Shown in pieces: positions 1 through 33,313 of a stretch of 33,313 nucleotides of DNA. How positions within the stretch are numbered: the first letter of the stretch is position 1; each line of letters begins with the position of its first letter. Source of the DNA: an uncultured Bacteroidaceae bacterium. GTDB lineage: Bacteria > Bacteroidota > Bacteroidia > Bacteroidales > Bacteroidaceae. The stretch covers positions 1-33,313 of the forward strand of contig CAJONZ010000030.1 of NCBI GenBank assembly GCA_905236065.1, in the 5' to 3' direction. Position numbers and translations under genes: made by a program. The notes under the pieces are model-generated. The model worked only from the letters and a program-made list of their open reading frames with translations. It was not told the DNA's origin and searched no databases.

Positions 1-23
1 CCCCTCCCACCCCCCCCTATAGG

Positions 24-38
24 GGAGGAACGTCCTCC
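24..38. repeat. short inverted repeat at window edge
   Basis: GGAGGA-ACG-TCCTCC forms a perfect 6-bp stem just after a CCCCTATAGGGG palindrome. It lies upstream of the GH2 gene. It could be part of an upstream terminator or leader, but the window starts too close to tell. No Bacteroidetes-type promoter is evident between here and the GH2 start. Confidence 0.35.
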
Positions 39-115
39 GTATGGACATCTTTTATGGGGGCTTAATTAAAAATGAAAATTGGATAGACCATAAAAGATTG
101 ATTATTGAATATTTT

Positions 116-3100
116 ATGAAAAAGCTACTCTTTTTCTTTTTGCTTGCTTGCACACTGCCTGTTGCGGCCCAGCGGCAGAAGTTGAATTTTAACGGTAATT
201 GGCAGCTGCACTATCCGCAGGCGGCCATTCAGCACCCGGGGGAGACCCGGACGGTGACCCTGCCTCGTGCTTGGAACGAGGACTATGCTTTCCGGGTGGG
301 CATTGCAAGCCTGCCCGATGACACTTGTCGCTACACAAAGGTTTTCACTGCGCCGACGGAATGGGCTGGCAAGCATGTGTTCATTGAGTTTGAGGGAGCC
401 CGTCAGAGTGCCGAGGTGTGGCTGAACGGCCATCGGCTGGGACTGCATCAGAACGGTGTGATGGCATTCGGCTTCGACCTTACACCTTATTTATATATTG
501 GAAAGGAGAACCGTCTGGAGGTGCTGACCGACAACGACTGGGCCTACAAGGAAAAGAATCCTGACGGAACGGAGTTGCTGGTGCCCAAGGAAGCCGCACC
601 GACGAAGGATGGCAACAACCTGCCGAACAATCAGTTGGGGCCGACCTCGTTCCAATGGAACAACAAGAACTTCAACATGAACATGGGTGGTCTGCCCAAG
701 AATGTCTATCTGCACGTGACGGGCGATGTGTATCAGACCCTGCCACTCTACAGCAATTTAGGAACGACAGGCACCTACGTCTATGGCACTGACTATGACA
801 TCAAAGGCCGGAAGGTGACGGCCCACGTGGAGGCTCAGGTCATCAATGCCTCGCAGCAGGCACAGCGGGTGGCCTTGCAGGTGGAGGTGTTTGACAACGA
901 CGGCAAGTCTGTGGCCAAATTCAGCGGCAAGCAGCAGTTGATAGCGGCTGGCGACACGGCAATGCTCGCTGCCCAAAAGCGCCTTTCGGGCGTACACTTC
1001 TGGTCGTGGGGCTATGGCTACCTCTATACGGTGAAGACCCGCCTGGCCTATGCCGGCAATGCGACCGACGAGGTCGCTATCCGCACGGGCTTCCGAAAGA
1101 CCAAGTTCGGCGAAGGCAAGGTGTGGCTCAACGACCGCTGCATCATGGTGCATGGCTATGCGCAGCGCACCTCGAACGAATGGCCTTCGGTGGGCATTGA
1201 CATTCCTGCCTGGCTTTCAGACTATAGCAACGACCTGATGGTGAAGTCGGGTGGCAATCTGGTGCGCTGGATGCACGTCACTCCCACGCGGCAGGATGTG
1301 GAGTCGTGTGACCGTGTGGGACTGATTCAGGCCATGCCTGCGGGCGACGCAGAGAAGGACGTGGAAGGCCGGCACTGGACACAGCGCACGGAACTGATGC
1401 GCGATGCCATCATCTACAACCGAAACAATCCGTCCATCCTCTTCTATGAAGGGGGTAACGAGAGCATCAGCCGCGAACACATCAAAGAACTGATTGCCAT
1501 CCGCGACCAGTACGACCCGCATGGCGGACGTGCCACAGGGTCACGGGAGATGCTGGACATTGACGAGGCTGAATATGGTGGCGAAATGCTCTACATCAAC
1601 AAGTCGGGCAAACACCCAATGTGGGCCATGGAGTATTGCCGCGACGAGGGCTACCGCATGTACTGGGATGACTATTCCTATCCGTATCATCGCCAGGGGG
1701 CGGGCCCCTATTACCGAAAGGCGCCTGCCGACATCTACAACCAGAACCAAGACCAGCTGACGATTGAGCAGATTCGCCGTTGGCACGACTACTACGTCGT
1801 CCGTCCGGGCATGGGGAAGCGTGTCAGCAGCGGTGGCGTGAAGATTGTGTTCTCCGACACGAACACCCACGGACGGTCGGAGATGAACTACCGCACCAGC
1901 GGCGTGGTGGATGCCATGCGTGTGGAGAAGGATGCCTTCTTTGCCCATCAGGTGATGTGGAACTCATGGGTCGATGTGGAACACAAAGCCAGCTACATCA
2001 TTGGCCATTGGAATTATCAGGACGGAGTCGTGAAGGATGTGTATGTGGTCTCTACCTCGCCCGTCGTGGAACTCTTCGTGAACGGAACCTCGGTGGGAAG
2101 ATCGGACAAAGCGGAATACACCTTCCTGCACACCTTCAAGGATGTACGCTATGCACCGGGCATTCTGAAGGCCATCAGCTATGCCGCCGACGGTTGCAGC
2201 ATCGAGTCGGAAGCAAGCCATGTGACGGTAGGACGTGCCGACCACATCCAACTGACGTTGAAGCAGAATCCCGACGGAGGAATGCGGGCCGACGGTGCTG
2301 ACCTGGCACTGGTGCAGGTGGAGATTGTGGATAGGAATGGACGGCGTTGTCCGCTGGACAACCGCTACATCCACTGGACGTTGGAAGGCGAGGGTGAATG
2401 GCGCGGTGGCATTGGCAAGAGTCCCGACGGCGACAACTACATCTTGGAAAAAGATTTGCCCGTGGAGGCTGGTGTGAGCCGTGTGCTGGTGCGCTCCACG
2501 ACGAAGGCTGGCAAAATCCGCCTGACGGCACGTGCCAAGGGACTGAAGGATGCCGTGCTGGAATGGACGACTGTGGCCGATGCCCAGAGAATCGATGACG
2601 GTCTGTCGGGTTACATTGCCTCGGAACATCTTTTGCCCAACCTTGACCGAGGCGAGACTCCTGCAACTCCCTCTTACACAGACAAGAAACGCACCGTAGC
2701 CATTGCCTCAGCCACGGCAGGAGCCAACGCAGGCGACGTGCAGCGCAGTTGGGATGACAACGAATTGTCGGAATGGAGAAATGATGGCAAACTCTCGACG
2801 GCCTGGATTACCTACGAACTCAGCGAGGCGGCTGCCATTGACGAAATCAGCCTGAAACTTACAGGCTGGCGGCAACGTTCCTATCCGCTGGAGGTGTGGG
2901 CTGACGGACAGCTGGTGTGGAAAGGCAATACGGACAAGTCGTTAGGTTACATTTCCCTCTTCATTGACAAGCCCGTCGTGGCCAAGCAATACACCATCTG
3001 TCAGACAGGCACAGCTACCGACAAGGACGCCTTCGGGCAAGTGACCGAATTGGCAGGTGGCCCAGCCACGGAATTAGACCTCTACAAGACACCGGGCAGC

Positions 3101-3160
3101 GAAAAGGTGAAGGGAGAACTTCGCATCGTTGAGGTGGATTTCTTGCAGAAACTGAAATAG
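116..3160 (+). CDS. secreted glycoside hydrolase family 2 protein (beta-galactosidase-like)
   Basis: Probable exported glycosidase of 1014 residues. I start it at the ATG at 116 (MKKLLFFFL...), which gives a clean signal peptide ending near VAAQ; the in-frame ATG at 41 would add 25 non-signal residues. The order is: an N-terminal jelly-roll sugar-binding domain (about 25-190), an Ig-like domain, a TIM barrel (about 300-600), Ig-like/DUF4982-type domains (about 640-860) and a discoidin (F5/8 type C)-like tail (about 880-990). The acid/base is the Glu of GGNE (Glu449). Glu506 in the AMEYC segment is my candidate nucleophile. Bacteroidetes proteins of this build act on plant or host glycans in the periplasm or at the surface. 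The exact substrate (galactoside, glucuronide or mannoside) cannot be read from the sequence. No SusCD pair lies next to it, so this is not an obvious polysaccharide utilisation locus. Confidence 0.85.
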   Translation: MKKLLFFFLLACTLPVAAQRQKLNFNGNWQLHYPQAAIQHPGETRTVTLPRAWNEDYAFRVGIASLPDDTCRYTKVFTAPTEWAGKHVFIEFEGARQSAEVWLNGHRLGLHQNGVMAFGFDLTPYLYIGKENRLEVLTDNDWAYKEKNPDGTELLVPKEAAPTKDGNNLPNNQLGPTSFQWNNKNFNMNMGGLPKNVYLHVTGDVYQTLPLYSNLGTTGTYVYGTDYDIKGRKVTAHVEAQVINASQQAQRVALQVEVFDNDGKSVAKFSGKQQLIAAGDTAMLAAQKRLSGVHFWSWGYGYLYTVKTRLAYAGNATDEVAIRTGFRKTKFGEGKVWLNDRCIMVHGYAQRTSNEWPSVGIDIPAWLSDYSNDLMVKSGGNLVRWMHVTPTRQDVESCDRVGLIQAMPAGDAEKDVEGRHWTQRTELMRDAIIYNRNNPSILFYEGGNESISREHIKELIAIRDQYDPHGGRATGSREMLDIDEAEYGGEMLYINKSGKHPMWAMEYCRDEGYRMYWDDYSYPYHRQGAGPYYRKAPADIYNQNQDQLTIEQIRRWHDYYVVRPGMGKRVSSGGVKIVFSDTNTHGRSEMNYRTSGVVDAMRVEKDAFFAHQVMWNSWVDVEHKASYIIGHWNYQDGVVKDVYVVSTSPVVELFVNGTSVGRSDKAEYTFLHTFKDVRYAPGILKAISYAADGCSIESEASHVTVGRADHIQLTLKQNPDGGMRADGADLALVQVEIVDRNGRRCPLDNRYIHWTLEGEGEWRGGIGKSPDGDNYILEKDLPVEAGVSRVLVRSTTKAGKIRLTARAKGLKDAVLEWTTVADAQRIDDGLSGYIASEHLLPNLDRGETPATPSYTDKKRTVAIASATAGANAGDVQRSWDDNELSEWRNDGKLSTAWITYELSEAAAIDEISLKLTGWRQRSYPLEVWADGQLVWKGNTDKSLGYISLFIDKPVVAKQYTICQTGTATDKDAFGQVTELAGGPATELDLYKTPGSEKVKGELRIVEVDFLQKLK

Positions 3161-3175
3161 GAAATTAAAAAAAGG

Positions 3176-3216
3176 AATGGCTGAAAGATGCTCGAAGGAA
3201 GCATTTTTCAGCCATT
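3176..3216. terminator. bidirectional terminator between GH2 and HAD genes
   Basis: An 11-bp perfect stem (AATGGCTGAAA / TTTCAGCCATT) has a second ATGCT/AGCAT stem inside. On the minus strand it is followed by a run of seven T (A run at 3167-3173). It sits between two convergent genes and suits termination in either direction, best for the nth-HAD operon. Confidence 0.75.
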
Positions 3217-3223
3217 ATCTTAT

Positions 3224-4003
3224 TCAATCAATCAGTTGGAAATGTCGTAGGGCGTTGGCGATGCCATCCTCGTCAACCGGGGTGGTGACGTAGTCGGCAC
3301 ACGCCTTCACTTCGTCGCGGGCATTGCCCATCGCCACGCCAATGCCGGCATGGATAAGCATGTTCTTGTCGTTACCACCGTCGCCGAAGGCCATCACCTC
3401 GGAAATGTCCCATCCGTAGTGCTGACAGACGCGGTCAATGGCCGTGGCCTTGTTGGTGCCCTTGACGATGCAGTCGGCAAAGGCGGGATGCCAACGGTTG
3501 GCTTCGCAATGGGTGAGCACTTGCTCCATGAGGGCTGCTTCCTCCGTCTTGGGAAAGAAGGCGATGATTTGCAGCACGTCCATGTTCAGGGCGTATTCCG
3601 CCGGACGGACGGGTGGGCAGGAGAGGTTGAGCAGGTCGAAGACTTCCCGGAAAGGCTCGTTCGGATGGACAATGCAGGTTTCCGTGTTCCCGGCAAACAC
3701 CACGGCCAAAGGATGGGCCTGGAGGTACGTCACCATCCGCTGGACATCCGTCAGAGGAACGAGCTGGCTGTAGAGAACGGTACCGTCGGTGCTGAGGATG
3801 CTCGCTCCGTTCACGCAAATGATTCCGTCGTACTCCAGCGAACCTAAGTTGTCGATGAAGGGACGGGGCCGTCCCGTGGCAATGAACACCTTGAGGCCAT
3901 TCCGACGGGCGGCATGGACGGCTTGCAGGGTGCTTTCGGGAATTTTGTGGGTCTTGAACGAGACGAGCGTCCCGTCGATGTCGAAAAAGAGGGCTTTGGT
4001 CAT
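3224..4003 (-). CDS. HAD-superfamily Cof-type phosphatase
   Basis: A 259-residue cytoplasmic sugar-phosphate-type phosphatase. The start carries the HAD nucleophile motif FFDIDGT, with Asp8 as nucleophile and Asp10 as acid/base. The end carries GDGGNDKNML, the Mg-binding motif of the Cof/IIB group. A cap domain lies between them (about 85-185). Length matches the family. Its ATG overlaps the stop of nth by four bases (ATGA), so the two are probably translated together. Members of this group hydrolyse phosphosugars, FMN or pyridoxal phosphate; the substrate cannot be assigned here. The link to nth is by position only. Confidence 0.85.
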   Translation of the reverse strand: MTKALFFDIDGTLVSFKTHKIPESTLQAVHAARRNGLKVFIATGRPRPFIDNLGSLEYDGIICVNGASILSTDGTVLYSQLVPLTDVQRMVTYLQAHPLAVVFAGNTETCIVHPNEPFREVFDLLNLSCPPVRPAEYALNMDVLQIIAFFPKTEEAALMEQVLTHCEANRWHPAFADCIVKGTNKATAIDRVCQHYGWDISEVMAFGDGGNDKNMLIHAGIGVAMGNARDEVKACADYVTTPVDEDGIANALRHFQLID

Positions 4004-4635
4004 TTCCTTACGCTTTTACAGATTTCCGCCAAGTCGCACTTTCCGCATTTGGGGGTGCGGGCTTGGCAAACATAGCGCCCATGCAGCAGGAGCCAGTGGT
4101 GGGCGCGGGGAATCACCTCCGAGGGAAGGTATTTCATCAGTTCCTTCTCCACGGCGTAGGGCGTTGTGCATGAGTCTGGCACCAGTCCCAGCCGGTGGCT
4201 GACACGGAAGATGTGGGTATCTACGGCCATGGCGGACTTTCCGAACACGACGGCCTGAATGACGTTGGCCGTCTTGCGTCCCACGCCCGGCAGTTTTACG
4301 AGGTCGTCCAGGTTGTCGGGCACTTGGCCGCCGAAGTCGGCCACCAGCATTTGCGCCATGCCTACAAGGTGCTTGGCCTTGGAGTTGGGATAGCTTACGC
4401 TTTTGATATACTCATAAATGACTTCAGGACTGGCTACGGCCATTTCCTCCGCCGTGGCATAGTCGTGGAAGAGTGGGGGAGTCACTTGGTTGACCCGTTT
4501 GTCCGTGCATTGAGCACTCAGGATGACGGCCACCAGCAACTGGAAGGGCGACTCGTAGTTCAGTTCCGTATCGACCTCTGGCATGACTTTCGTGAAGTGG
4601 GCCACCACCCAACGATAGCGTTCTTGTTTCCTCAT
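4000..4635 (-). CDS. nth: endonuclease III (DNA glycosylase/AP lyase)
   Basis: A 211-residue base-excision repair enzyme that removes oxidised pyrimidines and nicks abasic sites. The helix-hairpin-helix LPGVGRKTAN holds the catalytic Lys121, and VDTHIFRV holds Asp139. The C-terminus has the [4Fe-4S] pattern C-x6-C-x2-C-x5-C (Cys190, 197, 200, 206). I start at the ATG at 4635. It aligns with the family N-terminus, and an upstream TTG at 4665 would lie inside the -7 promoter box at 4663-4670. It is the first gene of a two-gene operon with the HAD phosphatase. Confidence 0.95.
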   Translation of the reverse strand: MRKQERYRWVVAHFTKVMPEVDTELNYESPFQLLVAVILSAQCTDKRVNQVTPPLFHDYATAEEMAVASPEVIYEYIKSVSYPNSKAKHLVGMAQMLVADFGGQVPDNLDDLVKLPGVGRKTANVIQAVVFGKSAMAVDTHIFRVSHRLGLVPDSCTTPYAVEKELMKYLPSEVIPRAHHWLLLHGRYVCQARTPKCGKCDLAEICKSVRK

Positions 4636-4662
4636 GGTGTGTATCGGTGTGATTTCTTGCTG

Positions 4663-4670
4663 CAAATGTA
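4663..4670 (-). promoter_or_regulatory. -7 box of the nth promoter
   Basis: On the minus strand this reads TACATTTG, a full match to the Bacteroidetes -7 consensus TAnnTTTG, followed by C. It lies about 28 bases before the nth ATG. I could not find a convincing -33 TTG. Confidence 0.55.
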
Positions 4671-4754
4671 GCGATTTTAAAGGGAAAAGTTAGAAGTTAA
4701 AAGTGAAAAATGAAAATTTACTCCGCTTTCTGCACATTTCTGTTGAAAAACAAT

Positions 4755-4762
4755 TATCTTTG
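4755..4762 (+). promoter_or_regulatory. -7 box of the thioredoxin-like gene
   Basis: TATCTTTG followed by C is a full Bacteroidetes -7 match. It lies about 50 bases upstream of the chosen ATG at 4812. It argues against the far-upstream ATG at 4710, which would precede the transcript. No clear -33 box. Confidence 0.6.
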
Positions 4763-4811
4763 CGCCATATTACATAATATTATTGGAATGAAAAACATAA
4801 ACAATCATACA

Positions 4812-5960
4812 ATGAAGAAGATTCTTGCCGTGGCAGCTTTCCTGATAGCTGTCCTGCCTGTTGCAGCCCAGCAGGTGAAATATTCCGTGAAAGGTAAATG
4901 TCCGAAAACAGCCAAGAAGGTCTATCTCTTGGATCGTGTAAACATGACGACGCTTGACAGTGTGGCCGTGAAACGCGGAAAGTTCAAACTGAAGGGCGAG
5001 CAAGAGAAAGATGCTCTGCTGGGTGTGATGTATGAGGGGGGAGAGTGGTGTGTGCTCTTCTTCAATGACGGCCAGCGCGTGAAGGTGAATTTGAAGGATA
5101 ATACGCTGAAGGGCTCTGCCCAGAACGAGCGCCTGACTTTCTATGACAAGACCACCGAGAACCCGAATGCCGCCCTCAACAAATGGCAGCGTGAGTATAA
5201 GCTGCTTTCCGCTGACACCCAGATGGAGCGCAGTGAGAAGCAAGATGCGATGCGCGAGAAGATGGCCGAGTTGCGAACCATGGTGGAAGGCTATCGTGCC
5301 GCCTATAAGAAGATTCTCACTGAAAATCCTGACAACCTGATTCCTGCGGCTTTTGCACCCGACATGATGAACGTCCTGTCACGGGAGGACATGGAAGCTA
5401 TTTTTGCTTCTTCCGCTCCTTACGCCAAGCATCCCTCCATGTTGCGTGTGCAGAAGAAGCTGCATGAGCAGGAAGAAGCCCGTGAGCGGGAGGCCAAGGA
5501 ACGTGTGGCCAAGGAGCAGGAAATCAGTGCGGCTTTCCTCAACAAGCCGTTCACCGACCTGGAACTTTCCGACACCGACGGCAAGGCGCACAAACTCAGC
5601 GAGTACGTTGGTAAGGGTGAGTGGATCTTGATTGACTTCTGGGCCAGCTGGTGTGGCCCTTGCCGTGCCGAAATGCCAAACGTCGTTGCTGCCTACGAGA
5701 AATACCATGCCAAGGGTTTCAACATCGTGGGCCTGTCTTTTGACCAAAGCAAGACACCGTGGGTGAAGGCTATTACGGAGTGGAACATGCCGTGGATTCA
5801 CCTTTCCGACCTGAAGGGATGGAAGTCCATTGCGGCCAGCACTTACAAAATCAATGCCATCCCCTCCAGCCTCCTCATCGACCCTACTGGAAAAATCGTA
5901 GCCCGCAATCTGCGTGGTAACAGTCTGGAAGGCAAACTGAAGGAGATTTTTGGCGAGTAA
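4812..5960 (+). CDS. periplasmic TlpA/AhpC-type thioredoxin-fold protein
   Basis: A 382-residue exported thiol-disulfide oxidoreductase. The signal peptide is MKKILAVAAFLIAVLPVAA with cleavage near AAQQ. The N-terminal third (about 20-130) looks like the DUF4369 domain often fused to Bacteroidetes TlpA proteins. A charged, helical, probably coiled-coil stretch follows (about 145-235, ending in EEAREREAKERVAKEQE). The C-terminal thioredoxin domain has WASWCGPCRAEMP with active-site Cys281 and Cys284, plus the cis-Pro region AIPSSLLID. Such proteins reduce or rearrange disulfides in the periplasm; the client is unknown. The ATG at 4788 (MKNINNHTMKK) is an alternative start. The esterase gene follows 52 bases downstream on the same strand and could be cotranscribed. 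Confidence 0.85.
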   Translation: MKKILAVAAFLIAVLPVAAQQVKYSVKGKCPKTAKKVYLLDRVNMTTLDSVAVKRGKFKLKGEQEKDALLGVMYEGGEWCVLFFNDGQRVKVNLKDNTLKGSAQNERLTFYDKTTENPNAALNKWQREYKLLSADTQMERSEKQDAMREKMAELRTMVEGYRAAYKKILTENPDNLIPAAFAPDMMNVLSREDMEAIFASSAPYAKHPSMLRVQKKLHEQEEAREREAKERVAKEQEISAAFLNKPFTDLELSDTDGKAHKLSEYVGKGEWILIDFWASWCGPCRAEMPNVVAAYEKYHAKGFNIVGLSFDQSKTPWVKAITEWNMPWIHLSDLKGWKSIAASTYKINAIPSSLLIDPTGKIVARNLRGNSLEGKLKEIFGE

Positions 5961-6012
5961 TGCTGCCTTTGTCCCCACTGCAAAATGCAACTCCTTCCTA
6001 ACCTAATAACCG

Positions 6013-7866
6013 ATGAACCTAAAAACCTTTTTGCAAGCGTTCTTCTCCGTCCTGATGCTCTCTCCCGTTTCTCTTCATGCACAGCCGACGGCGGACAGTT
6101 ATAAAACTCCTGTGCTGTTGGTGGCCGGACAGTCGAACACCGACGGTCGGGTGAAGAATGCCGACCTGCCAGCCTATCTGAAAGCCTACGGCGAGAGCAA
6201 TGGCGGCCATTACCAATACACAGGATGGTGCTATGGCTCCGACGGTGCTATCCAGACCCGTGACAGCATCAAGGGCAGTCTCTTTGCACCTTATTGGCCT
6301 TTTGTCGCCAAACGTGATAATCCTGCCCGCCACGGCTACGATGCCTACGTCTATTACCTGTTGGAACAGGAGTGGAAGCTGCCTTTCTACGTGGTGAAGT
6401 GGAGTCTGGGCGGCACGGCCATCAGTCCGAAAGCTTCCTCCACGAATGGGATGCATTGGTGTGCCATGCCTGACTATCTGGCAGCGAACGCCAGTACGTT
6501 GACGGGCGGTAAATCCCTGCTCAAATCGTTCATCGAGGAGATAGACCTTTGTCTCGACGGCCCCTTGAAACAATTGGAAAACGGCTACGACCTGAAGGCC
6601 ATGCTGTGGCATCAGGGCGAGAGCGACTATAAGCATGGCGGCGACTATTACAACCAACTCAAGGCGTTGGTACTCTATGTGCGTCGCCACTTGGTCGAGA
6701 AGACGGGTGACCCACGCTATGCCGACCTGCCTTTCATCTGCGGCACGGTCTCACGCTTCAATCGCTGTTATAATAAAGAGGTGGAGGACGCCCTATGGAA
6801 GTTGCAGCGTGACTTGAAGTTTTTTTACGTCATTGACATGCAGCAGGGCGAACTGCAAAGTGATCGCCTGCATTTCACGGCCTCTTCTGCTGAGATGCTT
6901 GGACGGGGAATGTTTGACAAACTCAAGGAGATAGGTGCCACCCGCCTCACTCCTGCGGGCTTGCATTGCACTGTGGCAAAATTCCGTGGCGACAAGCGGG
7001 CAGCGGTTTCCCTTACCTACGATGACGGTCTCAAGGAACACCTCGACCTTGTGGCTCCTGAATTGGAGAAGCGCGGCTTCCGTGGCTCTTTCTGGATTAT
7101 TGGCAAGATGATTGGCGAGAAAGACAGCAAGCACGGCGACCGCATGACATACGCTGATTTGCAAACCCTTCACCGCCGTGGGCATGAGTTGGGCAGCCAC
7201 ACGTGGAGCCATCCGAAACTGCTCCAGTTCAGTACCCTCGACTCCGTGCGAATGGAGATGGAGAAGTTGGACTCTGCCTTTCTGGCCAACAGCCTGCCCA
7301 AACCCATGACCATGGCCTATCCCTACAACGGCAAAAACGAGGCTATCACCCGCATTGTGGAGGAAGGCCGCATTGGCAGTCGTACATTCCAAGTGGGGCA
7401 TGGTCAGCAAAATAACAAAACCACGCTGGCCAAGATGACGGAATGGATGTACCAACTGATTGACACGCATGACTGGGGCGTAACTATGACCCATGCCATC
7501 CTTCATGGTTACGACCAGTGGTATCATCCTGAAGAGCTTTGGCAGTTTTACGATACCCTCAAGGCCCATGAGAACGAAGTCTGGGTTGGAACCTTTGCCC
7601 AGTGCTGTGCCTATCAGAAGGAGCGCGAGGCCATATCCCTCACGCTCAGGCAGCAGGGCAAGCGCATTGTCCTCTCTCCCTCCTTCCCGCTCGACCCTGC
7701 CATCTTCCATGAACCTCTCACCCTTCGGCTCGAAGGCATGAAGGTTTCCCCAAAGAAACTGCGCGTCAAGCAAGGGCGAAAATCCCTTACGCCTTATCTT
7801 GCAGCCGACGGAACGCTTCTCCTCGACTTCGACCCCACTGCCGGCGACATCGTGATTCGTTGGTAA
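6013..7866 (+). CDS. secreted two-domain carbohydrate esterase: CE6/SGNH-like acetylesterase fused to NodB polysaccharide deacetylase
   Basis: A 617-residue exported protein; the signal peptide ends near SLHAQ. The N-terminal half (about 30-310) is an SGNH/sialate-O-acetylesterase-like (CE6) domain. GQSN holds the nucleophile Ser41, WHQGESD is the second signature, and a late DxLH (DRLHF) supplies the Asp/His. The C-terminal half (about 320-560) is a NodB deacetylase domain. SLTYDDG gives Asp337/Asp338, HTWSHP gives the metal ligands His396 and His400, and AYPYNGKN is motif 3. A small beta-rich tail ends the protein. The two halves would remove O-acetyl groups and N- or O-acetyl groups from the same glycan. 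The likely substrate is xylan, pectin or a host or bacterial glycan. All key residues are present, so both domains look active. Confidence 0.8.
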   Translation: MNLKTFLQAFFSVLMLSPVSLHAQPTADSYKTPVLLVAGQSNTDGRVKNADLPAYLKAYGESNGGHYQYTGWCYGSDGAIQTRDSIKGSLFAPYWPFVAKRDNPARHGYDAYVYYLLEQEWKLPFYVVKWSLGGTAISPKASSTNGMHWCAMPDYLAANASTLTGGKSLLKSFIEEIDLCLDGPLKQLENGYDLKAMLWHQGESDYKHGGDYYNQLKALVLYVRRHLVEKTGDPRYADLPFICGTVSRFNRCYNKEVEDALWKLQRDLKFFYVIDMQQGELQSDRLHFTASSAEMLGRGMFDKLKEIGATRLTPAGLHCTVAKFRGDKRAAVSLTYDDGLKEHLDLVAPELEKRGFRGSFWIIGKMIGEKDSKHGDRMTYADLQTLHRRGHELGSHTWSHPKLLQFSTLDSVRMEMEKLDSAFLANSLPKPMTMAYPYNGKNEAITRIVEEGRIGSRTFQVGHGQQNNKTTLAKMTEWMYQLIDTHDWGVTMTHAILHGYDQWYHPEELWQFYDTLKAHENEVWVGTFAQCCAYQKEREAISLTLRQQGKRIVLSPSFPLDPAIFHEPLTLRLEGMKVSPKKLRVKQGRKSLTPYLAADGTLLLDFDPTAGDIVIRW

Positions 7867-7883
7867 ACAGTTCTTGTTTCAGC

Positions 7884-7927
7884 ATACAGCACAGGCGAAC
7901 CTAAAATCGGGCTCACCTGTGCTGTAT
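7884..7927. terminator. 12-bp perfect hairpin between convergent genes
   Basis: ATACAGCACAGG pairs perfectly with CCTGTGCTGTAT across a 20-base loop. It lies between the ends of the esterase gene (plus) and the sigma factor gene (minus). There is no long T run on either side, so termination is inferred from position and stem strength. Confidence 0.55.
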
Positions 7928-7958
7928 ATATAAATGTGTTGTTTGTCGTAGGGGGACT

Positions 7959-8537
7959 TTATGCGATGTTCTTGGCCATCTTCTTCAGGTTAATCAGGGC
8001 ATAGCGCATTCGTCCAAGTGCGGTGTTGATGCTGCAATGGGTCAGCTCTGCAATTTCCTTGAACGACAATTCCTCGTAATAGCGCATGGTCAGGACTTGA
8101 CGCTGGCTTTCCGGAAGCTTGGCGATGAGGTGCTTCACCTCCTCAATGAGCTGCTGGTTGATGAGTTCGTCCTCCCGGCTTTCGTGGATGGGCAGTGAGT
8201 TGTCCTTGAACAAATCCACCTCCGAGGCATCGTTTGAGATAACGGCCTCATTGGGTAGCCTGCGGTAGTAATCGATGATGAGATTGTGGGCTACGCGCAG
8301 CAACCATGCATGGAACTTACCGTTTTCCTGGTATTTTCCACTGCGAAGGCGTACGATGACCTTCACGAAAACGTCTTGGAAAAGGTCTTCTGCCAATTCC
8401 TGACTTTTCACTGCAAAAAGGATGTAAGAGAAAATCTTGCTTTCGTACCGTTTCATCAAAACGTCGAAAGCGTTGTCATTGCCATTGACATACATATCGA
8501 CCAACTTTTCGTCAGTCAGCGTATGAATACTTTTCAT
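7959..8537 (-). CDS. RNA polymerase sigma factor, ECF subfamily
   Basis: A 192-residue sigma-70 family factor of ECF size. Region 2 spans about 20-90 (YESKIFSYILFAVKSQELAEDLFQDVFVKV, then FHAWLLRVAHNLIIDYYRR). Region 4 spans about 130-185 (LPESQRQVLTMRYYEELSFKEIAELTHCSINTALGRMRYAL), with the helix-turn-helix at SFKEIAELTHCSINTALGRM. No anti-sigma gene lies next to it, so it does not look like the FecI/FecR type that drives SusCD loci. It has its own promoter upstream. The target regulon cannot be read from here. Confidence 0.9.
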   Translation of the reverse strand: MKSIHTLTDEKLVDMYVNGNDNAFDVLMKRYESKIFSYILFAVKSQELAEDLFQDVFVKVIVRLRSGKYQENGKFHAWLLRVAHNLIIDYYRRLPNEAVISNDASEVDLFKDNSLPIHESREDELINQQLIEEVKHLIAKLPESQRQVLTMRYYEELSFKEIAELTHCSINTALGRMRYALINLKKMAKNIA

Positions 8538-8618
8538 TATGCTTTATTTTTTAGTTTAAGCGTAATGTTTTGTCGATAGGCAATGAGTTTTAAAGGGTTA
8601 ATGATTATTTTGATGCCG

Positions 8619-8649
8619 CAAAGTAAGTTTATTTTTCTTTAACAAACAA
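8619..8649 (-). promoter_or_regulatory. promoter of the ECF sigma factor gene
   Basis: On the minus strand TTG (8647-8649) is followed by exactly 20 bases and then TTACTTTG (8619-8626). The -7 box differs from TAnnTTTG by one base. The same box with the same or nearly the same spacing precedes xylB and the rprX-like gene, which supports it. Confidence 0.6.
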
Positions 8650-8654
8650 ATTTT

Positions 8655-9611
8655 TTAACGGAAAAATGCGTTTTCGGGCATTTTATAGCCTCTGAGCAGG
8701 TCGGCGACGGGCATTTTTTTCTTGCCTTCAAGCTGCAACGCTTCCACGTTCAACAGGCCGTCGGCTGTCACGACCTTTAGGTATGACTTCCCGTCCGTCA
8801 GAATCTGTCCCGGCTGTTTACCTGCCGTGTCTCCTGCCTCACGGGTTGTCTGGTAAATCTTCACGGACTTTCCGTCCAGCGTGGTCCAAGCAGCTGGATA
8901 GGGAGAGAGCCCGCGCACGAAATCATAGATTTTCTTTGTGGGCAGTTCCCAGTTGATTCTGCAAGTCTCACGGAATATCTTGGGTGCAGGCGTAAGTTCC
9001 ACGCCTTGGATGTCGTCCTGTGGAATGGTCTTGAACGTGCCGTCGAGGATGCTATCTACGGTTTTTGTCACCAGTTGTCCGCTCAGCACCATCAGTTTGT
9101 CGTGTACCACCTCCACGTTGTCTGTCTCGGCGATGGGAATGCGGACCTGGTCGATGATGTCGCCTGTGTCGATTTCATGTTTCAGCATGAAGGTGGTGAT
9201 GCCTGTCTCGGTGTCTCCGTTGATGACAGCCCAGTTGATAGGTGCCGCTCCGCGATATTTAGGCAGCAGGCTGGCATGGGCGTTGAATGTGCCGAGCGGG
9301 GGCATACTCCACACCACTTCTGGCAACATGCGGAATGCCACGACAATCTGCAAGTCAGCCTTCAGGCTGCGTAGTTCCTCCACAAACTCTGGGGCTTTCA
9401 GCTTTTCGGGCTGCAACACTTTCAGCCCGTGTTCCACGGCATATTGCTTCACGGGACTGGGTTGCAATACGGTTCCATGCCTTCCCATGGGTTTGTCGGG
9501 CATTGTCACCACGGCCACTACGTTGTAACCGCCTTCCACAAGGGCTTTCAGGCTCTCCACGGCAAAGTCGGGAGTCCCCATATATACGATTCGGAGATTT
9601 TCTTTTGTCAT
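8655..9611 (-). CDS. fmt: methionyl-tRNA formyltransferase
   Basis: A 318-residue enzyme that formylates initiator Met-tRNA using 10-formyl-THF. The N-terminal motif IVYMGTPDFAV and the catalytic segment FNAHASLLPKYRGAAPINWA (the Asn/His pair) are present. The Asp of the triad is in DTGDI. A C-terminal OB-like domain spans about 210-318. Length is normal. Its ATG overlaps the stop of the upstream chloride channel gene by four bases, so it is probably the last gene of a prfC-tsaC-clc-fmt operon. Confidence 0.95.
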   Translation of the reverse strand: MTKENLRIVYMGTPDFAVESLKALVEGGYNVVAVVTMPDKPMGRHGTVLQPSPVKQYAVEHGLKVLQPEKLKAPEFVEELRSLKADLQIVVAFRMLPEVVWSMPPLGTFNAHASLLPKYRGAAPINWAVINGDTETGITTFMLKHEIDTGDIIDQVRIPIAETDNVEVVHDKLMVLSGQLVTKTVDSILDGTFKTIPQDDIQGVELTPAPKIFRETCRINWELPTKKIYDFVRGLSPYPAAWTTLDGKSVKIYQTTREAGDTAGKQPGQILTDGKSYLKVVTADGLLNVEALQLEGKKKMPVADLLRGYKMPENAFFR

Positions 9612-11416
9612 TCTTGGCTGAATTTTATCAAAGTGCTTCTGTATGAGTTGAACAGTCCCGAACGGCTGATGAAGCCTACGTACTTGTAATCGTTGTCAAC
9701 AATCGGGAGGTTCCAGGCTCCCGTCTCGTCAAACTTTTTGGTCACCACCTTCAGCGTGTCGTTAATGCCTAACAGGGCGGGCGGGTCTTTCATGAACGAC
9801 TTCACTTTGTATTGATGGTACAATTCACTGCGGAACATCACGTTGCGTACCGAGTCTAATGAAACGACCCCTAAGAAACGTCCCGACGTATCGACCACGG
9901 GGAAGATGTTGCGGTGCGACTTCGAGATAGTATGCGTCAGCTGGCTCAGTTCCATGTCGGGAGTCACCGTCCGATGGTCGCGTTCAATGAGCGACTCAAG
10001 GTTCAACACCGTCAGGATGGCCTTGTCCTTGTCGTGGGTGAGCAGTTCGCCTTTTCGTGCCAGACGCATGGCATAGATGCTGTGAGGCTCAAACATGTTG
10101 ATGACCAGGTAGCTGACCACCGACACAATCATCAGGGGAACGAACAGGTTGTATCCGCCCGTCAGTTCCGCTATCAGGAAGATGCCCGTCAGGGGAGCAT
10201 GCATCACGCCCGACATCAGGCCGGCCATGCCGTACAGGCCGCAGTTCTTGACCGACACATAGCCGGCGGTTCCCACGTCAATGCCTAACGAAGAGTTCCA
10301 GACGTTGGCAAACACATAGCCGGCAATGCACCCTAAGAACAGGCAGGGAGCAAACGTTCCGCCACATCCGCCGCCGCCATTGGTCGCCGTGGTGGCAAAG
10401 ACCTTGAAGACCAACACCAGCGACAAATAAATCAGCAGGTTGGCCTTCCCGCCATAAAACAAGGAGTGCTGTGTGATTTCCTCCGCGCTGGCATTGTTTA
10501 TCAGTTGATTGATAACCTTATAGCCTTCACCGTACATCACAGGAAAGAAGTAAATGAGCACACCCAGCAGGGAGGCGCCCAACAAAAACTTGTAGATGTT
10601 GCCGTTGATACGTCCGAAGATTCCCTCCATCCAGTTCATGGCCCTTGTGAAATAGAGCGACAGCAAGCCACAGAAGATGCCCAGCACGATGCAGCCGGGA
10701 ATGCGGTCGATGGTGAACCAACTGGAAAGGTTGAAGTCAAACTGCGGTGCTGTGCCATAGAAGGCATACGACACGCACACGGAGGTGATGCTTGTTACCA
10801 GCAGGGGCAGCAACGAGGACATGTTCAGCTCCAGCATCAAAACCTCCGTCACGAACATCACGCCCGCAATCGGGGCCTTGAACACGCCCGAAACGGCACC
10901 TGCGGCACCACAACCCACCAGTAGCATCATGATGTTCGGCGGCATGTGGAAACGCTTTCCGAAGTCGCTGCCCCAGGCAGCACCCGTCAGCACGATGGGG
11001 GCCTCGGCTCCCACCGAACCGCCAAAGCCGATGGTGATGGCACTGGCGATGACGCTCGACCAGCGGTTGTGCGATTTGATTCGGCTCCGGCCTCTTGACA
11101 TGGCATACAGAATTTTCGTCACGCCATGACTGATGTCGCCCTTCACGATGTACTTCACGAACAACATGGTCAGCAGGATACCGATGGCCGGATAAATCAG
11201 GTACAGCTCGTTCGATTCATTCTCAATGAACCTTGAGGTTAGCAAATGCTGAATGGCCTCGATAATCCATTTCAGCACAAAAGCCGTGATGCCCGTACAA
11301 ATACCGACCAGCACACTGATCATCAGCACAATCTGATTCTGTGTGTGGTCTCCCTTTATCCATGTCGTGACGGCATTCAGGAAGGATATTTCTTTTCTTC
11401 TGACTTCAAAAAGCAT
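9608..11416 (-). CDS. CLC-family chloride channel/antiporter with CBS pair
   Basis: A 602-residue inner-membrane protein with about ten hydrophobic segments in the first 440 residues. CLC signatures include GGSVGAEAP, whose Glu corresponds to the gating glutamate, and GGGGCGGTFAP in the second half. The C-terminus (about 455-600) has two CBS domains that usually bind adenine nucleotides. I start at the ATG at 11416 (MLFEVRRKE). The longer form would need a TTG at 11443. tsaC ends 36 bases upstream and fmt overlaps downstream, so it is part of the operon. Whether it is a channel or an H+/Cl- exchanger is not decided by the sequence. Confidence 0.88.
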   Translation of the reverse strand: MLFEVRRKEISFLNAVTTWIKGDHTQNQIVLMISVLVGICTGITAFVLKWIIEAIQHLLTSRFIENESNELYLIYPAIGILLTMLFVKYIVKGDISHGVTKILYAMSRGRSRIKSHNRWSSVIASAITIGFGGSVGAEAPIVLTGAAWGSDFGKRFHMPPNIMMLLVGCGAAGAVSGVFKAPIAGVMFVTEVLMLELNMSSLLPLLVTSITSVCVSYAFYGTAPQFDFNLSSWFTIDRIPGCIVLGIFCGLLSLYFTRAMNWMEGIFGRINGNIYKFLLGASLLGVLIYFFPVMYGEGYKVINQLINNASAEEITQHSLFYGGKANLLIYLSLVLVFKVFATTATNGGGGCGGTFAPCLFLGCIAGYVFANVWNSSLGIDVGTAGYVSVKNCGLYGMAGLMSGVMHAPLTGIFLIAELTGGYNLFVPLMIVSVVSYLVINMFEPHSIYAMRLARKGELLTHDKDKAILTVLNLESLIERDHRTVTPDMELSQLTHTISKSHRNIFPVVDTSGRFLGVVSLDSVRNVMFRSELYHQYKVKSFMKDPPALLGINDTLKVVTKKFDETGAWNLPIVDNDYKYVGFISRSGLFNSYRSTLIKFSQE

Positions 11417-11452
11417 GGTTCCACTCCCTTTCTCTTTGTCCAAGAGGCTTTT

Positions 11453-12019
11453 TTATTCTCTGATAATTGTAAACTGTCCGTTTTCGCCCATCTTGATGAT
11501 GCTCGATGGCTGATGCTTTTCCTTGCAGCGCTGATTATAGCGCACCACATAATCCACGGCGTTCTTGATCTCGTCCGAAATCTCGTCGAATGTACGTGCC
11601 GTCGGCTCTCCGCTGATGTTCGCGCTCGTCGAGACGATGGGTTTTTGGAAACGGTAGCAAAGTTCCTTTGAAAACTCCTCACGAGTGACACGGATGCCTG
11701 CCGACCCGTCCTCTGCCAGCAGGTTCGGTGCCAGCCCCGTCACGTGCTCATAGATGATGGTCAGGGGCTTCTCGCTCAGTTCAATCATGTCCCAAGTCAC
11801 GTCCGCCACTTTGCGCACATACCGGGAGATGCGGGCCTCGCTGTCCACCAGGCAAATCAGGGCCTTCGAGTCTTCGCGTCGTTTTATCTCGTAAACTTTC
11901 TTCACGGCCTCGGCATTGGTGGCATCACAGCCGATGCCCCATACCGTGTCGGTGGGGTAGAGTATCACCCCGCCGGCCTTCATGACCTCAATCGCTTTTT
12001 TAACTTCGTCTTGTAGCAT
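11453..12019 (-). CDS. tsaC: L-threonylcarbamoyladenylate synthase (Sua5/YciO/YrdC family)
   Basis: A 188-residue cytoplasmic enzyme that makes threonylcarbamoyl-AMP for the t6A37 modification of ANN-decoding tRNAs. It has the YrdC signature ILYPTDTVWGIGCDA, the basic motif KRREDSKALICLV and STSANISGEPT near residue 130. It is the short form without the Sua5 C-terminal domain. It lies 44 bases after prfC and 36 before the chloride channel, which suggests one transcript. YciO-type paralogues look similar, so the symbol is given with modest caution. Confidence 0.85.
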   Translation of the reverse strand: MLQDEVKKAIEVMKAGGVILYPTDTVWGIGCDATNAEAVKKVYEIKRREDSKALICLVDSEARISRYVRKVADVTWDMIELSEKPLTIIYEHVTGLAPNLLAEDGSAGIRVTREEFSKELCYRFQKPIVSTSANISGEPTARTFDEISDEIKNAVDYVVRYNQRCKEKHQPSSIIKMGENGQFTIIRE

Positions 12020-12063
12020 ACTTATATATTATATATGTAGCCCCCCTCGGATATTTTCTGGGC

Positions 12064-13659
12064 TTAGAATTCTGAAGTGAAGTGGAATTTTATCTGCTTG
12101 AAATCCTGCTGTGCCATTTGCAGTACATAGTTCGAGTCGGCCAGGAACACGTCGCGTCCCTCCCGGTCTTTGGCCATGTACTGATACTTGCGCTTCTTGA
12201 AAGCCTCCAGCTCCGCCTCGTCGTCACTTTCAATCCAACAGGCTTTGTAAAGCGACAGCGGCTCCCACTTGCACTTGGCATTGTACTCATTCTCCAGACG
12301 GTATTGAATCACCTCAAACTGAAGCTGTCCCACCGTGCCGATAATCTTGCGGCCATTAAACTGGTTCACAAACAACTGGGCCACGCCCTCGTCCATCAGC
12401 TGGTTGATTCCTTTCTCCAGCTGCTTGGTCTTCATCGGGTCGGCATTCTCAATGTATTTGAACATTTCAGGCGAGAACGAAGGCAAGCCCTTGAAATGCA
12501 GCTGCTCGCCCTCCGTCAGCGTGTCGCCGATTTTGAAGATGCCATTGTCGGGCAGACCCACGATGTCGCCCGGCCATGCCTCGTCAATCGTCGATTTCTT
12601 TTGAGCCATGAATTGGGTGGGGCTTGAGAAGCGCACCGTCTTTCCATTCCTCACATGCAGGTAGGGTGCATTACGCACAAACTTGCCGGAACACACCTTG
12701 CAGAAGGCCGTACAACTGCGATGGTTCGGGTCGATGTTGGCCGTAATCTTGAAAATGAAGCCCGTGAACTTCGGCTCCTCCGGCTGCACTGTGCGTTCCT
12801 CTGCCTTCGTCGGGCGGGGCTCAGGGGCAATCTCCACAAAGCAGTCCAACAGCTCCTGCACACCGAAATTGTTCAGGGCCGAGCCAAAGAACACCGGTGC
12901 CACTTCTGCCTCTAAATAAGTCTGCACGTCAAACGCATCATACACCCCGTCAATCATTTCCAGGTCCTCACGCAGCTTGTTGGCGTCTGTCTCGCCCACC
13001 ATTTCGTCCAGCTGGGCCGAGTTGACATCCACTTCCACCTTCTCCGTCACCACCTGCTTATTGGGCGTAAACAAGTTCAGGTTCTGCTCATAGATATTAT
13101 ATACACCCTTGAAACGTGCCCCCTGGTTGATGGGCCAGCTCAACGGGCGCACACGGATTTGCAACTCGCTCTCCACCTCGTCCAGAAGATCAAACGGGTC
13201 GCGTCCCTCGCGGTCCATTTTATTGATAAACACAATCACGGGTGTCTTTCTCATGCGGCACACCGTCATCAGCTTGCGGGTCTGTGCCTCCACGCCCTTG
13301 GCACCGTCAATCACGATGATGGCCGAATCCACAGCCGTCAGCGTGCGGAACGTGTCTTCTGCAAAGTCCTGGTGACCCGGCGTGTCCAGGATGTTCACCT
13401 TGTAGGTCACCCCGTCCGTCTCCCGCATGGTGCTGGGGGTATAGTCAAATTCCATCACCGAAGTGCTGACCGAGATACCACGTTGTTTCTCAATCTCCAT
13501 CCAGTCCGATGTGGCCGTCTTCTTGATTTTGTTCGACTTCACGGCACCCGCCACCTGAATTTGTCCGCCGAACAGCAGCAGCTTCTCGGTGAGCGTGGTT
13601 TTTCCGGCGTCAGGGTGCGAAATAATCGCAAACGTACGTCTTCTATTTATTTCATTCAT
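12064..13659 (-). CDS. prfC: peptide chain release factor 3
   Basis: A 531-residue translational GTPase that removes RF1/RF2 from the ribosome after termination. The start at 13659 ([14 protein letters not shown]) fits the family; the longer frame adds 44 residues that do not. G1 is [13 protein letters not shown]3 is DTPGHQDF and G4 is NKMDREG, all canonical, and the C-terminal part is RF3-specific. It is the first gene of the proposed operon with tsaC, clc and fmt. The promoter lies at 13717-13746. Confidence 0.95.
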
Positions 13660-13716
13660 AAGTAAAAAGGGCAGCAAAACAGGAACCTTCCCGTCTTGCC
13701 TTTCTGAAAACAGCTG

Positions 13717-13746
13717 CAAATGTAGATAAAAAATCCCGAATAACAA
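13717..13746 (-). promoter_or_regulatory. promoter of prfC operon
   Basis: On the minus strand TTG (13744-13746, within TTTG) is followed by 19 bases and then TACATTTG (13717-13724), a full -7 match. The start codon lies about 58 bases downstream of the -7 box. Confidence 0.65.
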
Positions 13747-13780
13747 AATCCCTTCGACAAAGAAAACACGCACCCCACTC

Positions 13781-13816
13781 AAAAAGGGCAAGGCCGTCCT
13801 CGGCCTCGCCCTTTTT
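13781..13816. terminator. strong bidirectional terminator between xylB and prfC
   Basis: AAAAAGGGC pairs with GCCCTTTTT, and inside it AGGCCG pairs with CGGCCT around a TCCT loop, with one mismatch between the two stems. The A and T runs at the ends make it work in both directions. It should end the xylB transcript. Confidence 0.85.
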
Positions 13817-13819
13817 GGC

Positions 13820-13862
13820 CCTTAAAGTCCTTAAAGTCCCTAAAGCCCTTAAAGTCCTTAAA
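13820..13862. repeat. 9-nt tandem repeat just after xylB
   Basis: On the minus strand the units are AAGGACTTT, AAGGGCTTT, AGGGACTTT, AAGGACTTT and a partial AAGGG. They form about 4.5 copies at a strict 9-base period, starting within a few bases of the xylB stop and ending at the terminator. They are not translated as part of xylB. Confidence 0.8.
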
Positions 13863-13864
13863 AT

Positions 13865-15352
13865 TTACTTGATCGCCTCCATGACAGCTTTCCAGCGGTT
13901 GTAGGCTGCGAGGTAGGGCTGGCAGTCGGCCTCTGGATGCTCGGTGGTGATGTGCTTCAGGGTCTTGAAAGCCTCGTCGCTGTCGCGGTAGATGCCTGCG
14001 CCGATGCCTGCACCGTAGGCTGCACCCACGCTGCCGTCGGTCTCGTAAAGCTCGATGCTTGCTCCAGTCACAGAGGCCAGTGTGCGGCGGAACATCGGGT
14101 TCAGGAACATGTTTGCATGACCGGCCTTGATGGTCTTGATGTCGATGCCCATGTCGCGCATAATCTCCATGCCGTAGGCGAAGGAGAAGGCGATGCCCTC
14201 CTGGGCTGCACGAAGCAGGTGAGCCTTCTTGTGGATGTTGAAGTTGATGCCGTGGATGGAGCAACCCACTTCCTTGTTCTGCAACATACGCTCTGCGCCG
14301 TTGCCGAACGGAATGATGGTAAGTCCCTCACTGCCAACGGGAACCTGGTCGGCCAAGGCGTTCATTTCCGGGTAGCTGACGCCTTCCGGAGCCACCGTGC
14401 GCTTCATCCAGGCATTCAGGATGCCCGTGCCGTTGATGCAGAGCAACACGCCCAGACGGGTGTCCGGCTGTCCGTGGTTCACGTGGGCAAAGGTGTTCAC
14501 ACGCGACAGTTTGTCGTAGTTCACCTCACCCAGCACACCATAGACCACGCCGCTCGTACCGCCGGTGGCAGCAATCTCACCCGGCTTCATCACGTTCAGC
14601 GACAGGGCGTTGTTCGGCTGGTCGCCGCCACGGTAGCTGATGGGCGTACCCTCGGGGATGCCCAACTCTTCAGCCACGGCCTTGCAGACCTTCGACTGTA
14701 CGGAGAACGTAGGCACGATGTCCGCAATGACCTCCTTCGGGAAACCGAAGTAGCCCATCACGTCGTCCGAGACGCTGTTGGTCTGGTAGTCCCAGAACAT
14801 GCCTTCAGAGAGTCCAGAAACGGTCGTCTGCATCACGCCGCCCGACAGCTTCATGGCGATGTAGTCGCCCGGAAGCATGATTTTGTAAATCTTGCTGAAA
14901 AGCTCCGGCTCATTCTCCTTCACCCAAGCCAGTTTGGCGGCAGTGAAGTTACCGGGTGAGTTCAGCAAGTGGGCCAGGCACTTCTCGCCGCCGATGGCCT
15001 CGAAAGCCGCATTACCATAAGGAACGGCGCGTCCGTCACACCAAATGATGGACGGACGCAGGGGCTGCCCTTCCTTATCTACACAAACCAATCCGTGCAT
15101 TTGGTAGCTGATGCCGATGGCTTTCACAGCGTCGAGTGCCTTCACGCCGGCCTTCTCGCTCACACGCTTCGTGGCCTGTCGCAGTTCGTCCCACCACATT
15201 TGTGGTTCCTGTTCGGCCCATCCGGCCTGCTTTGAAATGATGGGAGCCTCTGCGTCGGGGTACTGGGCGCTGGCCACTGTCTGTCCTGTCTCCGCATCCA
15301 CCAGTGAAGCCTTCACCGATGAGGTGCCAATGTCGTATCCAAGTAAATACAT
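13865..15352 (-). CDS. xylB: xylulokinase (FGGY carbohydrate kinase)
   Basis: A 495-residue FGGY-family sugar kinase that phosphorylates D-xylulose in xylose catabolism. The N-terminal phosphate-binding motif GYDIGTSSVKA is present. The region QAGWAEQEPQMWW is typical of xylulokinases, and the GGDQPNNALSLN segment holds the catalytic-base region. The second ATPase domain has GGTSGVVYG and EGIAFSFAYGMEIM. Length is normal. No xylose isomerase or transporter gene is next to it, so the symbol rests on sequence pattern. A related FGGY kinase is the main alternative. Confidence 0.85.
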   Translation of the reverse strand: MYLLGYDIGTSSVKASLVDAETGQTVASAQYPDAEAPIISKQAGWAEQEPQMWWDELRQATKRVSEKAGVKALDAVKAIGISYQMHGLVCVDKEGQPLRPSIIWCDGRAVPYGNAAFEAIGGEKCLAHLLNSPGNFTAAKLAWVKENEPELFSKIYKIMLPGDYIAMKLSGGVMQTTVSGLSEGMFWDYQTNSVSDDVMGYFGFPKEVIADIVPTFSVQSKVCKAVAEELGIPEGTPISYRGGDQPNNALSLNVMKPGEIAATGGTSGVVYGVLGEVNYDKLSRVNTFAHVNHGQPDTRLGVLLCINGTGILNAWMKRTVAPEGVSYPEMNALADQVPVGSEGLTIIPFGNGAERMLQNKEVGCSIHGINFNIHKKAHLLRAAQEGIAFSFAYGMEIMRDMGIDIKTIKAGHANMFLNPMFRRTLASVTGASIELYETDGSVGAAYGAGIGAGIYRDSDEAFKTLKHITTEHPEADCQPYLAAYNRWKAVMEAIK

Positions 15353-15398
15353 AGAAAAAGATTTAGAGTTTTACCATTCAATTTTTAGATTCTTTCTG

Positions 15399-15429
15399 CA
15401 AAGTAACACCTTTTTTTCCGTGCGAGCAA
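15399..15429 (-). promoter_or_regulatory. promoter of xylB
   Basis: On the minus strand TTG (15427-15429) is followed by exactly 20 bases and then TTACTTTG (15399-15406). The box and spacing are the same as at the ECF sigma gene. The xylB ATG is about 45 bases downstream. Confidence 0.65.
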
Positions 15430-15490
15430 TAAATTGTGTGTCTAAAACTTCTTGAAATGTATCAAACAGCCGTGAAGACCCTTTATTTTC

Positions 15491-15568
15491 ACGCAGAACT
15501 CTATCGGAGACGACGCAGAACTCTTCTCGATTTCACGCAGAACTCTATTCATCTGTACAGTTCTGCGT
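15491..15568. repeat. three 12-bp direct repeats at 22-bp spacing plus an inverted copy
   Basis: ACGCAGAACTCT occurs at 15491-15502, 15513-15524 and 15535-15546, each exactly 22 bases after the last, with unrelated 10-base spacers. AGTTCTGCGT at 15559-15568 is the exact reverse complement of the first 10 bases. It can pair with the third copy around a 14-base loop, and CATTTTT follows. Confidence 0.85.
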
Positions 15569-15636
15569 CATTTTTGAATCAGTTCAGTGAGGTAGAATCA
15601 TCAATTCCGTAAGCCGATTTTGCTACCAATCCAAGG

Positions 15637-15750
15637 AGCCCTCCTTACCCGCGTTGGCCCTCATCGTTTTTCCCGATGATTATTATTTCTTCGAAGCAAA
15701 AAAGCCCTCCTTACCCGTCTTGGCCGTCATCGGTTTTCCCGATGATTATT
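15637..15750. repeat. tandem pair of 48-bp hairpin repeats
   Basis: Two copies (15637-15684 and 15703-15750) match at 44 of 48 positions. Each starts AGCCCTCCTTACCC and ends with a hairpin of TCATCG pairing with CGATGA around a T-rich loop. They lie in a gene-free stretch between xylB and the pilus operon. No gene is visible in 15430-15918 beyond these repeats. Confidence 0.8.
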
Positions 15751-15918
15751 TGTTAAAATAAGGCCAGCACGACCTTTAGATATCATGCAAGGAACAACAT
15801 TCAGCCCAAAAGGAACAACCCGCCTCGCCATTCAGTTAAACAACGTTAAATAAACACCCAATAGTTTAAAAAAATAAAATAATGTTTAATTTTTAAAAGA
15901 TGTTAATATGAAAACCCG

Positions 15919-15926
15919 TATCTTTG
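15919..15926 (+). promoter_or_regulatory. -7 box of the pilus operon
   Basis: TATCTTTG followed by C is a full consensus -7 box. It lies about 70 bases upstream of the first pilus gene. The region before it is AT-rich, but I do not see a TTG at the usual spacing. Confidence 0.6.
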
Positions 15927-15993
15927 CAGAATGATTGCCCCTGCCGTATGCCCGCCTTGCAGGCGTAAGTGGCAGAAAATCAGGAATGAGTAA

Positions 15994-17904
15994 ATGAGAA
16001 TGATGAGGTATCTATTATCCATATTAGGGTTGGTCGCATTCGTGTGTTCGTCACGGATTGAGGCCCAGACACACATTGATGTAGATAGCCTCAGCGTATG
16101 CCGCGACAAGGACTCCGTGCAAGTGCGCATGGTAGTGGACTTACGGAAGCAGAACGTCAAAAAGACGGATTTGCTATGGCTTACGCCACGTCTGACGAAC
16201 GGAAAAGACTCCCTCGACTTCCCCTCCGTGTGCGTGTATGGGCGCAATCCTTATTATTCTTACGTGCGTACGGGCCCTTACGCCAACTATGCCGACATGC
16301 AAATCCGTGGAAAACTGCGGAAGGGAACCAAGCAATACATTCAGAATGTGCCATTTGAGAAGTGGATGGACAATGCCCGCCTGGTGTTGGTGTGCGCACG
16401 TACCAACTCCTGCGGAACCATCATCGACGAGCAGCGCAAGACGGCCTACACGCCGCCCAAGCCCATCTACCGCCCACGATCAGAGGAAGAGATGACCCGC
16501 CGGGCCCCCACGGTATATGCCAAGGAGGGCGTGGCGCATATTGACTTCATCCTCGACAGCATCGTCATTCATCCTGAGTATCATAATAATACGGCGGAAC
16601 TGGACAAAATCAAGGCCACCATCGACTCCGTCGTGAAGAACCCGAATGCCAACCCGAAGCTGCTGACCATCCATGGCTATGCTTCGCCCGAAGGCCCCTA
16701 CCCGCACAACGTCTGGCTGGCCGACGAGCGTACCAAGGCCCTGGCCCGCTACATTGACAACATCTACAAGTTCCCGAAGGGATTCATCCAGACCCAATCC
16801 ACGCCGGAGGACTGGGAGGGCTTCGAACGACTCATCAAAGAGTCGGACCTGCCCCACAAGAAGGAAATACTGGACATCACCTACAGCGACCGTGAGCCCG
16901 ATGCCAAGATGTTGCTCATCAAGAAGCGCTACCCGGCTGAATACCAGATTATGTTGGCCCGCTACCTGCCCTACCTGCGCCACTCCGACTACCGCATCGA
17001 ATACACGCTGAAGAACGAGGTGCGACGCTTCGACGAAGAGGAGGAAATGAAAAAGGCATACATTCCGCCCTCTCTGCCGCAACGCCCGTTGCCCCCGTCG
17101 GCACCCCTGGAACAGTTCAAGCAGTTCAAGCCCATCTTTGCCATCAAGACCAACCTGCTTTTCGACCTGGCCCTGTGCCCCAACATCGAGGTGGAGGTGC
17201 CCTTTGGCCGTGAGCGCAAGTGGAGCCTGATGGCCGAGTACTGGACGCCGTGGTACGTGTGGGAACATAACAGCCGCGCCGTGGAGTTCCAGACCGTCGG
17301 CGTGGAGCTGCGCCGCTGGTTCCGCACGTGTCGGGGCGGCCTGCCGCCACTCTCCGGCTTCTTCATCGGAGCCTACTATGCCAATGGCAAGTACGACATC
17401 CAGTGGGACAAGACGGGCATTGCCGACTTCTATGCCGTGGGCAGCACCAACAAATACACCATGCCCTACCACGGCGAGGGTGACCAGGGCGAGTTCCAGT
17501 CGGTTGGCCTCACCGTGGGCTACAGCTGGGTGCTCAGCAAGCACTTCAACCTGGAAGCTTCTGTCAGCGGCGGCTACTTCTGGGGGCCCCGCCGCCACTA
17601 TGTCGGTGCCTTCGACGACACCCACCTGATGTGGCAATACACGGGTCGCACCACCTACGCAGGCCCCACCAAGGCAAAGGTCTCGCTCGTCTGGCTCATT
17701 GGCCCCACGAAGCGGATTCGCCTGCCCAAACTCGTCGAACTGAAGGAGCCGCAACCCGAACCCACGGAAGCCCCCAGCCCGCAACCGGCGGCCACACAAC
17801 CTGAGCGCAAGGCAAGCGCCCCGCCGCAGCCACGCCTCACGGCCTTCTCGCAGAAGGCTGACTATGCCGCACGGACGGAGAAAGGAGGGGGTCATGGGAA
17901 ATAA
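15994..17904 (+). CDS. OmpA-like outer-membrane protein, DUF3868/DUF3575 type, pilus-associated
   Basis: A 636-residue exported protein; the signal peptide runs to about SRIEAQ. The N-terminal part (about 25-160) fits the DUF3868 pattern seen in Bacteroidales fimbrial loci. The middle (about 185-260) has an OmpA-type core, LTIHGYASPEGPYPHN followed by LADERTKALARYI, suggesting peptidoglycan contact. The C-terminal part (about 375-570) starts AIKTNLLFDLALCPNIEVEVPFG, typical of DUF3575, and is beta-rich, probably a barrel. A proline-rich tail ends the protein. Alternative starts at 16000 and 16003 cannot be excluded. The next gene starts inside its last codons, so the two are coupled. I infer a role in surface display or anchoring of the pilus. 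Confidence 0.75.
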   Translation: MRMMRYLLSILGLVAFVCSSRIEAQTHIDVDSLSVCRDKDSVQVRMVVDLRKQNVKKTDLLWLTPRLTNGKDSLDFPSVCVYGRNPYYSYVRTGPYANYADMQIRGKLRKGTKQYIQNVPFEKWMDNARLVLVCARTNSCGTIIDEQRKTAYTPPKPIYRPRSEEEMTRRAPTVYAKEGVAHIDFILDSIVIHPEYHNNTAELDKIKATIDSVVKNPNANPKLLTIHGYASPEGPYPHNVWLADERTKALARYIDNIYKFPKGFIQTQSTPEDWEGFERLIKESDLPHKKEILDITYSDREPDAKMLLIKKRYPAEYQIMLARYLPYLRHSDYRIEYTLKNEVRRFDEEEEMKKAYIPPSLPQRPLPPSAPLEQFKQFKPIFAIKTNLLFDLALCPNIEVEVPFGRERKWSLMAEYWTPWYVWEHNSRAVEFQTVGVELRRWFRTCRGGLPPLSGFFIGAYYANGKYDIQWDKTGIADFYAVGSTNKYTMPYHGEGDQGEFQSVGLTVGYSWVLSKHFNLEASVSGGYFWGPRRHYVGAFDDTHLMWQYTGRTTYAGPTKAKVSLVWLIGPTKRIRLPKLVELKEPQPEPTEAPSPQPAATQPERKASAPPQPRLTAFSQKADYAARTEKGGGHGK

Positions 17905-19012
17905 ACGAACGCAGATGGCTCTCCTGCTGAGTCTGGCCTTTGCTCTCATCCTCACGGTGTTTGCCTCCTGCGAGCGCCGTCCGCTGGAAGTGCTGGCTGA
18001 CGAGGGCGTACAGGTGAAAATCATCAACGACTGGGACAACCACAACTTCATCTACGGCAAGAAACCGAACGGCATGACGGTGATGCTCTGGGGCGAGAAC
18101 ACCCACGACACCCGCATCGAGTCGCGCAACGACACCATGATTGTGTTCAACGACCTGAAGCCCGACCGCTACCGCCTGATAATCTTCAACGAGACATTCT
18201 CCGACTTTGGCTATCAGTACTTTGCCGAGGCGGGCAGCTATGAGAATATGGTGATGCACTCCAAGCACTACTCCACACGCGGATGGGACAGCGACGTGGA
18301 TTACATGCACTATCCCGACCCCATCAGCGTGTCGCTCGACACCTTCGACATCACCACCGACATGACCAACCGCGACACGACCATCTTCGTCTTCTACGAG
18401 GACTACATTGACAATGGCGCCTCCGCCTACAGCGGAAAGGTGCGCACCTACGAGATTCCCGAGCTGGCATGGCCCATGACCGTCAACCTCTATGTCAAGG
18501 CGAAGGTGAAGCGCCGTCAGGCCATCAAGAAGAACGGCATCGAGGCGAACATCAGCGGCATGGCCGACGGATTCTACTTCAGCCAGATACACCGTACCAC
18601 GGAGAGCGGAACCCTGCGCCTGACCGACTGGACGATGGAGGCCATCGGAGACCCCGCCGACAGCATGGGACTCATCACCGTCCACATCCCGTCGTTCGGC
18701 TTGCCCTACGGCAAGGAGCTCCTGTCGCAACGCGACTCGGCGGACAACATCCTGAACTTCAACATCACACTGATAAACGACTCCGTACAGCAGTGTTCCT
18801 TCAAGGTGGCCAAGGACATGCGCTACATCGACCCCAAGGGGCGTGAGGCGCAAATCCGCTACCGCACGGACCTGCAGAACATACGACTGGAAATCGACCT
18901 CTCCGACATCATCGTCATGCCGCCCATCCCCATCCCGCAGGGTGGTGCAGGCTTCAACGCCAAGGTGGACGAGTGGGAAGATGGCGGCACCTTCGAGTTT
19001 GGCGGATTTTAA
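17894..19012 (+). CDS. lipoprotein of type V pilus locus, DUF5119-like (probable anchor or accessory subunit)
   Basis: A 372-residue lipoprotein. The hydrophobic leader ends LTVFASC, so Cys26 would be lipidated. I start at 17894 because AGGAGG lies 8-13 bases upstream, a strong Shine-Dalgarno that is unusual in this phylum. The ATG at 17864 would deepen the overlap. The start lies 11 bases inside the previous gene. The body is beta-rich with two apparent Ig-like halves and resembles DUF5119/FimB-Mfa2-like proteins. In such loci an anchor lipoprotein ties the fibre to the outer membrane. Its place directly before two fimbrillin genes supports that role; the exact family assignment is less sure. 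Confidence 0.7.
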   Translation: MGNKRTQMALLLSLAFALILTVFASCERRPLEVLADEGVQVKIINDWDNHNFIYGKKPNGMTVMLWGENTHDTRIESRNDTMIVFNDLKPDRYRLIIFNETFSDFGYQYFAEAGSYENMVMHSKHYSTRGWDSDVDYMHYPDPISVSLDTFDITTDMTNRDTTIFVFYEDYIDNGASAYSGKVRTYEIPELAWPMTVNLYVKAKVKRRQAIKKNGIEANISGMADGFYFSQIHRTTESGTLRLTDWTMEAIGDPADSMGLITVHIPSFGLPYGKELLSQRDSADNILNFNITLINDSVQQCSFKVAKDMRYIDPKGREAQIRYRTDLQNIRLEIDLSDIIVMPPIPIPQGGAGFNAKVDEWEDGGTFEFGGF

Positions 19013-19024
19013 AAAAAATCCAAC

Positions 19025-19096
19025 CTCAGATTACTCAGAATACTCAGATTACTCAGAATACTCCGATTACTCAGAATTTTCAGATTACTCAGAACT
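19025..19096 (+). repeat. eight 9-nt tandem repeats in the pilus operon
   Basis: Eight consecutive 9-base units of CTCAGATTA or CTCAGAATA type fill the gap between the lipoprotein stop and fimbrillin 1. They end 16 bases before the fimbrillin ATG. If translated they would encode a (D/E)YS repeat, but no start codon places them in a gene. Confidence 0.9.
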
Positions 19097-19112
19097 ATAA
19101 AATTAAATTATT

Positions 19113-20885
19113 ATGAAAAGAATGAAGACCCTGTCTCTTTTCGCAGCTTTTCTCACCATGTTGCTTGCGGCATGTACCAACGAGAAAGAGCTGCTGACAG
19201 TGGAGGCCCCGACGGCAGGCAATGCCATCGACGAGGGCGACCTCATCAAGTTCAGTACCTACATGAGCAACAGTGCCTACAGCCGTGCCGGAGCTTACGG
19301 CGCCATCGACACTGACAAGCTCAAGCAGGCTGCCTACGGTTTCGGCGTCTTTGCCTACTACACGCAGGGGCAGACGTATGCCAACTACCGCACCAAGAAC
19401 GAGGTGGCCGACCACTTCCCCCTCCACATGTACAACGAGCAGATTGTCTATGACAACACGGCCTCGAAATGGGTGTATGCCGACCCGCGCAACCAGAAGG
19501 CTTGGCCGAACGAGTTCTCAAGTGGTGCGCTCGACGACCAGAACAACGACTCGGGCAACGACCCCGCCACGGGCACGACGAGCCGAGGCAACGTCAGCTT
19601 CTTTGCCTATGCGCCCTATGCCCCTGAGACCTCGAACATCGTGACGGAGGCCGGCGTACCCATGCAGCAGGTGAGCACCAGCGCACAGCAGGGCACCGAC
19701 GCGGGCATCGTGGCCTTCAGCCGTAACAACTTCAACGGTATTACGGGCGGCAAGTACTCCGATGTCTATCTGAAGTACATCCTGCCGACCGATGCCGACA
19801 AGCAGGTTGACCTCCTGTGGGGAACCACGGGCAACAACAGCGACAACGTGCTGGGGACCAGCCAGCCGGGCGTTCCGACAGCTGATCTTGATGGTGGTCT
19901 GGGCCGCTTCAGCGTGAATGCCGACTTGACCAAGCAGAAGACTAACGGTACCGTCAGCTTCCTCTTCAAGCACACGCTGGCCAAGATTGGCGGTTCATAC
20001 GTGGGCGCGGGCGACGGTTCGGACAACAACCCCAACACGCCGTCGAACGGTCTGATGGCCATTCTCGACATCGACAAGGACGGACAGGAGTCGGGCGGCT
20101 CGCTGCAACCCTACGTGGGCACGAAGGTAGATGGACAGACGGAGTACAACACGAAGGTGACCATCAACGAGATTACCCTGATGAGCGAGAAGCAGCTCAC
20201 CGACGCGGGTGTGGCCGCCATCCAGAACAATACGGCGTTCGACTTTAACGACGCGACCTACGTCACCGACCTCTACAACACGGGACTCTTCAACCTCGTC
20301 ACTGGTGTATGGACCGATCACACGACCACGGGCACCAACAACGTGCGCACACAGACCATCCTACCCTCGGGCGCTGACTACAACGGCAGTACGGACGACG
20401 CAAAGAAGGATGCCGTGCTGAATGCGAACGTGGCCGAGCCTACCAGCTTCACGACAACGGAGTTCACACAGGCACGTTACGAGGAACTGCCCATCGGTGT
20501 CACCACCTTTGCCAAGAACGTCTATGCCAACGACGTGCAGCCGTTTGTCTTCATCCCTGGTACGCATCCTGTCATCACGGTGACCATCACCTACACGGTG
20601 CGCACCTACGATGCCAAGCTGGCCCGCAACTACTCGGAGGTGGAGCAGAAGATTACCAAGCGTCTCTACTTCCTTGACGAGATTGAGCTGAACAAACAAT
20701 ACAACGTGCTCTTGCACCTGGGCCTCACCACGATGAAATTCACGGCAACCGTGGAGGACTGGGATGCCACGAACATCACCCCGTCGAGCCCTGTGCCGAC
20801 ACCGGGTAGCGGTGCCTCCCCCGTGGCCACCTACGAGGACGAGGTTGAGCACATCTATCTGCCCAAGAACGTAGCTGGGAACTAA
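19113..20885 (+). CDS. fimbrillin family lipoprotein 1 (Mfa1/FimA-like type V pilin)
   Basis: A 590-residue pilin precursor. The leader ends LLAAC (Cys21, lipobox). After it comes a propeptide and SRAG with Arg58, the position where an arginine-specific protease is known to cut type V pilins before polymerisation. The mature part begins GAYGAIDTDKLKQAAYGFGVFAYYT and contains NVSFFAYAPYAP and VSFLFKHTLAKIGG, hallmarks of the Mfa-like fimbrillin fold. It ends with IYLPKNVAGN, so it has no extra C-terminal domain. Codons are GC-rich throughout (AAC, GAC and ACC dominate). It is probably cotranscribed with the two preceding genes and is likely a main shaft or minor subunit. Confidence 0.8.
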   Translation: MKRMKTLSLFAAFLTMLLAACTNEKELLTVEAPTAGNAIDEGDLIKFSTYMSNSAYSRAGAYGAIDTDKLKQAAYGFGVFAYYTQGQTYANYRTKNEVADHFPLHMYNEQIVYDNTASKWVYADPRNQKAWPNEFSSGALDDQNNDSGNDPATGTTSRGNVSFFAYAPYAPETSNIVTEAGVPMQQVSTSAQQGTDAGIVAFSRNNFNGITGGKYSDVYLKYILPTDADKQVDLLWGTTGNNSDNVLGTSQPGVPTADLDGGLGRFSVNADLTKQKTNGTVSFLFKHTLAKIGGSYVGAGDGSDNNPNTPSNGLMAILDIDKDGQESGGSLQPYVGTKVDGQTEYNTKVTINEITLMSEKQLTDAGVAAIQNNTAFDFNDATYVTDLYNTGLFNLVTGVWTDHTTTGTNNVRTQTILPSGADYNGSTDDAKKDAVLNANVAEPTSFTTTEFTQARYEELPIGVTTFAKNVYANDVQPFVFIPGTHPVITVTITYTVRTYDAKLARNYSEVEQKITKRLYFLDEIELNKQYNVLLHLGLTTMKFTATVEDWDATNITPSSPVPTPGSGASPVATYEDEVEHIYLPKNVAGN

Positions 20886-20983
20886 TCGCAGGCTGCTTTG
20901 TTCCTGTTTTGTTCTTTTCGGAAGAAATTTTGTCCCAAAAACGTTAAAAAACGAAGGATTTGTAAAAATATATTAATAAAAGG

Positions 20984-21014
20984 TTGCAAAAGTGCTTTGA
21001 AAGCAATAATTTTG
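20984..21014 (+). promoter_or_regulatory. separate promoter of fimbrillin 2
   Basis: TTG (20984-20986) is followed by exactly 20 bases and then TAATTTTG (21007-21014), a full match to the Bacteroidetes promoter. The leader to the ATG is about 75 bases. This lets fimbrillin 2 be expressed apart from the upstream pilus genes. Confidence 0.7.
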
Positions 21015-21093
21015 TATTCTTATAAGTAGGCCCGAAGTGGCTTTTTGAACAAGAAAATACGATTAAATTATATTTATTAACTTCTAAAACACA

Positions 21094-23535
21094 ATGATTA
21101 TGAAGAAACTTAAATTCATTACAGCGTCAGCCGCCATTGCAGCCTTGACGCTGACGGCGTGCCAGAATGACGTTGACTTCACGCAGGAGGACGCCCAAAA
21201 CGCCGCTGCCCTTGACGACAACGCCATCCAATTCGGCACGTATTTGAGTGAGAGCCAAGGGACCAGGGCTGGCTATGAAGGTAGCATTAACACATCTGTT
21301 CTTCAAGGATTGGCTGACGGTTTTGGCGTTTTTGCTTACTATACTGGAACAGAAACATATAATGCGGCTCAATATGGTGATTGGAACGCTGGTGCTTTGA
21401 ACCCGAAGTATGCTCCTAATTTCATGTACAATCAGAAGGTTAGCTACAATTCTTCGCTTACCAATGATTATATCACAAAATGGACTTACGAGCCATTGAA
21501 GTATTGGCCAAATGAGGTTGGCAATACTTCTACCGCTGATGATGATCAAGATGAAAACAAATCCAATAATCCTGCAACAGGCTCTGGTACATACGGTGGT
21601 AATGTTAGTTTCTTTGCATACGCCCCTTATACTTATGTAACAGTAGGAGATGGAGTACCAGAGAATCCAGGTGGCATTTGGGCTAATTATAATGCAGGAA
21701 CAACAGATGGTATTGTCGGCATTACTACGAATGCGGCTTTGGGTGATCCCAAAATTACTTATGTGATAGCAAGTGATGGCAACACTGTTGATTTGCTTTG
21801 GGGTACCTATAATGGTACAAAAGAAAACGTGGTCTCTGAAACGGCCAACAATTTAGGTGTGCAAGGAGATGGAGACAAAAATAATGATATACCAAAAGTT
21901 ACAGACCATACTTACGCTGGAACTATTCTTGATACTTATAAACTGAATGCAGACCTTACCAAGCAGAAAACAACTGGTACCGTCGGCTTCCTCTTTAAGC
22001 ACGCTCTTGCTAAAATCGGTGGCTCTACAACTGTTACAGATGGTGGTGAGGCTAAAAATGGCTTCATGGTCATTCTTGATATTGACGACATGAAGGGTAA
22101 AGAAAGCGGTGGAAGTCTTGCTGTGGGAGAAACCAAGGTTACTATTAACAGCATCCGAATTTCTAATGACCTTAATGGAGATGGTGATACAGGTGATACT
22201 GATGTCTATGGAAGTGGAATTGACGAGATGGGCACTAATAAAGGTGTTTTCAACCTTGCAACCGGTCAGTGGACAAACACGGAATCTGTCAACAATGGTT
22301 TGATGTCTCATACAGTATATCCTACAAATACAAGTGAGTCAACTGTTAGCGCAACTCTCAACTCTGCTATCGCTGAGAAACTGAGCAGTAGTACTCACGA
22401 AACCGTTCTTTTTGATGCAATTAATAAGAACTTTGAAGGTACTACAGGTACAAATAATTTGGCTGATTTCTTTGGAAACATAAATGATTTTGCAAGCCAA
22501 ACAGGTGTACTTTCAGCTAAAAAACTGGCTGTTTATGATGGTACAGAGGCAAATCCATTGGTGTTCATTCCTGGAACTACTCCTACATTGAAAATTACAG
22601 TTGACTATTTCGTAAGAACAAAAGATGCAAATCTGCAAAGAGGCTATAGCGAAGTACGACAAGTTATTACCAAACTTATTCAGTTCAGTACTCCTGTAGA
22701 ACTCAACAAGCAATATAGCCTGTTGATGCACCTTGGCTTGACAAGTGTGAAATTCACAGCTGAAGTTTCAGATTGGGATGTTGCATACACAGATGCTAAT
22801 AGCAACGGACGTCCTGATCCAGAGGAATATGATATTAAGGATGTTTATCTGCCACGCAATGTCAGCGAACTCACTGCTGCAACAACTTCTACAAACTATG
22901 TAGGTAGTATTGGTGGTACATTCCAGATTCCAAATGTGTCATTGGTTTATTCAGACCCTGCTGACAACATCACAATATCCAAAGATGATTTTGCAGCACA
23001 GAACGTGACATTTACCTCTTCTGAAGGTTGGGCTACCGTAGATGCCGCAACAGGTGTGGTAACATTTACTGCAAATGAATCGCCATATCAGCGTACAACA
23101 ACTATCACAGTTAAACGTGGTGATTCAGGCTCTGGTAATTTCCAAACTGCAACATTTGAATTAGCACAAAAGGGTGCGACATTGTCAAGCTTATCATTGT
23201 CATTGTCAGCACCATCAACAACAACGGCAAATCTTTCAGTTGACGAGGTGGCTACAACAAATGCAACATTTACGCATACAACATATAATTACGGCACACC
23301 ACTTTCTACAACAACGTACATTGATGATGTTTCCAATACTGCTGGTTATGGCGTTACTGGTGATGGAACAGGATCTTTCACGTTAAAGAACGGAACAATT
23401 ACATTTACAGGAGTAGGTACAGCTACAGTCACAGCAACTTATGATGTAAATTGCGACAACAATGATGCATTCGCAGCAGGAAGTGTAAATGTCGAAAAGA
23501 CTACAACTGCAACTGTTACATGCACAGCACCATAA
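21094..23535 (+). CDS. fimbrillin family lipoprotein 2 with BACON-like and Ig-like C-terminal domains
   Basis: An 813-residue pilin-like lipoprotein; the ATG at 21100 is an equally good start. The lipobox is LTLTAC (Cys23) and the processing site is TRAG with Arg58, the same position as in fimbrillin 1. The fimbrillin fold follows (GFGVFAYYT, NVSFFAYAPYTY, VGFLFKHALAKIGG) up to VYLPRNVSEL at about 590, where fimbrillin 1 ends. Two extra domains follow: a BACON-like module (about 595-697, GWATVD...TTTITVKRG...FELAQKG) and a Ser/Thr-rich Ig-like module (698-813). The extension suits a tip, adhesin or glycan-binding role. The first ~50 codons are GC-rich like the upstream gene, and the rest is clearly AT-rich. 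Confidence 0.8.
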   Translation: MIMKKLKFITASAAIAALTLTACQNDVDFTQEDAQNAAALDDNAIQFGTYLSESQGTRAGYEGSINTSVLQGLADGFGVFAYYTGTETYNAAQYGDWNAGALNPKYAPNFMYNQKVSYNSSLTNDYITKWTYEPLKYWPNEVGNTSTADDDQDENKSNNPATGSGTYGGNVSFFAYAPYTYVTVGDGVPENPGGIWANYNAGTTDGIVGITTNAALGDPKITYVIASDGNTVDLLWGTYNGTKENVVSETANNLGVQGDGDKNNDIPKVTDHTYAGTILDTYKLNADLTKQKTTGTVGFLFKHALAKIGGSTTVTDGGEAKNGFMVILDIDDMKGKESGGSLAVGETKVTINSIRISNDLNGDGDTGDTDVYGSGIDEMGTNKGVFNLATGQWTNTESVNNGLMSHTVYPTNTSESTVSATLNSAIAEKLSSSTHETVLFDAINKNFEGTTGTNNLADFFGNINDFASQTGVLSAKKLAVYDGTEANPLVFIPGTTPTLKITVDYFVRTKDANLQRGYSEVRQVITKLIQFSTPVELNKQYSLLMHLGLTSVKFTAEVSDWDVAYTDANSNGRPDPEEYDIKDVYLPRNVSELTAATTSTNYVGSIGGTFQIPNVSLVYSDPADNITISKDDFAAQNVTFTSSEGWATVDAATGVVTFTANESPYQRTTTITVKRGDSGSGNFQTATFELAQKGATLSSLSLSLSAPSTTTANLSVDEVATTNATFTHTTYNYGTPLSTTTYIDDVSNTAGYGVTGDGTGSFTLKNGTITFTGVGTATVTATYDVNCDNNDAFAAGSVNVEKTTTATVTCTAP

Positions 23536-23566
23536 TCTCACGGATTTCACAATCCAAACATAATGC

Positions 23567-23598
23567 AAATGGCGAGCCCGTTCGGGTTCGCCATTTTT
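23567..23598 (+). terminator. terminator of fimbrillin 2
   Basis: AAATGGCGA pairs with TCGCCATTT, and CCC pairs with GGG inside. A T run follows at 23593-23597. It lies 32 bases after the stop codon. Confidence 0.8.
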
Positions 23599-23620
23599 AA
23601 TGATAAAAAGACCTGAATAT

Positions 23621-23651
23621 TTGGTGTGAAGAAAAGAATGCACTATCTTTG
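23621..23651 (+). promoter_or_regulatory. promoter of the MNT/HEPN pair
   Basis: TTG (23621-23623), exactly 20 bases, then TATCTTTG (23644-23651). The transcribed start region TTTGCGAGGTGAAAAAAGG (23648-23666) is identical to the one in front of the PIN pair. About 380 bases of hairpin-rich leader lie before the first gene. Confidence 0.65.
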
Positions 23652-23674
23652 CGAGGTGAAAAAAGGGAATCTCC

Positions 23675-23780
23675 ATCGGCGTGTTACGCCGACGCTCCTT
23701 TCCTCCTAAACTCCTCAGACCACAAAAAAGCGCCAAGGAGCCAAGGAGTTTAGGGAGTGCTTCGCATGGCGAAGTGAAAT
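23675..23780. repeat. modular hairpin repeat, copy 1
   Basis: The order is hairpin CGGCGT-GTT-ACGCCG (23677-23691), then a purine/pyrimidine-rich core of about 65 bases (about 23694-23758), then hairpin CTTCGC-ATG-GCGAAG (23760-23774). The core contains CTCCTAAACTCCT, CACAAAAAA and GGAGCCAAGGAG. Its two ends are imperfect inverted repeats of each other. The core reappears at 25709-25772. Confidence 0.75.
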
Positions 23781-23811
23781 TTCCTTCATTTGATTCCGTC
23801 AAGCTCTAAGT

Positions 23812-23882
23812 CTAAGGAGAACAGGAGGAAAAGGAGACTCGGCTTCTCAGCGAAGCCCTCCCCTGACTCCTTGGCTCCGTAG
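23812..23882. repeat. modular hairpin repeat, inverted partial copy
   Basis: Hairpin GGCTTC-TCAGC-GAAGCC (23841-23857) is followed by CTGACTCCTTGGCTCCGTAG (23863-23882). That segment is the reverse complement of the core half found at 25745-25764. It shows that the core occurs in both orientations. Confidence 0.6.
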
Positions 23883-23884
23883 AA

Positions 23885-24018
23885 AAATTGTCTCACGGAA
23901 ACGACGGAAACCCACAGAAATTTTCTGTGCATATCTGTGCTTTCTGTGTGACCTTTGAAAAAAATGTCCCGCAGAAATAGCAGAAACAGCAGAAAGGACT
24001 TCGCATGGCGAAGTGAAA
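23885..24018. repeat. gene-free leader with short repeats before the MNT gene
   Basis: This stretch holds clustered CAGAAA and CTGTG motifs (ACAGAAATTTTCTGT is an inverted repeat). It also holds a second exact copy of CTTCGCATGGCGAAGTGAAA (23999-24018; first copy 23760-23779). I see no gene here. The frame open from 23955 reads through low-complexity RNSRNSRK and lacks a credible start. Confidence 0.55.
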
Positions 24019-24050
24019 ATTTATTTATGATAATTCATAAAAAACGAAAT

Positions 24051-24371
24051 ATGCAAAAGCTACAAAACCAACCCGTATTAGACCTTATCCGCACGACGAT
24101 TCGGGCGCAGGAACCTACAGCCGAGATAATCCTCTACGGCAGCAGGGCGCGTGGGGATGCTAGAAAAGACTCGGACTGGGATGTGGTGACCATCTTCGAC
24201 CGTCCTTGGCGTACACCCACAGAGCGGGGAAATCTCAGCTATGAACTTTGGGCAAAGGGACTTGAGATGGGCGAAGAGATAAATACTTTTGAATACACAA
24301 AACAACAATGGGACAATTTGCCCCCCTCACTTTTTAAGCACAATGTGCTGAATGAGGGAATAAGATTGTAG
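24051..24371 (+). CDS. MNT-type nucleotidyltransferase (probable antitoxin)
   Basis: A 106-residue minimal nucleotidyltransferase. The signature GS-x10-DxD is complete: Gly30-Ser31, then Asp42 and Asp44 in DSDWD. I start at the ATG at 24051. A longer start at 24027 lies inside a TTTATGA/TCATAAA inverted repeat, and the frame upstream is low complexity. It lies seven bases before a HEPN gene, the classic MNT-HEPN order. In characterised MntA/HepT systems the nucleotidyltransferase adds AMP to a tyrosine of the HEPN ribonuclease and so blocks it. I infer the same logic here, because the catalytic residues are intact. Confidence 0.85.
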   Translation: MQKLQNQPVLDLIRTTIRAQEPTAEIILYGSRARGDARKDSDWDVVTIFDRPWRTPTERGNLSYELWAKGLEMGEEINTFEYTKQQWDNLPPSLFKHNVLNEGIRL

Positions 24372-24378
24372 AAAAATC

Positions 24379-24786
24379 ATGAGTTTAACAGAAACAGATA
24401 GAAAAGCGCTGGTAAGCTACCGTCTCGACAAGGCACGTTCCACGTTTGAGGACGCTGTTTTTGTTGCGAGTGCAGGTCGCTGGAATTTGGCGGTCAACAG
24501 ACTCTATTATGCCTTGTTTCATGCTGCTTCGGCACTCTTGCTTACCAAAGGTTTTGTTACACATACGCACAAAGGCGTGTTGGTTCAGATGAATTTGCAA
24601 TTTGTGAAAATGGGAGTTCTGGACAAGGAAGATGGTGTGCTGTTGTCACAGCTCTTCTGTCTGCGTCAAGAGGCTGATTATGAAGATTTCATTGAAATGA
24701 CAGAAGAGCAAGTCAACGACTTCATTCCACGAACGCGCCTGTTGCTCGATAAAATTATGCAAATCGTACATGACGATAGTCGTTAA
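24379..24786 (+). CDS. HEPN-domain protein (probable RNase toxin of the MNT/HEPN pair)
   Basis: A 135-residue all-helical protein. The segment NRLYYALFHAASALL carries the HEPN signature R-x6-H (Arg41, His48), the presumed RNase site, with a YYA stretch between. It begins seven bases after the nucleotidyltransferase, so the two are cotranscribed. HEPN proteins of this group cleave RNA as dimers and serve in toxin-antitoxin or phage-defence modules. Tyr43 and Tyr44 lie within the motif and could be targets of modification. A non-toxic nucleotide-binding HEPN remains possible. Confidence 0.8.
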   Translation: MSLTETDRKALVSYRLDKARSTFEDAVFVASAGRWNLAVNRLYYALFHAASALLLTKGFVTHTHKGVLVQMNLQFVKMGVLDKEDGVLLSQLFCLRQEADYEDFIEMTEEQVNDFIPRTRLLLDKIMQIVHDDSR

Positions 24787-24802
24787 AACTTTCAAAGAAC
24801 TT

Positions 24803-24833
24803 TTGGCGGTAAGGAGAAAATAGTATAACTTTG
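24803..24833 (+). promoter_or_regulatory. promoter of the small-antitoxin/PIN pair
   Basis: TTG (24803-24805), exactly 20 bases, then TAACTTTG (24826-24833). The following leader TTTGCGAGGTGAAAAAAGG (24830-24848) is identical to that of the MNT/HEPN promoter. The first ATG lies about 22 bases after the -7 box. Confidence 0.7.
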
Positions 24834-24855
24834 CGAGGTGAAAAAAGGAAAAGAC

Positions 24856-25089
24856 ATGAATGCAGCAGGAAAAACACTCAACCCAATGCAGCTCCATATT
24901 CTGGAAATGATGAGCTACTGTCAGACAACACAAGCCATGACAGAACTGAAGAATGTGCTGGCTGAATACTATGCAAAAAAAGTACAGGAGGAAGCTGACC
25001 GCCTTTGGGATGAAGGAGTACTCAATGCGGAAGCCATTGAACGCATTGGGAAGGAGCATTGGCGCACACCATATCGTTCTGCAAGATGA
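24856..25089 (+). CDS. small protein paired with PIN toxin (probable antitoxin)
   Basis: A 77-residue, mostly helical and charged protein. I start at the ATG at 24856 (MNAAGKTLNPMQLHIL). An ATG 18 bases earlier would sit in the promoter leader. The central part ELKNVLAEYYAKKVQEEADRLWDEG and the end KEHWRTPYR match what I recall of small proteins next to Bacteroidetes PIN genes. I see no clear DNA-binding fold. Its stop overlaps the PIN start by four bases (ATGA), which gives translational coupling. The antitoxin role is inferred from gene order and size. Confidence 0.7.
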   Translation: MNAAGKTLNPMQLHILEMMSYCQTTQAMTELKNVLAEYYAKKVQEEADRLWDEGVLNAEAIERIGKEHWRTPYRSAR

Positions 25090-25496
25090 GACGTATTGTG
25101 CTTGATACAAATTGCCTTGTGATGGCGCTTCCTTCCAGAAGTCCATACCATCGGGTGTGGGAGGATTTTTGTGAGGAAAGAGTGGAGTTGTGCGTTTCCA
25201 CTGAGATTCTGCTGGAATATGAGGAGATAATCTCAGAAAAGGCATCGCCATACATGGCTGATATTGTGATTAATGCCCTTATTAACCGTCCAAACCTAAT
25301 TAAAGTTGAGCCTAAATGGAGGTGGAACTTGATAGAACAGGATTGGGATGATAACAAATTTGTTGCTTGCGCCCTTGCAGGACAGGCAGAGTTCATCGTC
25401 TCGAACGATGCTCACTTTAAAGTTCTGGAAAAGGTGGATTTTCCTTGCTTGTCGGTAAAAAGAATAGAAGAGTATTGCTTACAGCCGCAATCTTAA
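25086..25496 (+). CDS. PIN-domain ribonuclease (putative toxin)
   Basis: A 136-residue PIN-domain protein of the COG1569 type. The acidic metal-binding residues are in place: Asp7 in VLDTN, Glu44 in ILLEYEE, Asp88/Asp89 in DWDDNKF and Asp108 in VSNDAHF. I start at 25086 (MRRIVLDTN), which puts the first strand at the N-terminus as expected; the longer frame from 25059 adds nine residues that overlap the antitoxin. PIN toxins cleave RNA, often tRNA or rRNA, but the target is unknown here. It is intact by length and motifs. Confidence 0.85.
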   Translation: MRRIVLDTNCLVMALPSRSPYHRVWEDFCEERVELCVSTEILLEYEEIISEKASPYMADIVINALINRPNLIKVEPKWRWNLIEQDWDDNKFVACALAGQAEFIVSNDAHFKVLEKVDFPCLSVKRIEEYCLQPQS

Positions 25497-25563
25497 TTGG
25501 GGATTATATGAGTCTACGGAAGAGATTGCGAAAGCCAAGAGATAACGCTAAGAGGAAATAAAT

Positions 25564-25722
25564 ATGGAACAGGTAGGAAAATTCAAACTATATAGTTCGG
25601 AAGAGGTGTTGGACAAGCATTTTGGTAAGGTGGGCACTCCCCGACGTGATGAGTTTGAACGTAGCGTGGCCGAAGCTGTCCTGAAGGCTTGGCTTCGCAG
25701 CGAAGCCCTCCTTTTCTCCTAA
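25564..25722 (+). pseudogene. truncated XRE-family antitoxin (HigA-like) remnant
   Basis: The frame encodes 52 residues. The first ~40 (KLYSSEEVLDKHFGKVGTPR, then RDEFERSVAEAV) match the N-terminus of Bacteroidetes XRE antitoxins that pair with RelE/Gp49-like toxins. The helix-turn-helix part is missing. After about 25685 the frame runs straight into the modular hairpin repeat (25691 on) and stops. A few codons before it (25508-25542) read YESTEEIAKAKR then stop, possibly the tail of the lost toxin. I infer a decayed toxin-antitoxin pair cut by the repeat. Confidence 0.65.
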
Positions 25723-25795
25723 CCTCCTTAGAGCACAAAAAACGCTACGGAGCCAAGGAGTCAGAGGAGTGTCTATCGGCGTGTTACGCCGACAT
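25691..25795. repeat. modular hairpin repeat, copy 2 (right border of the island)
   Basis: The order is hairpin GGCTTCG-CAG-CGAAGCC (25691-25707), core (25709-25772, direct orientation, closely matching 23694-23758), then hairpin CGGCGT-GTT-ACGCCG (25777-25791). The 19-base segment ATCGGCGTGTTACGCCGAC is identical at 23675-23693. The hairpins sit on opposite sides of the core compared with copy 1. Confidence 0.75.
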
Positions 25796-25826
25796 TCCTT
25801 TCTAGGCTGATGTACCATAGCGACAC

Positions 25827-25858
25827 AAAAAAACCTGCTTGACGTATGTCATGCAGGT
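25827..25858 (-). terminator. terminator of the small lipoprotein gene
   Basis: On the minus strand ACCTGC-ATGAC-ATAC-GTCAA-GCAGGT folds with one internal mismatch and is followed directly by seven T. It lies about 46 bases after the stop codon of the lipoprotein gene. Confidence 0.85.
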
Positions 25859-25904
25859 CCAAATCTCTCATTGAGGACGAATCCTCAAATGCATTTACCG
25901 CTAA

Positions 25905-26075
25905 TTACTTAACAGTGTCAGCAGCTACAGTGTCAGCAGCAACTTCTACAGTGTCCTCAACAACTACAGTGTCAGCAGCTACAGTGTCAGCAGTTTCAGC
26001 TGGCTTAGTGTTACCACCGCAAGAAGCGAAAGACATAGCTACAACAGCAGCGAATGCGAATACTAACTTTTTCAT
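25905..26075 (-). CDS. tiny acidic lipoprotein with ADTV repeats
   Basis: A 56-residue lipoprotein precursor. MKKLVFAFAAVVAMSFASC is a signal peptide with a lipobox (Cys19). The mature 38 residues are made almost entirely of (A/E)DTV units (five of them) and are strongly acidic. I start at 26075; the longer frame to 26273 runs through a non-coding leader. A -7 box lies at 26129-26136 and a strong terminator downstream, so it is a stand-alone gene. I recall similar tiny lipoproteins in Bacteroides and Prevotella genomes. The function is not known to me. The repeated codons could shrink or grow by slippage. Confidence 0.75.
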   Translation of the reverse strand: MKKLVFAFAAVVAMSFASCGGNTKPAETADTVAADTVVVEDTVEVAADTVAADTVK

Positions 26076-26128
26076 AATTTCTTTTACTTTTAAATGTGTT
26101 AAACAATATTGTGCTTTTAAAACCGATG

Positions 26129-26136
26129 CAAAGTTA
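26129..26136 (-). promoter_or_regulatory. -7 box of the small lipoprotein gene
   Basis: On the minus strand TAACTTTG followed by C, a full -7 match, about 53 bases before the ATG. No clear -33 TTG. The rest of the 194 bases between this gene and hemW is AT-rich with nothing else visible. Confidence 0.55.
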
Positions 26137-26269
26137 TGAACTTTTAAAATACGTTGTACTTCTAAAGCGATTTTTTTTTCAGATTTAACACAAAAAACTT
26201 CTTTTCGGGGGTAAAAAGGACAAAAAAACGGTGTTTTGGTGCTTTTGTTTCCGTGCACAACACAATTTT

Positions 26270-27394
26270 TCAATCAACCCACATGAGGTCGGACATGATG
26301 TCGTTGGACACAAAAAGTCCCTTTTTGGATAGGCGCATTTGTCCGTTTTCGAGCAGGAGCCTGCCTTGTTGCAGATGTTTCTTTGCGTTTTGGAGGCAGT
26401 AGTCGGAAAATAGGGTGCCGTAAGTGTTTTTTAGTGTCTCCAGATTCATTCCCTCGCAGGTTCTCAGTGCGGTGAAGACAAATTCATCGTATTGTTCGGA
26501 GCGGGAAAGGGACTCGATCTCGGCAGGGAAGTGACCTTTCTCTGCGCTTTGTAGATAGGTGACGAGGAAATCGGGATTGGCTTGCCGTGTCTGCCCGTCG
26601 AAAGAATGTGCCCCTGCGCCAACGCCGAGGTAGGGGATGCCTTTCCAATAGCTGGAGTTGTGCAGGCTGCGTTTGCCGGGACGGGCAAAGTTGGAAATCT
26701 CGTAGTGTTCGAATCCGGCACGCTTCATGGCTTCCATCAGGTACTCGTACATGGCGAGGGAAACCTCCTCGTCTATCTCGGCGATGGTTCCCGCTGCCCT
26801 CAGCTTGTCCAAGGCGGTTCCTTCCTCGTACATGAGGGAATAGGCGGAAAGATGCTGCACGTCCAACGCAATGGCTCGCTCAACGTCGGCTTTCCATTGT
26901 TCGAGCGTTTGTCCGGGAAAGCCGAACATCAAATCGATGCTGATGTTGTCGAATCCTGCGGCTTTGGCCTGGGCGACGGCTTCGATGGCCTGTCGGGCCG
27001 TGTGACGGCGATGCAAGAACCGCAGGCGTTTGTCGTCGAAAGTCTGTAAGCCCATGCTCAGTCGGTTGATGCCCAAGGCACGGAGTTGGGATAGGCTTTC
27101 GTTGGCGTCGTCGGGGTTACATTCGAGGGTTATTTCTCTCGCGTGTACATTATATATATTATAGACGGTGTCTAAGAGGGGGGAGATTTGCTGGTGTGAA
27201 AGCAGTGAGGGGGTGCCCCCGCCGAAATAGATGGTCTTGATGGGGTCGCCGTGGAGATAGTCTCGCCGGACTTCCAACTCGCGGCAGACCGCCCGCACGT
27301 ACTCGTCCCGCAAGGAGAGCGAGGTGGTGGAGAAAAAGCCGCAATAGATGCAACGACTTTTGCAGAAGGGGATATGTATGTAGATTCCTGCCAT
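26270..27394 (-). CDS. hemW: radical SAM heme chaperone HemW
   Basis: A 374-residue radical SAM protein. The cluster motif C-x3-C-x2-C (Cys11, 15, 18; CKSRCIYC) is near the N-terminus, followed by YFGGGTPSLL. LHNSSYWKGIPYLGVGAGAHS is the HemW-type signature that separates it from true coproporphyrinogen oxidase HemN. A C-terminal HemN-C-like domain ends the protein. I start at 27394 (MAGIYIHIPFC), just downstream of the -7 box. HemW delivers heme to respiratory enzymes. Older annotations call such genes oxygen-independent coproporphyrinogen III oxidase. Confidence 0.9.
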   Translation of the reverse strand: MAGIYIHIPFCKSRCIYCGFFSTTSLSLRDEYVRAVCRELEVRRDYLHGDPIKTIYFGGGTPSLLSHQQISPLLDTVYNIYNVHAREITLECNPDDANESLSQLRALGINRLSMGLQTFDDKRLRFLHRRHTARQAIEAVAQAKAAGFDNISIDLMFGFPGQTLEQWKADVERAIALDVQHLSAYSLMYEEGTALDKLRAAGTIAEIDEEVSLAMYEYLMEAMKRAGFEHYEISNFARPGKRSLHNSSYWKGIPYLGVGAGAHSFDGQTRQANPDFLVTYLQSAEKGHFPAEIESLSRSEQYDEFVFTALRTCEGMNLETLKNTYGTLFSDYCLQNAKKHLQQGRLLLENGQMRLSKKGLFVSNDIMSDLMWVD

Positions 27395-27427
27395 TGAAAA
27401 AGGTCGGATGGATGCGTACATTGGGCG

Positions 27428-27435
27428 CAAATATA
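27428..27435 (-). promoter_or_regulatory. -7 box of hemW
   Basis: On the minus strand TATATTTG followed by CGCC, a full -7 match, 33 bases before the ATG. A TTG 22 bases upstream is slightly too far for a standard -33 box. Confidence 0.55.
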
Positions 27436-27494
27436 CGCTTTTTTAAGGTAAGAAATACAAAAATGTTTTACAACATAAAATTGCGAAGCTCAAA

Positions 27495-27511
27495 TACGTA
27501 ACTTTTACGTA
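27495..27511. promoter_or_regulatory. palindromic possible operator between hemW and the EF-G paralogue
   Basis: TACGTAA-CTT-TTACGTA is a perfect 7-bp inverted repeat with a 3-base centre. It is followed at once by TAATTTTAGC, a weak -7-like box (27510-27519) reading toward the EF-G gene. Its symmetry and place suggest a binding site for a dimeric regulator. Confidence 0.45.
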
Positions 27512-27586
27512 ATTTTAGCGCCAAATTGGGAGTGCCGGATGCAAACGCCGGTGCAAACACTTTAAAATCATATAACCTTATATATT

Positions 27587-29746
27587 ATGAAAGTTTACCA
27601 AACACATGAAATCAAGAACATTGCCTTGCTTGGCAATGATGGTGCTGGTAAGACGACTCTTACCGAAGCACTGCTTTATGAGGCTGGCATCATAAGCCGC
27701 CGCGGACGAATCACAGCTAAGAACACCGTCAGTGACTACTTCCCTGTAGAGCAGGAGTATGGTTACAGCGTGTTCTCAACTGTTTTCCATGTTGAGTGGA
27801 ACGGAAAGAAACTCAACATCATTGACTGTCCTGGTTCAGACGACTTCGTTGGCGCGGCAATTACAGCATTGAACGTAACCGACACGGCACTTCTGCTGAT
27901 TAACGGTCAGTACGGCCCGGAGGTTGGTACGCAGAACCATTTCCGATATACACAAAAACTGGGCAAGCCAGTCATCTTCCTGGTCAATCAGCTTGACTCT
28001 GAGAAGTGTGACTTCAAGCAGACCGTGGAGCAGCTGACGGAGATTTACGGCAACAAGGTTGTCCCCGTGCAATATCCGCTGAACGAAGGCCCGAATTTCA
28101 ACGCCCTGATTGACGTGCTTCTGATGAAGAAGTATTCGTGGAAGCCAGAGGGTGGCGCTCCAATTATTGAGGACATCCCTGCCGAGGAAATGGACAAGGC
28201 GATGGAGATGCACAAGGCACTCGTGGAGGCCGCCGCTGAGAACGACGAGAACCTGATGGAGAAATTCTTCGAGACGGAGTCACTGACTGAGGACGAGATG
28301 CGTGAGGGTATCCGCAAGGGACTTGCCGCTCGTTCCATGTTCCCTGTCTTCTGCGTTTGCGCCGTGAAAGACATGGGTGTGCGCCGTCTGATGGAATTCC
28401 TGGGCAATGTCGTTCCGTTTGTTGACCAAATGCCACAGGTACACAACACACGCGGCGAGGAAGTGAAGCCCGTGGTGGATGCTCCTACCTCCCTCTATTT
28501 CTTCAAGACAGCCAACGAGCCACATATTGGTGGTGTGCAGTACTTCAAGGTTATGTCGGGCCGTGTACGCGAAGGCGACGACCTGACCAACAGCGACCGT
28601 GGCAGCAAGGAGCGCATTGCTCAGTTGTTCGCTTGTGCCGGTGCCAACCGCATCAAGGTTGAGGAACTGGTGGCAGGTGATATTGGCTGCACCGTGAAGC
28701 TCAAGGATGTGCGCACAGGTAACACCTTGGTCGGCAAGGACTGTGACAACCGCTTCAACTTCGTGAAGTACCCGAATCCGAAATACATCCGTGCCATCCG
28801 TGCAGAGAACGAGGCCGACATGGAGAAACTCGTTGCGGCTATCCAGCGCATGAGCCAGGAAGACCCGACATGGATTCTCGAACAGAGCAAGGAGCTCAAG
28901 CAGACCTTGGTGAAGGGTCAGGGCGAATTCCACTTGCGCACCCTGAAGTGGCGTCTTGAGAACAACGAGAAGATTAAGGTTGTCTTTGACGAACCGAAGA
29001 TTCCATACCGTGAGACCATCACGAAGGCTGCCCGTGCGGACTACCGCCACAAGAAGCAGTCGGGTGGTGCCGGCCAGTTTGGTGAGGTACACCTCATCGT
29101 CGAGCCATACATCGAGGGTATGCCTGAACCAACCACTTATAAGTTCGGCAATCAGGAATTCAAGATTACCCCGAAAGGCAAGGAAGAAATCGATTTGGAG
29201 TGGGGCGGCAAAGTCGTATTCATCAACTCCGTCGTCGGTGGTGCCATTGACGCACGTTTCATGCCGGCCATCCTCAAGGGTGTGATGAGTCGTATGGAGC
29301 AAGGCCCGTTGACGGGTTCTTACGCACGTGATGTTCGCGTCATCGTCTATGACGGTAAGATGCACCCGGTTGACTCAAACGAACTTTCGTTCATGCTCGC
29401 AGGTCGTCACGCTTTCTCCGATGCCTTCAAACAGGCCGGTCCAAAGCTTTTGGAGCCGATTTACGATGTGGAAGTCTTTGTGCCAAGCGACAAGATGGGT
29501 GATGTCATGAGTGACCTTCAGGGTCGTCGTGGTATGATTATTGGCTCGGAGTCAGAAGGTGGTTACGAGAAGTTGATCGCAAAAGTTCCGTTGAAGAGCC
29601 TGAGCAGCTACTCTACAGCGCTTTCGAGCATCACGGGCGGACGTGCCAGCTTCATCATGAAGTTTGCAAGCTACGAACTCGTGCCTACAGACATCCAGCA
29701 GAAGCTGATGGCTGAGTTCGAGGCTGCGAATAAGGACGAGGATTAA
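27587..29746 (+). CDS. fusA2: EF-G paralogue with altered GTPase motifs (EF-G2 type)
   Basis: A 719-residue elongation factor G homologue with all five domains. G1 is kept (GNDGAGKTT, residues 16-24). Switch I, normally ERGITIT, reads EYGYSVF (57-63). Switch II, normally DTPGH, reads DCPGS, so the catalytic His is Ser84. G4, normally NKxD, reads NQLD (134-137). These changes predict little or no GTP hydrolysis. This fits the EF-G2 of Bacteroides thetaiotaomicron, described as an EF-G paralogue lacking GTPase activity that supports translation during starvation and gut colonisation. Domain IV (KKQSGGAGQFGEVHL) looks intact, so ribosome translocation should still be possible. As I recall, the Bacteroides gene is likewise followed by rprXY and rpsF-rpsR. 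The divergent hemW and the palindrome upstream may bear on its control. Confidence 0.88.
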   Translation: MKVYQTHEIKNIALLGNDGAGKTTLTEALLYEAGIISRRGRITAKNTVSDYFPVEQEYGYSVFSTVFHVEWNGKKLNIIDCPGSDDFVGAAITALNVTDTALLLINGQYGPEVGTQNHFRYTQKLGKPVIFLVNQLDSEKCDFKQTVEQLTEIYGNKVVPVQYPLNEGPNFNALIDVLLMKKYSWKPEGGAPIIEDIPAEEMDKAMEMHKALVEAAAENDENLMEKFFETESLTEDEMREGIRKGLAARSMFPVFCVCAVKDMGVRRLMEFLGNVVPFVDQMPQVHNTRGEEVKPVVDAPTSLYFFKTANEPHIGGVQYFKVMSGRVREGDDLTNSDRGSKERIAQLFACAGANRIKVEELVAGDIGCTVKLKDVRTGNTLVGKDCDNRFNFVKYPNPKYIRAIRAENEADMEKLVAAIQRMSQEDPTWILEQSKELKQTLVKGQGEFHLRTLKWRLENNEKIKVVFDEPKIPYRETITKAARADYRHKKQSGGAGQFGEVHLIVEPYIEGMPEPTTYKFGNQEFKITPKGKEEIDLEWGGKVVFINSVVGGAIDARFMPAILKGVMSRMEQGPLTGSYARDVRVIVYDGKMHPVDSNELSFMLAGRHAFSDAFKQAGPKLLEPIYDVEVFVPSDKMGDVMSDLQGRRGMIIGSESEGGYEKLIAKVPLKSLSSYSTALSSITGGRASFIMKFASYELVPTDIQQKLMAEFEAANKDED

Positions 29747-29770
29747 ACGTTTGAATAAATGTCCCATATT

Positions 29771-29810
29771 AAAATGGGAATTACAAGGCGGGTCCCCGCT
29801 ATCCCATTTT
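29771..29810 (+). terminator. hairpin after the EF-G paralogue
   Basis: AAAATGGGA pairs with TCCCATTTT, with GCGGG/CCCGC inside. T-rich sequence follows. An earlier TCCCAT (29762-29767) can instead pair with ATGGGA, so two folds compete. Confidence 0.6.
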
Positions 29811-29827
29811 ATGTTTTCTTTTTTCTT

Positions 29828-29862
29828 GGGAGGTTTGCTTCAGTGCAAACCTCCCTTCTTTC
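29828..29862 (+). terminator. second hairpin after the EF-G paralogue
   Basis: GGGAGGTTTGC pairs perfectly over 11 bp with GCAAACCTCCC around a TTCAGT loop, followed by TTCTTTCTTT. It is a strong terminator separating the EF-G gene from the two-component operon. Confidence 0.8.
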
Positions 29863-29957
29863 TTTATTTGTAGTTCTTATTTTATGAAGCAAGTTATGTT
29901 GTAAATGTTAAAACACGCTGTTTTTTTTACATTATTGAAACTTTTTTAGTTAATCTC

Positions 29958-29988
29958 TTTGTGATTAATTAATATCCTGCTTACTTTG
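29958..29988 (+). promoter_or_regulatory. promoter of the two-component operon
   Basis: TTTG (29958-29961) is followed by 19 bases and then TTACTTTG (29981-29988). The -7 variant is the same as at xylB and the ECF sigma gene. The ATG is about 48 bases downstream. Confidence 0.65.
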
Positions 29989-30036
29989 CACTTCAAACGC
30001 GACAAAGCGCGGGATTTGATAGGTAAGAGAAAGAAA

Positions 30037-31581
30037 ATGAAGAAATCAGTAATCGGCATATTAGCAATCGTCATGGGAGTGTCCTTCGCGTGCCTCCTTG
30101 CCTTGCAGGTGCGCTACATCGACGAGATTTTGGGGATGCGCAAAGCCCATTTTGAGGAATACGTGGGCCGGAGCATCAATCAGGTGGCGCACAAACTGGA
30201 GGTGGACGAGGCCGCCCGCTACCTTGAGCAGGGTTCCGACGCCATGATAGGCATCGCCACGGCCATCGACTCCGTCATGGTCAGCACCGACTCCACCGTT
30301 ATCCAGCGTACCCACCAGGTTCGCGCCAAGGACGGCAGCGTCTTCACCTCGCTGGAGACCACGGCCAGCACTTCCCTCTCCGATAAGTATTTCACTAAGC
30401 GCAACCTCGGCGGACATACCGACAAGATACGCTCCTTGCAGGAAATCATGGCCAAGCGCTATACCTATGAGAAATCCCTGCTTGACGAGGTCATCTACAG
30501 CATTCTTTATACTGCCCACGACCGTCCTTTGGCCGAGCGTATCGACTTCAAGCAACTTGACCAGTATATCAAGTCGGAGCTGATTAGCAACGATATCAGC
30601 CTGAAATACCATTTCTCGGTGGAGACCAACAATGGGCGGGTGGTCTATAAATGCCCCGATTACGAGGACGAGGGCAGCGACAAGGCTTTCAGCGTGGACC
30701 TTTTCCAGAACGACCCCGTGCAGAAGGGTGGTGTGCTGAAGGTTCATTTCCCCAAGCAGAGCCGCTTCATTTATCACTCCATCTGGTTCATCACGCCCTC
30801 GCTGATTTTCACCATCGTCCTGTTGACCACCTTCATCGTCACGCTCGTGCTCATCTTCCGCCAGAAGAAACTCACGGAGCTTAAAAACGACTTCATCAAC
30901 AACATGACGCACGAGTTCAAGACGCCCATCAGTTCCATCTCACTCGCAGCCCAGATGCTGGGCGACGATAGCGTGAACAAGACGCCGCAGTTGATGCAAC
31001 GCCTCACCACCACCATCATGGACGAGACCAAGCGCCTGCGTTTCCAGGTGGAGAAAGTCCTGCAACTCTCCATGTACGAACACCAGAAGGCCAACCTTCG
31101 TATGCAGGACATTGACCTGAACGAACTGGTGGCCGGCGTGGTACACACCTTCACCCTCAAGGTGGAGAAAAACGGCGGTAAAATCATTTCGCAGATTGAA
31201 GCCGCCGACCCGCTCATCTTCGTTGATGACATGCACTTCACCAATGTGGTGTTCAACTTGATGGACAACGCCGTGAAATACAGGAGAAGCGACGCAGAGT
31301 TGGAACTCAAGGTGCGCACCTGGAACGAGTCGGGCAAAGTCTGTCTCTCCATCCAGGACAACGGCATCGGCATTGCGAAAGACGACCTGAAGCGCATATT
31401 CGATAAATTCTACCGCGTCCACACAGGCAACCTGCACGACGTGAAGGGCTTTGGCCTGGGCCTCGCATACGTGAAGAAAATCGTGGAGGACCACAAGGGC
31501 ACCATTCATGCGGAGAGCGAACTGGGTATCGGCACCAAATTCGTCATCAAACTGCCCGTGGTCAAAGAGACGGATGAATGA
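30037..31581 (+). CDS. rprX: sensor histidine kinase, RprX-like
   Basis: A 514-residue inner-membrane sensor kinase. TM1 is at about 3-23, followed by a periplasmic sensor region (about 25-250) and TM2 at about 255-282. The H-box MTHEFKTPIS holds the phospho-acceptor His292. The ATPase domain has the N-box NLMDNAVKY, the G1 box DNGIGIAKDD and GFGLGLAYVKK. I start at 30037 (MKKSVIGIL), which places TM1 at the N-terminus; the longer frame adds 17 basic residues. It pairs with the response regulator 47 bases downstream. The order EF-G2, kinase, regulator, rpsF is what I recall around RprXY in Bacteroides. The signal is not known. Confidence 0.85.
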   Translation: MKKSVIGILAIVMGVSFACLLALQVRYIDEILGMRKAHFEEYVGRSINQVAHKLEVDEAARYLEQGSDAMIGIATAIDSVMVSTDSTVIQRTHQVRAKDGSVFTSLETTASTSLSDKYFTKRNLGGHTDKIRSLQEIMAKRYTYEKSLLDEVIYSILYTAHDRPLAERIDFKQLDQYIKSELISNDISLKYHFSVETNNGRVVYKCPDYEDEGSDKAFSVDLFQNDPVQKGGVLKVHFPKQSRFIYHSIWFITPSLIFTIVLLTTFIVTLVLIFRQKKLTELKNDFINNMTHEFKTPISSISLAAQMLGDDSVNKTPQLMQRLTTTIMDETKRLRFQVEKVLQLSMYEHQKANLRMQDIDLNELVAGVVHTFTLKVEKNGGKIISQIEAADPLIFVDDMHFTNVVFNLMDNAVKYRRSDAELELKVRTWNESGKVCLSIQDNGIGIAKDDLKRIFDKFYRVHTGNLHDVKGFGLGLAYVKKIVEDHKGTIHAESELGIGTKFVIKLPVVKETDE

Positions 31582-31628
31582 AGATTCCTCAGACAGAATA
31601 ATTCTTTAACTTTTAAAACAATACAGCT

Positions 31629-32339
31629 ATGATTGAAGAAAAAAACGAAGACGTTAGCATCCTCTTATGCGAAGACGACGAGAACCTGGGTATGCTTCTG
31701 CGTGAGTACTTGGAGGCAAAAGGCTACAAGGCCGATCTTTGTGTCGATGGCGAGCAAGGCTACAACGCCTTTGTGTCCAAGCAGCACGACCTCTGCATCC
31801 TCGACGTGATGATGCCGAAGATGGACGGTTTCACGCTGGCCGGACGCATCCACGAAATCAACCCCGAGACTCCCTTCATGTTCCTGACAGCAAAGAACCT
31901 GAAGGACGACATCCGCGAAGGTTTCGAACTGGGAGCCGACGACTACATCACCAAGCCCTTCTCCATGGAGGAAGTGGTGTTCCGCATTGAGGCCATCTTG
32001 CGCCGTGTGCGTGGAAAGAAGAATAAGGACCAGCAAATCCACCAGATTGGTGGTTTCACCTTCGACACCCAAAAGCAGATCCTGACCATTGGCGACAAGC
32101 AGACCAAGCTGACGACCAAGGAGGCCGAACTGCTGACCCTGCTCAGTAACAAGGCCAACGAGCTCCTGCAACGCGACTATGCCCTGAAAACCATCTGGAT
32201 TGACGACAACTACTTCAACGCCCGTTCCATGGACGTGTATATCACCAAGCTGCGCAAGCACCTGAGCGATGACCCACATGTGGAAATCCTCAACGTACAC
32301 GGCAAAGGTTACAAGCTCGTCATCACGGAAGACGAATAA
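31629..32339 (+). CDS. rprY: OmpR-family response regulator, RprY-like
   Basis: A 236-residue DNA-binding regulator. The receiver domain (about 9-125) has the acidic pair in CEDDENLG, the phospho-acceptor Asp59 in LDVMMPKMDG and the conserved Lys in YITKPFS. The C-terminal winged helix (about 135-232) has LTTKEAELLTLL and MDVYITKLRKHLSDDPHVEILNVHGKGYKLV, typical of OmpR/PhoB. It is cotranscribed with the kinase. RprY of Bacteroidales is linked to stress responses and, in B. fragilis, to tetracycline resistance gene control. The identification rests on sequence and gene order. Confidence 0.85.
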   Translation: MIEEKNEDVSILLCEDDENLGMLLREYLEAKGYKADLCVDGEQGYNAFVSKQHDLCILDVMMPKMDGFTLAGRIHEINPETPFMFLTAKNLKDDIREGFELGADDYITKPFSMEEVVFRIEAILRRVRGKKNKDQQIHQIGGFTFDTQKQILTIGDKQTKLTTKEAELLTLLSNKANELLQRDYALKTIWIDDNYFNARSMDVYITKLRKHLSDDPHVEILNVHGKGYKLVITEDE

Positions 32340-32358
32340 GGACACTTTCAAATACAAA

Positions 32359-32400
32359 AAAAGTGGGGCACCTCGGTTTTATGCCGGATGCCCCACTTTT
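32359..32400. terminator. bidirectional terminator after the response regulator
   Basis: AAAAGTGGGGCA pairs perfectly over 12 bp with TGCCCCACTTTT; a CCTCGG/CCGGA-type inner fold fills the loop. It lies between the response regulator (plus) and the small membrane protein gene (minus) and serves both. Confidence 0.85.
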
Positions 32401-32413
32401 AGTTATGTCCTTA

Positions 32414-32587
32414 TCAATAAGTGCGTTTATTAATAATAATGTGAGCAATTATACCCACAATAATGAGGAACACATTGCCCCACGTAAACCAGTTCTGGTC
32501 TGCAAGGTCTGCCATAGGTGGCACTACGGCGCTCAACACGAGCAGCAGCGCACCAATAATCACAAGGATGATACCAAGATGTTTCAT
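32414..32587 (-). CDS. 57-residue two-TM membrane protein
   Basis: A small gene on the minus strand from ATG at 32587 to TGA at 32414. The protein starts MKHLGIILVIIGALLLVLS and has two hydrophobic segments, about residues 4-24 and 36-52, joined by a short acidic loop (PMADLADQNWFT), and ends NKRTY. It ends just before the shared terminator. The clear TM pattern with charged ends argues for a real gene. The plus-strand frames over it are shorter-lived and lack such structure. I do not recognise a function; similar tiny membrane proteins occur in Bacteroidales. Confidence 0.75.
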   Translation of the reverse strand: MKHLGIILVIIGALLLVLSAVVPPMADLADQNWFTWGNVFLIIVGIIAHIIINKRTY

Positions 32588-32808
32588 TGTATTATTTATT
32601 TTTTTAGTTAAAATTCCAATATTTTTCCGTGTCCTGAAAAGCTGTATCCACTGGACACAGCCCTACGTCCACACTTTTTCTCTCGCAAAGTAAGCGATTT
32701 TTCAGCAAACAGAGAAATAAATCCCAAAGAAAATTACCCTTTGCCGTGTTTTTTTAGGCTGGAAGCAAACTTTTCCCAGCTTTGCTTTCTCATTTGCCAG
32801 AAAAAACG

Positions 32809-32816
32809 TACCTTTG
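32809..32816 (+). promoter_or_regulatory. -7 box of the rpsF operon
   Basis: TACCTTTG followed by C, a full -7 match, about 74 bases upstream of the rpsF ATG. No TTG at 19-21 bases upstream. Between 32588 and 32808 I see only AT-rich DNA and no gene. Confidence 0.65.
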
Positions 32817-32820
32817 CACC

Positions 32821-32845
32821 GCTTTTCGCAAAAATGCGCAAAAGC
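32821..32845 (+). promoter_or_regulatory. leader hairpin of rpsF mRNA (possible S6:S18 autoregulatory site)
   Basis: GCTTTT-CGCA-AAAA-TGCG-C-AAAAGC forms a 10-bp stem with one bulged C, right at the predicted transcript start and just after CACCG. S6:S18 complexes in several bacteria bind a CCG-containing structure in their own leader. Whether this is that site is inference. Confidence 0.4.
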
Positions 32846-32889
32846 CAATTAAAAACAAATTATTAACAACAACTTATTTATTGACTCAA

Positions 32890-33222
32890 ATGAATCAATA
32901 CGAGACCGTTTTCATTTTAACTCCCGTTTTATCTGAACCACAGGTAAAGGAAGCGGCAGACAAGTTCAAGGATCTCCTTGTTCAGAGTGGAGCAGAGATC
33001 ATCAACGAAGAGAGCTGGGGTCTGAAAAAGTTGGCTTACAGCATCGAGAAGAAGTCTTCGGGCTTCTACCAGATGATTGAGTTCAAGGCTGAGCCGACAG
33101 TGATTGCTAATTTCGAGTTGCAGATGCGTCGCGACGAGCGCGTACTCCGCTATCTCACAGTTAAGAACGAAAAGTACGCTGCGGCATACGCTGAGAAGCG
33201 TCGTAACAAGAAGGAGGCATAA
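32890..33222 (+). CDS. rpsF: 30S ribosomal protein S6
   Basis: A 110-residue ribosomal protein of the small-subunit platform that binds S18. [21 protein letters not shown] and the later [25 protein letters not shown] segment are characteristic, and a Lys/Arg-rich tail ends it. I start at 32890; the longer frame begins upstream of the promoter. rpsR follows four bases after the stop, the usual order (with rplI expected beyond the window). Confidence 0.95.
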
Positions 33223-33226
33223 GAAT

Positions 33227-33313
33227 ATGGCAACAACTGCAAATACATCGGAAATCCGTTACCTTAACGCTCCTGTTATCGACGTTAAGAAGAAGAAGTA
33301 CTGCCGTTTCAAG
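33227..33313 (+). CDS. rpsR: 30S ribosomal protein S18, 5' part
   Basis: Only the first 29 codons are in the window. The frame starts MATTANTSEIRYLNAPVIDV and continues KKKKYCRFK, the conserved N-terminal region of S18 where the KKYCRF motif sits. It lies four bases after rpsF and is cut by the end of the window. Confidence 0.9.
   Translation, partial: MATTANTSEIRYLNAPVIDVKKKKYCRFK

Follow-up and report, generated by a model that had tools for sequence, protein, structure and literature searches.

A Bacteroides-type EF-G2 gene with altered GTPase motifs and a Cur-like upstream site in a gut Bacteroidaceae lineage

The catalytic histidine of elongation factor G (EF-G) and the NKxD signature of its G4 motif have textbook roles in GTPase activity. 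The EF-G2 of Bacteroides thetaiotaomicron, as Han et al. 2023 are said to have described it, is without that activity and carries a 26-residue region in domain IV. Available portions of two papers state that Bacteroides EF-G2 "enables GTP-independent translation" (PMC10294740) and "catalyzes translocation without GTP hydrolysis"; the second already cites the protein against a need for hydrolysis in translocation, a long-standing question (PMC12775393). The available portion of a 2020 study describes control of the fusA2 gene: the regulator Cur (BT4338) binds a 22-bp site upstream (consensus wwwTATGTTnTAnAACATAwww) and activates transcription directly; carbon limitation induces fusA2 238-fold; and loss of either the Cur site or fusA2 impairs mouse gut colonisation (PMC6989115).

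The wider subfamily, EFG II, was defined by Margus et al. 2011 (PMC3150367). In the available text of that paper, Gly16 and Leu25 (1wdt numbering) are noted in the P-loop region, the crucial Mg-binding position in switch I is kept, NKxD is reported as conserved, and YGYSV is printed as the Bacteroidetes G2 pattern. Thermus thermophilus EF-G2 (1wdt) has no RGITI, a Tyr in place of the catalytic His, and TKLD in G4. One source describes it as a ribosome-dependent GTPase with little activity in the absence of ribosomes (PMC3832671), while another, drawing on the same 2007 study, credits it with a higher intrinsic GTPase (PMC3150367); the accounts differ, and both report GTPase. Mycobacterium smegmatis EF-G2 is reported to be without GTPase activity (PMC3832671).

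The gene examined here lies on a 33,313-nucleotide stretch of DNA (the window) from an uncultured Bacteroidaceae bacterium. The list of open reading frames places it at 27587..29746 on the plus strand, with an ATG start and 719 codons for amino acids; in the protein, Pfam finds the GTP-binding domain, domain 2, domain III, domain IV and the EF-G C-terminus. In the NCBIfam search NF058620 (EFG2_Bacteroid) scored 1318.9 bits over residues 1-716 (cut-off 1000) and the broader subfamily model NF009381 scored 928.4 bits (cut-off 583). The canonical model TIGR00484 reached 492.5 bits, below its cut-off of 659.4, and RGITI, DxPGH and NKxD all differ. The best solved chain, 7uvp/8dmf (1349.5 bits over 1-717), has an identical switch I, Ser84 and NQLD. 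(An AlphaFold2 run with 22 close sequences gave a mean pLDDT of 50 and a pTM of 0.33; the model was not used, and 7uvp is a solved chain of the same family.) The first-pass annotation had called this gene the orthologue of B. thetaiotaomicron EF-G2, and the NF058620 score, the 7uvp/8dmf match and the shared neighbours bear that out: judged by family membership, it is an orthologue of Bacteroides EF-G2 (BT_2167, fusA2). The likeness extends to full length, motifs, the downstream kinase-RprY pair, a Cur-like site and 26 additional residues in domain IV, although B. fragilis EF-G2 (L296) differs from the window protein at 17% of residues. Canonical EF-G, the product of fusA in the str operon, shares the five-domain architecture and the P-loop but is only 30-34% identical, is without the domain IV insert, and has RGITI, His and NKMD intact in all 13 sequences read. 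The locus is an ordinary EF-G2 member and adds no new kind of system: the YGYSV motif (2011), Cur control (2020), function in B. thetaiotaomicron (2023) and a curated NCBI family are already known.

Among the matches listed, the closest named records are metagenome-assembled genomes titled Bacteroidaceae, Prevotellaceae or Bacteroidales (95 to 89% identity), and next, at 86 to 82%, come more such genomes together with Bacteroides, Phocaeicola and Mediterranea. These relatives indicate that the host is an uncultured gut Bacteroidaceae lineage. As for the Prevotella-like host proposed earlier, the 80 records listed include no Prevotella species, though several are titled Prevotellaceae, and the nearest cultured relatives are Bacteroides, Phocaeicola and Mediterranea. 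Sources named in the genome titles include deer, horse, goat, buffalo, yak and sheep guts.

Alignment with T. thermophilus and same-genus canonical EF-G located four G motifs, all on the plus strand: an intact G1 P-loop, GNDGAGKTTL (residues 16-25; 27632..27661); switch I (G2), EYGYSVF in place of ERGITIT (residues 57-63; 27755..27775); G3, DCPGS (residues 80-84; 27824..27838), within a switch II that reads DCPGSDDF rather than DTPGHVDF and has Ser84 at the position of the catalytic His; and G4, NQLD rather than NKMD (residues 134-137; 27986..27997). The reading frame and all these motif readings agree with the first-pass annotation. Its phrase "three broken GTPase motifs", however, is only partly sustained: all three are altered, but Ser61 occupies the position of the Mg-binding Thr, the one maintained in EFG II, so switch I is changed rather than simply broken. 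YGYSV itself (residues 58-62) has the EFG II marks of absent RGITI and Ser at G2 position 4; Gly16 and Leu25 are also present, in a P-loop that reads AHIDAGKTTT in canonical EF-G. The NQLD of G4 departs from NKxD, which is a tendency of EFG II and not its defining rule. The window protein thus resembles EFG II at large, including Thermus EF-G2 and mycobacterial EFG2, in its lack of RGITI and catalytic His, its Ser or Thr at the Mg position, and Gly16/Leu25; the sampled Bacteroidia differ by adding a domain IV insert and mostly losing the NKxD Lys, whereas Thermus EF-G2 is reported as GTPase-active. All 12 other same-genus sequences read share this motif pattern apart from position 84, where 10 carry Ala.

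The insert is an extra 26-residue segment of domain IV (about residues 512-537; 29120..29197, plus strand) that is absent from same-genus canonical EF-G. The phmmer alignment with canonical EF-G breaks at residue 511, and Pfam's best domain IV stretch restarts at 538. Measured over the whole segment, the window protein has 51 residues, as against 25 in both same-genus canonical proteins and 23-33 in all 13 canonical sequences.

Upstream of EF-G2, the divergent HemW gene occupies 26273..27430 on the minus strand. Downstream, on the plus strand, are a sensor histidine kinase (29986..31581), which by its position would be RprX, and the response regulator RprY (31629..32339; NF051850, 400.6 bits, cut-off 370). 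Of 66 named relatives whose flanks are complete, 59 have the kinase, 58 RprY and 41 HemW; next to B. fragilis fusA2 (L296) the kinase and RprY are present but HemW is not. A weak terminator-like hairpin of 11 pairs lies 3' of EF-G2 (29828..29855, plus strand) and faintly suggests that the gene is transcribed alone; the region holds four such sites, as against 2.8 (standard deviation 1.8) in shuffled sequences. An Rfam search of the window gave no matches. A head-to-head placement of EF-G2 and the str operon, which holds fusA, was seen in 18 of 110 "same order" loci and in members of 16 other families. This arrangement was rejected as a trait of the window's gene: it is absent from the window, and none of 40 more upstream stretches (39 about 2.5 kb long and one 1.45 kb) shows it.

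The space between HemW and EF-G2 contains a Cur (BT4338)-like operator, AATGTTTTACAACATA (27462..27477, plus strand), which has one mismatch to the published consensus (PMC6989115) and lies about 110 bases before the start codon. Within 300 bases upstream of EF-G2, a Cur-like site with at most two mismatches occurs in 52 of 77 named relatives and one with at most three in 65, leaving 12 with no site within three mismatches. (The 77 derive from 80 loci, less L247 and L270, whose matches are not full length, and L295, with 11 bases upstream.) When the upstream regions of the identity-ranked set were replaced by first-order Markov versions, such sites appeared in 0.6% (at most two mismatches) or 7% (at most three) of cases. 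The 16-base core in B. fragilis is identical to the published B. thetaiotaomicron Cur site. Sites with at most two mismatches thin out as identity to the window protein falls: 8 of 14 loci at 85% or above (window included), 10 of 25 at 68-85%, 3 of 12 at 58-68%, 1 of 91 at 50-58%, and 0 of 22 below 50%. The Cur wiring therefore seems younger than the EF-G2 protein, unless the operator differs in distant lineages. HTH_Crp_2 has three matches in the window's genome, two of them over the cut-off, with no assignment to Cur.

The Bacteroides -7 promoter element has the consensus TAnnTTTG. A possible but weak example with one mismatch, TAACTTTT, lies at 27499..27506 (plus strand), with two other one-mismatch matches nearby. 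A sigma-70 promoter scan did not rise above shuffled sequences.

EF-G2 is widespread in the window's order, which judging from named relatives is Bacteroidales: it was found in 137 of 148 genomes (the window's own included), 134 with matches over the cut-off and three with fragments at contig ends. In the class sample it occurs in 41 of 197 genomes, eight of them within the order, and outside the order it is patchy (33 of 189). The class search itself matched 48 genomes; seven (G566, G570, G576, G577, G595, G672 and G705), with only 479-504 bits, were removed because their matches proved canonical (L119, L121-L124, L126 and L127). NF009381 also matches canonical EF-G, so the phylum search with that model, matched by 395 of 395 genomes, yields no EF-G2 count. 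The earlier suggestion that translocation without hydrolysis may be general in the order stands as far as the presence of EF-G2 is concerned; hydrolysis-free translocation, however, is not safely inferable from motifs, as Thermus EF-G2 illustrates.

For a motif census, 223 EF-G sequences were aligned and split without reference to motifs: the 210 classed as EF-G2 score 476 bits or more against the window protein, the 13 canonical ones 402 or less. L234, a fragment without the G domain, was left out, giving 209 EF-G2. The catalytic His and RGITI are present in none of the 209, whereas the P-loop GK[T/S] and Asp80 are present in every one, and the Mg position is Ser in 206 and Thr in three. On this evidence, loss of His and RGITI is an old trait of the whole sampled EF-G2 branch. 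The G4 Lys behaves differently, being kept in 53 of 209: 49 of the 50 phylum-level sequences from outside the class (a biased set, in which 30 are one search's best matches, 28 of these from one family, and 24 of the 30 were left off the tree described below), 2 of 32 from the class outside the order, and 2 of 127 from the order (window included). Thus 155 of 159 sampled Bacteroidia sequences have lost it, and the G4 change is mostly confined to the class. It is not fixed in the order, since the two order-level exceptions, L086 and L162, have NKLD. A further change in G4, Asp to Glu (as in NHLE), affects 23 of the 109 "same order" sequences, and the remaining 100 all lack it.

Taken with the published B. 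thetaiotaomicron work, these features make it very probable that fusA2 encodes a Cur-activated starvation EF-G2 that binds GTP and translocates without ribosome-stimulated GTP hydrolysis. Its regulation, starvation role and hydrolysis-free translocation are ascribed here by analogy with that work. Most likely, exhaustion of carbon would lead Cur to switch fusA2 on. The protein is predicted to bind GTP through the kept P-loop, Ser61 at the Mg position and Asp80, and would bind the pre-translocation ribosome; tRNA and mRNA would be moved by binding energy through domain IV with its extra 26-residue segment; and, as for the B. thetaiotaomicron protein, EF-G2 would leave the ribosome without ribosome-stimulated GTP hydrolysis. 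The outcome would be slow, cheap protein synthesis alongside that driven by fast canonical EF-G.

The strongest competitor to this account, itself improbable, is that EF-G2 keeps a slow ribosome-stimulated GTPase and acts as a low-rate rather than a hydrolysis-free translocase. Motifs alone are no proof of lost GTPase, because Thermus EF-G2, with no RGITI and with Tyr for His, reportedly hydrolyses GTP (PMC3832671 and PMC3150367, as far as available); to read "no GTPase" from loss of the switch motifs alone is unsafe. The invariance of the P-loop and Asp80, and of Ser or Thr at the Mg position, in all 209 sequences likewise favours a retained activity. The Bacteroidaceae proteins, however, have changed further than the Thermus protein, with Ser or Ala at position 84 and Gln for the G4 Lys, and the B. 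thetaiotaomicron orthologue is itself reported to be without GTPase. Neglect is a far poorer explanation of the three altered motifs. A decaying EF-G copy whose GTPase motifs were rotting is scarcely credible for a full-length frame whose family reaches 137 of the 148 order-level genomes and whose dN/dS is 0.079 against L272 and lower still, 0.036 and 0.038, against the closest two named relatives. (Values of 0 to 0.02 against L241, L243 and L244 mean little, because synonymous sites are saturated.) The copy is under purifying selection and its motif pattern reflects neither chance nor decay; the selection estimate contradicts a pseudogene, and that reading was rejected.

Two other identities deserve mention, each with next to no chance of being correct. 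Tet(Q)-type proteins have EF-G-like domains, and the best-matching PDB entries, 7uvp and 8dmf, are labelled TetQ, as would suit a tetracycline-resistance ribosomal protection protein; yet the protein reaches 133.8 of the 1425 bits required by the TetQ model (about one-tenth) and 257.7 of the 775 required by the general Tet model, whereas EFG2_Bacteroid stands well clear of its own threshold (1318.9 against 1000). Both Tet models being far under their cut-offs, the identity was rejected; the TetQ label conflicts with the family scores and seems to be a misannotation. The remaining proposal makes EF-G2 the organism's only EF-G, responsible for all translocation, and draws on the lack of any canonical EF-G in the window's genome (G000; 130 contigs, 88% complete) and among the matches listed in 6 of 12 other same-genus genomes, which are 65-86% complete. 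But S10 is also missing from G000, and no EF-Tu-sized frame is found among its PF00009 matches. Moreover, its contig C61 begins inside rpsL (bases 2-248 align at 94% to rpsL of G003), and in G003 rpsL is followed by rpsG, fusA, rpsJ and rplC (rpsG, rpsJ and rplC being named there by recognition of their sequences, not by family search). A second EF-G-like gene, at 350-362 bits, occurs in the other six same-genus genomes, including all four that are at least 90% complete (G002, G003, G010 and G011); the two read, L236 and L237, are canonical, with RGITIT, DTPGHVDF and NKMD. In the order sample, all 136 EF-G2 genomes apart from G000 have two or three EF-G-family matches, the further ones identified mostly by family match. 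The break of C61 in rpsL and the second gene in four of four near-complete genomes led to rejection of a sole EF-G; an assembly gap is the likeliest reading of the missing fusA.

How the features of this EF-G2 arose can be approached from their distribution. The domain IV segment has 22 residues in 45 of 50 phylum-level EF-G2 sequences and 42 in the other five; 42 in 26 of 32 class-level sequences; and, among 110 "same order" loci, 51 in 71 (as also in the window) and 42 in 32. A maximum-likelihood tree was built from 115 of the 223 rows, hand-thinned for redundancy and with motif columns removed (a quick search with SH-aLRT support only). A fully supported branch separates canonical EF-G from EF-G2, and the G4 Lys needs at least four changes on the tree. 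The deepest EF-G2 are already without His and RGITI, mostly with Tyr (Leu or Phe in one branch) and [NT]KxD. Read directly from tree and states, the order of steps from the canonical outgroup would be loss of His and RGITI, then the domain IV insert, then loss of the G4 Lys, probably at or near the base of the class; later would come Ser or Ala at position 84 with YGYSV in the clade around Bacteroidaceae, and then the Cur site. Exceptions to G4 loss in the class are the class-level rows L109 and L137 and the two order-level rows.

This order of steps permits a more speculative proposal, which we consider doubtful. GTPase activity may have been lost stepwise, by way of a stage without His and RGITI like that of Thermus EF-G2, reportedly still active, then the insert, then G4, so that the late G4 change, not the switch motifs, would mark the shift from a slow GTPase to a translocase with no particular need for GTP. 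Were that true, EF-G2 might work with no nucleotide at all or with other nucleotides, or be unaffected by (p)ppGpp during starvation. Loss of the G4 Lys in Bacteroidia is not described in the available portion of PMC3150367, which reports NKxD as conserved.

The sampled proteins form a natural series: Tyr with NKxD and no insert; Tyr with NKxD and an insert; Leu or Phe with NQxD; Ser or Ala with NQLD; and NHLE. With such a series one could measure, in real proteins, how much each change contributes to hydrolysis, nucleotide specificity and translocation. Example loci are L139 and L145 (Tyr and NKLD without the insert), L142 (Tyr and NKLD with it) and L207 (NHLE).

In the sampled loci of the window's order (Bacteroidales, judged from named relatives), the str operon, which holds the canonical EF-G gene fusA, can lie next to the gene for its paralogue EF-G2. 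The str operon (rpsL-rpsG-fusA-rpsJ-rplC) and EF-G2 are divergent and head to head in loci L322-L331, which represent 9 families of the order, and the gap between them spans 0.2-0.7 kb. One intergenic region is therefore common to both EF-G genes. The arrangement holds in 10/10 of these loci, a sample selected for the apparent closeness of the two genes. Across the order, it was found in at least 18 of 110 loci, from 16 of the 94 sampled families; these 18 comprise 17 from the wider locus survey together with L184/L328 from the selected set. The count is a lower bound because many flanks spanned 600 bases, and about 21 of the loci were covered to 600 bases upstream for this purpose. Among 40 further upstream stretches inspected, none (0/40) had str and EF-G2 head to head.

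The G4 motif of EF-G2 is NQLD in the window, and varies at its last residue within the order: 23 of 109 sequences end in Glu (for example, NHLE or NQLE). The guanine-specifying Asp is thus replaced in 23 EF-G2 loci, including L207, L032, and L216. Three EF-G-family matches occur in 40 of the 148 genomes sampled from the order, which suggests an additional EF-G paralogue besides fusA and EF-G2.

The depositors of PDB entries 7uvp and 8dmf named the EF-G2-like chain "Tetracycline resistance protein TetQ", whereas the family scores of a near-identical family member contradict this label. Locus L250 (EF-G2 identity, 91%) comes from a record titled Roseburia sp., and is probably a mislabelled or mixed MAG.

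Elsewhere in the window lies release factor RF3, another EF-G-like translational GTPase (12067-13791; 736.9 bits). A cluster encoding DUF3575/DUF3868, DUF5119, one unassigned protein, and one weakly BACON-like protein (15994-23535) is perhaps a Bacteroidales fimbrial locus. Tandem nucleotidyltransferase and HEPN genes, followed by a PIN-domain ORF (23955-24786 and 25059-25496), resemble an MNT-HEPN toxin-antitoxin pair. Beyond the response regulator gene RprY lies ribosomal protein S6 (32782-33222).
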